Below are positions 1 to 64,000 of a stretch of DNA of 64,000 nucleotides, piece after piece (position 1 is the stretch's first letter; every line of letters begins with the position of its first letter). Both the position numbers and the translations under genes were made by a program. A model generated the notes under the pieces. It ran no database searches. It saw only the letters and a program-made list of their open reading frames with translations, and was not told the origin of the DNA. Source of the DNA: Mycobacteroides abscessus ATCC 19977 (GTDB taxonomy: Bacteria > Actinomycetota > Actinomycetes > Mycobacteriales > Mycobacteriaceae); the NCBI RefSeq assembly GCF_000069185.1, contig NC_010397.1, positions 4,030,001 to 4,094,000 on the forward strand, read 5' to 3'.

Positions 1-308
1 CTGGTGCCGTCGTACCGATACTCGTCGACGTTCTCACGCTTCTTCGGGTCGATGGCCCGCACGGCCAGCGACGGGCCGGCGACCGAGATACTGAGGTAGT
101 CAGCCGGATTGGCACCGACCTTGTCGTTGATAGTGCCGAAGGCCTTGCTCAGCGCTTCGGCGTTCCATCGGCCGATGTCGTTGCTCGGCGCCCCGGCAGC
201 CTGCGACGCAGCCGATTCCAGTGCGTCCGTTGCCTTTCGGCGCACGTCGGAACAACCGACGACCGACAGACTCAACGCCACACCCAGCGCGATCACACGC
301 GTATACAC
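1..308 (-). CDS. Putative lipoprotein (3' end outside window)
   Basis: The first 102 codons of a minus-strand gene are present; the rest lies beyond base 1. A GTG start at 308 is preceded by AGGAGG eight bases upstream. The product begins with a short charged n-region, a hydrophobic stretch and the lipobox SVVGC, so it is probably exported and lipidated at Cys19. The mature part is rich in Ala and charged residues (VRRKATDALESAASQ) and shows no domain that I recognise. It is read away from the copper ATPase upstream and is only 43 bases from its stop, so the two may be cotranscribed. Function unknown. Confidence 0.7.
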   Translation of the reverse strand, partial: MYTRVIALGVALSLSVVGCSDVRRKATDALESAASQAAGAPSNDIGRWNAEALSKAFGTINDKVGANPADYLSISVAGPSLAVRAIDPKKRENVDEYRYDGT

Positions 309-351
309 CTACGAATCCTCCTGATGGTCTTCACAACATTCGCTAACGAAC

Positions 352-2523
352 CTAGCGGAAGGTTCTCAGCCTCAGGCTGTTCAGTACCACGAACACAGAA
401 GACATCGCCATCGCCGCACCCGCGATCATCGGGTTGAGCAAACCCAGCGCGGCCAGCGGAATGGCGGCGGTGTTGTAGGCGAACGCCCAGAACAAATTGG
501 CCTTGATGGTGCCCAGTGTCTTGCGTGACAAACGCAGTGCGGTCGGCACGGTGGTCAGGTCGCCACGCACCAGGGTCAGATCGCTGGCCTCGATGGCGGC
601 GTCGGTACCGGTGCCCATGGCCATGCCGATATCGGCGGTGGCCAGTGCGGCAGAGTCATTGACGCCGTCGCCGACCATGGCAACCCTCTTGCCCTCCGCC
701 TGCAGGCGCTTGACGACATCGGCCTTCTCGGTGGGTTTGACCCCGGCGATGACATCACCCGCCGCGATACCGACTTCCGAGGCGACCCGCGCGGCTACTT
801 CCGCGTTATCACCCGTCAGCAACACCGGTGTGATGCCCATGGCCTTGAGTTCGTCGATGGCTCGGCGGCTCGAGGGCTTCACCGTGTCGGCCACTTCGAT
901 CTCGCCGCGGCGCAGCCCACCCCAGCTGACCGCCGCGGTGGTGTTTTGGCCTTCGATAGCCTCGATCGAAACCTCTTGGCCGTCAACCACACCGCTGACA
1001 CCGACACCGGGCTCGTTGCGGAAGTTGGTGACGGGCGACAGGGTAAGTCGAGCCGATGCTGCGGCCGCGACGATGGCCCTGGCGACCGGATGCTCGGAAG
1101 CGGATTCCACCGAGGCGGCGATGCGCAGGATTTCGTCGGCATCGGCCACGCCCGAGCCGATGCTGCGCCGCACCTCCACCACGCTCATGACGCCGGTGGT
1201 CACGGTACCGGTCTTGTCCAGCACGACGGTGTCGATGTCCTTGACGTTCTCCAGCACCTCGGGACCCTTGATCAGCACGCCCAGCTGCGCGCCCCGCCCG
1301 GTGCCCACCAGAATGGCCGTGGGGGTCGCCAATCCGAGCGCGCACGGGCAGGCGATGATCAACACCGCCACCGCCGCGGTGAACGCCGAGGCGAGCGAGT
1401 TGCCCAGGGCCGCCCAGGCCACAAAAGTCAACGCCGAGATAGCGAGCACGACGGGCACGAACACCGACGACACCCGATCGGCGAGCCGTTGCACCTGCGC
1501 CTTACCGGTCTGCGCGTCGGACACCAACCGCGCCATCCGGGCCAGTTGCGTGTCGGCGCCCACCTTGTTGGCGCGCACCACGATCCGCCCGTGGGTGTTC
1601 ACGTAGCCACCCAGTACCGGCCCGCCCACGGTGACCTCCATGGGCACCGACTCGCCCGTCATCGTCGACGTGTCCAAGGCCGAGTGACCCTCGATCACCT
1701 CACCGTCGGTGGCCACGCGCTCGCCCGGGCGCACCACGAACTCGTCGCCCACCGCGAGCTGGTCGACGGGAATGCGCGTCTCGTGTCCCCCTCGCAGCAC
1801 CGCGACGTCCTTGGCCCCCAGCGACAGCAGAGCGCGCAGCGCCGAGCCTGCCGAGCGCTTGGCACGAGATTCGGCGAACCGGCCCGCGAGCAGGAAGACG
1901 GTGACCGCGGCCACCACTTCGAAGTACACATGAACATCTCCGTGGGTGTGTCCGGCATTGGCGAACAGCACCCACAGCGACCACAGGTACGCGGCGATGG
2001 TGCCCAGTGAGACCAGGGTGTCCATTGTCGAGGCACCGTGACGCGCGTTGACCAACGCGGCGCGGTGGAACGGATAGCCGCCCCACAGCAGAATCGGCGT
2101 GGTCAGTGCCGCGACCAATATCTCCCAGCCGGAGAAATGTAAGGGCATCGCCATGGAGATGACCACTACCGGGATGGCCAGGATAAGCGAGCCGATGAGC
2201 CGTGACTTGAGCTGATCGTCCGGCACATCGTGGTTCATGTGATCGTGCGGATCGTGGCCGTCATGGTCGCCGGCGTGCGCATCCTGGTGTGAGCCGCCGA
2301 CGACCTGCGCCGTGTAGCCCACCGATTCGACAGCCTTGACCAGATCCTCACCGGTGACCGAGCCGTCGTGTTCGACGCGGGCACTTTCCAGCGCCAGGTT
2401 CACTCGGGCGTTCACACCCGTGATCTTGTTGAGTCCTTTTTCCACACGGGACGCGCATGACGCGCACGTCATGCCATGCAGCCGCAGATCAGTGGTCTCC
2501 ATGCCCGTGTTAGTGGTCTCCAT
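352..2523 (-). CDS. Copper-translocating P1B-type ATPase
   Basis: A 723-residue P1B-type ATPase that exports Cu(I) from the cytoplasm across the inner membrane. It has an N-terminal HMA metal-binding domain with MTCASC (about residues 18-23), a His/Asp-rich linker (about 80-105), transmembrane helices, the CPC motif in IACPCALGLATP, the phosphorylated Asp in DKTGT and the hinge GDGVND. The CPC motif and the CxxC-type HMA fit copper or silver rather than zinc. The first residues contain a short duplication (METTNTG-METTD), so an alternative ATG at 2502 is possible. A RicR/CsoR-type operator sits 11 bases upstream, supporting copper-induced expression. Members of this family in mycobacteria are CtpA, CtpB and CtpV; I cannot tell which ortholog this is. 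Confidence 0.93.
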   Translation of the reverse strand: METTNTGMETTDLRLHGMTCASCASRVEKGLNKITGVNARVNLALESARVEHDGSVTGEDLVKAVESVGYTAQVVGGSHQDAHAGDHDGHDPHDHMNHDVPDDQLKSRLIGSLILAIPVVVISMAMPLHFSGWEILVAALTTPILLWGGYPFHRAALVNARHGASTMDTLVSLGTIAAYLWSLWVLFANAGHTHGDVHVYFEVVAAVTVFLLAGRFAESRAKRSAGSALRALLSLGAKDVAVLRGGHETRIPVDQLAVGDEFVVRPGERVATDGEVIEGHSALDTSTMTGESVPMEVTVGGPVLGGYVNTHGRIVVRANKVGADTQLARMARLVSDAQTGKAQVQRLADRVSSVFVPVVLAISALTFVAWAALGNSLASAFTAAVAVLIIACPCALGLATPTAILVGTGRGAQLGVLIKGPEVLENVKDIDTVVLDKTGTVTTGVMSVVEVRRSIGSGVADADEILRIAASVESASEHPVARAIVAAAASARLTLSPVTNFRNEPGVGVSGVVDGQEVSIEAIEGQNTTAAVSWGGLRRGEIEVADTVKPSSRRAIDELKAMGITPVLLTGDNAEVAARVASEVGIAAGDVIAGVKPTEKADVVKRLQAEGKRVAMVGDGVNDSAALATADIGMAMGTGTDAAIEASDLTLVRGDLTTVPTALRLSRKTLGTIKANLFWAFAYNTAAIPLAALGLLNPMIAGAAMAMSSVFVVLNSLRLRTFR

Positions 2524-2533
2524 ACCCAGACCA

Positions 2534-2548
2534 TACCCCTAGGGGGTA
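2534..2548 (-). promoter_or_regulatory. RicR/CsoR-type copper operator
   Basis: TACCCCTAGGGGGTA is a palindrome that fits the mycobacterial RicR motif TACCC-N5-GGGTA exactly. It lies just upstream of the copper ATPase. On the gene strand the box runs into a TATGGT that could be a -10 hexamer, with the ATG six bases further on, so a leaderless transcript is possible. Copper-dependent derepression is inferred from the known behaviour of RicR and CsoR. Confidence 0.75.
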
Positions 2549-2570
2549 CCAACTGCCAGGGTGACCTGCG

Positions 2571-3329
2571 CTACAGGCCCCGCCGCGCCACCACGATCTG
2601 CAACGGCATAGGCAGCTGAAGCCTGGCGCGGAGTTCGATGATGATCGACGGATCCGCATGTTCAGCAAGGCTACGTAACGCCCTCGGACCGTAGGCACGC
2701 AGCTGACTGATGGCGCCGTCATGGGCAACCGGACGCACCCATCCGACGGCCGCAGCGAAAAGGTACGCGGGCGCCAGCAGCGGAGCCGGCAAGCGCAACA
2801 GATCGATGATCAACAGAGTGCGCCCCACCCGGGTGCCCTCGACGAACACCTTCGCGGCAAGCGACGGTGGGAGATGGTGGAACGACAAGGCGAACACCAC
2901 CAGATCGAACGCCCCGTCCGGCGCATCGATAGCCGTCGCGTCCATGACACGGACGCTCACCCGAGGATCCGAGCCCATACCGGACGCGGCAATCCCCGCG
3001 ACGGAAGAGGGCTCGATGTCCGTCACCGTGATCGAGGCATCGGGGCGCAGCTTCAGCAGTTCACGAGACAGCCCACCGTGGGCGGCACCGAGCTCGAGCA
3101 CCCGCGGACTGTCGATACCGACCAGGAATCCCGCCGCCTGTTCGGCATTCCACCTGTGCAACCCCTTCTTCTCACCCAGGAGGTCGAGCGACTCGACGAC
3201 GGACCGTTTCTTCGCCGGAACATCGTCGCGGTCCAAATACTCCAGCCGATCCGTCTGCAGCTTGCGGTCCCACACGGGAGCGCCGAATCCCGCACGCGGC
3301 ATCGAGTCGATATCAGCAGTTTCGGTCAT
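2571..3329 (-). CDS. Class I SAM-dependent methyltransferase
   Basis: A 252-residue protein with a Rossmann-type methyltransferase core. The SAM motif I is VLELGAAHGG (about residues 76-85), followed by an acidic residue at the end of strand 2 (TVTDIEPSS) and motif II/III (DATAIDAPDGAFDLVVFALSFHH). The C-terminal 80 residues include a hydrophobic segment (LLAPAYLFAAAVGWV) that could be a membrane-associating helix. It has no clear operon partner: it is 47 bases from the copper ATPase, whose operator lies in the gap. The substrate is not predictable; a small molecule or lipid is more likely than nucleic acid. Confidence 0.8.
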   Translation of the reverse strand: MTETADIDSMPRAGFGAPVWDRKLQTDRLEYLDRDDVPAKKRSVVESLDLLGEKKGLHRWNAEQAAGFLVGIDSPRVLELGAAHGGLSRELLKLRPDASITVTDIEPSSVAGIAASGMGSDPRVSVRVMDATAIDAPDGAFDLVVFALSFHHLPPSLAAKVFVEGTRVGRTLLIIDLLRLPAPLLAPAYLFAAAVGWVRPVAHDGAISQLRAYGPRALRSLAEHADPSIIIELRARLQLPMPLQIVVARRGL

Positions 3330-3370
3330 GACACCAGCGTAGATTAATGTCAGCTATCCTGACATTAGAA

Positions 3371-3640
3371 TTAGCTATGAATCGCGCGGGCGGTGCCACG
3401 CCGAGCCCGGACACCCCGCGATATCGCCATCACCAGGAATATTCCGGCGACGGCCGTGAGCGCAAGCGCCCGCGCCACGCACGCGCCGTCCAACACGGTG
3501 AAATACAGCGTCGGCTCGCCCTTCGCGACGGGTGCGACCTCAGTGGGTACACGGGCAGCCAGCGCCGCCCACGCGGCCAGGGCGACCGCCACCATTGCGA
3601 TGGCCAGATCCACCGCTACTCGCGTTCCGAACTTCACCAT
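3371..3640 (-). CDS. Small two-helix membrane protein
   Basis: An 89-residue protein with two hydrophobic segments (about residues 9-29 and 54-73) and an Arg-rich C-terminus, consistent with an inner membrane protein with two transmembrane helices. Its ATG overlaps the end of the upstream gene by seven bases, so translation is probably coupled. It is the last gene of a run of four small membrane proteins downstream of hemB. No known domain recognised. Confidence 0.65.
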   Translation of the reverse strand: MVKFGTRVAVDLAIAMVAVALAAWAALAARVPTEVAPVAKGEPTLYFTVLDGACVARALALTAVAGIFLVMAISRGVRARRGTARAIHS

Positions 3641-4152
3641 TGCTCACTCTCACTATCGATTTCCGGGTCATCACCCAGATCCATGCCGGCCGGCGGGGCC
3701 GGCACCAACGTGGCAAGGGCTGCCCGCAGCTCCTCATGCTTCTTGGCCCACGCCTGTGCCCGGCGTCCTCCGGTCAGCCGCAGCCCGACGGGTTTGCGCC
3801 CCTTGGGCACACCTGTCAGTTCGCCCAGCGGGCGGGACTCTTCCCAGATGTGCCTGTCGTCGTCGGAATAGAGCCACCTGATCTGGCTGACCGCCAGGAT
3901 CTCGCCGCCCTGCCGAAGTTCCGTGGGCGTCAGCTCCACGCTGGCATGCACCCGCACGGCATAGATCTGCAGAGAGACAAAGAACGCGACCAGAACCGCG
4001 GCGATCAATGGCATGACGGGGCTCACGCCACCCCTACCCCACACCTGCAGGCCGAACATGATCAGCCCGGCGAGCGGGCCCAACAGCAGCCACAGCCAGC
4101 GACCGCCCGGTTCATAGAACAGGCGCGGCTCAGCCTCCAACTCCTTAGCCAT
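3634..4152 (-). CDS. Membrane protein with cytoplasmic PH-like tail
   Basis: A 172-residue protein with two predicted transmembrane helices (about residues 18-36 and 45-65) followed by a soluble beta-rich region with hydrophobic/charged alternation (VELTPTELRQGGEILAVSQIRWL), as in small bacterial PH-like membrane proteins. Its start overlaps the upstream gene by eight bases and its stop overlaps the downstream gene by seven, so the three genes form one translational unit. Family assignment is tentative and no function can be given. Confidence 0.7.
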   Translation of the reverse strand: MAKELEAEPRLFYEPGGRWLWLLLGPLAGLIMFGLQVWGRGGVSPVMPLIAAVLVAFFVSLQIYAVRVHASVELTPTELRQGGEILAVSQIRWLYSDDDRHIWEESRPLGELTGVPKGRKPVGLRLTGGRRAQAWAKKHEELRAALATLVPAPPAGMDLGDDPEIDSESEQW

Positions 4153-4582
4153 GATCGCCCCCGTCGAACCACTCCTGGGCGGCAGGCCTGATGATCAGCA
4201 CATTGGCGACGATCAACGACAGCGCGGCGATGAGCAGCAACGGGCCCACCGAGCCCGAACTTGCCATCACGATGGCGCCGAGCACCGAAACCACCGACAG
4301 CGCGATCAGCGCCCGGCGATAGCGCTTGTCGCCCTGCCGGGTGCGTCCGGCAAGAAACGCGATGCCGGCCGCCAACAGGATGCACAGCGCGCCCCACGCC
4401 CGGAAATACGTGACGAGATTTCGCACATCCTCGTCGGTCAGACCGTGCCTGGCTGCGGCACGCACCGCGTCGTAACGCTGGGTCACCCCGGCGAGCCCGT
4501 TGAGGAACAGCGCCGCCGCCGACACCACCCAAAACCAGAAAGCCACGTCGACACTGCGCGGACGCGGCTGTTCGGCAGTCAT
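4145..4582 (-). CDS. Four-helix integral membrane protein
   Basis: A 145-residue protein with four hydrophobic segments (about 12-30, 62-80, 91-108, 112-131), separated by a soluble loop after the first helix that contains QRYDAVRAAARHGLTDEDVRN. By position it matches the small transmembrane proteins downstream of hemB in M. tuberculosis (Rv0513/Rv0514 region), but I am relying on context for that. It overlaps the next gene by eight bases. Function unknown. Confidence 0.7.
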   Translation of the reverse strand: MTAEQPRPRSVDVAFWFWVVSAAALFLNGLAGVTQRYDAVRAAARHGLTDEDVRNLVTYFRAWGALCILLAAGIAFLAGRTRQGDKRYRRALIALSVVSVLGAIVMASSGSVGPLLLIAALSLIVANVLIIRPAAQEWFDGGDHG

Positions 4583-4622
4583 TCGGGGCCCTTCATCATC
4601 ATTCGGGCAGCGTATCGGGGCG

Positions 4623-5102
4623 TTACCGCTGCCTCGTCAAGTACGCGGTGGAGTCCTCGCGGTGCAGCAGGAACAACCCGCCGCAGATCAGGACGGACGC
4701 AGTGATACCCGAGAGCGCCTGCACTATCGCGGGTACACCCTGCAGGTCGATCAATCGTGTCGCGGTGAACACCACCGACCCGACGGCGCCACCCGTCAGG
4801 AATGTGCGGGCCAGCCGGTAACCCGCACGCATCAGGAAGATGCCCGTGACGACGAGAGCACCAACCACGACCACGATGAATCCGTTGAAGGCGTAGACCG
4901 TCCACAGCGGGGCGGCCTTGTGGACCTCGGGGTCCTGTTGCCACTGCCCGACATTCGCGGCCATGTAGCTCACGATCATCAAGGGAAGTGCGGCCAGCCA
5001 GAGCCAGCAGCCGGTATCGATATCGTCGGGCCGCGGCTTGGCCGGACCTGCGGAGGGTTGTCCAGCCAATCCGCTCCGATGGTGCGGATCGGGATACATC
5101 AC
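4623..5102 (-). CDS. Four-helix membrane protein downstream of hemB
   Basis: A 159-residue protein: a Pro/His-rich cytoplasmic N-terminus of about 30 residues, then four hydrophobic segments (about 33-49, 69-90, 101-117 and 129-147). It lies 117 bases downstream of the hemB stop codon on the same strand and 40 bases before the next small membrane protein, so it may be the first gene of a four-gene set or part of the hem transcript. Equivalent transmembrane genes follow hemB in other mycobacteria. Function unknown. Confidence 0.7.
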   Translation of the reverse strand: MMYPDPHHRSGLAGQPSAGPAKPRPDDIDTGCWLWLAALPLMIVSYMAANVGQWQQDPEVHKAAPLWTVYAFNGFIVVVVGALVVTGIFLMRAGYRLARTFLTGGAVGSVVFTATRLIDLQGVPAIVQALSGITASVLICGGLFLLHREDSTAYLTRQR

Positions 5103-5219
5103 CCAACCACGGTAATGGAGAGACGGCGGGTGCTGTCCCCGGCAACCTGATGAGTGATGGATGCAGTGGCCAAGATCGCAGGAACTGCCCTGGGCTGTGC
5201 TAGTCGGACCGAGTCGGTG

Positions 5220-6203
5220 CTAGTCGGAAAGCCAACCCGCGGCCTCGGCCGCCCAGTAGGTCAGCACGATATCGGCCCCCGCACGCCGGATGGAGGTCAA
5301 TGTCTCCAGCGCCATAGCCTGCAGGTCAATCCAATTGTTTTGCGCCGCAGCACAGATCATCGCGTACTCGCCCGACACCTGGTAGGCAGCCACCGGCACC
5401 GGCGAGACATCGGCCACCTGCCGCAACACGTCGAGGTAGGCCATCGCCGGTTTCACCATGACGATGTCGGCGCCCTCCTGGACATCAAGCTCAAGCTCGC
5501 GGAGGGCTTCTCGTCCGTTGGCCACGTCCTGCTGATAGGTGCGGCGGTCTCCGCGCAGCGAGGAGCCCACGGCCTCCCGGAACGGGCCGAAGAACGCCGA
5601 CGCGTACTTGGCGGTGTAGGCCATGATGATCACGTCGCTGTGCCCGGCGGCGTCCAGGCCCGCCCGAATCGCGGCCACCTGGCCGTCCATCATGCCGCTG
5701 GGCCCCACCACTCGCGCACCCGAATTTGCCTGCGCCACAGCCATGTGCACGTATTGCGTAAGGGTGGCGTCGTTGTCGACCCGGCCGGCGGCGTCCAGCA
5801 CCCCACAGTGACCGTGATCGGTGAACTCGTCAAGGCAGGTATCGGCCATCAGGACGGTGGCGTCCCCCAGGTCCGCGGACAGCACCGACAGCGCCCGGTT
5901 CAGGATGCCGTCGGCGCACAGACCGGCGCTACCGGTGGCGTCCTTGTCTTTCTCCTGTGGCACCCCGAACAGCATCAGCCCGCCCACCCCGGCCTTGACC
6001 GCGTCCTCGGCCGCGCGGCGCAGCGATTCGGTGCTGTGCTGCACCACCCCCGGCAGCGACGAGATCGCCTTGGGCTCGGTGAGGCCGTCTGCCACGAACA
6101 TCGGCAGCACCAACTGTCGCGGCGCCAACGTGGTCTCGGCAACCAACCGACGGATCGCCGGGGTGGCCCGCAGGCGGCGCGGCCGCTGGTAGGGAAAAGG
6201 CAA
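5220..6203 (-). CDS. hemB: Delta-aminolevulinic acid dehydratase (porphobilinogen synthase)
   Basis: HemB condenses two 5-aminolevulinate molecules to porphobilinogen in the cytoplasm. The 327-residue length is normal. The two active-site lysine regions are visible: [17 protein letters not shown] and [11 protein letters not shown], followed by the QVSGEYAM segment. The start is taken as TTG at 6203 because GGAGG lies eight bases upstream and the N-terminus PYQRPRRLR matches the mycobacterial family start. It is the last heme gene of the hemA-hemC-hemD-hemB series, 26 bases after hemD. A 12-base direct repeat (GTGCTAGTCGGA, 5197-5208 and 5217-5228) spans the stop codon. Confidence 0.96.
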
Positions 6204-6229
6204 GGTGACGGCCTCCGCTAGCTCTCCGC

Positions 6230-7879
6230 TTATCTCCGCCGGCTCTTCTTACGCGGCGGCGGCAGTGCACCTTCGGTGCGCAGCCGGGCGGCGTGCTCGG
6301 CGAGGGCCTCGACCAGCGGGCCCACGGCCGCTGTCTCCGGCTGCACATCCACTCGCAACCCGAATTCGACTGCGGTCTCAGCGGTTTTCGGCCCGATGCA
6401 CGCCACAATGGTGCGTGCATGCGGCTTGCCCGCGATACCCACCAGGTTGCGAACCGTAGAGCTCGAGGTGAAGCAGACCGCGTCGAACCCACCGGTCTTG
6501 ATCATCTCGCGGGTCTGCGCCGCCGGCGGGGCCGCGCGCACGGTGCGGTACGCGGTCACGTCGTCGATCTCCCAGCCGCGTTCCCGCAGTCCCTCGGCGA
6601 GGGTCTCGGTGGCGATGTCGGCCCGCGGCAACAGCACCCGGTTCACCGGATCGAAAACGTCGTCATAGGGCGGGAACTCGTCGAGCAGGCCTAACGAGGA
6701 CTGCTCACCGGCAGGAACCAGCTCCGGGTTGATGCCGAAGGCGCGCACCTTGTCGGCGGTCGCCTGGCCCACACATGCGATCTTCACACCGGAGAACGCG
6801 CGGGCGTCCAGGCCGAACTCGGCGAACTTCTCCCACACGGCACGCACCGCGTTGGTGGAGGTGAACACCACCCACTGGTACCGGCCGTCGACCAAACCCT
6901 TCACGGCCCTTTCCATTTGAGCCGGACTGCGCGGGGGTTCGACGGCGATGGTCGGCACCTCGACGGGCAGGGCGCCGTACCCGACCAGCTTGTCGCTCAT
7001 CTCGCCGGCTTGATCCTTGGTACGGGGCACCAACACGGTCCAGCCGTACAGGGCACGGCTTTCCCACCAGTTCAGCTTCGAGCGGCCGGCGACCACGCGG
7101 CCGATCGTCAGCACCAGGGCGCCGGTCATCGGCCCGTGCGGGTCGTTGGCGTCCACCGGGACGCCGTCGATCAGCGAGGCCAGTGTGGTCTCCACGGTGC
7201 GCTGTGCGCACGTGGTGCCCTGCGCGGTGACCGCGACCAGAGTCTGGTCGGCCAGGCCATGCTCGATGAGCGCCTTGGCGGCGTCGGGCACATGTGTCGG
7301 GGTCGCGTGCAGAATCAGCGGGCCAGGAGCAGCGGCCAGGGCCGCCCAATCCACGTCGCCCCGCACATCGGCCACGGTATGGGCCGAGCCCGGAGGCAGG
7401 CCTGCGTAGGCGGGCACCGCGGTGCTCGAAGCGAGGCCGGGCAGGATTTCAAAGGCCACCTGGGTCCGCGTGACGGCATGGACCTCGGCGAGCACCGAAT
7501 CGATCGAGAGTGGGTCGCCGGCGACCAACCGCACCACGTCCACACCGCTGCGGGCCTCGGCGACGAGCGTCTTGGCGACATCGGCCGGATCACCCAGGGC
7601 GGGACGAATGTCGATGGTGAGTGGCGGCTCGGCAGCGGCTTCGTTGTCCGCCGCGGCGGGAGCCTCATCGCCTCCCGTCGCCGGTTTGGCGGGCGCGGGT
7701 TCAGGAAGTTCGACCGCCGACCCCACGAGATCGAGTACCGCCTGCGGCACATCGGGATCGGTGAACGCGACCGTGGCACCTGTGAGCACCGCGCGCGCCC
7801 GGACGGTCAACAGACCGGGGTCTCCAGGTCCGGAACCAACGAACAGAATGCGCCCTGGCTTCTTGCGCCCCCTGGTCAT
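6230..7879 (-). CDS. hemD: Bifunctional uroporphyrinogen-III C-methyltransferase/synthase
   Basis: A 549-residue fusion typical of actinobacteria. The N-terminal half carries the SAM-dependent uroporphyrinogen methyltransferase signature [12 protein letters not shown] (residues 13-24); the C-terminal half is the uroporphyrinogen-III synthase that cyclises hydroxymethylbilane (about 265-540). The ATG at 7879 is chosen over an upstream one because GAGGTGAGG lies just upstream and the first residues [11 protein letters not shown] match the family. A linker of Pro/Ala/Glu (about 75-100) is low complexity. The C-terminus ends in a basic tail (PPRKKSRRR). It lies 104 bases after hemC and 26 bases before hemB. 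The methyltransferase half could feed siroheme or cobalamin synthesis. Confidence 0.94.
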
Positions 7880-7983
7880 GCGGACCTCACCTCGGTCGCA
7901 CTGCGCCACGGGGTCATCACGCGCCCTCGGGTCACTACTGCCTCCCAATCAAACGGCATTACGTCGCGCTATGCCGTGTCTAG

Positions 7984-8904
7984 TCACCGGCCAATCAGTG
8001 CTCGCGCACCGAGATCGAGCAGTTCCCTCGCGACCGCGAGCCCAAGCTCGGCGGCCCGGTCGGGGGTGCCAATCCCGGAGGCCCGAATCACGTCAGATCC
8101 GTCCAGCGCCGCCGCACATCCGCGCAACGACAGTTCGTCGAAGACGCGGCCTTCCTCATCGATCGACTCGACCACCTCGGCGATCGCGCCGACCGGTGCG
8201 GTACAGCCCGCCTCCAGCTCGGCAAGCAGAGCCCTTTCGGCAGTCACCGCGGCGCGCGTGTCGGCGTGATCGAGTTCCGCCAGCACAGCCACCAGATCGG
8301 TGGCTTCACTGCGGCACTCCACCGCCAGCGCTCCCTGAGCCGGCGCGGGCAATACCTGCACCGGTTCCAGTGTCTCGGTGATGTGGTCCAGACGTCCGAT
8401 TCGGGCCAAACCCGCCCGGGCGACTACCACACCATCAAGATCACCATTGGAGACCCTGCTCAACCTGGTATCCAGGTTGCCTCTTAGGGGGCGAATTTCC
8501 AAACCGAGACCCAGTGCTCTAAGCTGTGCCGCCCGTCGCGGGGACGAGGTACCGATGACGGATCCAGCGGGCAACTCCCCCAGCACCAATCCATCACGGG
8601 CCACCAGGGCATCCCGATAGTCTTCACGAGGTGGAATGGCCGGTATCACGAACCGCGGATCGGCGGCAGTCGGCAAATCCTTGTACGAGTGCACGGCAAC
8701 GTCGACCACATCATCGGCGATGGCCTCCCGCAGAGCGGCCGTGAAGACCCCCACTCCAATTTGCTCGACAGGTGCCGCCGACTGGTCTCCGGCGGTCGTC
8801 ACGATTACCAGCTCCGCCTCGTGCCCCTTGGCACGCAGCGCGTCCCGAATCCCCCCGGCCTGGGTGGTCGCCAACAGGCTGCCGCGGGTACCAATTCGGA
8901 TCAT
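7984..8904 (-). CDS. hemC: Porphobilinogen deaminase (hydroxymethylbilane synthase)
   Basis: HemC polymerises four porphobilinogen units to hydroxymethylbilane. The 306-residue protein begins IRIGTRGS, has [12 protein letters not shown] and the Cys that holds the dipyrromethane cofactor in [11 protein letters not shown]. The start at ATG 8904 is set by GAGAGG seven bases upstream. An in-frame reading continues upstream through two copies of a 33-base repeat, but this would add a meaningless repeated peptide before the conserved MIRIGTRGS start, so it is rejected. The ribosome binding site itself is part of the last repeat unit. Lies between hemA and hemD. Confidence 0.96.
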
Positions 8905-8970
8905 GGATGAGCCTCTCGGGCGAAGACAGTCACGGTTGGATGAGCCTCTCGGGCGAAGACAGTCACGGTT
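8905..8970 (-). repeat. Two 33-bp tandem repeats in the hemA-hemC gap
   Basis: Two perfect 33-base direct repeats (8905-8937 and 8938-8970). On the gene strand each unit contains GTCTTCGC, then GAGAGG and CTCATCC. In the copy nearest hemC, GAGAGG is the Shine-Dalgarno sequence and CTCATCC the spacer to the ATG. The unit shares GTCTTCGC and GGCTCATCC with the 30-base repeat in the 3' end of senX3 (63541-63660), so both look like members of one MIRU-like family. Confidence 0.9.
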
Positions 8971-9009
8971 GGATGGCCCAGGTGGCCCCAGCCCATCCAC
9001 CACGACGCT

Positions 9010-10341
9010 CTATTCGTGCAATTCCTTTGTGGCGAGCGGTAGTTCGCCGGCCGTGGCCACGGCCTCGACGGTATGCGGGTCGAGCTCGAACAGCTCGCGC
9101 AACGCCTCGGCATAGCTGTCGCCACCGGGCGCCGACGCCAGCTGCTTCACCCGCACGGTGGGGGCATGCAGCAGCTTGTCGACAACGCGGCGAACGGTCT
9201 TGGCGACTTCATCCCGCTCGGCTCCGGCCAACCCGGGCAGGCGGCCGTCCAGGCGCAGCAGCTCGGCCTCGACAACTTCTGCGGCGCGCTGACGCAGCGC
9301 GGTGACCGTCGGGGTGACCTCCGCCATCCGCTCGCCGGTCAGGTACCGGGCGACCTCGTCGTTGACGATCTGACGGGCAGCACCCGCATCGTTGGCCGCG
9401 GCACGGGCGGTCGGCTCGCGCTGGATGCGCTCCATGTCCACCACGACCACGCCGGGCAGCCCGGCCACCGTGGGGTCGACATCGCGCGGCATGCCCAGAT
9501 CACAGAAGACCAGCTGACGGCCGCCCTCCAGGGCGTGGTGCACATCAGCCAGGGAGATCACCGGGCGGACCGCACCGGTACAAGAAACCACCACATCGGC
9601 CTGAGCCAGGGCCTGGTCCAGGTTGTCCAGTGTGATCGCCTGAGCGTTCACACCGGCTTCGCGCGCGGTCGCGGCGAGGCGCCGCGCGCGCTCGGCGCTG
9701 CGGTTGACCACCCACAGGTTGTCGATGCCCGCGCGAATCAGCTGTGCGGTGGCCAGCGAGCCCATTGAACCGGCGCCGACAACCGCGGCCGTACGTCCCG
9801 GCAGGCCATCGAGCTTGTTGTCGGCCAGGTTCAGTGCCACCGACACCACAGAGGCGCCTGCCGCGTCGATTCCGGTCTCGGAATGCACCCGCTTGCCCAC
9901 CCGCAGGGCGCTCTGCGACAGCTCGTGCAGTACACGGCCCACGGCCTGATGCGATTCGGCGGTGGCGTAGGCGTTGCGCACCTGACCCAGCACCTGTTGC
10001 TCGCCGACGACCATCGAGTCCAGGCCGCTGGCCACCGCGAACAGGTGCTCGACGGCGGCCTCGCTGTAACGGACGTAGGCGTATTTGGTGAGCTCGTTCA
10101 TCCCCATTCCGGCATGCCGGGCGATGGCCTCGCCGATGACGGTGAGGCCGCCGTGGAAGGCCTCAACCACGGCATATACCTCGACCCGGTTGCAGGTCGA
10201 CAGCACCATCACCTCGGTGACCAGGGGTGATTGCAGAATATGTTCGATGATCTTGGGCTGATCGGCCTCGCCAATCGCTAGCTTCTCCAGCACCGGCACA
10301 GGCGCGCTACGGTGCGAGGCTCCGAACAGCAGGACGCTCAC
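9010..10341 (-). CDS. hemA: Glutamyl-tRNA reductase
   Basis: HemA reduces glutamyl-tRNA(Glu) with NADPH to glutamate-1-semialdehyde, the first committed step of heme synthesis in the C5 pathway. The 443-residue protein begins [15 protein letters not shown] and contains the catalytic Cys in [12 protein letters not shown] (about residue 50), the S/D-rich recognition segment [21 protein letters not shown] and the NADPH site VVGAGSMG. The start is GTG at 10341 with GGAG upstream. It is the first gene of the heme operon; the 144 bases upstream separate it from the glutaredoxin-like gene, whose stop is at 10486. Confidence 0.96.
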
Positions 10342-10485
10342 CGCAGGTCACTCCGCTGACATCTCAGGGCCTGACGCTCTTCCCGCGAGCGGCTCATCAC
10401 TGTCCAGCTCCCTTGCTTTTGGTGAGGCTCGAACTTCATGCACGGTAGCCCGAATATGGCCACTGGGCAAAATCCAAACAGCCTG

Positions 10486-10740
10486 TTATCGGTCACGTTT
10501 CAGGTCCGCCCGGAGCCGGGGCTCGTCTACTTCCCAGTAGCTGTGCTCCTGACCGTCCAGCAGAACCACTGGAAGCCGGTCGCCAAACTCCGCGCGCAGC
10601 GAGGAATCTGTGGCGGCCGCCTCATCGACATCGGTGACGGTGAGTGTGACGCCGAACTCGTCGGCCAAAGCCGCCAACTCGCTCTCGGCACGGTCGCAGG
10701 CAGCGCATCCGGCCCGCGTCAGCAGCGTTAGCGACGTCAT
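10486..10740 (-). CDS. Glutaredoxin-like thiol protein
   Basis: An 84-residue thioredoxin-fold protein with a CxxC active site, GCAACD (about residues 11-16), and a C-terminal VVLLDGQEHSYWEVDEP segment that resembles the cis-Pro region of small glutaredoxin-like proteins (DUF836 type). The start MTSLTLLTR at 10740 is preferred; longer readings run into the promoter region of the divergent gene. It lies immediately upstream of hemA on the same strand, as Rv0508 does in M. tuberculosis, so the synteny supports the call. Partner and substrate unknown. Confidence 0.85.
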   Translation of the reverse strand: MTSLTLLTRAGCAACDRAESELAALADEFGVTLTVTDVDEAAATDSSLRAEFGDRLPVVLLDGQEHSYWEVDEPRLRADLKRDR

Positions 10741-10837
10741 ATGCCAATTCTGCCACCGGGTCCCCCGCGTCCTCGCCGCCCTCAGTAGGGTTGAACGGCA
10801 TTCGCACGCTGCGCACAGGAAGGGCGGGTAACCAGGC

Positions 10838-11755
10838 ATGACCAGCCCCCAGATCAACGGCGAACCCCCTGCCGAAGGCCCTACCGAGGAGCAGGTGCTC
10901 GCCGAGGCTTTCGCCGAGGACGTCGCGCGTGCCGCATCCTTCGCCGAGGCGGACGCGGCCGCCGAGCAGCCGCCCGGGCCACCTCCCGCCGACCTGACCG
11001 CGGCCGCGTTTTTCGATGTCGACAACACGCTGGTGCACGGCTCATCGCTGGTTCATTTCGGCCGCGGCCTGGCGCAGCGCGATTACTTTCAGTATTCGGA
11101 CATGCTTCAGTTCGTCTGGGCACAGGCGAAATTCCGGCTGACCGGCCGCGAGAACTCCGACGATGTGGCAGCGGGCCGGCAGAAGGCGCTCTCGTTCATC
11201 GAGGGGCGCAGCGTCGACGAGCTCGTCGCACTCAGCGAGGAGATCTACGACGAGACCATCGCCGACAAGATCTGGCCCGGTACCCGGGCACTGACGCAGA
11301 TGCATCTCGACGCCGGCCAGCAGGTGTGGCTCGTCACGGCCACACCGAGAGAGCTGGCGGAGACCATTGCCCGGCGGCTGGGCCTGACCGGGGCGCTGGG
11401 AACCGTCGCCGAATCGGTGGACGGTGTCTTTACCGGACGCCTGGTCGGCGACATCCTGCACGGGCCGGGCAAGGCACGGGCGGTGCGCAACCTGGCTATC
11501 CGCAATGGACTGAACCTCAAGCGCTGCACCGCCTATAGCGACAGCGTCAACGACGTCCCGATGTTGTCCCTGGTGGGCACCGCGGTGGCCATCAATCCGG
11601 ATGCCGAGCTGCGGGACGTGGCCCGGCGCCGCGGATGGGAAGTCCGCGACTTCCGAACTGCTCGCAAGGCCGCCCGCATCGGGGTGCCGTCGGCCGTACT
11701 ACTCGGCGCCGCGGGCGGAGCGTTGGCGGCCGCACTGGCCCGCCGCGAGAAGTGA
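10838..11755 (+). CDS. serB1: HAD-superfamily phosphatase, SerB1-like
   Basis: A 305-residue HAD subfamily IB hydrolase. Motif I is FFDVDNTLV (Asp nucleophile, about residue 66), motif II is in [13 protein letters not shown], and motifs III/IV are in GKARAVRNL and [13 protein letters not shown] disordered acidic/Pro-rich N-terminus (about 1-55) precedes the domain and a Gly/Ala-rich hydrophobic helix ends the protein ([15 protein letters not shown]), suggesting membrane anchoring. Synteny with Rv0505c (annotated serB1) is good, but the substrate may not be phosphoserine; family members also act on glycerol phosphate or phosphocholine-type substrates. Divergent from the glutaredoxin-like gene. 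Confidence 0.85.
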
Positions 11756-11841
11756 CGATCACCATTACCGCTGCTGATAGGCTCAGCGCCGCTCGAACTG
11801 TCCTAGATTCGTCACTGACCTGCAGCGAAATGGGTTAATGC

Positions 11842-12309
11842 ATGGCCATCCGCCAAGACATCGTCGGAACGCACTACCGCTACCCCGATTACTTCGAGGT
11901 GGGCCGCGAGAAGATGCGCGAATTCGCGGCGGCCATCAAGGACGAGTGCGAGGTCAACTCCGGCGTGGTCGCGCCCATCACCTTCCTGGCGGTCGCCGGA
12001 CGACGGGTGCAGCACAAGATATTCACCGAGATGGACCTACCCATCAATGTCGCACGGGTGCTGCACCGCGATCAGAAGCTCAAGTTCCATCGGCCGATCC
12101 GGGTCGGCGACCGGCTGTACTTCGACAGCTACCTGGACAGCGTCCTGGAATCGCACGGCATGGTGACCGCCGAGGTGCGCGCCGAGGTTACCGACGAGAA
12201 CGGTGATCCCGTCGCCACCAGCATCGTGACCATGATCGGCGAAGCCGAAGGGCATGAGCGGGACGCGGCTGCCATGGCCGCGAACATCGCCTCACATCGC
12301 AAGAACTAG
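11842..12309 (+). CDS. HadA-like (3R)-hydroxyacyl-ACP dehydratase subunit (MaoC N-terminal type)
   Basis: A 155-residue single hotdog-fold protein of the MaoC/FAS1-dehydratase N-terminal family ([21 protein letters not shown], then [10 protein letters not shown] and the hotdog core). It resembles HadA/HadC and matches the position of Rv0504c. Such proteins usually need a partner subunit bearing the catalytic Asp/His motif; none is next door, so it may pair in trans with HadB-like proteins in fatty or mycolic acid synthesis. Its stop codon shares CTAG (12306-12309) with the stop of the convergent AraC gene. Start ATG at 11842. Confidence 0.85.
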
Positions 12310-13325
12310 GCGCGCCTACGGTCCGACCGGTAAGCACTCGGGGTGGTACCGAACCAGCGCTTACAGCTGCGGGTGAACACACTCTGCTCCGCATAGCCGA
12401 GCTGTCTGCTCAGGTGGTCCAGGCTCAGGTCGGTATCGGAAAGCAGCCGCTCTGCCGCCTCCCTCCGGATCTGATCGACGAGCTCCGCGAAGGTCATCCC
12501 CTCGGCGCGGAGCCGCCGTTGCAATGTCTTCGGGTGTACGCCGAGATGTAATGCAATGTCTCCCAATCCGATTGCACCGGTCGGCAGCAGCTGCCGGATG
12601 AGGATCCGGACCAACTGACTGGAATCGGGCTTGCGGCTCGCGTGGGTTCCCGTCAAGTAGTCGACCGCCGTCTGGTGGGCCAAATTGTCCTTGGGCAGCG
12701 CCTTCTGCATGTCGGTGGCGCGCAACGTGAACCCGCCGACAGGCTCACAGAAGAACGGCGGACACCCAAAATAACGCTGATACGCCGATGCCGGCGTGAG
12801 GGCTTGGTGCGGTAGATGAACTGACACCGGGCGGTAACCGGCACCCAAAAAGTGATGCAGCACCCGCAGCGTGACCCCCAGAGACAGCTCAACAGCCTGC
12901 GCCTGTGGCGGGGCCGGGTTGAGCAGGTACTCGAACTCGAATCGGCACAGCGCGGGATCACGGTGATCGGTGACTCGCGCGCTGATCACCGGACAGTATG
13001 CGCCCATGAACTTTTCGAGAATGGCGAAGGCGTCGGCGACCGTCGCGGCGGTACGCGCCGCCAAACCGACCGGACCCAGAATCTCGATGCCTTGCCTGCG
13101 GGCAAGCTGACGGCCGAAGTCCGGCGCGTTCAGCGCGGCCGCGGTGGCCTCCAGCGCGCGGGCGCCGTTGGGCAGCGAGATGAACCTCTCGTACGAGCCG
13201 GCGTCGGTCGGTGAAACCCGGGCCCCGGCAAGCAGTCTGCTGCCGTCGCCGCCGAGCTCGGCCACCAGCTCGTGGTAGTTGGTGAGCGCCGAGCCCCGGA
13301 TGACCGCCATGTCCCGAACTGTCAA
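12306..13325 (-). CDS. AraC-family transcriptional regulator (VirS-like architecture)
   Basis: About 339 residues. The N-terminal two thirds match the arabinose-binding-like domain found in VirS/OruR-type regulators ([15 protein letters not shown]...); the C-terminus has an AraC helix-turn-helix pair ([36 protein letters not shown] and [22 protein letters not shown]). The start is uncertain: TTG at 13325 has GGAGG eight bases upstream; an upstream TTG at 13346 and an ATG at 13310 are alternatives. It is divergent from the DUF1254 lipoprotein gene, and the gap contains a 9-bp inverted repeat that is a plausible binding site, so it probably controls that gene and itself. Confidence 0.87.
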
Positions 13326-13355
13326 ATATTTGTCCTCCATTGTCAAGACAAGTGG

Positions 13356-13385
13356 GCCGAATGTGCTGCACGATCAACATTCGGC
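13356..13385. promoter_or_regulatory. Inverted repeat, candidate AraC-type operator
   Basis: GCCGAATGT (13356-13364) and ACATTCGGC (13377-13385) are perfect inverted 9-mers with a 12-base spacer, in the short gap between the AraC regulator and the DUF1254 gene. Position between divergent promoters suggests the operator. A transcribed hairpin is an alternative. Confidence 0.6.
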
Positions 13386-13419
13386 GACCAAGATCGTCGC
13401 AACAGGAAAGGGAGGGCCC

Positions 13420-14853
13420 GTGAAGATTTGGTGTACGCAGTGGACCAAACTATTGGTCGTGATGAGCACCGTCGCGCTGGCAACGGGACTTACCAGCTGC
13501 TCCAAAGAGCCTGGCTCCCAGAAGCTTTCCGCCGACGAGGCGAAGTCCATCGCGATGGACGCCTATGTCTACGGCTACGCCCTGGTCACCATGGAGATGA
13601 CCCGCCGGGTGATGACCAACGTGGAGAAGGCGGAGCCGCCGCGTGCGCCCATGGGACAACTCATGCGGATGCGCGAGTACCCCAATGCCGCCTTCCGAGA
13701 TGTCACCGCCCCCAACGCCGATACCCTGTACACCAACGGTTTCATCGACGTCGGCAAGGAGCCCTGGATCCTGAGCCTGCCGGAGGCGGACGGCCGGTAC
13801 TACCTGTTCCCCATGCTGGACGGATTCACCAATGTCTTCGAGGTGCCCGGCAAGCGCACCACGGGCACCGGCCCGCAGACCTACGCAATCACCGGCCCCG
13901 GCTGGAAAGGCACGCTGCCGCAGGGGGTCCAAGAGTACAAGTCTCCGACCGCACTGGTGTGGCTGCTGGGCCGCATCTACTGCACGGGCACCCCAGAGGA
14001 CTACGCGGCCGTACACACGCTGCAGGACGCAATCTCACTGGTGCCACTGAGCTCATACGGCAAGCCGTATACCCCGGCCGCCGGCCATGTTGATCCGAGC
14101 ATCGACATGACAACGCCTGTCCGCGAGCAGGTCAACAACCTGAGTACCAAGGCATACTTCGATCTGCTGGCCACCCTGCTGAAAGACAATCCGCCCGCTG
14201 AGGCCGACAAGCCGATTCTGGAGAAAATGGCCACGATCGGCATCGAGCCCGGAAAGCCCTTCGATACAGACAAACTCGGCACGCAGACCGTCAGCGCACT
14301 GGAGTCGGTACCCAAGGAAGCGTTCGCCAAGATCATGGCGCACTTCAAGGAGGCCGGCAACAACATCAACGGCTGGGTCTTCACCACCAAGACCGGTCAG
14401 TACGGCACGGATTACCTGCAGCGTGCACTGATCACCGCAATTGGATTGGGCGCCAACCGGCCCCAGGATGCCGTGTATCCCACCTCCGAGGTGGACAACA
14501 CCGGCAAGCCCTACGACGGCGCGAACAAGTACGTGCTGCACTTCGACAAGGGTCAGTTTCCCCCCGCAGAGGGTTTCTGGTCGCTGACCATGTACGACGC
14601 CGGAATGTTCTTCGTCGACAATCCCCTGGGCCGCTACACCCTGAGCCAGCGCAACACCTTCACACCGAATCCCGATGGCTCGGTGGATCTGTACCTGCAA
14701 CATCAGAATCCAGGGCCCGAGAAGGAGGCGAACTGGCTCCCCGCACCCACCGGCAAGTTCAACCTCATGCTTCGTCTCTATTGGCCCAAGGAGACCCCGC
14801 CGTCGATCATCGACGGCACGTGGAAGCCGCCCGCTGTACAACAAGTCCCGTAA
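13420..14853 (+). CDS. DUF1254/DUF1214 lipoprotein
   Basis: A 477-residue protein starting at GTG 13420, with GGGAGG just upstream. It has a signal peptide and a lipobox-like LTSC (ATGLTSCSKEP), so it is probably a surface lipoprotein. The mature part has the DUF1254 domain (DAYVYGYALVTMEMTRRV near the N-terminus, NADTLYTNGFIDVGKEPW) and a C-terminal DUF1214 domain (PAEGFWSLTMYDAGMFFVDNPLGRYTLSQRN). The biochemical role of these domains is not established. It is divergent from an AraC regulator and 10 bases upstream of a hemophore-like gene, so the three genes on this strand probably form an operon. Confidence 0.88.
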   Translation: MKIWCTQWTKLLVVMSTVALATGLTSCSKEPGSQKLSADEAKSIAMDAYVYGYALVTMEMTRRVMTNVEKAEPPRAPMGQLMRMREYPNAAFRDVTAPNADTLYTNGFIDVGKEPWILSLPEADGRYYLFPMLDGFTNVFEVPGKRTTGTGPQTYAITGPGWKGTLPQGVQEYKSPTALVWLLGRIYCTGTPEDYAAVHTLQDAISLVPLSSYGKPYTPAAGHVDPSIDMTTPVREQVNNLSTKAYFDLLATLLKDNPPAEADKPILEKMATIGIEPGKPFDTDKLGTQTVSALESVPKEAFAKIMAHFKEAGNNINGWVFTTKTGQYGTDYLQRALITAIGLGANRPQDAVYPTSEVDNTGKPYDGANKYVLHFDKGQFPPAEGFWSLTMYDAGMFFVDNPLGRYTLSQRNTFTPNPDGSVDLYLQHQNPGPEKEANWLPAPTGKFNLMLRLYWPKETPPSIIDGTWKPPAVQQVP

Positions 14854-14863
14854 GGAGCCGTTC

Positions 14864-15208
14864 ATGAAACCGATTGCCACAGGCCTGTTTACGGCCCTGG
14901 GTGCCGCGGCGCTGTTCAGCGCGGCAACCGCGAACGCAGAGCCGGAGCGCCCGGCCAACTGCACGGCCGCCGATCTGGCCGGGGTCTCGGCGGGTGTCGC
15001 CGCCTCCACATCGAGCTATCTGTTCACGCACCCGGACGTCAACGACTTCTTCACCAGCCAAGCGGGCAAGCCGCACGGCGAGATGCAGGCCGCCGTGAAG
15101 GCCTACTTCAGCACCAACCCCGAGGCCGAGAACGATCTGCGCGCCATCCGGCAGCCTGTCGTCGACTTCCGGGAGCGGTGCCAGTTGCCGCAGGAGCGTC
15201 AGCCATGA
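14864..15208 (+). CDS. Secreted hemophore-like protein (Rv0203-type)
   Basis: A 114-residue secreted protein. It has a classical signal peptide (MKPIATGLFTALGAAALF, cleavage after ANA-EP) and a mature helical domain with two Cys (NCTAADLAGVS and FRERCQLP) likely to form a disulfide. The pattern CTAADLAGVSAGVA-S-SYLFTHPDVN is typical of the mycobacterial hemophore-related family that includes Rv0203, a heme-binding protein. The start ATG 14864 has AAGGAG upstream. Its TGA overlaps the ATG of the next gene, so the two are coupled. Heme binding is inferred from family resemblance. Confidence 0.8.
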   Translation: MKPIATGLFTALGAAALFSAATANAEPERPANCTAADLAGVSAGVAASTSSYLFTHPDVNDFFTSQAGKPHGEMQAAVKAYFSTNPEAENDLRAIRQPVVDFRERCQLPQERQP

Positions 15209-15483
15209 GGCGCCTGACGGCCGCGCTGACCGTCGCGGTGGCATTGGCTGGTCTGCCGATTACGCAACCGGCGGCCAACGCCGATGTCTGTGTCGGTGGC
15301 GGCCGCCGGATTACGGTGAGCGGCTGCGCGAACATCGCCGATACCGTGCAGCGGTATGCGCCGCCGCCCGAGGACTATGCGCCGCTTCCGGACGACCCGC
15401 CGCCTCCACCACCAGCGCCGAATGTCCATGCGTGCGTGGGATACAACGGCCGCTGGGTCAGCGCCAGCGGCTGCAATCCCTAG
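15205..15483 (+). CDS. Small secreted protein with duplicated Cys motif
   Basis: A 92-residue protein with a signal peptide (cleavage near ANA-DV). The mature part of about 65 residues holds two copies of a CVG-(x)-GR-x-V-x-x-SGC motif (CVGGGRRITVSGC and CVGYNGRWVSASGC), one at each end, joined by a proline-rich linker (about residues 53-74). Each copy has a pair of Cys, so two small disulfide loops are likely. Its start overlaps the stop of the hemophore-like gene (ATGA), which suggests a shared job. Its stop shares CTAG with the convergent gene. Function unknown. Confidence 0.75.
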   Translation: MRRLTAALTVAVALAGLPITQPAANADVCVGGGRRITVSGCANIADTVQRYAPPPEDYAPLPDDPPPPPPAPNVHACVGYNGRWVSASGCNP

Positions 15484-16409
15484 ACGTACTGTGCCGCGAG
15501 CTTACCGATCACCGCGGTGAACTCGTCCATGGTGGCGTCGAGGATGTCCTTGACCGATTCGACGCCGCCAATGCGCCCGGCAACCTGGCCGCCAAGCGGC
15601 ACAAAGGTTTCCATGTTGCCTCCGAAGTAAAGGTCCAACGGGTCTCCGGTTTCCAGCAGTGACACCAAGTCCCGTCGTTCCATCTCCTCGGTACGTGCGC
15701 TGCGCAGCGCACGTAGCCCCGGCTTGGTGAGCCGGTTGAGCAACACGGTGTCGGTCTCACGGGCCGCGACCACCGCCGCCTTCCAGTTGTGGTGGATGGG
15801 CGACTCGGCAGCCGACATCATTCGCGTGCCCATCTGTACGCCTTCAGCACCAAGCGCGAACGCAGCAGCCATCGAGACGCCGTCGCAGATGCCTCCTGCG
15901 GCGATGATCGGAATGTCGACGTGCGAGCGCACCAAGGGCAGCAGCACCATGGTGGACGCGCCCTTAGGGTCCTTGAATCCGCCGCCCTCGACACCCTCCA
16001 CCACTAGGCCGTCGACGCCGGCATCGACCGCCTTGAGGGCCGCCGCCAGCGTGGGGACCACATGAAAGACCGTGAGCCCGTTATCTTTCAGGACGCGGGT
16101 GTATTTGTTGGGGTCCCCCGCGCTGGTAGTCACGAAGGTGACGCCTTGGTCCACCACGAACTGCGCAATGGAAGGATCACGCACGAATGCCTGCGCGATG
16201 TTGACGCCAAAGGGCTTGTCGGTGAACTCACGCATCGCACGGATCTCGTCCTTGATGGCGTCCAACTCACCGGAGCTCGTCTCGATGATGCCGAGCCCAC
16301 CCGCGTTGCATACCGCGCTAGCCAGCTGGGATCGCGCTATCCAGCCCATCGGGGCCTGCACGATCGGCCGTTCGACACCCAGCAATTCGGTTACCCGGTT
16401 TGTGATCAC
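15480..16409 (-). CDS. Nitronate monooxygenase-family FMN oxidoreductase
   Basis: A 309-residue TIM-barrel flavoprotein of the nitronate monooxygenase (2-nitropropane dioxygenase) family. Family signatures are PIVQAPMGWIA at the N-terminus, GLVVEGVEGGGFKDP in the middle and the FMN-phosphate region IIAAGGICDGVSMAAAFALGAEGVQMGTRMM. Members oxidise alkyl nitronates or act as NADH:quinone reductases; the substrate here is open. The start is ATG at 16409. It overlaps the convergent small secreted gene by four bases (CTAG) and has no operon partner. Confidence 0.87.
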   Translation of the reverse strand: MITNRVTELLGVERPIVQAPMGWIARSQLASAVCNAGGLGIIETSSGELDAIKDEIRAMREFTDKPFGVNIAQAFVRDPSIAQFVVDQGVTFVTTSAGDPNKYTRVLKDNGLTVFHVVPTLAAALKAVDAGVDGLVVEGVEGGGFKDPKGASTMVLLPLVRSHVDIPIIAAGGICDGVSMAAAFALGAEGVQMGTRMMSAAESPIHHNWKAAVVAARETDTVLLNRLTKPGLRALRSARTEEMERRDLVSLLETGDPLDLYFGGNMETFVPLGGQVAGRIGGVESVKDILDATMDEFTAVIGKLAAQYV

Positions 16410-16507
16410 GCGTTGAACCTACGCCGCCGTCACTTCGCCTGGTGACGGCAACTGCGATACAGAACCACCGCAATACGGCGTGTCGGCAGGGTCGGCGGCC
16501 GGGCGTC

Positions 16508-17581
16508 TTAGCCGAAGAACATGTTGCGACGGCCCGCGAGTAGCCGGTACAGCGTCTGCTGAATGGTCTCGCGCACCTGATCGGTCACCTCGAAGGTCAC
16601 CATCGGATCGTCGGCTGCGGCCTCGTCGTACCCATCCGTCGGGATCGGGGTGCCGAATTCGATATGCCACTTGGACGGCAGCGGCACCAGCCCGACGGGA
16701 CCTGCCGCCGGGAACAGCGGGGTCACCGGGAAGTACGGCAAGCCGAATAGCCGGGCGATCACCTTCAGGTCGGCGATCATCGGGTAGATCTCTTCAGACC
16801 CCACGATCGAGCACGGGACGATGGGAGCACCGGTGCGGATGGCTGCCGCCACAAACCCGCCACGACCGAACCGCTGCAGTTTGTAGCGATCCTTGAACGG
16901 CTTGCCCAGGCCCTTGTAACCCTCCGGGAACACCGCCGTCAACTCGCCGCCGGACAGTAGCCGGTGCGCATCGGCCGTGCATGCCAGCGTATGACCGGCC
17001 TTTCGCGCCAACTGCCCCAGGAACGGTGCGTCGAACACCATGTCGGCGGCCAGGTTACGCAGCGTGCGGTTGCCGGGGCACCGGTCGTGCACGGCCACCG
17101 ACAGCATCAGCCCATCCAAGGGCAGCACACCGGCATGGTTAGCCACAACCAGGGCTCCACCGGTAGCGGGAATGTTCTCCACCCCGGTCACGTCCACTCT
17201 GAACCAACGGTTGAACAGTGGCCTCAGCAAAGGAAGTAACAGCGATTCGTTGAGGTGCTCGTCGAATCCGAAATCATCAACGCTGTAATCGCCGCCCACT
17301 CGCCGGCGAATGAACTCAGCGACGGCGGCAATGTTGGCCGCGAGAGCCGTCAGCGACTCCTCGTCGCCCACGTGAGCGTTGCCCTGTGCCGCCCGAATCT
17401 CATTGAGGTCGTGGATCACTGCGGCGGTTTCCGCGGGATCGTGGACGGGCGCACCGTTGGTCAACGACGAGGGGTGCCGCCTGCCGGCGTCGGCACGCGC
17501 CTCGGCCCGGCGAGCACGTGCAGCATGGCGTTCCGAATTAGCCTGCAGTTGAATAACTTTCGCTTTGGTCTCACCAGCCAC
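16508..17581 (-). CDS. PlsC-family acyltransferase (Rv0502-like)
   Basis: About 357 residues; a 1-acylglycerol-phosphate acyltransferase-type enzyme of the LPLAT superfamily that probably acylates a lipid at the membrane. Visible motifs are ANHAGVLPLD (catalytic His), FPEGYKGLGK (substrate phosphate binding) and PIVPCSIVG. A basic/Ala-rich N-terminus precedes it. GTG at 17581 is preferred because GGAGG lies eight bases upstream and the sequence VAGETKAKV fits the family start; a GTG five codons earlier is the alternative. The gene lies 22 bases downstream of the epimerase gene, as in M. tuberculosis (Rv0501-Rv0502), so cotranscription is likely. Confidence 0.88.
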   Translation of the reverse strand: MAGETKAKVIQLQANSERHAARARRAEARADAGRRHPSSLTNGAPVHDPAETAAVIHDLNEIRAAQGNAHVGDEESLTALAANIAAVAEFIRRRVGGDYSVDDFGFDEHLNESLLLPLLRPLFNRWFRVDVTGVENIPATGGALVVANHAGVLPLDGLMLSVAVHDRCPGNRTLRNLAADMVFDAPFLGQLARKAGHTLACTADAHRLLSGGELTAVFPEGYKGLGKPFKDRYKLQRFGRGGFVAAAIRTGAPIVPCSIVGSEEIYPMIADLKVIARLFGLPYFPVTPLFPAAGPVGLVPLPSKWHIEFGTPIPTDGYDEAAADDPMVTFEVTDQVRETIQQTLYRLLAGRRNMFFG

Positions 17582-17603
17582 GCTGTTCACCTCCACCCTA
17601 TTT

Positions 17604-18668
17604 TCACGAACTGATCTTCTGCGCGAAAGCCACCGCGCGATCTCCCAATGAGCGTACCCACTCCGGCTCGATAACTGGAGTGATCCCGCGTCCCCTTACG
17701 TAATCCCCAAATGCCCCGATGGTGGTCCACTTGGGCTGATACCCGAGCTCGGTCTTCATCCGGGTGTTGTCCATGGCGCGTCCGTAAGCCAGCCAGTCAC
17801 GCTGTTCGGAACTCAGTTCGGTGTAACGGGTGCCCTTGGTGAAGGAGGCGATCGCCGCAACCGCAAACGATGGCACAGGAATGCCGAGCTGCCCCGAGCG
17901 CCGGACTGCCTGCGACATCATCATCATGCCGTCGGCCGCGATGTTGAAGGTGCCCGCCTTACCGGCCATGGTGGCGCGTTCGAGCGCACCCAGCGCGTCC
18001 TGCTCATGCAGCAGCTGCAGTCGGGCGTCGCGCCCGAGCATGGTGGGAACCACCGGGCCCGCCAGATAGCGAGCCAGCGCGGTATCCATGCCAGGACCGA
18101 TCAGATTGGCCAGTCGCAGGATTGTCACGGCGACATCGGGCCGGCGCCGGCCCAAGCCGCGGGCGTAGCTCTCGATGTCGATGCTGTCGCGTGCGAACCC
18201 GTCGGCGGGCGGGCGACGCGCGCTCATCTCCTCGGTGAACATCACCGGGTCCCGGGCGCTGGCCCCATACACCTGCGCGGTGGACTTCACCACGACGCGC
18301 TGCACGGTGGGGGCCTTCTGGCAGGCCGCGAACAGCTGCATCGCGCCCATCACGTTCAATTCCTTGAGCGCGGCACGCCCGCCGGAACGCGGCGAGTAGG
18401 ACGCCGAAGCGGTGTGCACCACCGTGTCGACCTCGCCGTTGCGAATAACCTTCGCGATGAACGGGTTGCGGATATCGGCCCGGACAAACTCGGCCCGGCC
18501 CATGCGGCGCAGCAGGTCCTTACTCGGAGCGACCGCATCCACTGCGATCACGCGATTGATCATCGGATTCTGGACCAGGCGCGCAGCCAGGTAACCCCCG
18601 AGGAATCTGCTGGCCCCGGTAACCAGCACGACCCTCGGGTAATGCAGGTTGGACTCGCCGGCGCTCAC
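17604..18668 (-). CDS. NAD-dependent epimerase/dehydratase (GalE2-like)
   Basis: A 354-residue extended SDR. The nucleotide-binding motif VTGASRFLGGYLAARL (about residues 16-31) has the GxxxxxG pattern of extended SDRs, and the Asp after strand 2 (VIAVDAV) indicates NAD(H). The usual catalytic YxxxK is not obvious, so activity may be divergent. Synteny points to Rv0501 (galE2). Upstream is bS22, separated by a strong hairpin; downstream is the acyltransferase. A role in cell-envelope sugar or lipid metabolism is inferred only. Confidence 0.83.
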   Translation of the reverse strand: MSAGESNLHYPRVVLVTGASRFLGGYLAARLVQNPMINRVIAVDAVAPSKDLLRRMGRAEFVRADIRNPFIAKVIRNGEVDTVVHTASASYSPRSGGRAALKELNVMGAMQLFAACQKAPTVQRVVVKSTAQVYGASARDPVMFTEEMSARRPPADGFARDSIDIESYARGLGRRRPDVAVTILRLANLIGPGMDTALARYLAGPVVPTMLGRDARLQLLHEQDALGALERATMAGKAGTFNIAADGMMMMSQAVRRSGQLGIPVPSFAVAAIASFTKGTRYTELSSEQRDWLAYGRAMDNTRMKTELGYQPKWTTIGAFGDYVRGRGITPVIEPEWVRSLGDRAVAFAQKISS

Positions 18669-18695
18669 GGACGAAGCTTATCCATCAAGGCAGTA

Positions 18696-18720
18696 GTGGG
18701 CATCCGGAGCGGATGCCCAC
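18696..18720 (-). terminator. Perfect 11-bp hairpin downstream of bS22
   Basis: GTGGGCATCCG-GAG-CGGATGCCCAC forms a perfect 11-bp stem with a three-base loop, starting 12 bases after the bS22 stop. There is no T-tract, which is common for mycobacterial terminators. It probably ends or attenuates the bS22 transcript before the epimerase gene. Confidence 0.7.
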
Positions 18721-18731
18721 TAACACAGGGT

Positions 18732-18833
18732 TTACTTGCCGAGTTTTCTGCGCTGCACGCGGGTGCGACGAAGCAGCTTGCGGTGCTTCTTCTTGGACAT
18801 ACGCTTACGCCGCTTCTTGATGACTGAACCCAT
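18732..18833 (-). CDS. 30S ribosomal protein bS22 (AURKAIP1/COX24 domain)
   Basis: A 33-codon gene, almost entirely basic: it starts [18 protein letters not shown] and continues with [14 protein letters not shown]. This matches the AURKAIP1/COX24-domain peptide of actinobacteria (Rv0500B position), identified as small-subunit protein bS22 near the decoding centre in mycobacterial ribosome structures. The start ATG 18833 has AGGAG just upstream; the stop is TAA. The gene lies between the excisionase-like protein and the epimerase, as in M. tuberculosis. Its high basic content and conservation make it a real gene despite its size. Confidence 0.93.
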
Positions 18834-18875
18834 GAACTCCTGCTAACTACTGTGAAATCGTCTTTACCGTGGGCG

Positions 18876-18904
18876 GTGTACAACGGCTGATGCCAGCCGT
18901 ACAC
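18876..18904 (-). other. Imperfect hairpin in the bS22 leader region
   Basis: GTGTAC-AA-CGGCTG pairs with CAGCCGTACAC across a short loop, leaving a two-base bulge. It lies 43-71 bases upstream of the bS22 start, in the 194-base gap after the excisionase-like gene. It could be a terminator of that gene or a leader structure of bS22; nothing else is evident in this gap. Confidence 0.4.
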
Positions 18905-19027
18905 GAGCGCCCCAACCCCTCAAGGCTTAAACCAGGGTGCCGCACGACTCTACCCGTTACGGCCCCCCGTCAGGAAACCGGCCGAATCGGGAAGGTGCTC
19001 TTGTCCAGTTCCTACCCGCCGTTTGGC

Positions 19028-19288
19028 CTACCCGGCGTCGAAGTAGGAGGCCTGCAGCAGATCGTTTACCGCCTTGGCGTGCACCCGGAACGACCGGCCA
19101 ACCCGCACCGCGGGCAGCTCTCCGTTGTGTACCAGCCGGTAGACAGTCATCTTGCTGACGCGCATCAGCGCGGCAACCTCAGCGACTGTAAGGAACTGAG
19201 CCTTCCCGGATTGGCCAGCAGCCGACGCGTCCCGGCCCGGCTTGGCGCCGGCCCCGTCGCGTGCGGATGGCCCGTTCATTGACGTCAT
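19028..19288 (-). CDS. Excisionase/BldC-type helix-turn-helix DNA-binding protein
   Basis: About 86 residues. The C-terminal half is a MerR-like winged-helix of the excisionase family (FLTVAEVAALMRVSKMTVYRLVHNGELPAVRVGRSFRV), preceded by a flexible Gly/Ala/Ser-rich N-terminus. This is the Rv0500A type, close to the BldC family of actinobacterial regulators, and is found between proC and bS22 in the same order elsewhere. The start is uncertain (ATG 19288 or 19279); a longer reading to 19351 lacks support. It is not next to any integrase, so a phage role is unlikely. Confidence 0.85.
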   Translation of the reverse strand: MTSMNGPSARDGAGAKPGRDASAAGQSGKAQFLTVAEVAALMRVSKMTVYRLVHNGELPAVRVGRSFRVHAKAVNDLLQASYFDAG

Positions 19289-19430
19289 CGCATACCCATT
19301 TCCCTCGGCACATGTCGTGCCGCCGATCTTCCCCATCGGCGGTACGGACACGCACGTGCTAGAAGGAGAATAGCGGGACCAGTGGGGTTACTGATACCCG
19401 TGTGGGCTAATTGATCAAGATTTGGTTAAA

Positions 19431-20330
19431 TTACTCTGATGTGATTCCGAGCTGCTCGGAGCGTGTTTTTGCGGCATCCACGGCCGCGTAGACGCTTGCC
19501 CGCAAACCTCCGCGTTCCAGTTCACGCAGCGCAGCGGCGGTAGTACCGCCCGGCGAGGTAATCGTCGCGCGTAGCTCGGCGGCGGTCGTATCCACCTCGG
19601 TGCGGGTCTGCAGTCCGGGGGCGCGATTCTCGTCCGATTCGGCCCGTTCCAAGAGCATCGCGGCGGATCCGGCCATGGTTTGGATGACCAGATCGGTTGC
19701 GACGGGGCGGGTGAGGCCCGAGGCCACCCCCGCGTCGACCAGCGCCTCGACGAGCAAAAAGAAGTAAGCCGGCCCTGATCCGGAAATGGCGGTCACGGTG
19801 TCCATCTGCGATTCGGCGACGGTGATGACGGTGCCGACGGACTCGAGCAGCTCGGCGACGGCACTGAGCTGCTCATCATTGGCGAATCGGCCCTTGGCCA
19901 GTGCGCTTACCCCCGCACCGACCAGCATCGGGGCATTGGGCATCACGCGCACCACCGGTGCTCCGGCCGCCAGCTTGGATTCAAAGAATCCCGTCGATAC
20001 CCCGGCGGCCACCGACACCAGAACCTGCTCGGTTTCCCGCTCGCTGCCCTCGGCGTCCAATTTCGCCAGCGCCGCGGCGATCTCGGTCGTTGCGCTCTCC
20101 ACATCGGAGGGTTTGACCGCCACCACGATGAAGTCGGCGCCCTCGACGGCGTCGGCCACCTCGCTGATCCGGATGGAGTACGCGTCGGCAAGGGCCCTGG
20201 CCCGTGCCGGTACCTTCTCCGAGACAACAATGTCCTTGGCCTGCCGCCCGGCCCTCAGCAGCCCGGAGATGAGTGCTTCGCCGATATTGCCGCCACCGAT
20301 AATTGCGATTCTGGACATGGCGACCAGCAT
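19431..20330 (-). CDS. proC: Pyrroline-5-carboxylate reductase
   Basis: ProC reduces pyrroline-5-carboxylate to proline with NAD(P)H in the cytoplasm. The 299-residue protein has the Rossmann motif IAIIGGGNIGEALISGLL at the N-terminus and the conserved C-terminal signature TSPGGTTAAALRELERGG, plus SGSGPAYFFLLVEALVDAG. The start is ATG 20330 or, four codons later, ATG 20318. Position next to the excisionase-like protein and bS22 matches M. tuberculosis proC (Rv0500). The 160 bases upstream, before the divergent serine hydrolase, hold nothing distinct. Confidence 0.95.
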   Translation of the reverse strand: MLVAMSRIAIIGGGNIGEALISGLLRAGRQAKDIVVSEKVPARARALADAYSIRISEVADAVEGADFIVVAVKPSDVESATTEIAAALAKLDAEGSERETEQVLVSVAAGVSTGFFESKLAAGAPVVRVMPNAPMLVGAGVSALAKGRFANDEQLSAVAELLESVGTVITVAESQMDTVTAISGSGPAYFFLLVEALVDAGVASGLTRPVATDLVIQTMAGSAAMLLERAESDENRAPGLQTRTEVDTTAAELRATITSPGGTTAAALRELERGGLRASVYAAVDAAKTRSEQLGITSE

Positions 20331-20490
20331 GGCAGACCAATTAGCACGTCCGGAAACGGCTTTCCGGCGCGCCGGTGGCGCCGGCGGTGTCTGTGCCCCT
20401 CGATACCCGCAGTCGGCCCGATGGGTGACTCTTCGCAGACCTGACCTGGCGTAGTAGCGCGCAAGCGGATACGCGGACTACAAGTTACAT

Positions 20491-21735
20491 ATGTCACAAC
20501 CGCAGCGTCGCGTGGAGACGGCCCCCGCTATCGCACCCGTCCCCGTCCGCACCGAGCTGCCTGGCGGGGTGCACGGCTGGGCCCAACCCGAGTTCGATCG
20601 GGTGGTTCGCAAGTTCGCGTCGATGTACGTGGGCCGCATCGGCGGCGGCGCACTCTGCGTATATGTGGACGGCGAACCGGTGCTCGATATCTGGGCCGGC
20701 GAGGCGCGTCCGGGCATGCCCTGGACCCACGACACCGCGCCCATCGTCTACTCGGCGTCCAAGGGCGTAACCGCCACCGTCATTCATCGGCTGGCCGACC
20801 GCGGGCTCCTAACCTATGACGCTCCCGTGGCCCGGTACTGGCCGCAGTTCGCGGCCAACGGCAAGGAGTCGATCACCGTCCGAGAGGTGTTGTCGCACAA
20901 GTCCGGGCTCGCCGCGCTCGCCCCGCTGGCATCCACACCCGAGGAACTGCTCGATCACGAACTCATGGAGGAGCGGCTCGCCGCCGCCCCCGTCGGGCGC
21001 TTCTACGGCAAGGCCGCTTATCACGCGATGAGCTACGGCTGGCTGCTGGCCGGGCTCGGGCGCGCGATCACCGGCCAAGACATGCGTGCGCTCTACCGCG
21101 CCGAGATCGCCGAACCTCTGGGGGTGGACGGCATCCACCTAGGACGACCACCTGCCGATTCGCCGACCATCCCCGCGGGGATCTACGCGCACCTCGAGAA
21201 GGCAGTGAGGACGCCCTTCTTGTCGCGGGGCCTGTCCCTCGGCGCGCGCGTCATCGACGCCATACCGGCAGCACGCGGCGCCACCGGCGCGATCCATGTC
21301 CCGGGGGCCGAACGCATCGTCGCCGACAACGGACACACCAGTGCACCGCTGTACGACACCCAGATGGGCGCGGGTAATGCCATCTGCACCGCGCCCGCGC
21401 TGGCCAAGCTCTATGCCGCGTTGAGCAATCGGGGAAGCGTCGACGGCCGTCAGCTGCTCTCGGCAGAGAAGACCGCCGAACTGGCCCGGGGGCGCGGGAT
21501 CCGACCCGGCCTTCCCCTTGCCCGCGATATCTGGGACCTTGGCTACCACTGCTTCCCCGCCCCCGGGCTGCTGGGCGGGTTCGGCCACATGGGCGCCGGG
21601 GGCTCCACCGGATGGGCAGACCCCAAGCGTCGCATCGCCGTTGGGCTGGCGCATAACCACCTGATACTGCCCAACCCGATGCACAATGTGGCCTTCCCCC
21701 GGCTATGGGCCGCCACGGTACGCAGCGCGCGCTAG
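20491..21735 (+). CDS. Serine hydrolase of the beta-lactamase/EstB family
   Basis: A 414-residue class C beta-lactamase-fold hydrolase. The SxxK nucleophile motif is in [10 protein letters not shown] (about residues 89-98) and a Tyr motif is likely in [29 protein letters not shown] near the C-terminus corresponds to the KTG-like region. Mycobacterial relatives are LipD and LipL, esterases rather than lactamases. No signal peptide is visible, so it is probably cytoplasmic or cell-associated. Its stop shares CTAG with the convergent R2lox stop. It has no counterpart at this place in M. tuberculosis, so it is an insertion in the core block. Confidence 0.86.
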
Positions 21736-22673
21736 GCCGTGGCGGCGAGCGCCTGACGGTCCTCCGCGGCGAACGTATCTTCAAGCTGCAGTGGTGAATA
21801 GTCCAGATCGATCTCCGCGAGCGGGCGGCCACGGGCACTGCTGATGGTTCCGAATCGGCGCATACCCTTGTCTGCGGAGTACTGCATGAACTCGTCCAGA
21901 GAAAGCCCAAACGGGGTGTCGTCGCCGTAGAGTTCGAAGCCTTCTTCGGTGAGCCGCAGGGCAATCGGGATGAGTTCGTTCATCCGTGCTTCGAACACCG
22001 ACCAGTTCGCGTCATCGGCCGCGACATGACGCCGGCAGGTGAAGGTGCCCCAAGCCATGTGGCGCCGCTCGTCATCTCCGATCCGGTGCACCAGCTCCTG
22101 CATGCCCGGCAGTATCCCGCGATCCACGCAAATCTTGTGCCAAGCAAAATATCCGGTGAGCGCGAGCATGCCCTCCACAACATGGTTATAGGTCACCGAC
22201 GCACGGACCTGCGCCGCCGGCGACGGGTCTGCGGCCAACATTCCGAGAGCATCGGGCAGCCGATCGAAGAAGATCTCGCGGTAGGCCGGCAGATCGTCGA
22301 GATAGCCGTGCAGATCCTCGCTGACCCCGACGGCGTCGAGCCAGAGCCGAAATACCTGAGTGTGCTTTGCTTCCTCAAAGGCGAACTGCGTCAAGTACAT
22401 TTCATCGCCCAGCCGCCCCTCGGCGCGCATCGCGGACATGAACGGCTGAATATCCTGAGTCACCGATTCCTCGCCCGCGATGAACTGCGCGCATAGCCGG
22501 GTGGCATAGTCGCGTTCGCGTTCGGTGAGCGATTCCCAGTCCGCCCTGTCGCGCGAGAAGTCGATACCGGCCGGATCCCAGAATTTCGCGTTACCGCCCG
22601 CGAATAGCTTGAGCGGCATGGAATCCCAATTGAGCCCTCCGGCCCGCAGCGATCCGTATTGTGTGCGCGTCAT
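21732..22673 (-). CDS. R2-like ligand-binding oxidase (R2lox, Mn/Fe)
   Basis: A 313-residue ferritin-like oxidase very similar to M. tuberculosis Rv0233. All residues known for R2lox are in place: metal ligands Glu68, Glu101, His104, Glu167, Glu202 and His205, and the Val71-Tyr162 pair that forms the ether crosslink. The enzyme assembles a heterodinuclear Mn/Fe cofactor and binds a long-chain fatty acid-like ligand; its physiological reaction is unknown. It is not a ribonucleotide reductase subunit: no R1 gene is nearby. Start ATG 22673 ([16 protein letters not shown]). The two Ddn-like proteins upstream are on the same strand, 73 bases away. Confidence 0.93.
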
Positions 22674-22746
22674 AAGGGCCTCCTAGTGTCGACATTGACC
22701 TAGCACCCATCCTGAATGTGACTCAGCCCACAATCAAGGGCCGGCG

Positions 22747-23190
22747 CTAGGCCGGCACGCAGATGATGACGGGGATATCCCGGTCGGTGTTCTTCTGGTA
22801 GCCCGCATAGCCCGGGTTGACCTTGACGATCGTGGGCCACAGCGCGGCCTTCTCCTCGGCCGAGGCGGTGTGCGCCGTAAAGGGGCGTGCGACATCGTCG
22901 ACAGCGATCTCGACGGCCGGGTTCTTCACGAGGTTCTTGTACCAGGCCGGGTTCTCGGTGCCGCCACCGTAGGAGGCCACCAGCACCACCCTGTCGGGCT
23001 CGTAGATGGGAGCGGTCAACAGGGTGCCGCGGCGCTGCCCCGTCTTGCTGCCGATGGTGTACAGCTCCACTGGCTGCATCCCCAGCACCTTCTTGGGATA
23101 GCGCCCGCCGGTGAGCGCGAGCAGTGCTCGGTGACCGTTTTCCAAGAACCAGGCACCAATCCGGATGGCCCAGTCGGGTTGCTTGCTCAC
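22747..23190 (-). CDS. Deazaflavin (F420)-dependent nitroreductase-family protein
   Basis: A 147-residue split-beta-barrel protein of the Ddn/FDOR-A type that uses cofactor F420. Family features are ELYTIGSKTGQRRGTLLTAPI (phosphate binding of F420) and VLVASYGGGTENPAWYKNLVKNP. It is a tandem paralog of the next gene, nine bases apart, with about half of the residues identical by eye. Members reduce quinones or activate nitroimidazoles; the natural substrate is unknown. Start ATG 23190. Confidence 0.88.
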   Translation of the reverse strand: MSKQPDWAIRIGAWFLENGHRALLALTGGRYPKKVLGMQPVELYTIGSKTGQRRGTLLTAPIYEPDRVVLVASYGGGTENPAWYKNLVKNPAVEIAVDDVARPFTAHTASAEEKAALWPTIVKVNPGYAGYQKNTDRDIPVIICVPA

Positions 23191-23199
23191 AAATTCTCC

Positions 23200-23655
23200 T
23201 TATGCCGGTTCACAGATGACGACGGGAATGTCGCGGGTGGTGCTGCGCTGATATCCCGCGTAGGGGTTGCCGAATCCCCGGGTGATCTCCGGCCACAGTT
23301 CCGCCTTCTCTTCCGCCGAGGCGGTACGCGCGATGTACGGCTTGGTCTCGCCGCGCACAGTGATTTCAACATGGGGATCGGCGACGAGATTGAGGTACCA
23401 GGCGGGGTGGTGCGAGGCACCACCCAGTGAGGCGATGACGATAATCCGGTCCGGCCCAAAGACGGGAGAGCTCAACAATGTTGAGCGGCGTTCACCGGAC
23501 TTGCGTCCGATGGTGTGCAGCTCCAGGGTCTGCATGTACCCGAGTTTGTGCGGCCAGCGGCCGCCTGTCAGTTTCAACAAGGCCCGGTGCCCGTTTTCCA
23601 ACACCCACGCGCCGCGCTCGGCGACCCAGTCAGGCGTCTTCTGCTTGTCGCCCAT
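23200..23655 (-). CDS. Deazaflavin (F420)-dependent nitroreductase-family protein, paralog
   Basis: A 151-residue paralog of the downstream gene, with the same layout: TLELHTIGRKSGERRSTLLSSPV, then VIASLGGASHHPAWYLNLVADPHVEI and the C-terminal GYQRSTTRDIPVVICEPA. The differences GRKSGERR and GASHHPAW fit the conserved Ddn-family pattern. The two genes look like a local duplication and are probably cotranscribed with the R2lox gene downstream. Start ATG 23655. Confidence 0.88.
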   Translation of the reverse strand: MGDKQKTPDWVAERGAWVLENGHRALLKLTGGRWPHKLGYMQTLELHTIGRKSGERRSTLLSSPVFGPDRIIVIASLGGASHHPAWYLNLVADPHVEITVRGETKPYIARTASAEEKAELWPEITRGFGNPYAGYQRSTTRDIPVVICEPA

Positions 23656-23682
23656 GCCCGTCTCCCTCGTCAGGTAGCCCGA

Positions 23683-24522
23683 TCAGTTTACGGGCACCAT
23701 GGCGAGCTGGCGAGACTGCACCACCAACGCGCCTTCGGAGTCGATCACCGTGTGCTCGGAATCAAACCAATGCTGCCCGATCTGATTGGTGCTACACAGC
23801 ACGCGCAGCCAACCATCCGCGGGCAGCGTGCGCAGATACGTGGTCAGCTGCACGGTGGGCGCCCAGCCAAAACGCCCCAGCGGGAAGGTCACGGGCACCG
23901 AGATGTCACCGCAGACCAGCGCGAACAGCCCGTCGGGCGCCATATCGCGGGGCCGGGCCCAGAGGACGATCTCGGGCTTGCCGCGCTCGCTCAGATCGCT
24001 CATCGACCGCAGTGACGGGCGCACATCCAACCCGCCAAACAGGTGAAAGATCTCCCCCATCGGATGCCCCTCGGCTATCGGGGCCACTCCCGGCGGCGGC
24101 TCGGCCGGCAGCTGGGTGAGTGCCGGCGGCAGGGCCGTGAGAAGCGGGCCCACATGCTGCTCCGGAGTGCCCAGGGTGACGACGGCATGAACCGCGGTGC
24201 GGTCGCCCTGGATCAGCTCGGCATCAACGAGAGAAATCTGCTTGCCGTGCTTGCGCACGGACGTACGCACCTGCATGTCACCGGGAGACGGCGCGAACAG
24301 GTAACTCGCGCTGACGGCGATGGGCTCACGCTGACCCGCGGATGAGCCGCTTGTGCGAAGACCTTCGGTCAGCGACTCACGCGCCGCCCCCGCGAGCAGC
24401 GCGAGCATCACGCCACCGTGCAGCTTGGGCCCGATCGTCCAGGTGTCATTCAGGTGAGCGTCAAACAGTCCCTCCCCGGCCGGGGTGAGAGACATAGCTT
24501 GCGCGAAGGGGGCATCTACCAC
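23683..24522 (-). CDS. TesB-like acyl-CoA thioesterase (Rv0499-like)
   Basis: A 279-residue double-hotdog protein of the thioesterase II-like family. GPKLHGGVMLALLAGAARESL at the N-terminus and ISLVDAELIQGDRTAVHAVVTLG in the first hotdog, then DMAPDGLFALVCGDISVPVTFPLG and PTVQLTTYLRTLPADGWL in the second, are typical. It probably hydrolyses an acyl-CoA in the cytoplasm. Position matches Rv0499. It begins at 24522, five bases after the isomerase-like gene, suggesting cotranscription. Confidence 0.84.
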   Translation of the reverse strand: MVDAPFAQAMSLTPAGEGLFDAHLNDTWTIGPKLHGGVMLALLAGAARESLTEGLRTSGSSAGQREPIAVSASYLFAPSPGDMQVRTSVRKHGKQISLVDAELIQGDRTAVHAVVTLGTPEQHVGPLLTALPPALTQLPAEPPPGVAPIAEGHPMGEIFHLFGGLDVRPSLRSMSDLSERGKPEIVLWARPRDMAPDGLFALVCGDISVPVTFPLGRFGWAPTVQLTTYLRTLPADGWLRVLCSTNQIGQHWFDSEHTVIDSEGALVVQSRQLAMVPVN

Positions 24523-24527
24523 GCCGT

Positions 24528-25373
24528 CTATCGCACCAGATGAGTTCTGGCGAACTCCAGCGACTCCCTCAAAATGGCCTCGCGCTGGTCTTCGGTGCGC
24601 GCCGTCGAGGTGTGCACCTCCAGCACCACCTGTCCGGTGAAGTCACCGCCCGCCAGCTCCTGACAAACCTGCGCTACGGGCTGAGTTCCCTTGCCGGGCA
24701 CCAAATGTTCATCAACAGACGCGCCTGTGCCATCGGTCAGATGTAGATGCGTTAGCCCAGATCCCATGCGGCGCATCATGTCCAATGCGTCGGTACCGGC
24801 GGTCGCGGTGTGCGACAGATCCAAGGTGTAGTGGGCGTGGTTGGCGTCGGTGGGATCAAACGATGGGGAGAAAGCGGACACTCCGATTCCCGGCCTGCCA
24901 CCGCGGCGTTTCATACGTTCTACCGACGTCTGCCCGGCGCCGAAGAGACGATCGGCCCGCAGGGGGAACATGTTCTCCACCGCCACGTGGACGTCACTCG
25001 AGTCCTCCAGCGCGGCAACCTGTTCGGCGAATCCCTCGGCGTACCGGCGCTGCCACCGAAACGGGGGATGCACGACAACGGTTTGTGCGCCCAACTTCTC
25101 GGCGGCGCGAACGCTGCGTTCCAGCTTCGGGATCGGGTTGGCTCCCCAGACGCGCTGCGACACAAGCAAGCACGGTGCGTGCACGGACAACACCGGCATG
25201 CCGTACTTACGGGAGAGTTTCGCGACGGCGTTGACGTCCTGACTCACCGCCTCGGCCCACACCATGAGCTCGACACCGTCGTACCCGAGCCGGGCCGCAT
25301 ACTCGAAGGCAGCTTCGGTTTTGAGCGGATATACCGAGGCCGTCGACAGACCAACCTTGATCGCAGGGCGCAC
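24528..25373 (-). CDS. Sugar phosphate isomerase/epimerase-like TIM barrel (Rv0498-like)
   Basis: A 281-residue xylose isomerase-like TIM barrel. Expected metal-site residues are visible: a Glu in VHVAVENMFP, His in VVHPPFRW, Asp/His in LDLSHTATAGTDAL and HLHLTD, and Glu in GQVVLEVHTSTA. The family includes sugar isomerases, epimerases and AP endonucleases; nothing here points to DNA binding. It matches Rv0498 by position, between the thioesterase and Rv0497-like genes. Substrate unknown. Confidence 0.85.
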   Translation of the reverse strand: MRPAIKVGLSTASVYPLKTEAAFEYAARLGYDGVELMVWAEAVSQDVNAVAKLSRKYGMPVLSVHAPCLLVSQRVWGANPIPKLERSVRAAEKLGAQTVVVHPPFRWQRRYAEGFAEQVAALEDSSDVHVAVENMFPLRADRLFGAGQTSVERMKRRGGRPGIGVSAFSPSFDPTDANHAHYTLDLSHTATAGTDALDMMRRMGSGLTHLHLTDGTGASVDEHLVPGKGTQPVAQVCQELAGGDFTGQVVLEVHTSTARTEDQREAILRESLEFARTHLVR

Positions 25374-25389
25374 GGTTGGGTAACGCTAC

Positions 25390-26646
25390 CTAATCAACTG
25401 CTTGCAGCATGAGGACAAGTGGACCGAATGCGATCAGGGCTCCCACCACGATGGCGATGAGGATGCTGATCAAGTCCACCGTCTTGCGAATCACCCACAG
25501 CGACGCGACAAGAATTGCGATGAACAACACACCCAGCACCAGGGCGATGCCCTGGTTCCAGCTCCACAGCTCCCGGAATCCGAAGAACAGGCCGGCCCCG
25601 GCAGCCGCCGCCAACAGGTACTGGGCGGCGATCCAGCCGCCTTGCAGGTAGGTCTTGATCTTCTCCTTGCGCTCGGCCTTGGCCTCGGCGTCGGTCTTCT
25701 TCTCGGTCTCGACATCCGCGAGCTGACTGGCCTCGGTGTCGACCGGGCTCCCGTGCTCATTGACCAGCTCCTGAAGCTCATGCTCCAGTTGATAGTCATT
25801 CTCGTCGTAGTCGTTCTCTGCGCCCTCGACATCGTGCTCGGCGTCGTGTGAGTTCCATTCGACGGCCGTGGAGCGCCCGTACTCGCCGTCGTCCTCTTCG
25901 CACTCCGCGTCGTCCTCGTACTCGTCCGCGATGACCTCGGGACGGGCGTCGGGCTCCGGCTCCGCTTCCGGCTGCACGACGGCTTCGGGTTCCGGCTCGG
26001 GTTCAGGTTCCGGCTCGGGTTCGACGGGGCGAGACACCGGCGCCGGCGGAGTCGCGGGAGGCGCGGATGGCGCCGCCGGCGGAACGGGTGTGACCGGCTT
26101 GGCGGCTTCGGGCTTGGGGGTGGGCTTGGGGGTGGGCTCGGAGGTGGGCGCACTGGTGACCGGGGAGATGACGCCGGTGGCGTCGTTGAAGTCGATCGAC
26201 TTCCGCGGTTCACCCGGCCGCGTGGCAGGGGTTGGCGTCGGCGGGAAGATGCTGCGCAGCGAGGACGCCATCGAAGACGGCTGAGCCGGCGTGGACGGCG
26301 TGCTGGGACCACGGCGCGCCGCCTCGTCGGCCATGCTGTCGCCACCGAACAACGCGTCCTCATTGGAACGCAGGTAGGAACGCGTCTCCGACGGTGCCGC
26401 TGCCTCGGGCGCCTTGGTTGCCTCGGGTGCGGCGGTTTCGGCGGCGGGCGACGGATTGGGACGTGCCCGGCCGCCCTTCTTGTCACGGATGACGGGGATC
26501 TCACCGGTCAGCTCGGCGACCGGGATCGCATCGGCGTTACCGCGCATACGGCGGCGGTGTCCGCTGATCTTGCCTTCGGCGGCACCATTGCGCGCCAGCA
26601 GCTCGGCAACCGATACCGGCCGCTGCGTGTCGTCTGACTCGGTCAT
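25390..26646 (-). CDS. Acidic, proline-rich membrane protein (Rv0497-like)
   Basis: A 418-residue protein with a long disordered N-terminal region and three C-terminal transmembrane helices (about 340-362, 368-386, 392-412). The first 60 residues contain VSVAELLARNG and a basic GHRRRMRGNADAI segment, which is common to this mycobacterial family. The middle is Pro/Ala-rich, then strongly acidic with Glu-Pro dipeptide repeats (about 203-230) and Asp/Glu runs. Longer than the M. tuberculosis homolog (about 310), mainly through the low-complexity region. Envelope-associated; function unknown. Directly downstream of Ppx/GppA. Confidence 0.85.
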   Translation of the reverse strand: MTESDDTQRPVSVAELLARNGAAEGKISGHRRRMRGNADAIPVAELTGEIPVIRDKKGGRARPNPSPAAETAAPEATKAPEAAAPSETRSYLRSNEDALFGGDSMADEAARRGPSTPSTPAQPSSMASSLRSIFPPTPTPATRPGEPRKSIDFNDATGVISPVTSAPTSEPTPKPTPKPEAAKPVTPVPPAAPSAPPATPPAPVSRPVEPEPEPEPEPEPEAVVQPEAEPEPDARPEVIADEYEDDAECEEDDGEYGRSTAVEWNSHDAEHDVEGAENDYDENDYQLEHELQELVNEHGSPVDTEASQLADVETEKKTDAEAKAERKEKIKTYLQGGWIAAQYLLAAAAGAGLFFGFRELWSWNQGIALVLGVLFIAILVASLWVIRKTVDLISILIAIVVGALIAFGPLVLMLQAVD

Positions 26647-26703
26647 GTCCTCTCCTACCGTCCGAGGCTAATGTCGCCGGCCCTGCGGCTCCGGGGACGG
26701 GTC

Positions 26704-27651
26704 TTAGTCCACAAATGCGGTGCCATCCGCTTCGCTGTCCAGCTTGCGCAAAATCAGGCCCTCGCGCAGAGCCCAGGGACAGATATCGACCGCCTCTAAC
26801 GACAGAGCACGCATGCTTGCCTCCGCGACGAGTGCTCCGGCGACGATCTGAGGCGCCCTGTCGACACTGACTCCCTCCAACTCCGCACGGTCTGCGGTCG
26901 TCATCCGCGAGATGAATGCGATCAACTGACGCAGTCCGCTTGCTGTAAGTGTCCTCTTAACTCGTGGTCCTGCGCCGGAAGGTGCAGCACCGGTGAGTCG
27001 CGCAAGCGACCGGAACGTTTTCGAGGACGCTACGGCCAGGTCAGGCACCCCGGCCGCCGCCACCTGTTTGGCGGCGTCGACCAGTTCCGATTCCAGCCAG
27101 TCACGCAGCATAGCGACGCGGCGCCGTCCCGGCGGATCTTCGGCCAACCACTCCCGGGTCAACCGGCCTGCCCCCAGAGGCAGGGACAACGCGATGTCGG
27201 GTTCTTCGTCGACTCCGCACGACATCTCCAGAGAGCCGCCGCCGATGTCGAGGTTGATGATCCGTCCGGCGCTCCAGCCGTACCAGCGCCGCACCGCCAG
27301 GAAGGTCAGCCGCGACTCGTTGACACCGGAGAGGACCGCGAGGTCTACGCCGGTCTCCTTCTTGACCCGGGACAGCACCTCATCGGAGTTGGTGGCGTCG
27401 CGTACCGCGGAGGTGGCGAACGCCATGATCTCCGTGCAGCCAGAGCTGCGGGCAATCTTTGAGAACTCTCCGATGGTGTGCACCAGGCTGTCCGCTCCCT
27501 TACGGGTGAGCTTGCCGGATTCATCGATGGCCTCTGCCAGACGCAGCGCGGCCTTGGTGGAACTCATGGGTGTGGGGTGCCCACCCCGTCGGGCATCAAC
27601 CACCAACAGGTGCACCGTGTTGCTGCCGACATCCAGCACGCCTAATCGCAC
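26704..27651 (-). CDS. Ppx/GppA-family exopolyphosphatase
   Basis: A 315-residue actin-fold phosphatase. The phosphate 1 motif [15 protein letters not shown] is at the N-terminus and the phosphate 2 motif [15 protein letters not shown] is at about residues 137-151. It matches Rv0496 (Ppx1), which hydrolyses short polyphosphate and can act on pppGpp-type substrates. It lacks the C-terminal HD-like domain of larger Ppx proteins, as expected for this short group. Start at 27651, divergent from the Rv0495c-like gene 34 bases away. Confidence 0.92.
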
Positions 27652-27685
27652 GCTGGACAGGTTAGTGGGTCTACCGTTGACATCT

Positions 27686-28501
27686 GTGACGACGCTGCCA
27701 AAACAGCCCTTTGGACGTGACGCCTCCCTCGACGGTCAGGAGGTGGAGCTCGACTTCGCCCGCGAGTGGGTGGAGTTCTATGACCCGGAGAACCCGGAAC
27801 ATCTGATCAAGGCCGACATGACCTGGCTGCTGTCGCATTGGACCTGCGTGTTCGGCACACCGGCATGCCAGGGAACCGTTGCTGGGCGCCCCGACGATGG
27901 TTGCTGCTCACATGGGGCCTTTCTGTCCGACGCAGATGACCGGGCGAATCTGGATGATTCGGTCAAAAAGCTCACCGACGCCGACTGGCAATTCCGGGAG
28001 AAGGGGCTGGGCCGCAAGGGCTACCTCGAGAAGGACGAGCTCGACGGGGAAAAGCAGTGGCGCACACGCAAGTACAAGGGCGCCTGCATCTTCTTGAACC
28101 GTCCCGGCTTCGCCGGTGGCATCGGCTGCGCCCTGCATTCCAAGGCGCTCAAGCTGGGCGTGGAGCCGTTGACGATGAAGCCCGAGGTGTGCTGGCAGCT
28201 GCCGATCCGGCGGACGCAAGCCTGGGTGGACCGTCCGGACGGTTCGCAGATCCTCAAGACGACGATTACCGAGTACGACCGGCGCGGCTGGGGTGAAGGC
28301 GGCGCAGATCTGCACTGGTACTGCACCGGGGACCCGGCAGCACATGTCGGCAAGAAGCAGGTGTGGCAGTCGTACGCCCCGGAACTGACCGAGCTGCTGG
28401 GCGAAAAGGCATATGCGGAGCTGGCCGCGATGTGCAAGCGCCGCAAGGGACTGGGACTGATCGCGGTGCATCCCGCCACGGTCGCCGCGGCGCCGCACTA
28501 G
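27686..28501 (+). CDS. Conserved Cys-rich cytoplasmic protein (Rv0495c-like)
   Basis: About 271 residues. A cluster of cysteines ([22 protein letters not shown]) is followed by further ones ([41 protein letters not shown]), a pattern that suggests metal binding. Conserved in mycobacteria at this position; the function is not known. The start is taken as GTG 27686 ([12 protein letters not shown]); a TTG at 27677 is possible and no clear Shine-Dalgarno is present, so a leaderless transcript is likely. Upstream reading in the same frame overlaps Ppx/GppA and is not coding. Confidence 0.85.
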
Positions 28502-28506
28502 CGCCC

Positions 28507-28576
28507 GGCGCGCCCCCACTCACCGCACGGCGCGCCCCACTCACCGCACGGCGCGCCCCACTCACCGCACGGCGCG
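28507..28576. repeat. Three tandem 21-22 bp repeats between convergent genes
   Basis: Three copies of GGCGCGCCCCACTCACCGCAC (28507-28528 with one extra C, 28529-28549, 28550-28570) plus a partial fourth (GGCGCG). They fill most of the gap between the ends of the Rv0495c-like and Mca-like genes. They do not form an obvious terminator stem. Copy number is a candidate strain marker. Confidence 0.85.
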
Positions 28577-28589
28577 AGCATGCTCGCGG

Positions 28590-29462
28590 CTAGAGGCCGG
28601 CGAAGAGGTCGGTCTCCGGGGCCTTGGTCGCGACGCGACTGTGCGCGAGCTCGAACTTTTCGGTGGGCCAAAGGTGCTGCCGCCAGGTCCATGGCACCAG
28701 GAAGAACGGCCCGTTGGGGTCCACTTGCGACGCGTGTGCCCGCAATGCCCTGTCCCGAACGCAGAAGTAGTCTCCGCACGCAACCAGGGTCGTTGCACGC
28801 CGGCTGCCTACCCGTCGCGTCAGCATGCTCGAGACCCGCACCCAGCCGGGCACCGTCACGTCGCCCAACCGCTGATCCGTGGATGCCGCGGCGGCGGATT
28901 GACGCCGCGGCATCCGGCTGACGATTCGTTCGGCCCGGCCCGCGAACCGCACCATGCGCGGTGTCACCCGGACTATCTCGTGAAAGTAATAGAGCTTGGC
29001 CACGTCGGGGCAGGCCCCATAGGCCGCGACAGCCATCTGATGACAGCGGATGTGATCGGGGTGTGGATAGCCGCCGCATTCGTTATAGGTGACCATCACA
29101 TGCGGCCGAAACTGCTCGATCACCGCCGTAAGGCATGCCACCGATTCGGCCAGCGGCACAAGCGCGAAGCCATCCGCCGGCAGCAGACCAGGATCCAGCT
29201 GCAGGCCGGAGTCCGTGAAACCCAGCCAATGGTGCTCGACACCAAGGGTTTTCGCGGCAAGCGCCATTTCCTGACGGCGCACCTGGCGCAGGTTCTCCTG
29301 AACGCCGGCCCGGTTCATCGCCGGGTTGAGAATGTCCCCACGCTCACCGCCGGTGGCTGTTACGACGAGAACCTGGTGCCCCTCGGCCGCATACTTGGCC
29401 AGGGTCGCGGCACCACGGCTCGACTCGTCGTCGGGGTGGGCGTGCACCGCCATCAACCGCAT
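28590..29462 (-). CDS. Mca-like mycothiol S-conjugate amidase (PIG-L family)
   Basis: A 290-residue zinc-dependent amidase of the LmbE/PIG-L family. Zinc ligand motifs are HAHPDDES at the N-terminus and HPDHIRCH at about residues 133-140. The N-terminus MAVHAHPDDESSRGAATLAKY and C-terminal WPTEKFELAHS are those of Mca rather than MshB. Mca cleaves mycothiol conjugates for detoxification. In M. tuberculosis mca lies elsewhere (Rv1082), so this may be an extra copy. It is the first gene of the accessory island, 51 bases downstream of the SRPBCC gene on the same strand. Confidence 0.85.
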   Translation of the reverse strand: MRLMAVHAHPDDESSRGAATLAKYAAEGHQVLVVTATGGERGDILNPAMNRAGVQENLRQVRRQEMALAAKTLGVEHHWLGFTDSGLQLDPGLLPADGFALVPLAESVACLTAVIEQFRPHVMVTYNECGGYPHPDHIRCHQMAVAAYGACPDVAKLYYFHEIVRVTPRMVRFAGRAERIVSRMPRRQSAAAASTDQRLGDVTVPGWVRVSSMLTRRVGSRRATTLVACGDYFCVRDRALRAHASQVDPNGPFFLVPWTWRQHLWPTEKFELAHSRVATKAPETDLFAGL

Positions 29463-29513
29463 GTTGTCAGTGGAACACAGCCCGCCCTGCCTGTACTGCC
29501 CGGCCGGGCAGTC

Positions 29514-30059
29514 TCAACCGGTGCGCTGTGGCCCGCGCACCGGCAGCTCGCGGGCCAACCCGCCGAGCCCAAACCAGAACACCGGCTGAAGCACGGCGGC
29601 GACCGGCCGAATCAGGAACCGCGAACCCGGGATGTTCGTCAGGTACCGCGGCGCGCAGGCCAGCGTCCAGTCGACGGTTGCCTTGCCGGGTTCGGGTTCC
29701 GGCACCACCCGGTATTCCTCGCACCAGGACCCGAACACCGGCAAGGTGGCATCTAGCGCCGTGTATCGCATGACGCGGGGAGCATCGAAATGAATGATCT
29801 GCTCGTGCTGGGCGAACACCATCCAGGAGTGGATGTACATCTGAAAGTCCCGGACGGTGCCCGGGGTGGGCGTGATGTCCAGCGGATACCGGCAACCCCA
29901 GACCGACGGCAACCACGACCACATCCGGTCGCCGGACACCACTCGCCAGACATCCTCGGGTGGGGCGTCGAAGGTGCGGCGAACTCGGGTCACAAACGGC
30001 GCCGTCGCGAAGAAGTCCTCGACCCCGTCCGCCGCAATGGGCACTGCGTCAAACCGCAT
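29514..30059 (-). CDS. SRPBCC-fold protein, paired with FMO (copy 1)
   Basis: A 181-residue START/Bet v 1-like (SRPBCC) protein: an N-terminal strand-helix segment (TRVRRTFDAPPEDVWRVVSGDRMWSWLPSVWG), a central sheet (VMRYTALDATLPVFGSW, WCEEYRVVPEPEPGKATVDWTL) and a hydrophobic C-terminal helix (FLIRPVAAVLQPVFWFGLGGL). It probably binds a hydrophobic ligand. It overlaps the FMO gene upstream by 11 bases, so translation is coupled. Two paralogs occur next to the other FMOs of the island. Confidence 0.8.
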   Translation of the reverse strand: MRFDAVPIAADGVEDFFATAPFVTRVRRTFDAPPEDVWRVVSGDRMWSWLPSVWGCRYPLDITPTPGTVRDFQMYIHSWMVFAQHEQIIHFDAPRVMRYTALDATLPVFGSWCEEYRVVPEPEPGKATVDWTLACAPRYLTNIPGSRFLIRPVAAVLQPVFWFGLGGLARELPVRGPQRTG

Positions 30060-31629
30060 GTTCGATCTCCTTCACCGGGCTGCTGATGCGCTTGAATTCG
30101 TATGCGGTCGATGGGAATTGGACACTGCGCCGGTAAGACTGCAACACCGTCCACGGCCGCACGTAGGGCGTATCGCCCTGCGAATTGATGAAATAGCTGT
30201 TGGATCCGGCGCAGTTCACGGTGAAGTACCGGTTCAGGTTCGCGCCGCTGCGGGAGATGCTGGCCTGAAAATCGTCGAGGGCCTCCTGCGTCACCTCAAC
30301 CCAGGTCGCTCTCCTGGCACGGGCCAGTTTGAGTACCGCTTCGATATGGCGCATCGAGTTCTCGAGGATGTAGTGAAAGCTGGTGCCCGTCCACGAATAC
30401 GGGCCCACGAGCATAAACCTGTTGGGCAGCCCAGGAACCGACGTACTCTGATATGCCTGCAGACCGTTGTCGCGATAGAACTCGGCCAGGTCGAATCCCT
30501 TGGTGCCCAATACCGTCCCCACTCGGTAGGTCTCGGGATCGGAGAACATCTCGTAGCCGGTGGCCAGCACCAGCACGTCAATCGGCCGCTCCGTCCCCGC
30601 CCTGTCCACGATGCCGGTCGGGGTAATCCGTTCGATACCGTTCGACACCAGCGTCACATTCGCCCGGTTAAAGGTGGGGAGGTAATCGGCACCCAGCGTG
30701 CCGCGGGTGCATCCCGCTCCGAACCGCGGCCGCAGCTGCTGCCGCACCTCCGGGTCTTTCACCTTGTATCGCAGCCATCCGAGATACGCCCACAACGCCA
30801 CCCGATCGAAAATTGCTCCGCCCGCACGGAAAAGCGGCTTGGGCGTGTAGATCAGCACGCGTAGGCCAAGTTCGATCCCGGCCAAGGCGATTCCATTCAG
30901 GGCATTGGCGAACCGGCGCCGCGACAACAACCGCTGCAATGGCCGCGGCAGCCGGAAGTCGGGTTTAGGGAAGTACCACTGCGGGGTCCGCTGATACACG
31001 TCCAGGTGTTCCACCTCGCCGGCGATGGCCGGAGCGATCTGCACGGTGGAGCTGCCGACACCGACGATCCCGACGCGCTTACCACGCATGTCCACGTCGT
31101 GTTGCCACCGGGACGGTACCTGGACCGGACCGGCGAAGGTGTCCAAACCCGGAATGTCCGGCGCCGTACGAGGATTGATGTAGGCGCCGATCGCACTGAT
31201 CAAGAACCTCGACGAGATGACCTCGCCGCCTGTGGTGTGCAGCCGCCAACTGTGGTTGTCTTCGTCGAATACCTCACGCTGAACACATGTCCCGAACCGA
31301 GCATGCGCACGCAGCCCGTGTTCGGCCACCAAATCCAAGGCGTACTGCTGTATCTCAGCTCCACTGGCGAAGAACCGCTGCCAGTCCCCCTTCGGGGCGA
31401 ACGTGAATTGGTAGGCCACCACCGGAATGTCCGCACCGACGCCCGGATAGGTGTTGCGCAACCAGGTGCCACCGAAATCCTCGTCCCGATCAATGATGAC
31501 GAAGTCTTTGATACCGATCTCAAGCAGCTTGATGGCCGCGCAGATGCCGCCCAGCCCGGCGCCGATGATCGCCACCTCGTAATCAGGTTCGTCGGGCAAT
31601 CCCATGGCTGTCTCCATGGTTCTTTTCAC
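30049..31629 (-). CDS. Flavin monooxygenase, Baeyer-Villiger/FMO type (copy 1)
   Basis: A 526-residue FAD/NADPH monooxygenase. It has the FAD motif IIGAGLGG (about 21-28) and a second Rossmann motif IVGVGSSTVQ (about 189-198), plus the FAD segment FGGTWLRNTYPGVGAD. The Baeyer-Villiger fingerprint FxGxxxHxxxW appears as FAGPVQVPSRW, with Val171 in place of the His. GTG 31629 has AAGGA seven bases upstream. It precedes the SRPBCC gene and is transcribed away from a methyltransferase gene; the shared element at 31728-31763 lies upstream. Substrate unknown; ketone or sulfur oxygenation is inferred from family. Confidence 0.9.
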   Translation of the reverse strand: MKRTMETAMGLPDEPDYEVAIIGAGLGGICAAIKLLEIGIKDFVIIDRDEDFGGTWLRNTYPGVGADIPVVAYQFTFAPKGDWQRFFASGAEIQQYALDLVAEHGLRAHARFGTCVQREVFDEDNHSWRLHTTGGEVISSRFLISAIGAYINPRTAPDIPGLDTFAGPVQVPSRWQHDVDMRGKRVGIVGVGSSTVQIAPAIAGEVEHLDVYQRTPQWYFPKPDFRLPRPLQRLLSRRRFANALNGIALAGIELGLRVLIYTPKPLFRAGGAIFDRVALWAYLGWLRYKVKDPEVRQQLRPRFGAGCTRGTLGADYLPTFNRANVTLVSNGIERITPTGIVDRAGTERPIDVLVLATGYEMFSDPETYRVGTVLGTKGFDLAEFYRDNGLQAYQSTSVPGLPNRFMLVGPYSWTGTSFHYILENSMRHIEAVLKLARARRATWVEVTQEALDDFQASISRSGANLNRYFTVNCAGSNSYFINSQGDTPYVRPWTVLQSYRRSVQFPSTAYEFKRISSPVKEIEHAV

Positions 31630-31727
31630 GGCACATTCCTTCCATTCCTTGCGGGGTATCTCGCCGAACGTCCCGGCTGCCCACGCATCGCGCGCGACGA
31701 CCCACCCAACCGGACAAGTGGAGAATA

Positions 31728-31763
31728 TTTAATAGACTGACACGCCATTCACTAAATAGCAAG
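31728..31763 (-). promoter_or_regulatory. Conserved 36-nt element upstream of FMO operon (copy A)
   Basis: Matches the element at 59884-59919 at 31 of 36 positions, with a core GACTGACA-GCCATTCACTAAA. Both copies lie upstream of minus-strand operons with FMO genes and in the same orientation. On the gene strand TATTAAAT could be a -10 region. It sits in the 251-base gap between FMO and the divergent methyltransferase, so may serve both. Confidence 0.7.
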
Positions 31764-31880
31764 ATGGTTGCGGCGGTCCATACTGCGAAAACCGCTCCAT
31801 CACGGACCTATGCGTGACCTTAAGTATCCAGTACTATCCGTTCCACAAACTCGCTCGATCGACGTTGACCGGGAGGCATC

Positions 31881-32657
31881 GTGGGCATGCTGCACCATCC
31901 GACACTGGCTGATTCGCTGATCGATCCGGCCCGGATCGATCACCCCCCGCGGCGTGATCACGGCTATCTCGACGTCCTGGGCCCCGAAAGCGATGAACCG
32001 GTGTCCGTTGCCAACCGGTTCATGCAGAGCCCGCTATTGGCGGCGATCTACGAGCGTGCCTGGCGGCCGATGTTCACCCGCGGGTTCAGCTATGGCGGAA
32101 AGAGCACTCTCAAAGCCCATACCGCGCTGATGGACGAGATAGCCGGTCGCGGCGATCACAAGATCCTTGATGTCGCATGCGGTCCCGGCCTGTACACCCG
32201 CGAGCTGGCGGCGCAGCTCGGCACGGCCGGCGTGTGTATTGGGCTGGATTTGTCCGGGCCGATGCTGCGGCGCGCGGTGCGCGACAACTCGGCGGAACGG
32301 GTCGATTACATCCGCGGTAGCGCGCACTCGTTGCCCTTCGCCGACGCCACCTTCGACACGGTGGTGTGCCTCGCCGCGCTGTATCTGATCCCCGATCCCG
32401 AGCAAGCCGTCCGGGAACTATGCCGGGTGGCGGGGCCGGACGGTCAGATCGTCGTCTTCACGTCTCTGAGGACTCGGGCGGCGTCCCTGCCCGGTGTCAC
32501 CACGGCCATGCGCATCGGCGGCTTTCGTGCGTTTGGGCGCGACGAAGTCACCGGCTGGCTGCGCGCCCAGGGCTGGACCGATATCGACCAGACAGTCACC
32601 GGACAAGGTCAATTCATCCGGGCACGCCGCGCGGTCGCCCTCCGGGTGGCAACCTAG
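31881..32657 (+). CDS. Class I SAM-dependent methyltransferase
   Basis: A 258-residue methyltransferase of the UbiE/MenG-like small-molecule type. SAM motif I is ILDVACGPGLYTRELAAQLG (about residues 95-114), motif II GLDLSGPMLRRAV, motif III SLPFADATFDTVVC. An N-terminal segment of about 60 residues (NRFMQSPLLAAIYERAWRPMF) is typical of envelope lipid or quinone methyltransferases. The start is GTG 31881 with GGGAGG four bases upstream (ATG 31887 is an alternative). It is divergent from the FMO operon and ends 17 bases before the end of the EphD-like gene. Confidence 0.85.
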   Translation: MGMLHHPTLADSLIDPARIDHPPRRDHGYLDVLGPESDEPVSVANRFMQSPLLAAIYERAWRPMFTRGFSYGGKSTLKAHTALMDEIAGRGDHKILDVACGPGLYTRELAAQLGTAGVCIGLDLSGPMLRRAVRDNSAERVDYIRGSAHSLPFADATFDTVVCLAALYLIPDPEQAVRELCRVAGPDGQIVVFTSLRTRAASLPGVTTAMRIGGFRAFGRDEVTGWLRAQGWTDIDQTVTGQGQFIRARRAVALRVAT

Positions 32658-32674
32658 CGGCCCGACCGCCGCCG

Positions 32675-34495
32675 CTACTTCTTGTTCGGCACCAGCTTGA
32701 TCAGATCGGTCATGCCCGCCTTGGTGGCGAAGTAACGAGTCAGCCCGGGGGCCAGCCGATTGTTGAGGTATTGCAGTCGGGCCTCCGGGGTCACGGGTAC
32801 AACCTGCTTGTTCTTGCGCACCGCACCGACAATCTGGCGGGCGACCTTTTCCGGGCCGTAGCGGCGCATCGCGTAGGCCCTATCCCCGGCCTGCTGCATG
32901 CGCGCCTCTTCGTCGGCACTGACGCCCGAAATTTTAGTGGTGGCAACGATATTGGTGTGCACAACCCCGGGGCAGATGGTGGTGACGCCGATGTTGTGCG
33001 CGGCGAGATCGGCACGCAGGCAGTCGGAGAACATGAATACCGCCGACTTGCTCGTCGAATATGCGGTGAAGGCCTTCTGCGGGCTATACGCGGCCATGCT
33101 GGACAGATTGACGATGTGACCGCCGAGCCCGCGTTCGGCCATCTTGGCCCCAAATGCTCGGCTACCGTTCACCACTCCGAACAAGTTGGTCTCGATGACG
33201 CGCCGGAACTCTTCCGAGGGGGTGTCCAGAAATCCACCGGCAGCGCCGACCCCGGCGTTGTTCACCAGAACATCAGGCACACCATGACGTTTCACGACCT
33301 CCTCGGCGTGTGCGTTGACCGCCTCCTCGTCCGCGACGTTGAGCCGATAGGCGTGCGCCACCCCGCCCGATTGCTCGATGAGGGACACCGTTTCGTTAGC
33401 GCCATCCAGATTGACGTCGGAGAGCACCACCTCAGCACCCTGACGCGCGAATTCGAGCGCGGTTTCTCTACCGATGCCGCTACCGCCACCGGTGATGACC
33501 ACCAGCTGATCCTCAAACGGTCTGCGACTCTTGCCCATTTCTGCCCGCCGTAGCCCACGTCCGGGCTGGTTCCCCGATACCGCATCGATCAGTTCGGCTG
33601 TCGCGGCCGCGAGCACCTGCGGGTGGGAGAACGGCAGCCAGTGGCCGCCATCCAGCACACGCCGCCAGGTCTGTTGATTCCACTTGAGCTCGTCGTCATA
33701 GTTCGATTGCCGCACGGCGGGATCCCGGGTGCCGACGATGACCTGAACGGGCACCCGGGTATGCCGGTCCTGTGGATGCAGCATGGCCGGCAGTGCGTTC
33801 GCGCGGTATACGCGCAATGTCCTGGTGATATCGCTCATGAATGTCGACCCGAGGTGAATGTCCTCCACCGGCGCCCCCTCGGCAAGGGAGAGACCTGTGC
33901 GCCAACGTCTTTCATTCATCGTCAGCTTGAGCAGGACGTTCGGGATGACCGGAGTCATGGATCCGAACATGTAGAGCAGCGAGCCGATCTGGCCCAGCGC
34001 CAGTGCCAGGTTCTTGGGTGTCGGATTGCCGAACCGTGATCGCACCCACTTGCTCATGTGATGCGCGGAGGGGCCCGACACCGACGTGAATGAGGAAAAT
34101 CGGTGCTCCAGTTCGGGATCGCAGATCGCTTCCCACATCGCGACGCTGCCCCAGTCGTGCCCGAGCACATGCACCGGCTTATCCGGACTGACCGCATCGG
34201 CTACGGCAACGTAATCACTGGCCATCTCGGTGAGCCGAAAGTCACGGAAGCTCTTGGGGTTGGAACTCTTGCCCGCTCCGCGATTGTCAATCGCGACCAG
34301 TCTAAAGCGGTCCCGGAGCAGCGGCGCAACACCGTCCCATAGATGGTGCGAGTCGGGCCACCCGTGAACCAACAGGATGGTCTCGCCCTCGGGGTTGCCC
34401 TGCATGAAGTACGCGACGTCGATATCGCCGTTGCGCACCACATGCTCGGTCATACCGCCGTTCGTCACACCATCACGTTCGGTCGTGAGAGTCAT
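32675..34495 (-). CDS. EphD-like alpha/beta-hydrolase-SDR fusion
   Basis: A 606-residue two-domain protein. Residues about 15-300 are an alpha/beta hydrolase with the oxyanion motif HGWPDS and nucleophile region LGHDWGSVAMW (Asp nucleophile as in epoxide hydrolases). Residues about 320-600 are an SDR with TGGGSGIG, NNAG and YSTSK (catalytic Tyr and Lys). The same fusion is EphD (Rv2214c), linked to mycolic acid modification. It is the last gene of a seven-gene minus operon, 15 bases after the reductase. It would let one polypeptide hydrate an epoxide (or ester) and oxidise the product. Confidence 0.88.
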   Translation of the reverse strand: MTLTTERDGVTNGGMTEHVVRNGDIDVAYFMQGNPEGETILLVHGWPDSHHLWDGVAPLLRDRFRLVAIDNRGAGKSSNPKSFRDFRLTEMASDYVAVADAVSPDKPVHVLGHDWGSVAMWEAICDPELEHRFSSFTSVSGPSAHHMSKWVRSRFGNPTPKNLALALGQIGSLLYMFGSMTPVIPNVLLKLTMNERRWRTGLSLAEGAPVEDIHLGSTFMSDITRTLRVYRANALPAMLHPQDRHTRVPVQVIVGTRDPAVRQSNYDDELKWNQQTWRRVLDGGHWLPFSHPQVLAAATAELIDAVSGNQPGRGLRRAEMGKSRRPFEDQLVVITGGGSGIGRETALEFARQGAEVVLSDVNLDGANETVSLIEQSGGVAHAYRLNVADEEAVNAHAEEVVKRHGVPDVLVNNAGVGAAGGFLDTPSEEFRRVIETNLFGVVNGSRAFGAKMAERGLGGHIVNLSSMAAYSPQKAFTAYSTSKSAVFMFSDCLRADLAAHNIGVTTICPGVVHTNIVATTKISGVSADEEARMQQAGDRAYAMRRYGPEKVARQIVGAVRKNKQVVPVTPEARLQYLNNRLAPGLTRYFATKAGMTDLIKLVPNKK

Positions 34496-34510
34496 CCGTA
34501 TCTCCGTTTC

Positions 34511-35638
34511 TCAGATGTCCAATACCAAGCGCTCGCCGTCAGCCCGTGACACACACAGGAGCATCTGGCCTTCGGCGCGCTGAGTTTCCGTCAAAAGGCT
34601 GTCGCGGTGATCGGGACGGCCCGCGAGCACCTTGACCTTGCACGTGCCGCAGAAGCCCTGCCTACACGAGTGCGGTGTGCCGGGCCTGCTGGTGAGGACC
34701 GCTGCCAGGGCGCTCTGATCGGCGCCGACTTCCAACACGGGGCCCCCAATACCCAGCTGGACCTGGAACGGCACACCATGTTCGATAGGAGGAGCCGAAA
34801 ATCGTTCGAAATGCAGCTCGGCTCCATCACATTCGGCCACGGCATCACGAACGACGTTCAGCATGGGTGCAGGGCCACAGCAGTACACCGCAAGATCGGG
34901 ATGTAATGGCGGCAGCAGATCCGCCGGCGTGGGCAACCCGTCCTCATCGTCCGTACGGATGGTGATCCGGTCTCCATAACGGGCCAGCTCATCGCGGAAC
35001 GGAATGGACTCCCTACTGCGGCCGGTGTACGTCATCGTCCACGGCAGTCCCAACTCCGTCGCCACCGCCAACATCGGCAGAATCGGGGTGATACCGATAC
35101 CGCCTGCCACGAAATGGAACCGGCGCGTACCGGTATTCAGATGGCCGGTGGTGGCCAGCGGGAAGGCATTGCGCGGACCCTTGACGCCGAGCACATCACC
35201 GACGCTCACCCCGTCGTGCAGCTCAATCGATCCCCCATTACCGTTCGGTATGCGCCGCACCGCAATTCGGTAGCTAAACCGATCGCGCGGATCGCCACAG
35301 AGCGAGTACTGCCGGACGGCACCCGACGGCAGCGTCACATCCAGGTGCGCGCCCGGCCGCCATCGTGGTAACTCCCCACCGTCGTGCGCGCCGAGGGAAA
35401 GGGCGACGACATCCTGGTCGGCGGCCACCACCGACCGTTCCCGCACCGTCAGGTGGAGCGACCGGTCCACCCATTTGGGTGGCCGGACGGGGCCCAGTAG
35501 CGGACTCAGTCGCAGCACCGCGGGCAGTGTCTTCCCGAGAGCCGCGACAGCGGTCGGTCCCACGACGTCGAGAACCCTCATGCCCCAGGCGAGGGGATGA
35601 CGACCTGTCTGGGTCGCCATCGGGAGTGCGTGTGTCAT
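34511..35638 (-). CDS. Ferredoxin-fused flavin reductase (FNR plus 2Fe-2S)
   Basis: A 375-residue electron-transfer protein. An N-terminal segment is followed by FAD-binding and NAD(P)H-binding domains of the ferredoxin reductase superfamily (RQYSLCGDP, GGIGITPILPML, CCGPAPML) and a C-terminal plant-type 2Fe-2S ferredoxin with ligands in SCRQGFCGTC and LLCVS. Rv3230c, the reductase of the acyl desaturase DesA3, has the same layout, so it should deliver electrons to an iron-dependent oxygenase. Its ATG at 35638 overlaps the stop of the PF10118 gene (ATGA), which makes that protein the natural partner; no Rieske or P450 enzyme is nearby. Confidence 0.9.
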   Translation of the reverse strand: MTHALPMATQTGRHPLAWGMRVLDVVGPTAVAALGKTLPAVLRLSPLLGPVRPPKWVDRSLHLTVRERSVVAADQDVVALSLGAHDGGELPRWRPGAHLDVTLPSGAVRQYSLCGDPRDRFSYRIAVRRIPNGNGGSIELHDGVSVGDVLGVKGPRNAFPLATTGHLNTGTRRFHFVAGGIGITPILPMLAVATELGLPWTMTYTGRSRESIPFRDELARYGDRITIRTDDEDGLPTPADLLPPLHPDLAVYCCGPAPMLNVVRDAVAECDGAELHFERFSAPPIEHGVPFQVQLGIGGPVLEVGADQSALAAVLTSRPGTPHSCRQGFCGTCKVKVLAGRPDHRDSLLTETQRAEGQMLLCVSRADGERLVLDI

Positions 35639-36519
35639 GCCGCGGCCGCAGCCTTGGCCGCAGGAGATTTTGCCAAGTACGCAACCGCCTGCGCGGTATC
35701 GCCGATCGATTCCGGAGTGAATCCGGGCCGCAGAAAACTCCTGAAGCCCTCTCCCAGCACGCTCCACTTCAAGGTGGCGCCACGCTTCATCGCTCGGTTT
35801 GTCTCGCGCAGCCATCGGACCAAACTCATCTTCGGCACCCCGGGGTCGGCCCGCGCGAGCAGCCAGCTGAGCAAGATGAGCCCCACCGGGATGGTGGCGC
35901 AGGAACCGATGAAGTACGCCATCATCCGCGGGCGTCCGACTCCGACGTGCCGTGCAAGATCCCAGGCGACGCTGCGGTGTTCGACTTCCTCCGCCCCGTG
36001 CCAGCGGAACATGTCGGTGATCACCGGGTCGGCACCGTAATTCTCGAATTCGAAGTTGAGCAACCAATCGCCGGCGGTGGCGGTGAGATGCTCGATGCCC
36101 GCAATGATCGCGATGCCCTCGACCATTACGCGATACCGCAGCTTCGGCGGGAGACGATCCATCTGCTGTCTGAATGTGGCGAGCACGCGCTCGGTCAGCT
36201 CGTGTAGCGGTTGCGCGTCGATACCGTGCTGGCTGAAGTACTCCAGCAGTGCCTTGTCGTGCGTATCGGAATGTAGCTGTTCCTGACCGATGAAGCCGAT
36301 GACCTCTTCACGCAGCTTGTCGTCTCTGATGTGCGGTAGCGCCCGGCCGAATACTTCGACGAAGAACAGCTCGCCGGCCGGCAGCATGAAGTTGAGCGCC
36401 GATAACGCGTGGGAGGCTACCGGCTCGCCAGGGATCCATTGCAGTGGAGAATCCGAGAAGTCGAATCTGACATTGCGGGCGTGCAGTGCCACCTCGCCGA
36501 TGGCTGCGGTGTCATTCAT
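35635..36519 (-). CDS. PF10118 'metal-dependent hydrolase', possible di-iron oxygenase
   Basis: A 294-residue helical protein of the family annotated as metal-dependent hydrolase (PF10118). Ligand-like residues are spaced as in ferritin-like di-iron proteins: Glu50 (LPAGELFFVEVF), Glu80 and His83 (GQEQLHSDTH), Glu143 (AGIEHLTA), and His174, Glu178 and His181 (WHGAEEVEH). The HxxxExxH spacing matches AurF. AGGAGGT lies upstream of ATG 36519, which is preferred over a start 15 codons further up. Coupled to the 2Fe-2S reductase, so a redox role is likely. A second member at 40002-40855 has the same ligand pattern but is frameshifted. Confidence 0.82.
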   Translation of the reverse strand: MNDTAAIGEVALHARNVRFDFSDSPLQWIPGEPVASHALSALNFMLPAGELFFVEVFGRALPHIRDDKLREEVIGFIGQEQLHSDTHDKALLEYFSQHGIDAQPLHELTERVLATFRQQMDRLPPKLRYRVMVEGIAIIAGIEHLTATAGDWLLNFEFENYGADPVITDMFRWHGAEEVEHRSVAWDLARHVGVGRPRMMAYFIGSCATIPVGLILLSWLLARADPGVPKMSLVRWLRETNRAMKRGATLKWSVLGEGFRSFLRPGFTPESIGDTAQAVAYLAKSPAAKAAAAA

Positions 36520-36523
36520 CTGG

Positions 36524-37477
36524 TTACCTCCTCGCCGCCGTGGGCTTTCGATCCTCCTCGACACCGCCTTGGCGCGAGAGCAGGTTCAGATCGTCGAGCT
36601 TGCCGAGTGCCCAGGCACCCCAGCGCTCGGCACGTTCGATCGAGAACGCCTGTGTCGTCCGACGGTTGATTCCTGGTGCGACCCGGCCGAGGACATATCC
36701 CAGCCACGCCTCGGTACGCACCGGAACCACGGCGAGGTCGTACCGCACCGCACGGGTAACAGCACGCGCCACCAAGTCCGGGCTCATCGGAGAGAACGGC
36801 AAGTGGGCGGCGAACTCCTGTGCCCGGCGCATGATTTCCTTGCCACGCTGGACCATTTCTTGATCGACCCCAACGGTTATCCCGTTGAGCCCGATGTTGG
36901 TGTTGATAAACCCGGGGCAAATGGCACTGACCCCAACACCTTTGGGCCCCAGCTCGAGCCTCAAACATTCGGTGAGCATCTTCACCCCGGCCTTCGACAC
37001 CGAATACGGCGCCATCACCGCCGTCGGCGTAAACGCGGCAGCCGAAGCGATATTGACGATATGCCCACTACCGCGTTCGACCATCTGCTCACCGAACACC
37101 CGGCACCCATGCACCACCCCCATGAGGTTCACCGAGAGCAAGCGATCCCAGTCGGCCGGCGTGAGTTTCAGGAATGGTCCACCCAGCGCGATTCCGGCGT
37201 TGTTCACCAGCACATCGGCCACACCGTGATCGGCGAGCACATCCCGGGCGAAGGTCTCCCACTGATCCGGGTCCGTGACATCCAACTGCACTGCCGAGGC
37301 GGTGTTGCCGTCGGCCTGGATCATCGCCGTCGTGGCATGCGCAGAGTCGAGATCCATATCGGAGACCACCACGTGGGCACCGCGTTTGGCGAACCTTATG
37401 GCCGTGGCCCTACCGATACCGCTGCCCGCCCCAGTCACCACGACAAGTTGGGGTTGGAGCTGATTGAGTTTCACCAT
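36524..37477 (-). CDS. Short-chain dehydrogenase/reductase (SDR tandem copy 1)
   Basis: A 317-residue classical SDR. It has TGAGSGIG at the N-terminus, NNAG in the middle and the YxxxK pair in APYSVSKAGV; the Asp in DMDLD favours NAD(H). A C-terminal extension of about 60 residues (RRTTQAFSIERAERWG...) is shared with its neighbour. It is nearly identical to the next gene over about 330 bases, evidence of gene conversion. It lies four bases before the PF10118 gene. The substrate is presumably a hydrophobic alcohol or ketone, in line with the adjacent FMO. Confidence 0.9.
   Translation of the reverse strand: MVKLNQLQPQLVVVTGAGSGIGRATAIRFAKRGAHVVVSDMDLDSAHATTAMIQADGNTASAVQLDVTDPDQWETFARDVLADHGVADVLVNNAGIALGGPFLKLTPADWDRLLSVNLMGVVHGCRVFGEQMVERGSGHIVNIASAAAFTPTAVMAPYSVSKAGVKMLTECLRLELGPKGVGVSAICPGFINTNIGLNGITVGVDQEMVQRGKEIMRRAQEFAAHLPFSPMSPDLVARAVTRAVRYDLAVVPVRTEAWLGYVLGRVAPGINRRTTQAFSIERAERWGAWALGKLDDLNLLSRQGGVEEDRKPTAARR
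36891..37216. repeat. Gene-conversion tract, copy 1
   Basis: Identical to 37821-38146 except for one base (37199), with 308 consecutive identical bases. It spans the middle of the SDR coding region. Sequence on both sides drops to ordinary paralog divergence, apart from a second 59-base identical tract at 37368-37426. Confidence 0.92.
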
Positions 37478-37483
37478 GATCGC

Positions 37484-38404
37484 CTACCCCACGCTCTCGA
37501 CGAGCGCCGGAACATAATGCTCCTGCTGTTTGACCAGTGCACGCGCACCGAGTCGCTCGAATCTGTCCACGCCGAACGGCGCCATCAGTCGTCTGTTCAC
37601 CGCAGGCAATGCCCGGGAGACGAAGTATCCGAACCACGATTCAAGCTTCACCGGAACCACCACCAGGTCCAGGCGGATGGCGCGCGTGACGGCCCTGGCC
37701 ACCAGCTCGGGACTCATCGGTGTCCAGGGCAGCTTCTCGGTGAATTCACGAATCCGTTGGATGCGCCGTTGACTCGCGTCGGCGATTTCCGGATCGACTC
37801 CCACCATGGTGCCGTGTACGCCGATGTTGGTGTTGATAAACCCGGGGCAAATGGCACTGACCCCAACACCTTTGGGCCCCAGCTCGAGCCTCAAACATTC
37901 GGTGAGCATCTTCACCCCGGCCTTCGACACCGAATACGGCGCCATCACCGCCGTCGGCGTAAACGCGGCAGCCGAAGCGATATTGACGATATGCCCACTA
38001 CCGCGTTCGACCATCTGCTCACCGAACACCCGGCACCCATGCACCACCCCCATGAGGTTCACCGAGAGCAAGCGATCCCAGTCGGCCGGCGTGAGTTTCA
38101 GGAATGGTCCACCCAGCGCGATTCCGGCATTGTTCACCAGCACATCCGGGACGCCGTACTCGATGGAGACGTAGCGGGCGACGTCCGCCCAATGCGCAGG
38201 GTCGGTGACATCGAGTTGTACCGCGGACGCATTGCGTCCCATGGCCAGAATCAGGTCCACCGTTTCATTGGCGGTATCCAGATCGAGGTCGGTAACTACC
38301 ACGTGGGCACCGCGTTTGGCGAACCTTATGGCCGTGGCCCTACCGATACCGCTGCCGGCACCGGTCACCACCACCAGGCGAGGCTCCGACGGATTGACTC
38401 TCAC
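37484..38404 (-). CDS. Short-chain dehydrogenase/reductase (SDR tandem copy 2)
   Basis: A 306-residue classical SDR, paralog of the gene downstream (six bases apart). TGAGSGIG, NNAG and APYSVSKAGV are in the same places. The start GTG 38404 overlaps the stop codon of the FMO gene (GTGA), so it is translationally coupled to the monooxygenase. The C-terminal extension differs from copy 1. The FMO-SDR pairing suggests that the SDR makes the ketone that the FMO oxidises. Confidence 0.9.
   Translation of the reverse strand: MRVNPSEPRLVVVTGAGSGIGRATAIRFAKRGAHVVVTDLDLDTANETVDLILAMGRNASAVQLDVTDPAHWADVARYVSIEYGVPDVLVNNAGIALGGPFLKLTPADWDRLLSVNLMGVVHGCRVFGEQMVERGSGHIVNIASAAAFTPTAVMAPYSVSKAGVKMLTECLRLELGPKGVGVSAICPGFINTNIGVHGTMVGVDPEIADASQRRIQRIREFTEKLPWTPMSPELVARAVTRAIRLDLVVVPVKLESWFGYFVSRALPAVNRRLMAPFGVDRFERLGARALVKQQEHYVPALVESVG
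37821..38146. repeat. Gene-conversion tract, copy 2
   Basis: Partner of 36891-37216 at a constant offset of 930 bases. The constant offset over both identical tracts shows that the paralogs align without gaps there. Confidence 0.92.
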
Positions 38405-39972
38405 ACACTCTCCCCGGCGGTCGATGCCACGGTCTCTGGCACCACCGAGGCGGTCGAGTAGCGATACACATCAAGGTTGTAGTGGCGGTTCTGCCAATAC
38501 ATTTCACCGTGCGTCGTCGGCCGGAACGGTGAATCACCGTTCTGGTCCAGGTAGTACGTGTTGGAGCCGGCGCACACGTCGGTGAACAGGAAATTCTTCT
38601 CCTGCCGCTTCAAACACTTTCTAAAGTACTCATCGTGGGCTTCCTGGCGTATCTCACACACAGTGGCCCCACGCCGCTTGGTCTCGGCTATGGCACGGGC
38701 GAGGTGCGCCGAAGTAGCCTCAATCATCCAGAGATAGGACCCCAATACAAATCCGTATGGGCCGGTGATGGAGAACATGTTGGGATATCCGGGTACCGAA
38801 ACTCCTTGGTAGGACTGGAAACGGTGCCTGTCCCAGAATTCGCCCAGGTCTTGTCCACCACGGCCGTGCACAGGGAACGGCGGTACCGAACCCTTGTCCC
38901 ACAGTCTGAACCCCGTCGCGCAGATGAGCACATCGACCACGTGCTCGACACCATCAACCGTGCGCACTCCGTCGGGCGTGACGCATTCGATCGACTCGGT
39001 GATCAAACTGACGTCATCGCGGTTGAAGGTCTTGAGGTACTCATTCGACATCGACGGCCGCTTACAGCCCAGCCCGTACCGAGGAATCAGCTTCTCGCGA
39101 ATCACCGGGTCGTCGACTTGGCTCCGCATCCAGCGGCGCATCGGTGCCTCACCCGCGCGCCTGACCGCGTTGATCAGCCAGGCCGGTCCGGCCACCTGAC
39201 CGCTCATCGCCATCTCGATGCCGACGGTCGCAATCGCCCGGATAGCAGAGCGAATCCTGCTGTTCCCCAGGATTATCCGACCCAGCGGGCCAATTTCCAG
39301 GTCGAACTTCGGACCGACCCAGATCGGCGTACGCTGGAAGACGGTGAGATGACTTGTCTCGTCGACGATGGCTGGAACCAGCTGCAGCGAGGTCGCCCCC
39401 GTTCCGATCACGGCAACGCGTTTACCCGCGAGCGCCACATCGTGATCCCACAGCGCGGTATGCATGAGCGTCCCACCGAAGTCGTGCACACCCGGGATGT
39501 CGGGCATCTTCGGGCGCTCCAGTCCGCCGACCGCCATCACGCAATATCTGGCGGTGATCTCCTTGCCGCCATCAGTCGCCAATCGCCACAAGCTGTTTCG
39601 CTCATCGAACTCCGCACGAGTGATGCTCGTACCCAACCGCAATTTGTCACGCAGGCCGTACTTGTGCACCATCGATTCGGCATATTGTTGCAACTCGATC
39701 CCCGGCGCGAACAGACGCGACCAATCGCCGCGCTGCTCGTAGGAGAAGCTGTACACCACCGAAGGGATATCTACCGCCACTCCAGGATAGGTGTTCGCAT
39801 GCCAAGTGCCACCCACCTGATCCCATTTGTCGAGAATGATGAAGTCGTGGATCCCTTTGCGCTGCAGAGAGATACCAGTTCCAATGCCGCCGAATCCAGC
39901 CCCGATCACCGCCACCTCGTGATCAGGTTGTTCCAGCTCAGCCGTCGTTGCATGCCGTGCGGCAGGGCTCAC
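38401..39972 (-). CDS. Flavin monooxygenase, Baeyer-Villiger type (copy 2)
   Basis: A 523-residue FAD/NADPH monooxygenase. It has AVIGAGFGG, GGTWHANTYPGVAVD and VIGTGATSLQ, and it is the only one of the four FMOs here with the intact Baeyer-Villiger fingerprint (FGGTLMHTALWD, His171). GTG 39972 is preferred, because GGAG lies upstream; the longer TTG-started reading adds 28 residues of unlikely N-terminus. It is second in the seven-gene operon, between the frameshifted PF10118 gene and SDR copy 2. It is the best candidate here for a true ketone-to-ester monooxygenase. Confidence 0.9.
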   Translation of the reverse strand: MSPAARHATTAELEQPDHEVAVIGAGFGGIGTGISLQRKGIHDFIILDKWDQVGGTWHANTYPGVAVDIPSVVYSFSYEQRGDWSRLFAPGIELQQYAESMVHKYGLRDKLRLGTSITRAEFDERNSLWRLATDGGKEITARYCVMAVGGLERPKMPDIPGVHDFGGTLMHTALWDHDVALAGKRVAVIGTGATSLQLVPAIVDETSHLTVFQRTPIWVGPKFDLEIGPLGRIILGNSRIRSAIRAIATVGIEMAMSGQVAGPAWLINAVRRAGEAPMRRWMRSQVDDPVIREKLIPRYGLGCKRPSMSNEYLKTFNRDDVSLITESIECVTPDGVRTVDGVEHVVDVLICATGFRLWDKGSVPPFPVHGRGGQDLGEFWDRHRFQSYQGVSVPGYPNMFSITGPYGFVLGSYLWMIEATSAHLARAIAETKRRGATVCEIRQEAHDEYFRKCLKRQEKNFLFTDVCAGSNTYYLDQNGDSPFRPTTHGEMYWQNRHYNLDVYRYSTASVVPETVASTAGESV

Positions 39973-40001
39973 GGTTCGCGTCTCCTTTGACGTTTCGCGG
40001 T

Positions 40002-40855
40002 CTATTTGAGGTGGTCTACGAGAATTCCCTTGCTGCCGAACAGTTCCTGCTGCCAACGTTCCAGCAGCTCATCGGTGTTGATGTCGTCGGGATGGAAACC
40101 GGGCCGCAGGTACTTGCGGACATCACCCACGATTCCCTTGAACAGGGGGCCACCGAAGAGTCCCCTCGCTTCTCGCAACAGCCGCAGCGGCTGGCGGCGT
40201 GCGACGGGATCAGCAAGCAGCGAGCCGGCGAGGATGCCCAAGGTCAGCGGCGGCACGATGGTCATCGCCGCAAGCATCAAGCCTATCCGCATCGTCTCGG
40301 TGCCCCCAACGGCACGGTAGACGTCAAAGGCCACCGACTTGTGTTCCAGCTCCTCCAGGGCGTGCCAGTTGAGCAGATGCCATACCTCGGGATCCCCGGG
40401 AATGGCCTGCACTTCGTCACTACCGAGCGTCCGCTCGGCGAGGATCGCCGTCATGTGTTCGGCCATCGCGGTGAAGGCCAGGTGAGCCCGCGGGGGCAGC
40501 ATGTTCTCAAACCGGATCAACCGGTCGACTTGCTTCTTCGAATCCAACCACGCGATGGGGTAACCCATCTCGATCAGCTTCTCGTTGACCCGCCGGTGCT
40601 CTTGTCCGTGCACCGACTCTTGTCCGATGAAGCCTGCGACACGCTTCTTGAGCACTGGATCGGTGATCTGGTCGGAGAACTTGCGCACCGAACGAATGAA
40701 GCCCTCTTCACCGGGCGGGAAACCCCGGACAGTCCGGCCACGAAATGGCTGTAGACGATGTCGTTTTCCACGAAGTACTTATGGGCGTTGCCGTCGTCGC
40801 CAAAGCGGAATCGGATCCGCCGGGTCTTCGGATACGCCGCAGCCGGGCTCGCCAT
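40002..40855 (-). pseudogene. PF10118 metal-dependent hydrolase-like, frameshifted
   Basis: A paralog of the gene at 35635. The first part reads from ATG 40855 (MASPAAAYPKTRRIRFRF; SD GGGAG upstream) to about base 40727, then the homologous frame shifts: the family residues PPGEEGFIRSVRKF continue in another frame. The total of 854 bases is one short of a whole number of codons, so one base is missing near 40718-40728, next to runs of A and C. The downstream frame keeps GQESVH, AEHMTA and WHALEELEH. It could be a real inactivation, a sequencing error or translation from an internal GTG (40688) of a shortened protein of 228 residues. Confidence 0.75.
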
Positions 40856-40884
40856 TTCATCACTCCCTTGTGACGGAAAGTTAC

Positions 40885-40901
40885 TAGTACTTGAAGTACT
40901 A
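40885..40901. promoter_or_regulatory. Palindromic operator TAGTACTT-G-AAGTACTA
   Basis: Perfect 8-bp arms around a single G, 29 bases upstream of the first gene of the seven-gene operon. Size and symmetry fit a TetR-type operator. The TetR gene immediately upstream (41039-41734) is the obvious candidate regulator. Confidence 0.7.
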
Positions 40902-41038
40902 CCTGGAGTACACCATAAGACCGGGGCAACGCGGGACGCAATACACAGCTTTAGGTCAAATCAGCCCAAGAAAGCACCCGGCCGGCGAGCAGCCAGTCGG
41001 TGTCACAAGAAGAAGACGCACACCCAAGAGGTGGGAGA

Positions 41039-41734
41039 TCAGTCGGTGGGTAGCAGGATCGGATCGTCCGGGTTCAGCTCGACACCGCGGGCTTTGGCAG
41101 ATGCCGCCAAGCCGCCCCACACGTAGACCACCAGCTCGTCAACGAGGGTCTCCTTACTGATCACCGGCTCATCGAACCAGCGCAGCACCGCGATACCGGT
41201 GGAGGCCAGCATCGCGTCGATCACGTACTCAATATGGTCCGCATTACCACCGCGAGAACTGAAGACCGATCCCACCAACTGTGCAATGGCATCCGACAAC
41301 GGACGCCCGCTCTCGATGAGCGATGTCGCGTTCGCATACTGCACGCCCAGCAGAAAGCGCACCAGGTTGGGACGCTCATCGACAAGGTCGACGTATCCGG
41401 CCATACCTGTACGGAAGAGCTCCAGCAAGGAAACGGACAGGTCGATGTTCGACACCACCCGCTCAACGACCAGCTCCTGCACGCGCATCGCCACCGCGGC
41501 GAAGAGGGCTTCCTTGTCGGTGAAGAAGCGATACAGCTTGGGCCGCGAGATACCCGCGGACTTGAGCACATCGTCGATAGACAGATCGGGACCGAGTTCA
41601 TCGATCGCATTCAGTGTGGCTTCGACCAGTTCCGCGCGGACCTTCGCGCGATGCTCACGCCACCGGTCGACGCGGGCGTCACCGGTCAGCTCAGGAAGGC
41701 CGCGCTCCGGGTACACCTGCGTTGACACGCCCAC
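41039..41734 (-). CDS. TetR-family transcriptional regulator
   Basis: About 231 residues. The N-terminal helix-turn-helix reads LSIDDVLKSAGISRPKLYRFFTDKEALF; the C-terminal ligand domain is helical. The start is uncertain: GTG 41734 or 41728 fit, and no Shine-Dalgarno is clear; the longer upstream reading is not coding-like. Same strand as the downstream operon, 183 bases from its first gene, with a palindrome between, so it probably represses that operon in response to a lipid-like ligand. 293 bases separate it from the divergent TetR of the mce operon. Confidence 0.82.
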   Translation of the reverse strand: MGVSTQVYPERGLPELTGDARVDRWREHRAKVRAELVEATLNAIDELGPDLSIDDVLKSAGISRPKLYRFFTDKEALFAAVAMRVQELVVERVVSNIDLSVSLLELFRTGMAGYVDLVDERPNLVRFLLGVQYANATSLIESGRPLSDAIAQLVGSVFSSRGGNADHIEYVIDAMLASTGIAVLRWFDEPVISKETLVDELVVYVWGGLAASAKARGVELNPDDPILLPTD

Positions 41735-42027
41735 ATCGTAGACCGACCATCGGCCTCCCCGACGCGCATATCGCCAGGTACAGGTCTCGGGAATCTCAAG
41801 GCACTGCGAGTACGGGCAAACCGTACCGTACTTCCAGCAAACAAACCACGCCAGCGGGCATGAGGTTGTCCCCCTAGAGACAGGTATGCGCCACACCTAT
41901 CCGACCTCACAGTATTTACTCGACCTACCGTTCAGCTAATGAGCCAGCTTGTGACGGCGCCCGAACGGTGTCGTGACAACTTCGTGTATTTTCCAACATA
42001 TTTGCCAGCAGTGGTTAATGTGATCGC
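41735..42027. other. Divergent intergenic region between two TetR genes
   Basis: The 293 bases between two divergently transcribed TetR genes. I see no RNA gene, no long inverted repeat and no ribosome binding site that fixes either start, so both transcripts may be leaderless. The downstream third is AT-richer (TATTTTCCAACATATTTGCC) and may contain the promoter of the plus-strand TetR gene. Confidence 0.5.
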
Positions 42028-42687
42028 GTGGCCAGTACCAGCAGTGGCCGGCGAGGGCCGGGGCGTCCGCCCAACCCGGCGCGTGCACGCGAACGTCAGC
42101 GAGCGCTGACGGAGGCGGCCGCGCTGGAGTTCGCCGAGAAGGGCTACCACAAGGCCAGCATCACCGACATCACACAGCGCGCCGGAGTGGGCCGTGGGAC
42201 GTTCTACCTGTACTTCGACACCAAACGCGACGTCCTGGACGCGGTGATCGACAGCTACTTCCAGCGAACGGTCGCCGCCGTGAATGACACCAGCGACCTG
42301 CTCGGGAACGCCAGCGATTTCGAGCTGCACCTGCGCACGGTATTCACCCGCCTTTTCGACATGTTGGACAACAGTCCGGAAATCATGCAGGTCATCCTGC
42401 GTGAAGGCCTGCTCGACACCGCGATGACCAAACGGATGTTCGGCATCCTCGACCTCATCGAGGCCATCAACGTCACCATCATCGAACAGGCCGTCATGGA
42501 CGGCGCCATCACCGCGGCGGTGGACATCCCGTTCCTGGCCCATGCGATCACGGGGTTGTCCATGGCGGCCACCCTCAAAGCCATCAGGGGCGAACTAGAA
42601 GGGGACGCACGCGAGGCCTACATCGGCTCGTTCATCCAGTTGGTGCGGACCGCGACGACCGGTTCCACACCTGTCGCAAATTCTTGA
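42028..42687 (+). CDS. TetR-family regulator upstream of the mce operon
   Basis: A 219-residue TetR protein. A basic Gly/Pro/Arg N-terminus (GRRGPGRPPNPARARE) leads into the helix-turn-helix ITDITQRAGVGRGTFYLYFDTKRDVLDAV (about residues 44-72). GTG 42028 is the likely start, possibly leaderless. It is directly upstream of yrbEA on the same strand but separated by 335 bases with a promoter and an inverted repeat, so it probably regulates the mce operon in the way Mce3R regulates mce3. The ligand is unknown. Confidence 0.87.
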   Translation: MASTSSGRRGPGRPPNPARARERQRALTEAAALEFAEKGYHKASITDITQRAGVGRGTFYLYFDTKRDVLDAVIDSYFQRTVAAVNDTSDLLGNASDFELHLRTVFTRLFDMLDNSPEIMQVILREGLLDTAMTKRMFGILDLIEAINVTIIEQAVMDGAITAAVDIPFLAHAITGLSMAATLKAIRGELEGDAREAYIGSFIQLVRTATTGSTPVANS

Positions 42688-42885
42688 CAATTCGCGTCCC
42701 AAGATCATCAACCTCCGCTAGCCTCGGCCCTAGCCAATAATCTGACTACCAAGTCAGTGAATTGCTGGGGCCAGGGTCGGGGGACCTCCGGCGGCCTCGC
42801 GACGACGGCGCCCCGACCGGGCGACATGACGCATCCGCGTGCGCATGGCACACAGCTGCTAACGCCAAGCGTGGCAACACCACGC

Positions 42886-42914
42886 TTGACACAGACCATG
42901 AGCTACACCATACT
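42886..42914 (+). promoter_or_regulatory. Candidate sigma-A-type promoter of the mce operon
   Basis: TTGACA (42886-42891), a 17-base spacer and CATACT (42909-42914). Transcription would start near 42921, about 100 bases before the yrbEA start. Confidence 0.65.
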
Positions 42915-42942
42915 AAGCCACCATATGTGATGCAGGGTACTA

Positions 42943-42957
42943 GTAACCCAGTGTTAC
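42943..42957. promoter_or_regulatory. Inverted repeat GTAAC-N5-GTTAC, candidate operator
   Basis: Five-base arms around CCAGT, just downstream of the predicted -10 region. It lies where a repressor would block transcription. The upstream TetR protein is the candidate; arms are short, so this is tentative. Confidence 0.45.
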
Positions 42958-43022
42958 GCAAATGGAAACACTAGGGCCGTTAGGCCACTTCAGCCGGATA
43001 TTTGAAGCCAGAGGAGCCGCTG

Positions 43023-43997
43023 TTGAGCTCAGCAATGAGTCATGTAGCGGCCGATGCACGTCTGGAGCCCGCCGCCGACGATTGGACCGAAACACCGGAT
43101 GTTGAATCCGGCAGCAAATCTGAGGACGATCACACTAGCGATCCGGCAGCGGGAGCACTCCCCCAGCTACTCGATCGGGCGCCTCGGCTTATCAAACGCC
43201 CGGTCGCATACGCGGTCTCTCAAACCGATTCGATGCTCAAAACCCTCGGACGCTACGTCGATCTGGTGGTGCAGTCCTTCGCGTTTCTCATCAGCGACAT
43301 CGTCCGGCTCCGCCATCCATGGCAGGACACGGTGATCCAGTCCTGGTTCATCCTGACCGTCACCGTTGTCCCGGCCATCCTGGTATCGATCCCATTCGGA
43401 GTGATCGTTGCCGTGCAGGCGGGCAGCATCATCTCGCAGGTGGGCGCATCCTCTATTTCCGGAGCGGCCGGTGGCCTGGGGGTCATTCAGCAGGGCGCCC
43501 CCATCGTCGCCGCGCTCCTTCTCGGTGGTGCAGCGGGTTCGGCGGTCGCCACCGACCTCGGCGCCAGGAGCATCCGCGAAGAGGTGGACGCCATGCGCGT
43601 GATGGGGGTCAACCCGGTTCAGCGGCTCGTGACGCCTCGGCTGGCCGCGATTCTTTTCGTGTCACCGCTGCTGTGCATCTTCATCATCTTCGTCGGGATC
43701 TTCGCGGGATACCTGGTCAACGTGGGCTTTCAGGGCGGCACCCCGGGCAGCTATCTATCCTCGTTCGCTGCCTTCGCCAATGTCAGTGATGTCACCGTCG
43801 CTGTCCTCAAGACCTGGCTTTTCGGTGTGGTGGTCATCTTGGTGGCCTGCCAGCGTGGACTGGAGGCCAAGGGCGGCGCGCGGGGCGTCGCCGATGCGGT
43901 CAACGCCACAGTGGTAATCGGCGTGGTCACCGTCATGGTGCTCAACACCGTGATCACGCAGATTGTCGCCATGTTCATGCCGTCGAAGGTGGGCTGA
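43023..43997 (+). CDS. YrbE/MlaE-type permease subunit (first copy)
   Basis: A 324-residue permease of the Mce ABC-type importer (YrbEA). The N-terminus is about 80 residues of polar sequence, unusually long; then come five or six transmembrane helices and the MlaE signature (GSAVATDLGARSIREEVDAMRVMGVNPVQRLV). The start TTG 43023 has AGAGGAG six bases upstream; TTG 43002 and ATG 43035 are alternatives. It is followed by the second permease after two bases. It needs the shared ATPase MceG/Mkl, which is not in this window. Confidence 0.9.
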   Translation: MSSAMSHVAADARLEPAADDWTETPDVESGSKSEDDHTSDPAAGALPQLLDRAPRLIKRPVAYAVSQTDSMLKTLGRYVDLVVQSFAFLISDIVRLRHPWQDTVIQSWFILTVTVVPAILVSIPFGVIVAVQAGSIISQVGASSISGAAGGLGVIQQGAPIVAALLLGGAAGSAVATDLGARSIREEVDAMRVMGVNPVQRLVTPRLAAILFVSPLLCIFIIFVGIFAGYLVNVGFQGGTPGSYLSSFAAFANVSDVTVAVLKTWLFGVVVILVACQRGLEAKGGARGVADAVNATVVIGVVTVMVLNTVITQIVAMFMPSKVG

Positions 43998-43999
43998 CA

Positions 44000-44878
44000 A
44001 TGGCCACCTCCCGACCATCCCGGTACTTCCCGGATGAGCTGCCCGCCGCAGTGCGTTCCGTGTGGAACTTCACCAAGGGCGCGGGCGGTTCGGCCGAATA
44101 TCTCGGGCACCAAATCACTTTCGTCGGCCTGGTGCTGGCCGCGATACCCCAGACCCTCAAGCGCTACCGACGTCAGACCGGGATTCTGCTTGTCGACATG
44201 ACGTGGGGCAACGGCTCGATCATCGTGGGCGGCGGAGTCATCGGCGTATTGGTCTTCATGGGCATCGCGGTCGGCGCTTCTGTTGGCATCGTGGGCTTCT
44301 CGACCCTCGACATGGTGGGCATGGGCTCACTCACCGGCTTCATCTCGGCCTATGTGAATACCCGGGAGATGGCACCGATGATCGCCGCGATCGGATTCGC
44401 CGCCCAGGCCGGATGCCGGATGACCGCGGAGATCGGCGCCATGCGCATCTCCGAGGAAATCGACGCGCTCGAGGCCCAGGGCATCCGCTCCATCCCGTTC
44501 GTCGTCACCACCCGCGTGATCGCCGGAATCATCATCATCGTTCCGCTGTACGTACTGACTCTGCTGCTGGCCTACGGCTCCTGCGCCTTCATGGTGTTCT
44601 TCGTCCATAACCAGTCGCAGGGCGTGTACAAACACTACTTCGACTCATTCGTCCATCCGGTGGACGTGCTCTATTCGGTGATCAAAGCCGTCGTATTCGT
44701 TGTCATCATCATCGCCATCCAGTGCTACCAGGGCTATTACGCGGGTGGCGGCCCCGAGGGCGTGGGTATGGCTTCCGGCCGCGCGATCAGGGCCTCGCTG
44801 GTGGCGGTCGTGCTCTTCGACATGCTCCTCACGTTGCTCTTCTGGGGCAACAATCCTGGAATTCAGATATCGGGGTAA
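44000..44878 (+). CDS. YrbE/MlaE-type permease subunit (second copy)
   Basis: A 292-residue YrbEB permease. It has the MlaE signature AGCRMTAEIGAMRISEEIDALEAQGI and about six transmembrane helices. Pairs with the preceding permease in the inner membrane. Start ATG 44000, two bases after the upstream stop codon, so the two subunits are coupled. mceA follows after three bases. Confidence 0.92.
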   Translation: MATSRPSRYFPDELPAAVRSVWNFTKGAGGSAEYLGHQITFVGLVLAAIPQTLKRYRRQTGILLVDMTWGNGSIIVGGGVIGVLVFMGIAVGASVGIVGFSTLDMVGMGSLTGFISAYVNTREMAPMIAAIGFAAQAGCRMTAEIGAMRISEEIDALEAQGIRSIPFVVTTRVIAGIIIIVPLYVLTLLLAYGSCAFMVFFVHNQSQGVYKHYFDSFVHPVDVLYSVIKAVVFVVIIIAIQCYQGYYAGGGPEGVGMASGRAIRASLVAVVLFDMLLTLLFWGNNPGIQISG

Positions 44879-44881
44879 CAG

Positions 44882-45976
44882 GTGGCCATCTACAAAGATC
44901 CCAGTGGGCGCTCCGCGGGCCCGACCGCCCTCAAGGTACGGGGGCTTGTGCTGGCGCTCGCGGTCGCGGCCGGCGGCTACTCGCTCTATCAGTCGGGTAT
45001 CGGCAGCTACGGCGAGCCGTTCGAGCTCACCCTGATCACCAACACCATCGGTGAGGGCATGGGCCCGGGCGGCGAGGTCAAGTACCGGGGCTACAACATC
45101 GGGCACGTCAAGTCCCTGCAGACCACGGGTTACAACAAACAGCGGATGACGGTGATCCTCGACGGCCGACAGGCCAAGGCGCTCACCTCCGACACCAAGG
45201 CACAGTTCACCTCGTCGAACATCTTCGGCACCGCCGCAGTCGAACTGGTCAGCAGTGGCGTCGGCGAGCAGCTGAAATCTGGTGGCGTACTTGAGATCAG
45301 CAGCGACGTCCAGGCCGCGTCCATCACCGGATTCCTGCGGATGGGTCAGCGGCTGGGCGCCATCCTGGACACTCCTCAATTCAACGCGATCATCGCGACG
45401 TTCGAGCGGCATGCTGATCTGACCGGTCCCGTCGTGAAGTCCTTCTGGGACTTGTTCGCGATGATCGCCGACACGCAGAAGGTGCCGTTCTCAAAGACGC
45501 TGGATGTGATGGCTTCGTTGATCGAGGGCGCCAACGACTTCGTCCCCGTCATCGGATCCACCAACAAACTGCTGGACAGCCTCGACTTCATGGTGGGTCC
45601 GGGCAACACGGAAAGAGCTGCCGCCGCGCTGGGTTCGCTATCGGATCTACTGAAATCGGCCGGAGACGGGCTGCGTGCCAACAACGACTGGCTGGTTCCA
45701 TTGATCCGGTCGATCATGGATCTCGCCGTTCCTTTCACCTACTTCTTGGGCAGCCTCGCGCCCGCGTACGACCGGCTCAACGGTTTGCTCGACCGCACCA
45801 CCGCCGCCTTCCCCGTCGACAACGGCAAGGTACGCCTCAACGTCCAGCTGATCATGGACACCGCTCCGGGGCTCGGTGCGGCACTGCCAGTACCGCTCGA
45901 CGGTCAAGCCGCTCCCGTGGCGGCGACCGCACCCACCGGCCCCGCCCCCGGACCGACCGCTGGAGCGCCACGATGA
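44882..45976 (+). CDS. Mce-family protein A
   Basis: A 364-residue MceA-type substrate-binding subunit. It has an N-terminal membrane anchor (KVRGLVLALAVAAGGYSL), the MlaD/Mce domain with GEVKYRGYNIGHV (about residues 63-75) and a long helical region to about 310. The C-terminus is Pro/Ala-rich. GTG start. It is followed by mceB with overlapping start and stop (ATGA). The six Mce proteins probably form a hexameric tunnel for lipid transport across the periplasm. Confidence 0.92.
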   Translation: MAIYKDPSGRSAGPTALKVRGLVLALAVAAGGYSLYQSGIGSYGEPFELTLITNTIGEGMGPGGEVKYRGYNIGHVKSLQTTGYNKQRMTVILDGRQAKALTSDTKAQFTSSNIFGTAAVELVSSGVGEQLKSGGVLEISSDVQAASITGFLRMGQRLGAILDTPQFNAIIATFERHADLTGPVVKSFWDLFAMIADTQKVPFSKTLDVMASLIEGANDFVPVIGSTNKLLDSLDFMVGPGNTERAAAALGSLSDLLKSAGDGLRANNDWLVPLIRSIMDLAVPFTYFLGSLAPAYDRLNGLLDRTTAAFPVDNGKVRLNVQLIMDTAPGLGAALPVPLDGQAAPVAATAPTGPAPGPTAGAPR

Positions 45977-46986
45977 AGCGGATCGTGTTTCTGATGGCAG
46001 GCCTCACCGCAATCGTCGCGGTGGCGGTGGTGTTGACCCTGATCATCGTGAACGCCCTGCGCACACCGGTCAACGGGCCGGTCCGGCACTACGACGCACT
46101 GTTCACCGACGCGTCGGGCCTGATCGTCGGCAACGACGTACGCATCTCGGGTGTCCAGGTGGGCAAGGTCGAGAAGATTCATCTGGACGGCAAGAACGCG
46201 CGTATCACCTTCAACGTGCTGACGGACCATCCCCTGTACCAAAACACCACCGTGGCAATCCGATACCAGTCGCTGGTCGGGCAGCGCTACGTCGAGATCG
46301 CACAGGCGCCGACACCCAGCGCCCCTCTGGCGGCCGGCACCACCATACCGCTCGGCCAGACCATTCCATCTTTCGATATCGCCAAGTTGTTCAATGGCTT
46401 TCGCCCCATTTTCGAGACTCTTGATCCCGCGCAGTTCAACAGGCTGACCGAGAACATCCTGCAGCTCATCCAGGGCGATGAGCGCGGAATCGGACCGATC
46501 CTGCGCGATATCGACGCCGTGCTCAAGCTCTCGGTGGACCGCCAGGCCGCACTGCAGACGATCATCACGAATCTGGGTGACATCTCCAAGGATTTGGGCG
46601 GCACCTCGGATCAACTGTTCTATCTGATCAATGACCTCAATGACGTGTTGGAGCCGTTCGAGAAACAGGCCGACGAGTTCAACAGGGCGGGGGCGGATGC
46701 GCTGCCGGTACTGCGCAGATCGGTGAGCTTGCTGCGATACATCGAGAACTCGGTCGACGGCGCACAGCTGCCGCTGTACGACGTAGCAAGCCGCACCACC
46801 CCGGGAACCCCGACCATCATGGCCGGGCTATCGCTGATCCCCGACCTTGTGCAGGGCATGCGCGATGCGCTCATCGAGGAGAAAACCGCACCGCCCACCG
46901 CCTACGAGTGCAAGAACGGCGTGGTCAAGATGCCGGGCATCGGCGAGGTCTCCTTCGCCAATCAGGATCTGGTGGTGTGCAAGTGA
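45973..46986 (+). CDS. Mce-family protein B
   Basis: A 337-residue MceB-type protein: N-terminal anchor helix (VFLMAGLTAIVAVAVVLTLI), Mce domain with NDVRISGVQVGKVEKI, then a helical tail that ends in a Cys-containing segment (CKNGVVKMPGIGEVSFANQDLVVCK). ATG 45973 overlaps the mceA stop and its TGA overlaps the GTG of mceC. Confidence 0.92.
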   Translation: MKRIVFLMAGLTAIVAVAVVLTLIIVNALRTPVNGPVRHYDALFTDASGLIVGNDVRISGVQVGKVEKIHLDGKNARITFNVLTDHPLYQNTTVAIRYQSLVGQRYVEIAQAPTPSAPLAAGTTIPLGQTIPSFDIAKLFNGFRPIFETLDPAQFNRLTENILQLIQGDERGIGPILRDIDAVLKLSVDRQAALQTIITNLGDISKDLGGTSDQLFYLINDLNDVLEPFEKQADEFNRAGADALPVLRRSVSLLRYIENSVDGAQLPLYDVASRTTPGTPTIMAGLSLIPDLVQGMRDALIEEKTAPPTAYECKNGVVKMPGIGEVSFANQDLVVCK

Positions 46987-48005
46987 AGTCCCTCAAAAGC
47001 ATGTTCGCACGAAACCGCCCCATCCTGGACGAACACGAAGCCGCCAAACGCAATCGCCGCAACGGCCTCATCGGTGTTCTCGTCATCGCCGCCGTGCTGG
47101 CGGCCACCGGAGTGGCCTTCGTGAACACCAGCGGTATGAAGACCTACGCGCTACATCTGCGGGCCTCTGGCGGGCTGCGCGCGGGCGATGACGTGCGGAT
47201 CGCCGGCATTTCGGTGGGCAAGGTGTCGACCGTGCGTATCGATAAATCCTTGGTGGAGGCCACTTTCACGGTGGACCATGCGGTGCCCGTCGGGTCCGAA
47301 TCACGTGCCGACATCCGCATGCTGACCCCGCTTGGCGGACACTATCTGGCGCTGTATCCCGAAGGGTCAACGCCACTCGGCAAGACCCCGATTCCGCCCG
47401 AGCGCACCAGCATCCCTTTCGAAATCAACGAGCTGTTCCAGAAGTTCACCCCGGTGGTCAAGAAGGTGGACGCCAAGGTAATCCACGACAGCCTGATGGA
47501 AGTCGCCAATGCGGTCGATAAGTACCCCAACGGTCTACGAGACTTCTTTCAGTCGTCGCAGTCCCTCATCAAAGCACTCGAGCCCACCACCGAGGACTTT
47601 CACGCCACCCTGAACTACGCGAACGAATACCTGCGGGCCTTCAAGACCGGCAAGGAGCAGCTCGCCAGCATCGTCACCATGATGTCCAAACTCGGTGCCA
47701 AATACAGCAAGTCCACCACGGACCTCATCGAGGTCTTCGTGCTGCTGCGAGACCTGGCCCGGATATTCGACCGATTTTTCAAGGCCTACGCGCGCGACTA
47801 CGAGCCCATGCTCAACGGACTCGACGACATCGTCGACACACTCACCAAATACCCCGAGAAACTGGGTAAGGCCGCCGAACAGTGGGGCCAGCTCGTCGGG
47901 ATCGTCCTGCCCATGCTCAGCGGCAACGGCATCACCATCAATGAGAACGACCGAGTGATACCCGGACAAGATGTTTGCCTACCGCACTTCTTCAGGTTCT
48001 GTTGA
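46983..48005 (+). CDS. Mce-family protein C
   Basis: A 340-residue MceC-type protein. The GTG at 46983 overlaps the mceB stop (GTGA). An anchor helix (NGLIGVLVIAAVLAATGVAF) follows a short basic region, then the Mce domain (GDDVRIAGISVGKVSTV) and a long helical region. The final residues GQDVCLPHFFRFC carry two Cys. Confidence 0.92.
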   Translation: MKSLKSMFARNRPILDEHEAAKRNRRNGLIGVLVIAAVLAATGVAFVNTSGMKTYALHLRASGGLRAGDDVRIAGISVGKVSTVRIDKSLVEATFTVDHAVPVGSESRADIRMLTPLGGHYLALYPEGSTPLGKTPIPPERTSIPFEINELFQKFTPVVKKVDAKVIHDSLMEVANAVDKYPNGLRDFFQSSQSLIKALEPTTEDFHATLNYANEYLRAFKTGKEQLASIVTMMSKLGAKYSKSTTDLIEVFVLLRDLARIFDRFFKAYARDYEPMLNGLDDIVDTLTKYPEKLGKAAEQWGQLVGIVLPMLSGNGITINENDRVIPGQDVCLPHFFRFC

Positions 48006-48013
48006 GGCCCTTG

Positions 48014-49261
48014 ATGACACAGCCAGTATTTGTCCAGAACATCCTGACCCGCCTCGCGAACATGCGTCCTGCCGCACGCGCGGCAGTGGTGAGCGCGGCC
48101 GCGCTGGTGCTTGTCGCGGTGATGGCCATCGCCGGTATCTTCGGTGCGCGCACCATCTTTCCCGCCGTCAAGAACATGGTGATGCCGTACCTGGGAAATG
48201 CCCATATCCCGTTGCTGGACCACACCCGCTCGCTCTGCGCGAACTTCCGTGACGGATCCGGGCTGTACAAGGGCAACAAGGTTCTGCTGCTCGGTGTCGA
48301 GGTCGGAACGGTGACGGCGGTTACCAACAAGCCCGATCATGTCGAGGTCGACTTTGAGATTCCGAGCGATATGGAGCTGCCTGCCGACGTAGGTGCGGCG
48401 AGCTACTCACAATCGGTGATCACCAATCGGAGCATCGAACTCACCCGGCCATGGAGTGAAGGGCCAAAATTTGCGGGAGCCCAGTGCATCTCGACCGAGA
48501 ACACCAGAACCCCGGTAACCGTCACCGAGTCGTTCTCGGCGATAGGCGAACTCGCTGACACCCTGATGCAGGCAACGCCCGGACAAGATCCCGGGGACTC
48601 GCCGGGCGTGCGGGCACTCAACAAGACCCTCAAGGGCGCGGCCAGATCACTCGATGGTGTCGGCCCCGGATTCAAGGAGATGCTCAACAGTCTCACCAAG
48701 ATGGTGGGAGATCCGTACAAGGCAAACGCCGACTATCGGCAGCTGTTCGAGAACAGCGCCATCGTCACCTCGAACTGGCTGCAGTACTGGAATGAATTCG
48801 CCGGCGTGGTCACATCGCTCCCCGAAGTCGGGCGCCTGATCGCAGGCATATCTGACAATTTCGCTCAGGCTCTGGACAACCTGGTGTCGCTTCTTCCGAC
48901 GCTGAACGGCATGGTGCAGCGCGCGTCCGGCCGGCTGTACAAGAACGTCTTCGACAAGCTGGTGCCCTGGATACGCGACATCCTCAATGCGTATACCCCG
49001 CATATCCTCACGTTTTTCAACACGTTACCGCCGGTGATCAATTGGCTGGCCGACGACATCTATCTGCCGAACACCAAGACCCATGGCGTGACCTACATCC
49101 CTCCGCGCGTTGCCATTTCGCCCGAGCAGGCCAGTGCCATCTGCCAGAATCTGCGTGATCGAAACACCCCCGGCTCGCAGGCGGCCTGCGCGCCCGGAAC
49201 CGGCTCGGACCCGGTGACGCTCGGCCTGACCAACCTGATCATGGGGGCGGCGCTGTCATGA
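48014..49261 (+). CDS. Mce-family protein D
   Basis: A 415-residue MceD-type protein with an N-terminal anchor (ALVLVAVMAIAGIFGARTI), Mce domain (GNKVLLLGVEVGTVTAV) and helical tail. The start is ATG 48014; a TTG at 48002 that overlaps the mceC stop is an alternative. It ends in overlap with mceE. Its final part holds CQNLRDRNTPGSQAACAPG with two Cys. Confidence 0.91.
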   Translation: MTQPVFVQNILTRLANMRPAARAAVVSAAALVLVAVMAIAGIFGARTIFPAVKNMVMPYLGNAHIPLLDHTRSLCANFRDGSGLYKGNKVLLLGVEVGTVTAVTNKPDHVEVDFEIPSDMELPADVGAASYSQSVITNRSIELTRPWSEGPKFAGAQCISTENTRTPVTVTESFSAIGELADTLMQATPGQDPGDSPGVRALNKTLKGAARSLDGVGPGFKEMLNSLTKMVGDPYKANADYRQLFENSAIVTSNWLQYWNEFAGVVTSLPEVGRLIAGISDNFAQALDNLVSLLPTLNGMVQRASGRLYKNVFDKLVPWIRDILNAYTPHILTFFNTLPPVINWLADDIYLPNTKTHGVTYIPPRVAISPEQASAICQNLRDRNTPGSQAACAPGTGSDPVTLGLTNLIMGAALS

Positions 49262-50292
49262 TTCGCAGCATCCTGATAATCCTGTTCGCGGCGGCATTCG
49301 CGGTAGTACCGGCATGTTCATCGGAGGCGCTGGATCCCACCAAGATGCCGATGCCCGGGGCCTACCTGCCCAAGAACACATATCGCCTCAAGATCGAATT
49401 CTCCAGCGTGCTGAATCTGCCGGGTCGGGCGAAGGTCGACTCGGGCGGCGTGCAAGTGGGCTTGCTGGACCGGGTGGAGCTCAAGGGCACCACGCCCGTG
49501 GCGTACGTCGAAATAGACGGAGACGCCAAGTTCCCGGAAAATGTCAGGGCCGAGCTCCGGCAGGCCACCGTGCTCGGGGATATCTATATCGCGATGATCT
49601 CCCCCAAGGATCCGGCGACCACGCATCTCAAGGACGGCGACACCATAACCCTGGCCAATACCGTCCCGGCGGCGAACGTGGAAGACCTCATGCGGTCCAT
49701 GTCGAATCTTATTGGCGGCGGCAGCCTTAACACCATGCAGACCACGGTCGCGAACATGAACAGCGCTTTTCCACCCCCGGAGGAACTCGACCGCATCCAT
49801 CGAGCGCTGGCCGGCGTCATCCACGACCTGTCCAGCAATCAGGACACCCTCAACAAGATCCTGACCAACATGCAGACCGTGAGCGAGAGCTTCCGGGCCA
49901 ACAAGGGGACGTACCTGCGGCTGCTCTCCGAGGGTCCCACCAAGCTGCCGTCACTGGCCAAAGTTGTACTGAGTCTTAGTGATCTGATCATCAACGCCTC
50001 CGAGTTCGGACGGCAGATCGGACAGATCTTGGATTACCCCAACCTGATGCAGATCCTGTCCTATCTCACCCCGTTCGTCCACAGCGCCTCGACCGCGGAT
50101 ACCACCATTCCGGTGCTGGGCGACAAGATGGTCCGGACAATCCGTGATCGGATCATCCCCTTCTTCAAAGACGGCGGCCCCAAGTACACCGTGACCGATA
50201 TTCAAAATCCCGATGGCACCCTGGGTGTCAGTCCCGGCGAGCGCGCCGATTCGGTCATCCGGAACATGCAGACGATGGGGCTGGTGCGATGA
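49258..50292 (+). CDS. Mce-family protein E (lipoprotein)
   Basis: A 344-residue MceE-type lipoprotein (LprK/LprN class). It starts with a signal peptide and lipobox VPAC (AAAFAVVPACSSEAL), then the Mce domain (GRAKVDSGGVQVGLLDRV) and a helical tail. MceE lipoproteins anchor one subunit of the complex to the membrane. Its ATG overlaps the mceD stop and its TGA overlaps the mceF start. Confidence 0.92.
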   Translation: MIRSILIILFAAAFAVVPACSSEALDPTKMPMPGAYLPKNTYRLKIEFSSVLNLPGRAKVDSGGVQVGLLDRVELKGTTPVAYVEIDGDAKFPENVRAELRQATVLGDIYIAMISPKDPATTHLKDGDTITLANTVPAANVEDLMRSMSNLIGGGSLNTMQTTVANMNSAFPPPEELDRIHRALAGVIHDLSSNQDTLNKILTNMQTVSESFRANKGTYLRLLSEGPTKLPSLAKVVLSLSDLIINASEFGRQIGQILDYPNLMQILSYLTPFVHSASTADTTIPVLGDKMVRTIRDRIIPFFKDGGPKYTVTDIQNPDGTLGVSPGERADSVIRNMQTMGLVR

Positions 50293-51368
50293 GGCTCAAA
50301 GTCCTGCTCACTCTCGCAGTGCTCTCGATCATCTCGCTCGTCGGCGCGGTCTACATGGCCTTCGGTGTGCTTGATATCGCGTCCACCAGCAAGACCAATC
50401 ACATGACGCTCATGTTGAACAGCTCGGGCGGCTTGATGTCCACCTCCCAGGTCACCCTGCGCGGCATCAAGGTGGGGCGGGTCACCGATATCCAGGCCAC
50501 TGCTACGGGTCTGGCCGTCTCGATGGCACTCGACAGCGGGTATCCCATCCCGGTGGACAGCCAAGTGAGCGTTCAGAATCTCTCGGCCGCCGGTGAACAG
50601 TACGTGGAGTTCAAACCGGTTCGGATCGAACCTCCGTACTACAGCGACGGAGCCGTCATTCCGGCGTCGAAGGCCGCCCCGGTCTACACCGTCAGCGATC
50701 TGCTGCAAAAGGGCAATGCGCTCATGCAGGCCATGGACGCCGACGCCCTGGAAACCACACTGAACAACGTAGCGGCCGGATTCGTGGACAACACCAAGAC
50801 CATTGACGAACTGGCCACCACCGCAAGGCTGTTCGCCCAGATGGTCAACGACGATAAGCACTATCTGGCCGAGCTGATTGGCAATACGTCCACCATAACC
50901 AATGGCCTCGGCGAGATTCGGGCGGGCGATATCTTGAAGCAGTCCGCCAAGACTGTCCCACGGAGCCTCGCTGGCTTGGGGGATCTGGTCAAGGTGATTG
51001 AGAAGCTTGAGCCCATCGTCGAAGCCGGCATGGGCGACGGCAAACCACTGACCGATCTGGTGGACAAACTGTTCGACTACATCAATGCCCTGTCCGAACC
51101 ACTCTCGGAATTCACGACGGTTCTCGAACCCATCGTCGCGCCGCTCCGTGACGTCAAGTTGGATGCTGGGCACTGGCTTGATTTCTGGGATTCGACTTTC
51201 AACAACCAGGGCGGCCTGCGCATCCACCTGGGTGTGCCCGAGTGGCCTCAGCCCGACCCACACCAGACCGCACCAGGCACCCAGCCGGCGCAACCGACGG
51301 CCAAACCATCAGCCCCGCAACCGACACCAGCACCACAAACGGCAACAGCAGGAAGGTCCGGATCATGA
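50289..51368 (+). CDS. Mce-family protein F
   Basis: A 359-residue MceF-type protein with an N-terminal anchor (LTLAVLSIISLVGAVYMAFGV), Mce domain (SQVTLRGIKVGRVTDI) and a helical region. The last 40 residues are Pro/Gln/Thr-rich (QPTAKPSAPQPTPAPQ), which suggests an exposed flexible tail. Its stop codon overlaps the start of the next gene (ATGA). Confidence 0.92.
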   Translation: MRLKVLLTLAVLSIISLVGAVYMAFGVLDIASTSKTNHMTLMLNSSGGLMSTSQVTLRGIKVGRVTDIQATATGLAVSMALDSGYPIPVDSQVSVQNLSAAGEQYVEFKPVRIEPPYYSDGAVIPASKAAPVYTVSDLLQKGNALMQAMDADALETTLNNVAAGFVDNTKTIDELATTARLFAQMVNDDKHYLAELIGNTSTITNGLGEIRAGDILKQSAKTVPRSLAGLGDLVKVIEKLEPIVEAGMGDGKPLTDLVDKLFDYINALSEPLSEFTTVLEPIVAPLRDVKLDAGHWLDFWDSTFNNQGGLRIHLGVPEWPQPDPHQTAPGTQPAQPTAKPSAPQPTPAPQTATAGRSGS

Positions 51369-52192
51369 CCGACATCGTCGAGCGCGCGCTCACCCTGGAT
51401 GACGCAGATCCCGAAGAACTCGCGGAAATGGCCGAGGAGCCGAACCCGGGATCGGCCGAGACGCAGACCACCGGCAAGGCCGCGAAGAAGAAAACGGCGA
51501 AGACCGTCAAAGCTGTGGAGCGGACCGCTGATCCGGTCATCGGTGAAGGCGACGACGACAGCGGCCCCGGCATCTGGAAATGGATCGCGATCGGTCTCCT
51601 CGCATTGGGAATCATCGGCGCGCTCTTGGGCGTTTGGCAGTACCAGAAGTTGTCCGACACCCTGGCCACCGTCCGCTCGGCTGACGCCGAACGCACCGCG
51701 GCCACCGACGCGGCATCGGCCTACGCCATGAAGTCGCTCACCTATAGCTATGAAGACCCAGACGGATTCTTCAAGGCCGTCAAAGAGAATGCGGCAGAAC
51801 CCCTCAAGAACAAGTACAACGACGCCGAGAAGCTACTCAAAGCCATCATGCTGCAGGCGCAGGTGACCTCCAAGGGAGAGATCATTGCCTCGGACGCGGT
51901 CGCCCAGCAGAACGGCATCTACCAGGTGATCGTCACTACTCGGCAGACCACCCGCAATGTACAGAACCCCGAGCCGCGGGCGACGACCCTGGTTCTGCAG
52001 ATCACCGTGAAGAAGGACGGCGATGCCTGGCAGGTAACAGATATCGGCCCCAAGAACGCCAGTTCAACCGGAACCATCATGCATCCGGGTGACCAGAAGC
52101 TCATGCCCGAGGGGCCCGAAGCGCCGGCTGCGCCGGGCAAGACGCCGGCACCCGGCCTGCCGCCGCTGCCCGTACTTCCCGGACAGAAGTAG
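51365..52192 (+). CDS. Mce-associated membrane protein
   Basis: A 275-residue Mam-type protein. A cytoplasmic N-terminus (about 60 residues, first acidic, then with a basic KAAKKKTAKTVKA run) precedes one transmembrane helix (KWIAIGLLALGIIGALLGVWQY) and a periplasmic NTF2-like domain (about 100-245). A Pro-rich tail follows. Such proteins stabilise Mce complexes. ATG 51365 overlaps the mceF stop. Confidence 0.9.
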   Translation: MTDIVERALTLDDADPEELAEMAEEPNPGSAETQTTGKAAKKKTAKTVKAVERTADPVIGEGDDDSGPGIWKWIAIGLLALGIIGALLGVWQYQKLSDTLATVRSADAERTAATDAASAYAMKSLTYSYEDPDGFFKAVKENAAEPLKNKYNDAEKLLKAIMLQAQVTSKGEIIASDAVAQQNGIYQVIVTTRQTTRNVQNPEPRATTLVLQITVKKDGDAWQVTDIGPKNASSTGTIMHPGDQKLMPEGPEAPAAPGKTPAPGLPPLPVLPGQK

Positions 52193-52195
52193 GTC

Positions 52196-53005
52196 GTGTC
52201 CCACCGTCTGCGTGGCCTGCGCGCGGGTATCGCCGCGACTGCCCTCCTGGCGTCGGCACAGGTGATTCATCCGGTAGCCACGGCACGGGCGGCGCTACCG
52301 CCCTGTGCCAGCCGCACCACGATGATTGTCCCGGAAAGCACGATGGCGCATACGGACTGCCGGCTGACCGCGGCCGATGGCACCGGGATCACCTTCGACG
52401 TCGTGTATTGGAAACCGTTACCCGACAACAACGACGCTCCGGGCTACCCACCGTTGTCGGTGCGGGTCACCATCAGGGACGCCTCCGGCAACACGTTGCA
52501 AGAGGTCAACGAGCTGCTGGAGCCGACCAGCCCCTCGCCTGTCGGCCTACAGGACATCGACGGCGACGGCCGGGACGAGATGATCATTCCGATGTCTACC
52601 CGTGTCATGAATGGTGCGGTGAATACCCGATTTTCGGTGTGGCGGGCCGAAAAGCAGACCACGCACTTCGAACGGATTCAGATGTTCGGACAGGCCATCT
52701 ATCCCAGCGGGGACGGCTACGTGGTGGTCAACAGCGGCGCCTTCTCCAGCCGCGATCTCGATTTCTACCTGCCCACCGCGGCCGGATACACCCACATCAT
52801 CACCCTGACGATGACCACCGAAGAGGTCGACCTCAACACCCGCAAGGTGCTCACCGCGAGCTGCATGGTGCACAAGCAGGCGGGCTTGGGGGCGATCGAT
52901 ATGGACTGGCAGGACTCCCCTGTGTTCTGTGACTCGCCTGCGGCCAAAGCTATTTGGCCGGATGCTGAGCGAGTGGAGACGAACCGCCGGGTGCAGGGCC
53001 GCTAG
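52196..53005 (+). CDS. Mce-operon secreted protein
   Basis: A 269-residue exported protein with an N-terminal signal peptide (LRAGIAATALLASAQVIHP, cleavage near ARA-AL). The mature domain includes DIDGDGRDEMIIPM, a Ca-binding-like loop of VCBS/FG-GAP type, and three Cys (PPCASR, SCMVHK, VFCDS). GTG 52196, three bases after the preceding stop. It is the last gene of the mce operon; its stop shares CTAG (53002-53005) with the convergent SRPBCC gene. Function unknown. Confidence 0.8.
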   Translation: MSHRLRGLRAGIAATALLASAQVIHPVATARAALPPCASRTTMIVPESTMAHTDCRLTAADGTGITFDVVYWKPLPDNNDAPGYPPLSVRVTIRDASGNTLQEVNELLEPTSPSPVGLQDIDGDGRDEMIIPMSTRVMNGAVNTRFSVWRAEKQTTHFERIQMFGQAIYPSGDGYVVVNSGAFSSRDLDFYLPTAAGYTHIITLTMTTEEVDLNTRKVLTASCMVHKQAGLGAIDMDWQDSPVFCDSPAAKAIWPDAERVETNRRVQGR

Positions 53006-53550
53006 CGGTTACCGGGTGTGCGGCCCGGGCCATCCAGGAGCTCGATGAGCGACCGCAGGCCGGGCCGCATTCCCCAGGTGAACACCGCACGCAGCAGCGG
53101 CTGTAGCCAGCGCAGCGGCATCCATGAGACGAAGCGTGGGGTTATCGCGACGGTCCACTCCAGCACACAGCCATCGGGAGTGCCGGTCAGTACATAGTCC
53201 TCGGCCCACAGCTTCAGCAGCGGCCATGTCCCGGCCACCGCAGAGTAGGTGATGCGATGCGGCGGGTCATATCGCCAGAATCTTTCCCGCTGAATCCACA
53301 GAAAGCGCCACGGAGCCGATACCGTGCCCATCTCTCGCTCCATACCGGCACGACGGTCCGGCTCGTCGTAGCGCACACCACATCCGAAGGGAAGCCACGA
53401 CCACGCATGGTCGCTATCCAGAGCGGCCCACACCTGGCCGACGGGCGCATCGAACGTGTGGGATGTGCGCAGCACGATGGCGGCCGATTCGAACGCCGAG
53501 TCGTCGGCTACCGGGATCGGGCACGTGGGGGCAAGCATCGGCCAACTCAC
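53002..53550 (-). CDS. SRPBCC-fold protein, paired with FMO (copy 2)
   Basis: A 182-residue SRPBCC protein, similar in layout to copies 1 and 3: LRTSHTFDAPVGQVWAALDSDHAWSWLPFG near the N-terminus, then the ligand-cavity sheet and a C-terminal helix (LRWLQPLLRAVFTWGM). It starts two bases after the stop of the FMO at 53553. It is the last gene of the second seven-gene operon and meets the end of the mce operon. Confidence 0.8.
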   Translation of the reverse strand: MSWPMLAPTCPIPVADDSAFESAAIVLRTSHTFDAPVGQVWAALDSDHAWSWLPFGCGVRYDEPDRRAGMEREMGTVSAPWRFLWIQRERFWRYDPPHRITYSAVAGTWPLLKLWAEDYVLTGTPDGCVLEWTVAITPRFVSWMPLRWLQPLLRAVFTWGMRPGLRSLIELLDGPGRTPGNR

Positions 53551-53552
53551 GG

Positions 53553-55118
53553 TCAGACAGTTGCCTGTGAATGAACCACGGCCGCCGTGGAATTCGTGGC
53601 GTGCTGCTCGTAGACGTAGTCCATAGCCGGGAAATTTCTCGCTGCTCTGCGCGCCTGCAGCGTGGTGGTCGGACGCAGCAGCGGAACATCGTCGTCAGCA
53701 TTCTTCCAGTACGAACGCACGCCCCGGTTGAGCTCGGTGAAGTAGTACTTCAAGTTCCGGCCGTTACGCAACATGCTCTGATGGAAGCGATCGAGCGCTT
53801 CTTGCCGTACTTCCATACGCGTGGCATGACGCTCACGCGCCAACGAGATGGCACGGACAATATGAGTGACCGCGGTGTCCGCGAGTCCGTGCCAACCGCC
53901 GTTGCCCGTCCATGAGTACGGACCCACAATGATCCAGCGGTTCGGGAACCCGGTGATAGAGACACTCTCGTACGCCTGCATGCCGTGGGTGTTGAAGAAA
54001 TCGCCGAGGTCGCGGCCCTCCGCTCCTATCACCCGCCCCCGCTTGTAGGAGGCCGGCTCGGAGAACAGATCAAAACCCGTTGCGGTGATGAGGAAGTCAG
54101 CCTCATACACGGTTCCATCGGTGGTTCGCACGCCCTCGGGCACCACTTCGTCGATGGGGGTGGTCACCAGGTCGCAGTGCGGCTTGTTGAAGACGCGCGG
54201 GAAGGCTGAGTTCAGGGTCGGCCGGTTGCCCAGCGGACCGAAAGAGGGCAACAGATCTCTCGCCACCCGTGCGTCCTTGACCACCGCACGTAGATAAGCC
54301 CCGTACAGTGCGCGCCCCGCCCTGTCGAACAAGCGCATCAGCGGCCTCATGACCACACCGGGCGTGTTGATGAGGAACCACAGACCTACACTCCCACCCA
54401 CCAGAGCACCCCACTCGATCGCGGCGGTCAGGCCTGGGATACGCAGCGCCCATTGAGCTATCGCGGGGATCCGAAAGTCCGGCTTGGGTATGCAATAGAC
54501 CGGCGTCCTCTGGAACACCACCAGTGACGCGGTGTCGTCAGCGATGGCGCCCGACAGCTGCACACCGGTTGCACCGGTACCGATCACGGCCACCCGCTTG
54601 CCGCGCACGTCGTGTTCGGGTAGCCACTGGGACGGTGTCACCCGAGTGCCCTTAAAACTCTCGATCCCCTTGATGCCGGATTCCTTCGGGTCGAAGAAGG
54701 GACCGATTGCCGAAATCACGAACCGGGCCGTCATCACCGAACCGTCCGCGAGGTTCAGCCGCCAGTGGTGCTGCCCTTCATCCCATTCCTCACTACGCAC
54801 GTCCACGCCGAACCGGAAATGCGGACGCAGACCGAAGTTCTCGGCGACGCGCTGGTGGTAGGCCTGAACCTCGTCGCCCGGGGCAAACACCCTCGACCAG
54901 TGGGGATTACGGAAGAAGGAGTACTGGTAGATCACCGACGGGATATCCACCGCGATTCCCGGGTATACATTGTCCCGCCAGGTACCCCCCAGGTCCGCCG
55001 CCCGGTCGATGATGACGAAGTCTTCGATCCCCGCCTGTTTGAGACGCACACCGGCGCACAGGCCTCCGACCCCCGAGCCGATCACGACGACGTGGTGGTC
55101 GGGAATTGATGCCGTCAT
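53553..55118 (-). CDS. Flavin monooxygenase, Baeyer-Villiger/FMO type (copy 3)
   Basis: A 521-residue FAD/NADPH monooxygenase: VIGSGVGG at residues 12-19, LGGTWRDNVYPGIAVD and VIGTGATGVQ. The fingerprint reads FKGTRVTPSQW, with Thr161 at the His position. ATG 55118 overlaps the stop of the gene upstream. It is followed by SRPBCC copy 2. Substrate unknown. Confidence 0.9.
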   Translation of the reverse strand: MTASIPDHHVVVIGSGVGGLCAGVRLKQAGIEDFVIIDRAADLGGTWRDNVYPGIAVDIPSVIYQYSFFRNPHWSRVFAPGDEVQAYHQRVAENFGLRPHFRFGVDVRSEEWDEGQHHWRLNLADGSVMTARFVISAIGPFFDPKESGIKGIESFKGTRVTPSQWLPEHDVRGKRVAVIGTGATGVQLSGAIADDTASLVVFQRTPVYCIPKPDFRIPAIAQWALRIPGLTAAIEWGALVGGSVGLWFLINTPGVVMRPLMRLFDRAGRALYGAYLRAVVKDARVARDLLPSFGPLGNRPTLNSAFPRVFNKPHCDLVTTPIDEVVPEGVRTTDGTVYEADFLITATGFDLFSEPASYKRGRVIGAEGRDLGDFFNTHGMQAYESVSITGFPNRWIIVGPYSWTGNGGWHGLADTAVTHIVRAISLARERHATRMEVRQEALDRFHQSMLRNGRNLKYYFTELNRGVRSYWKNADDDVPLLRPTTTLQARRAARNFPAMDYVYEQHATNSTAAVVHSQATV

Positions 55119-55870
55119 TGGAGCTCCTCACTCGACGTCCGGGAAGGACAATTGGCTGATACTTGGTGCGATGGCGATGACGGGTCATCGGTCAACCATC
55201 GGTGCATATAGAAAGTCGTGGTACGCCAGCGGCGCGTGAAGGGAATCCGTACCGGAATCCTGGCCAGGATGACCCGTCCGCCCACGAGACCGACCAATTC
55301 GCTCCTGGTCAGATCCCACACGAACCATCGGATCACGGGACGCGCGAGTGCGGTAATCCAGCGGTTCATCTTGCCGGCGGGAAGATGCCAGTCCAACAAC
55401 GTCACTCGATGCTCTGGGCGCTTGGCATCGGCGACGGTCACGGCGCGAAAATCGAATACCTCTTCGCCCCGGCATCCGGACGGACGCGGATACCCGGGGA
55501 AGAGCAGCCGCCAAACCCAACGAAACTGTCGCGGTGTGTTCGAGATGCCGCGTCGGCCCTCGTCGTAGAAACGATGGCCTTGCCACCAGCGGGTGAGTCC
55601 CCAGCGCAGCAACGAATCGACGAATCGGCCGTACGGACTGGCCAGATACCTGGCCTGGGTAAGCCCGGCCCGCTGTACCAGCGGGGCTCCCATCAGGAAG
55701 ATGGCCTCCAGTGTCGTGACATCTCCCGCTTTGCCTAGCTCGTCGAGCCATTGCCAGGTGAGTTCGTCGACACGGGCGGGATCGGTTCGGTCCAGTCTGG
55801 TCAGCTCTGCGATCAACCGGCCAGGTTCAGCGTCCGATAGCCGGCTGCGGGAGGTGAATGCTTCGCTCAA
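55115..55870 (-). CDS. Conserved protein of unknown function between two FMOs
   Basis: A 251-residue protein starting at TTG 55870; AGAGGG lies seven bases upstream and the TTG overlaps the stop of the preceding gene (TTGA). I do not recognise a domain. The N-terminal half is helical (LIAELTRLDRTDPARVDELTWQWLDEL). The C-terminal part is basic, with LARPVIRWFVWDLTRSELVGL and RRWRTTTFYMHRWL, so it may associate with membrane. It overlaps the FMO gene downstream and is flanked by SRPBCC and FMO genes, which suggests a role with them. Confidence 0.75.
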   Translation of the reverse strand: MSEAFTSRSRLSDAEPGRLIAELTRLDRTDPARVDELTWQWLDELGKAGDVTTLEAIFLMGAPLVQRAGLTQARYLASPYGRFVDSLLRWGLTRWWQGHRFYDEGRRGISNTPRQFRWVWRLLFPGYPRPSGCRGEEVFDFRAVTVADAKRPEHRVTLLDWHLPAGKMNRWITALARPVIRWFVWDLTRSELVGLVGGRVILARIPVRIPFTRRWRTTTFYMHRWLTDDPSSPSHQVSANCPSRTSSEELQ

Positions 55871-56430
55871 CGCATTGCCCTCTTGAGAAGGATCGACATG
55901 AATGGACGGATCGCAAAAGCGGTCCAACGCAACGGGAACCAACCTATCCATTGGGGTGTGAAGGCCACCGTCCACCGCACGGTGGTGCCCGAAGGTGCCG
56001 GCACGAGCACCCATCGCTCCGCAAACGAGGTGAGGAACAGCGGGATCGACAACCCTGTTCCCACCGCGACGAGCTCCCGCGCCGGGTTGTGACGGACGAC
56101 GCGCTCGCTCAGCGCGATGAGCACTGCGCGATAGCTCATGTCGAGGCCTATGATCTGCGGCCCAGTGACGAAGGGTACTGAACCGAAATAACCACCCGCA
56201 CTGAGCCGTTGCCAAATCTGCTCGGCGGAAGCTGGCACCGTGGTCTCTACGACCGTGGCCCAGGTGGCACCCTTGTCGAAATACTCGTCGACGTCCGGCA
56301 CGGAGGCGGGCACGGCGAACCGCTGCGGCCCCCCACTCCCGGATGCCAACGCAGCCAACGCCACTGCCGCCAACACGCCGCCGATGACCACCAGCACGGC
56401 GGCGACCCAGAACAACAACGGCATGGACAC
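55867..56430 (-). CDS. SRPBCC-fold protein with membrane anchor, paired with FMO (copy 3)
   Basis: A 187-residue protein with an N-terminal transmembrane helix (LLFWVAAVLVVIGGVLAAVALAAL, about residues 5-28) followed by an SRPBCC-like domain (VVETTVPASAEQIWQRLSAGGY; VRWTVAFTPQWIGWFPLRW). Unlike copies 1 and 2 it is anchored. GTG 56430 is the likely start (ATG 56424 alternative). It lies 21 bases after FMO copy 4. Confidence 0.78.
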   Translation of the reverse strand: MSMPLLFWVAAVLVVIGGVLAAVALAALASGSGGPQRFAVPASVPDVDEYFDKGATWATVVETTVPASAEQIWQRLSAGGYFGSVPFVTGPQIIGLDMSYRAVLIALSERVVRHNPARELVAVGTGLSIPLFLTSFAERWVLVPAPSGTTVRWTVAFTPQWIGWFPLRWTAFAIRPFMSILLKRAMR

Positions 56431-56451
56431 GTGTCCCCTTCGAAATATCGG

Positions 56452-57996
56452 TTAGTTCGACCGCGTGGTGGCGGTCTCGGCCAGCTGCGGGCTCTTCGGC
56501 TCGGGTAACCGGTCAAAACGGAAGTCGTCCAGCGGAAAACGCTTGCTGGCTCGCGTCGACTGGTACGCCGTGGTGGGCCGCAGGAATGAGAAGTCGCCGT
56601 GGCGGTCGATGTAGTACGAGTTGGCGTTGACGCAGGCACGGCCATGCATGAGCGTCGACTCGGCCTTGGGCGCGATGAACTCAAAGAATCTGTTATTGGC
56701 CTCTTCCGTCACCGCGAACGCCGTGGCCCCTCGCTTGCGCGCCTCGGTGATGACCCGCACCGCGATACGCGTGGCGTTCTCCACCATGACGTGCCAGGAG
56801 CTGCCGCTCCAGGCGAATGGTCCAAAGACCATGAAGGTGTTGGGCAACTGGGGCATCGTGACACCCTCGTAGGCCCGGGCACGATTGTTCTCGTAGTAGT
56901 CCGCGAGGTCGAAGCCGTTGCGCCCCTTGACGGGGCGGGCGCGATACACCTCAGGGCTTTGTGACATTTCGAACCCCGTCGCGAGCACCAGCACGTCGAT
57001 ATCGCGGCGCACTCCGTCTCGGGTGACAATTCCCGTCGGCGTGATCTCGGCGATCGGATCGGTCACCAGATCCACGTGCGGCTGGGTGAAGGTCCGATAG
57101 TAGATATTCGAGACACTGGGACGCTTACATCCGAATCCGTACTCGGGTGTCAGTTTCTTGCGTAGCTCGCGGTCACGCACTTGAGTGAAGAGGAAGGCAC
57201 GGCACGCCCAGTTTGGGATGAGGGTTATCGGCGCTATCTGCTTGCCGTACACGGTGATTGCCACCAACCCGACTTCCACCGCAGCCGCGGCTATTCCCCG
57301 GATCAGCGACTGTAGACCAGGAATGTACTTCAGCGCCCAGCGGGCGGCGCGCGGTATCGGAAAATCAGGCTTGGCGAAAACCCAGATGGCACGGCGCTGA
57401 TAGACGTCCAGATGCGATGCCACCCGCGCCATTTGGGGAATGAGCTGAACAGACGTAGCGCCCGTACCGATGACGGCAATCCGCTTGCCGGACAGGTCGT
57501 AGTCGTGATCCCAGTTCTGGGTCTGGATAACCTTGCCGCCGAACGACTCCAAGCCTGCTATGTCCGGCACCTTGGGCTCGACGAAGGCACCGACAGCGGT
57601 GATGACGAATCGGGATGTGATCACACGGCCATCGGCGAGGGTCAGTCGCCACAGGTGATTGTCCTCATCCCATACCCGCGCCATGACCTCATGCCCCAAG
57701 CGGAGATGGTCGTTCAACCGGTACTGATCCACCAGCCCCGCGATGTACTGCTGCACCTCTCGCCCCTTCGGAAAGGTGCGCGACCAATTGGGATTCTTCG
57801 CGAACGAGAATTGGTACACGATCCCGGGAACATCCACAGCCACATCGGGATAGTGGTTGTTGTACCAGGTCCCACCGATCCCGGCGGAACGCTCGAGGAT
57901 GACGAAGTCGGTCAGACCGGCGCGCTTCAGACCTATGGCGGCACCCAGCCCACCTATCCCCGCGCCGATGATGACGGTTTCGTGCTCGGGATTCAT
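56452..57996 (-). CDS. Flavin monooxygenase, Baeyer-Villiger/FMO type (copy 4)
   Basis: A 514-residue FAD/NADPH monooxygenase: VIIGAGIGG (residues 8-16), GGTWYNNHYPDVAVD, and VIGTGATSVQ. The fingerprint reads FGGKVIQTQNWD, with Gln158 in place of His. ATG 57996 overlaps the stop of the SDR upstream (ATGA); a longer reading upstream is rejected. The order esterase-SDR-FMO resembles the gene content of the mymA operon of M. tuberculosis (FMO, LipR, SDR). Confidence 0.9.
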   Translation of the reverse strand: MNPEHETVIIGAGIGGLGAAIGLKRAGLTDFVILERSAGIGGTWYNNHYPDVAVDVPGIVYQFSFAKNPNWSRTFPKGREVQQYIAGLVDQYRLNDHLRLGHEVMARVWDEDNHLWRLTLADGRVITSRFVITAVGAFVEPKVPDIAGLESFGGKVIQTQNWDHDYDLSGKRIAVIGTGATSVQLIPQMARVASHLDVYQRRAIWVFAKPDFPIPRAARWALKYIPGLQSLIRGIAAAAVEVGLVAITVYGKQIAPITLIPNWACRAFLFTQVRDRELRKKLTPEYGFGCKRPSVSNIYYRTFTQPHVDLVTDPIAEITPTGIVTRDGVRRDIDVLVLATGFEMSQSPEVYRARPVKGRNGFDLADYYENNRARAYEGVTMPQLPNTFMVFGPFAWSGSSWHVMVENATRIAVRVITEARKRGATAFAVTEEANNRFFEFIAPKAESTLMHGRACVNANSYYIDRHGDFSFLRPTTAYQSTRASKRFPLDDFRFDRLPEPKSPQLAETATTRSN

Positions 57997-58850
57997 CGTG
58001 CCGCCTCGACCTGGCGCTCGATACGGCCGTCGTACTCGCTGCGCGCCTGCCGGTCCACCGGGCCAACCGTTCTGTCGGCATTGACAACTCGCCTGCCGAG
58101 CAACCAGAGCCACTCGGGTACGAGGTGCTGCAACCGAAGCGCTAGGACCGTACCCCTCGGGGAACCGACCACCGCCGGGCGGTTACGCACGGTCCTGACC
58201 GCATCGCGCGCCACCCATCCCGGCGGGATGATGCCCAGCTTCTCCCACCATTTGAAGGGGATTCCGTCGACCAGTTGCGTGCGAACGGCCGAGGGCATGA
58301 CGGTCGAGATGGTTACACCGGTGCCAACGAGTTCCTCGCGAGCACTGCGCGCGAATCCGGTGGCGGCATGTTTGGAGGCGACGTAGCTAGCCAGTCCAGG
58401 CGAGTGAATGGCGCCGGCCGCCGACGTCACGTTGATGAAATGCCCTCTACCCCGGTCGACCATCCGCGGCGCCAGCACCTGATAAGAGTTGTAGTGGCTC
58501 CAGAAGTTGACGCGCATTGTCGCCTCGGCCACCCCACGGGACTCTCCGAGTAACGGGCCGACCGGCATGATCCCCGCGTTGTTCACCACGATGTCGACGG
58601 GCCCGATGGAGTCCTCGATCTCGGTCACCACTCGCAGATACTCGTCGAACTCGGTCACGTCCAGAAAGAAACCCCGCGCGCCCGAACCGACTTCACGTGC
58701 GGCCTCCTTCGCGGCGGCGCCGTCCAGGTCGGCGATCATTACTCGGGCACCCATATCTGCCAGCCGATGGGCGATGGCCAGCCCGATACCTCGGGCACCG
58801 CCAGTGACCAACGCGACCGCGCCGTCCATCGGAATCTCTGTGAATTTCAT
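57993..58850 (-). CDS. Short-chain dehydrogenase/reductase
   Basis: A 285-residue classical SDR with TGGARGIG (about 16-23), NNAG and YVASKH (catalytic Tyr and Lys). It is overlapped by the esterase gene upstream and by the FMO gene downstream (ATGA in both cases), so the three form a tightly coupled unit. It is not close to the tandem SDRs at 36.5-38.4 kb. Probably oxidises an alcohol or reduces a ketone. Confidence 0.9.
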   Translation of the reverse strand: MKFTEIPMDGAVALVTGGARGIGLAIAHRLADMGARVMIADLDGAAAKEAAREVGSGARGFFLDVTEFDEYLRVVTEIEDSIGPVDIVVNNAGIMPVGPLLGESRGVAEATMRVNFWSHYNSYQVLAPRMVDRGRGHFINVTSAAGAIHSPGLASYVASKHAATGFARSAREELVGTGVTISTVMPSAVRTQLVDGIPFKWWEKLGIIPPGWVARDAVRTVRNRPAVVGSPRGTVLALRLQHLVPEWLWLLGRRVVNADRTVGPVDRQARSEYDGRIERQVEAAR

Positions 58851-59848
58851 GCGGACCGCCCTCCGACATGCGCCCCGACGAAGTCCGCGATCTCACCGAC
58901 GGCAGTCCTCGCGTCGCCGAGCACATCGGCGGCGATCTGGAACACGTGCACCTGGTTCCTCCATATCTGCAGTTCGACGGGCACTCCAGCCTCGGACAAC
59001 CGGGCGGCCGCGAATTCGGTATCAGGGCGTAGGATCTCGTCGCTGCCCACCTGAAAGAGAGTCGGCGGCAAGCATGCCAACGTGGGTAGACAGCCCTCAA
59101 CGAAGCTGTCCAGAACCTCTAGTCCGGCGGTGGTCTTCTCGGCGGACAGCATGAGGCGCTCCATGGCGATCAGCGCCGATTCCGGGAACAGCGGGTCATT
59201 GGACTGCGCGGCGAGCACGAGCTTGCCCGCTGGGTCACGTTGTACCAGTGGCGATATGCACACCAAGGCGCCCGGCGCGCCATATCCGCGACGTTGTGCG
59301 ATCAGGCTGGTGACCAGACTGAGGAAGCCTCCGGCGGAATCTCCCGCAATGACGATCTCCGATGGCCGATAACCCATCTCGGTGAGCAGCCGGAAGCCGT
59401 CGAGGGCGTCCTCTACGGCCGCGGAAACGGGATGGGCCGGCAGCTTGCGGTAGTTGACGGCAAGTGAGGTCACGCCGGCCGTCGTGACGATGCGCGAGAC
59501 CAGTCGACGATGCGAATTCAGGCCCCCGACCACAAATGCGCCGCCGTGCAGGTAGAGCATCGCGCCGTTCGACGGACCGTCAGCGCGAGACATGAGCTCG
59601 GCCTCGCAGTTCCTCAGCCGGACCCGTGATCGGCGTACTCCCCGCACGGGCCGGAGCACCGCGGCTGCCAAGTCAACAACGCGATACGGCCATGGCAAAG
59701 CCGGGAATCGCGCCCACAGCGCAATTACCGGATAGGCGACGGCGCGTACGGCCAATCGCCCGAGCCGCAGCGGCACAGTCAGCGACCCTCGTTCGGAGCG
59801 CACAGGCTCCACGCGCTCCACATGCAGCGGCACCACATTGGCCGTCAT
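58847..59848 (-). CDS. Alpha/beta-hydrolase fold-3 esterase (Lip family)
   Basis: A 333-residue esterase of the hormone-sensitive lipase family. Motifs: oxyanion HGGAF, nucleophile GDSAGG, acid QVGSDEILRPD and His NQVHVFQ. It resembles LipR-type proteins of M. tuberculosis. First gene of the second seven-gene operon. The conserved 36-nt element lies 36 bases upstream. It would hydrolyse the ester made by the FMO. Confidence 0.9.
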   Translation of the reverse strand: MTANVVPLHVERVEPVRSERGSLTVPLRLGRLAVRAVAYPVIALWARFPALPWPYRVVDLAAAVLRPVRGVRRSRVRLRNCEAELMSRADGPSNGAMLYLHGGAFVVGGLNSHRRLVSRIVTTAGVTSLAVNYRKLPAHPVSAAVEDALDGFRLLTEMGYRPSEIVIAGDSAGGFLSLVTSLIAQRRGYGAPGALVCISPLVQRDPAGKLVLAAQSNDPLFPESALIAMERLMLSAEKTTAGLEVLDSFVEGCLPTLACLPPTLFQVGSDEILRPDTEFAAARLSEAGVPVELQIWRNQVHVFQIAADVLGDARTAVGEIADFVGAHVGGRSA

Positions 59849-59883
59849 CGGCGCTCCTCGGTGATCTCGAACACGAACGGATG

Positions 59884-59919
59884 TTTAACAGACTGACATG
59901 CCATTCACTAAAATACAAG
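59884..59919 (-). promoter_or_regulatory. Conserved 36-nt element upstream of FMO operon (copy B)
   Basis: Same element as 31728-31763. Here it lies 36 bases upstream of the esterase start, where TGTTAAAC could be the -10 region. Conservation over two loci 28 kb apart suggests shared control of the two FMO transcripts. Confidence 0.7.
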
Positions 59920-59949
59920 AAGGCTTTTCCACTCGCGCCTGAATGGCTG

Positions 59950-61344
59950 TTATCGCTGTTGAGACCAGATTTCTATGTCAGCACCCATGGGGGTGACGGT
60001 GTCCGCCAGATCAAGATATTCGCGCGCGATAGCCGACCAGGGCGCCTCGGCGCCGAGCTTGCCGAGTAGCGCGGCCACGCACATCTCGGTGCGCCGCGCC
60101 ATCGCGTGCGTCTCCACCAAACGCTGGTTCCGAATGCCGTCGTAGAACCTTGACGAGGGCAGCACCGCGTCGGCGACCGAACGCCGAGCGATATCAGGGG
60201 TCATCCGCAGGCTTCCGTCGACGAGATGCCAGCTACTGACCGCGCGGATGTATTCGATGGCGGCGCCGCGTTCCATGGATGCCGGGTCGGCCAGGAAGCC
60301 CGCCGCCACGGCGAGTTCGAACGCCCCGTCGTCGTCCCCGGTGAGCAGCGCCCGAAACACCTTGCGCTGTACCTCGGCGTCGTACGGATCCATATCCGTG
60401 CACAGCCCGAAGTCCACGAATCCAACGCGCCCGTCGGGTAGCAGCATGATGTTGCCGGGATGCGGGTCGGCGCAGAAGAAACCCGTCCGGTACATCTCCC
60501 CGCAGTAGAAGCGGTAAATCGCCTCCCCTACCCGGTCGCGTACCGGCTGATCCTCATCGGTGAGATGGTCGAAGGGCACCCCGTCGAGATACTCGGTGAC
60601 CAGCACGTGCTCGGTACACAGTTCTGAAATCGGTGCCGGGATACGGCATACCGGATGCCCGCAGAACGTCTCGAACATGCGCTGGTGATGCACCAACTCG
60701 GTGCGGTAGTCGACTTCCTTGATCATCTGCCGCTGCACCTCGGCGACAATGGCCTGGGTATTGCTCGCCGGCATCTTCTTGGCCGCGAGTTTTGTGATCA
60801 GCTGAAGGTTTTTCAGATCCGCGCGGACCTTGGCCGCAATATCCGGATATTGGATCTTGATCGCGACCGTCCGCCCGTCGTCAAGGCGCCCGCGATACAC
60901 CTGTCCAATCGAGGCCGAGGCGATCGCGCCCGTCTCGATATCCGCGATCCGGGACCGCAGACTGCCCAGCTCACCTTCCAGGGCAGCATGCATAGTCGCG
61001 TCGGGAACCCTTGGCGCATTGTCGAATAGCGGCGCCAGCCGCGCCGTGAACTCATCCCGCACCGATGCCGAGGTAATGCCCACATCCACGACGGACAGCA
61101 GTTGACCCAGCTTCTGGGCGGCACCCTTCATCGAACCCGCGACAGCCACCAGATCGTCGGCGAACCGCAGGATATCGGCGTCCCGCCGGGCGGCCACGTC
61201 CGCGGAGACCGGCTTGATGGCTGTGGTTATCGCCGAGCGAACGGCGTGACCGGCAACCACCTTGCCCAGTGCGGCCGCCCTCTTCGCACGCAACGGCACA
61301 CCTGCCCGGGTTGCGTTGACCTCGTCGTCAACCGGTTCGCCGAT
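59950..61344 (-). CDS. ABC1/AarF/UbiB-family kinase-like protein
   Basis: A 464-residue (at most) member of the ABC1/UbiB family. It has the conserved KxGQ-like motif (AAQKLGQLLSVVD), the Lys in VAIKIQYPD and the metal-binding DFG in FVDFGLCTD with ADPHPGNIML. In other organisms such proteins support quinone or lipid synthesis. The start is unclear: a GTG at 61299 is the first standard codon in the frame, but AAAGGAG lies seven bases upstream of an ATC at 61344, and the reading between is coding-like. It lies 28 bases after the double-TetR gene. Confidence 0.85.
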   Translation of the reverse strand: MGEPVDDEVNATRAGVPLRAKRAAALGKVVAGHAVRSAITTAIKPVSADVAARRDADILRFADDLVAVAGSMKGAAQKLGQLLSVVDVGITSASVRDEFTARLAPLFDNAPRVPDATMHAALEGELGSLRSRIADIETGAIASASIGQVYRGRLDDGRTVAIKIQYPDIAAKVRADLKNLQLITKLAAKKMPASNTQAIVAEVQRQMIKEVDYRTELVHHQRMFETFCGHPVCRIPAPISELCTEHVLVTEYLDGVPFDHLTDEDQPVRDRVGEAIYRFYCGEMYRTGFFCADPHPGNIMLLPDGRVGFVDFGLCTDMDPYDAEVQRKVFRALLTGDDDGAFELAVAAGFLADPASMERGAAIEYIRAVSSWHLVDGSLRMTPDIARRSVADAVLPSSRFYDGIRNQRLVETHAMARRTEMCVAALLGKLGAEAPWSAIAREYLDLADTVTPMGADIEIWSQQR

Positions 61345-61372
61345 GGGAGTGCTCCTTTGTTCCCGCGCCGTC

Positions 61373-62701
61373 CTATGGCACTGGGTTCAGACCATAGAGC
61401 AAAAACTGCGTGATGGCTTGTGCGTACTCGTCGACACGGTCGGTGCGCCCGTCGTCATCGACGACCAGCGTGACGGCACCGACCAGCAACGATACGAAGG
61501 CCTGCCCCAGGAATTCCGTGTCCATCGCCGGGTTGATCCGGTCCGCGCCGATCATCGAGAACACCGACTGCTCACTGCGCACCGACGCGAAGCGGAAGAA
61601 CTGAATGATGGACTGCAGCGCTTCCGGATCTACCCCGGCGGCCTCGGTGCACACGAAGATCAGCGCCGGTAACCGGGCCGCCACCGCCTCCAGCGCATTC
61701 CTAAATCCTTGTGCAAGAGCATGTTCTATGTCTCGACGCGCATCGAGCCGGGCAACCGAGCGCGACAGCGCGGGTTCCATGGCCGAGAACTCCCGCACCA
61801 TCAGTGCGTCGAGCAGGTCGCGCTTGTTTTGGTAGTAGTTGTAGAACGTGCCGTGGCTGACCCCGAGTTTTTCTACGATCTCGTTCACGCCGACCGCGTG
61901 ATACCCGTCGGACAGGAAGCATGTGAGCGCGGCATCGAGGAGTTCGTTGCGCCGGTCGGCCGCGGCCGGCAATGGAACATGCACCGAGTCAACGGTTTCC
62001 CCCGCGACGCGGCCCTCTCCCGGCTCCAGGACCACACCGTCACGCAGGATTCCCTTCTCCGCGATCAGCGACGCAGTGGTGACGAAACGCTCTCGGGTAC
62101 TGGGATTGTCGTGTCGGCTTTGGGCGAGCAGAAAGCCGGGCAAGACCAGTGCCGGCAGCAGACGCGCCAGCACCGCCTGGTTGTGTGCGTCCTCCGGTAG
62201 CCAGCCGGCCCGGCGGCCGGATTCCAGGCCACGTTGCACGTACGAATCGAGCATCGACTGAATGCCAAGGACGCGCTGCTTGAGTTCCTTGTCGGCCGCC
62301 GCGGACTGAACGGTGAGAAGTTTCAGCAGCGCGGGCTCCTGATCGACCAGCGCGTAGAGGCGCCGGCCGCCCTCCATGATGATGTCGTTTCGTTCTTCGA
62401 TGCCGGCCGTACCACCGACCACTTCGAGAAAATCGTCGAGCGCCAAGGTGTCGACGAGCCGCTCCACGCCGTAGTCAAAAACCAGGTCGAGCACCTCGCG
62501 CTTACTCTCGACGTACCGGTAGACCGTGCCCTGCCCCATACCTGCCCGGGTCGCGATATCGGACATGCTGGTCTGCTCGTAACCGTTTTCGGTGAAGGCC
62601 GCGAATGCGGCGTCGACGATCTGTTGACGCCGTCTGTCGGCAAGCCCGGACACCGGGGGCCGTCCTCGGCGAGGGGGCTCCTGCGCCACTAGCTGCTCCA
62701 T
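61373..62701 (-). CDS. Tandem double TetR-family regulator
   Basis: A 442-residue protein with two TetR helix-turn-helix units: MSDIATRAGMGQGTVYRYVESKREVLDLV (about residues 46-74) and VNEIVEKLGVSHGTFYNYYQNKRDLLDAL (about 269-297), each followed by a helical ligand-type domain. Most TetR proteins are dimers of about 200 residues; a fusion of two would bind a full operator as a single chain. It starts a unit with the AarF-like gene and is 88 bases from regX3. A candidate regulator of the nearby FMO operon. Confidence 0.88.
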   Translation of the reverse strand: MEQLVAQEPPRRGRPPVSGLADRRRQQIVDAAFAAFTENGYEQTSMSDIATRAGMGQGTVYRYVESKREVLDLVFDYGVERLVDTLALDDFLEVVGGTAGIEERNDIIMEGGRRLYALVDQEPALLKLLTVQSAAADKELKQRVLGIQSMLDSYVQRGLESGRRAGWLPEDAHNQAVLARLLPALVLPGFLLAQSRHDNPSTRERFVTTASLIAEKGILRDGVVLEPGEGRVAGETVDSVHVPLPAAADRRNELLDAALTCFLSDGYHAVGVNEIVEKLGVSHGTFYNYYQNKRDLLDALMVREFSAMEPALSRSVARLDARRDIEHALAQGFRNALEAVAARLPALIFVCTEAAGVDPEALQSIIQFFRFASVRSEQSVFSMIGADRINPAMDTEFLGQAFVSLLVGAVTLVVDDDGRTDRVDEYAQAITQFLLYGLNPVP

Positions 62702-62789
62702 CGACGTGTCCGACCTGACTGCGGCGCGCAGATGTGAGCGCCTCGTTGCCGTCCGAGTGTAAACGCCTATCCGGTCAGACTCAGCAGAC

Positions 62790-63476
62790 TCAGCCTTCCA
62801 GCTTGTAGCCCAGCCCGCGCACCGTCACCAAGTGGACCGGGTTCGCCGGATCCGCCTCGATCTTCGAACGCAGCCGCTTGACATGCACGTCGAGGGTCTT
62901 GGTGTCGCCCACGTAGTCCGCACCCCACACCCTGTCGATCAGCTGCCCGCGGGTGAGCACCCGGCCGCTGTTGCGGATCAGGTATTCCAGGAGGTCGAAC
63001 TCCTTGAGCGGCAAAGTAATTGCCTCGCCATTCACGGAGACGGTGTGCCGATCGACATCCATGCGCACCGGTCCTGCCTCCAACACCCCGTCACCGGAGG
63101 CCGTCTCCTCGGAATCCGATCCGCGGCGCAGCACCGCACGAATGCGGGCGATGAGCTCGCGCGCCGAATACGGCTTGGTCACGTAATCGTCGGCACCCAG
63201 CTCCAGCCCGACGACCTTGTCGATCTCGCTGTCGCGCGCGGTCACCATGATCACCGGAACGCTGGACTTGGCGCGCAGCTGCTTACAGACATCGGTGCCG
63301 CTCATGCCGGGCAGCATGAGGTCCAACAGCACGATATCGGCGCCGGCGCGCTCGAATTCGGCGAGCGCGGAGGGGCCGTCGTTCACGATGGTCGCCTCGA
63401 ACCCCTCCTTGCGCAGTAGGAAGGCCAGTGGATCGGCCAGCGAGTCTTCGTCCTCAACAATCAAGACACTGGTCAT
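62790..63476 (-). CDS. regX3: Two-component response regulator RegX3
   Basis: A 228-residue OmpR-type response regulator of the phosphate-starvation system. The receiver has the acidic pair at residues 9-10 and phospho-acceptor Asp52 ([12 protein letters not shown]); Lys100 or so in YVTKPYSA completes the site. The C-terminal winged helix is [15 protein letters not shown]... to [13 protein letters not shown]. The ATG 63476 overlaps the senX3 stop (ATGA), so the pair is translationally coupled. In M. tuberculosis RegX3 controls phosphate uptake and respiration genes. Confidence 0.97.
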
Positions 63477-64000
63477 CGACGTACATGTTCCTCTCGTGTA
63501 GTCGCTTTGTGCTCTTCGCGTAAGCGGCTGGGCGGTACTTGGGATGAGCCGATGCGAAGACCATCGGCCGGGGATGAGCCGATGCGAAGACCATCGGCCG
63601 GGGATGAGCCGATGCGAAGACCATCGGCCGGGGATGAGCCGATGCGAAGACCATCGGCCGGGGATGTGCTGGTCAGAAGCCCGTCAGCTTTCGATGATCC
63701 GCTGGCGGGTAGACCATGGGGTCGTGGGGGATGGTTAGTCGCGTCTTTGCGAGGTGTGGTGTCGCCGGTTGGTGAATCGGCCTGGGTGTCTTCGGCATCG
63801 TCATCGTCTACATCGTCCTCGTATACGGGCAGCGACAGCGTGAAGGTCGATCCCGTACCCGGCTGACTCCAGAGTTTGATGACGCCGTTGTGGTTGGCGG
63901 CGACGTGCTTGACGATCGCCAGCCCCAGCCCGGTGCCTCCGGTATCGCGCGAGCGCGCCTTATCCACCCGGAAGAACCGTTCGAATACGCGTTCCTGGTG
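63473..64000 (-). CDS. senX3: Sensor histidine kinase SenX3 (3' end; 5' end outside window)
   Basis: The C-terminal 175 residues of SenX3. The ATPase G2 box [15 protein letters not shown] and the following GSTFTLSLP are visible. A tail of about 110 residues follows that is unusual: Asp-rich ([14 protein letters not shown]), then four perfect 10-residue repeats ([10 protein letters not shown]) encoded by a 30-base DNA repeat, then [18 protein letters not shown]. Partial because the window ends at 64000. Confidence 0.95.
63541..63660 (-). repeat. Four perfect 30-bp tandem repeats within senX3 3' end
   Basis: Four perfect units of GGGATGAGCCGATGCGAAGA-CCATCGGCCG, plus diverged copies to about 63720. 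Being a multiple of three they stay in the senX3 frame and encode the repeated peptide. M. tuberculosis has MIRU repeats at the same senX3-regX3 junction. On the gene strand it shares GTCTTCGC and GGCTCATCC with the hemA-hemC repeat. Confidence 0.92.

Follow-up and report, generated by a model that had tools for sequence, protein, structure and literature searches.

A gene annotated as encoding a metal-dependent hydrolase overlaps with a gene for a flavin/2Fe-2S reductase in the 64,000-nucleotide stretch of the Mycobacteroides abscessus ATCC 19977 genome analysed in this work (the window; NC_010397.1, positions 4,030,001 to 4,094,000, forward strand). This arrangement raises the question whether the protein is a hydrolase at all or an O2-using enzyme that receives electrons from its neighbour. 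The explanation favoured here, to which we assign a probability of roughly three in four, is based on ligand conservation, fold class and near-obligatory pairing in one clade: the PF10118 protein would be a ferritin-like enzyme with a carboxylate-bridged di-metal site (Fe2 or Mn/Fe) that activates O2, is fed by the reductase and oxidises a hydrophobic substrate. The same three observations support the first-pass annotation in its reading of the pair as a di-iron oxygenase and a reductase that serves it, oxygenase activity being the predicted part.

The PF10118 gene, the reductase gene and their operon

The gene in question (35635..36519, minus strand; ATG at 36519) codes for a protein of 294 amino acids which matches the PF10118 profile over residues 13-271 with 199 bits, above the curated cut-off of 33.2. 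Apart from this profile, hmmscan at E≤10 returned only a chance match to TraL, NCBIfam yielded no family at E≤0.001, and a sequence search of solved structures gave chance-level matches only (best E 0.58 and 0.19). The coordinates and the numbering of the seven residues proposed as metal ligands (E50, E80, H83, E143, H174, E178 and H181) were verified. So was the overlap, in which the stop codon TGA (35637-35635) and the ATG of the reductase gene (35638-35636) have the four bases ATGA in common. A promoter and terminator scan of positions 34300-36700 gave nothing above chance. Membrane anchoring via helix 196-224 was considered and rejected; its hydropathy maximum (2.01) is equalled by the AurF family control, in which 27 of 30 members reached at least 1.6, so that hydropathy of this helix is uninformative on anchoring.

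The reductase (375 amino acids; 34511..35638, minus strand) contains FAD_binding_6, NAD_binding_1 and Fer2 domains, and so has the set typical of the PDR/VanB type, in which domains for flavin and NAD(P) are combined with a plant-type 2Fe-2S domain at the C terminus, with the motifs RQYSL (109-113), GIGITP (180-185) and, for the 2Fe-2S cluster, CX4CX2CX28C (325-362). Because its best solved relatives are phthalate dioxygenase reductase and two P450-reductase fusions, presumably of the CYP116B type, its flavin is likely FMN. In the previous description as an FAD/2Fe-2S reductase, FAD has to give way to FMN as the likelier cofactor.

Transcription of the operon, on the minus strand, proceeds from a second PF10118 gene through BVMO2, a Baeyer-Villiger-type flavin monooxygenase (38401..40056 as ORF limits; the true start may be further in), two SDR oxidoreductases identified as ORFs with profile matches (306 amino acids, 37484..38404; 317 amino acids, 36524..37477), the PF10118 protein and the reductase to an alpha/beta hydrolase-SDR fusion of 606 amino acids (32675..34495). 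Past a methyltransferase gene on the opposite strand (31881-32657) follow BVMO1, a second BVMO-type flavin monooxygenase (30049..31629, minus strand), and the adjoining gene for a Polyketide_cyc2/SRPBCC protein (29514..30059, minus strand; profile match). A TetR-type regulator (41039..41896, minus strand; ORF with profile match) lies upstream of the operon. Mycobacterium sp. D16Q13 keeps the order PF10118, BVMO2, SDR, SDR, PF10118, reductase, hydrolase-SDR, BVMO1. Profile matches thus place BVMOs and SDRs in the operon as had been claimed. The additional claim that other terminal oxygenases are missing from it is correct as far as P450 and Rieske motifs in the window and the scanned ORFs are concerned, but not with regard to the BVMOs, which are themselves flavin oxygenases. 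Two more BVMO-like flavin monooxygenases (FMO-like/Pyr_redox_3) are encoded on the minus strand at 53553-55118 and 56452-58113, beyond an mce-type importer operon (see below).

The second PF10118 gene (40002..40855, minus strand) belongs to the clade without adjacent reductase, and its reading frame is broken. The ORF listed at 40002 comprises 228 amino acids from a GTG at 40688, a start too far downstream to include the first ligand Glu; the N-terminal part is encoded in a different frame, from an ATG at 40855. The near relative in Mycobacterium sp. D16Q13 has a single intact frame of 284 amino acids (3663-4517 of that locus). That this paralog keeps the same ligands is therefore true of the downstream-frame DNA and of the intact relative, but not of the ORF as listed, which lacks the first Glu. 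The split frame could reflect a pseudogene or a sequencing error.

Ligand pattern and fold of the PF10118 protein

The ligand order E, ExxH, E, HxxxExxH, which is the AurF pattern, is present in the 294-amino-acid protein. Among 63 aligned sequences, comprising that of the window and relatives 41-89% identical to it, the seven ligands are invariant. They were found in 119 of 119 sequences, with identity down to 21%, when whole-genome paralogs and other loci were added, and in 127 of 127 with a further eight plasmid-borne copies (five from Gamma- and Betaproteobacteria). Family-wide conservation, on which the first-pass annotation had staked its case beforehand, is thus observed. Fifteen columns are invariant with gaps set aside, ten of them Glu or His (E50, E80, H83, H87, E143, H174, E177, E178, E180 and H181). 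The 80 loci used for reductase linkage were retrieved by patterns containing H174, E177, E178, E180 and H181, so that conservation of helix 4 in these loci is partly due to selection; the 34 loci retrieved with the Pfam profile and the eight plasmid copies are free of this bias and keep all seven ligands. The spaced ligand pattern, which was written after the protein was seen, appeared 78 times when the protein was shuffled 200,000 times. Among stop-to-stop frames of at least 150 amino acids in the window it occurs in the two PF10118 frames only.

The motifs bear on the annotated function, according to which the protein is a true metal-dependent hydrolase and the reductase is adjacent for another reason. 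This function is in line with the family name in Pfam (PF10118 Metal_hydrol) and in NCBI records, and 31 of the 127 PF10118 sequences contain a bare HxH. Against it, neither the zincin motif HExxH nor the metallo-beta-lactamase motif HxHxDH was present in any of the 127. The dipeptide HD is found somewhere in 97 of them, but the residue following H87 is variable, being D in only 48 of the 127 sequences, and there is consequently no fixed HD motif at this position.

In Foldseek searches, PF10118 models matched the class of di-metal ferritin-like oxidases, which are redox proteins, with the proposed ligands on four helices; in its fold part, the structural check suggested earlier thus came out in favour of a di-metal oxidase. 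The best rows include R2lox, acyl-ACP desaturases and ADO-type chains, and rows for MMOH were also listed. No title denoting a heme-oxygenase-like fold was among the matches listed for these models.

Despite the shared ligand pattern and ferritin-like di-iron fold, the protein has no match to the AurF/CmlI profile PF11583 even at E≤10. The spacing from ExxH to the third Glu is 60 residues as compared to 48 in AurF/CmlI, and the dedicated PDR-type reductase is a further difference. Comparison of PF10118 with AurF by hhalign was not significant (probability 0.8-1.4%, P 0.037-0.07; score 21.7 at P 0.042): three of 200 decoys scored as high, and the reversed AurF profile reached 16.0 versus 21.7. 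Parts of the alignment are shifted by one helical turn, whereas helix 4 (HGAEEVEH versus HVAEEARH) is in register. Given the missing PF11583 match and the insignificant hhalign result, we do not place the protein in the AurF family; the term 'AurF-like' is apt for ligand pattern and fold only. The data support a protein that works like AurF, and in our view PF10118 forms a branch of its own among the ferritin-like di-metal oxidases, sharing the ligand pattern of AurF by descent or convergence. The genome of 5.1 Mb contains 11 PF10118 and seven PF11583 matches and hence is rich in candidates for di-metal oxidases.

PF00268, the profile of R2lox and R2 small subunits, was likewise unmatched (hmmscan, E≤10). 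PF10118 proteins differ from these by the additional His of helix 4, and R2lox and R2 are not known to require a flavin/2Fe-2S donor. A ribonucleotide-reductase-small-chain-like protein matching PF00268 (313 amino acids), possibly an R2lox-type oxidase, is encoded elsewhere in the window (21732-22673, minus strand). It is unlikely, though not negligibly so, that the same di-metal site and reductase bring about a net reaction other than oxygenation, be it that of a desaturase, an R2lox-like two-electron oxidase or an aldehyde-deformylating oxygenase. The Foldseek rows for such proteins would agree with this, ferritin-like folds being common to all of them. However, the extra His (H174) in HxxxExxH fits AurF and not the six-ligand pattern of R2 proteins and desaturases, and the adjoining SDR, hydrolase and BVMO genes would rather suit a pathway that starts with the addition of OH.

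For the oxygenase reading, two known systems combine a di-iron oxidase with a reductase of this kind. Soluble methane monooxygenase has a ferritin-like di-iron hydroxylase, as in the PF10118 fold, and is fed by the flavin/2Fe-2S reductase MmoC. It has beta, gamma and regulatory subunits, whereas PF10118 is a single gene without these, and the PF10118-linked reductase carries its 2Fe-2S domain at the C terminus, unlike MmoC. The di-iron acetylenase MboA is reported to have a dedicated flavin/Fe2S2 reductase (MboB) and a heme-oxygenase-like fold, in contrast to the ferritin-like class matched by PF10118 models; it is a recent precedent for a di-iron oxidase that depends on a flavin/2Fe-2S reductase (PMC13185094).

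Linkage to the reductase in other genomes

Genome contigs were scanned with the patterns named above, and the best 80 of 545 confirmed loci, all from related actinobacteria, were evaluated. In 79 of the 80 a reductase gene is located immediately 3' of the PF10118 gene on the same strand, the sole miss being a Segniliparus locus (L056). The genes overlap in 49 of the 79, a count biased upward by use of the nearest possible start. Within the matched stretch, the 2Fe-2S motif is present in 74, the flavin motif in 78 and the G[GA]IGITP motif in 72 of the 79 partner reductases. In the reverse direction, relatives of the reductase were searched in 151 genomes of the family. Among the matches listed, 31 of 32 loci have PF10118 next to the reductase. 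Thirty of these loci, the pair of the window among them, came from the search, and the other two are the second and third reductase copies of the M. abscessus genome; the exception is the third copy, about 40% identical. Twenty further loci, hand-picked from the lower part of the matches listed, all have PF10118 beside the reductase, with L224 counted as linked on a partial PF10118 match. Five weaker reductase matches in the M. abscessus genome (24-54 bits) were left out of the counts. Unlinked reductase genes in other genomes had been set beforehand as a result that would speak against the oxygenase reading; the outcome was linkage in 79 of 80 loci forward (best 80 of 545) and, with the window's own pair included, 51 of 52 in reverse. 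A plasmid of Dietzia kunjamensis carries the same pair, annotated as 'metal-dependent hydrolase' and 'PDR/VanB family oxidoreductase'; Gordonia malaquae (L108) has such a pair, too.

The linkage characterises one clade, in which the pairing is near-obligatory. In a quick tree of 35 rows the reductase label requires three changes, compared to a mean of 12 after shuffling. Outside this clade the reductase is mostly not adjacent to the PF10118 gene. Of the 11 PF10118 copies in the M. abscessus genome, two have a reductase directly beside them and eight have none within at least 6 kb, while the copy at 40002 lies in the operon of the window's reductase, about 4.4 kb upstream. A reductase is present in three (L118, L127 and L128) of 21 loci with wider flanks (L115-L135), in L127 and L128 with an alpha/beta hydrolase gene in between, and in one of eight plasmid loci. 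Acinetobacter plasmids commonly carry PF10118 (56 of 76 plasmid records with a match); no reductase was seen in the one Acinetobacter locus examined (L167).

The pair is most often joined by the alpha/beta hydrolase-SDR protein, matched in whole or in part in 29 of the 32 reverse-search loci. Of the best 80 of 545 loci, 44 have an SDR or hydrolase match no more than 4 kb away on the same strand. BVMOs are no general feature (within 5 kb in 5 of these 80; 9 of the 32 reverse-search loci). A P450 or Rieske oxygenase as the real partner of the reductase was rejected: by regular expressions used without a positive control, none of the 80 loci had a P450 motif, and one had a Rieske motif, at a distance of up to 4 kb on the same strand (one and four, respectively, when the whole locus is counted).

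A hydrolase could be reconciled with the presence of a reductase directly beside only two of the 11 copies and with the frequent adjacency of an alpha/beta hydrolase. The two-way pairing, near absolute within its clade, argues against it, and on motifs, fold and reductase linkage together we consider a hydrolase very improbable. Similarly improbable is a non-catalytic or peroxide-handling ferritin-like protein, acting in iron/redox buffering or stress, to which one clade has added a reductase. Such a role would accommodate the varied contexts of the clade without adjacent reductase, but hardly the retention of all seven AurF-type ligands in sequences of as little as 21% identity or the adjacency to catabolic oxidoreductases.

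Proposed reaction and naming of the family

For a reductase-fed di-metal oxygenase, we infer the identity of the metals, the flow of electrons, the O2 chemistry and the substrate as follows. The PDR-type reductase encoded by the overlapping gene would take electrons from NAD(P)H and pass them, via its flavin and its 2Fe-2S cluster, to the di-metal site that the seven ligands make up. Once reduced, this site would bind O2 and oxidise a hydrophobic substrate; hydroxylation at an unactivated C-H bond is the likeliest reaction. Its product might then be handled by the co-encoded SDRs, the alpha/beta hydrolase-SDR fusion and, in this operon, the BVMOs. The gene content suggests the chemically coherent order of hydroxylation, SDR oxidation to a ketone, Baeyer-Villiger insertion and ester hydrolysis.

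As the protein looks like an O2-using two-metal enzyme with its own electron donor, the 'metal-dependent hydrolase' gene family is probably mislabelled, and a large family thus carries a name pointing to the wrong chemistry: at E≤0.001, two candidate sets contain at least 2787 and at least 4090 proteins. One published screen, the single open-access paper found to name PF10118, placed a PF10118 group among protease candidates (PMC8960859). No functional study of the family was found among the matches listed in the open-access literature, nor any mention of COG3687 in that literature. Tentatively, and with somewhat less than an even chance of being right, PF10118 may constitute a distinct and so far undescribed family of ferritin-like di-metal enzymes that activate O2, its thousands of members being labelled hydrolases, in which the clade with a near-obligate PDR-type reductase performs the missing first C-H hydroxylation of actinobacterial lipid, terpenoid or steroid-like pathways, ahead of SDR, BVMO and esterase steps. 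An oxygenase family would provide (i) a new set of catalysts for C-H (or N-) oxidation; (ii) a clade with its redox partner already identified, which makes reconstitution directly testable; (iii) a first reaction for the orphan SDR/hydrolase/BVMO operons of actinobacteria.

In Mycobacterium avium, three transposon insertions in MAVA5_10275, which encodes a 'metal-dependent hydrolase' near flavin monooxygenases and may be a PF10118 relative, led to less extracellular DNA, a phenotype that was complemented (PMC5142616). The mce-type importer operon mentioned above (MlaE and MlaD matches) begins near the cluster, from window position 43002 onward on the plus strand. Another PF10118 copy of the same genome starts at the base after the stop codon of an MlaD/Mce gene (locus L119, stretch 6673-8844); PF10118 enzymes may be connected with the uptake of lipids or sterols.
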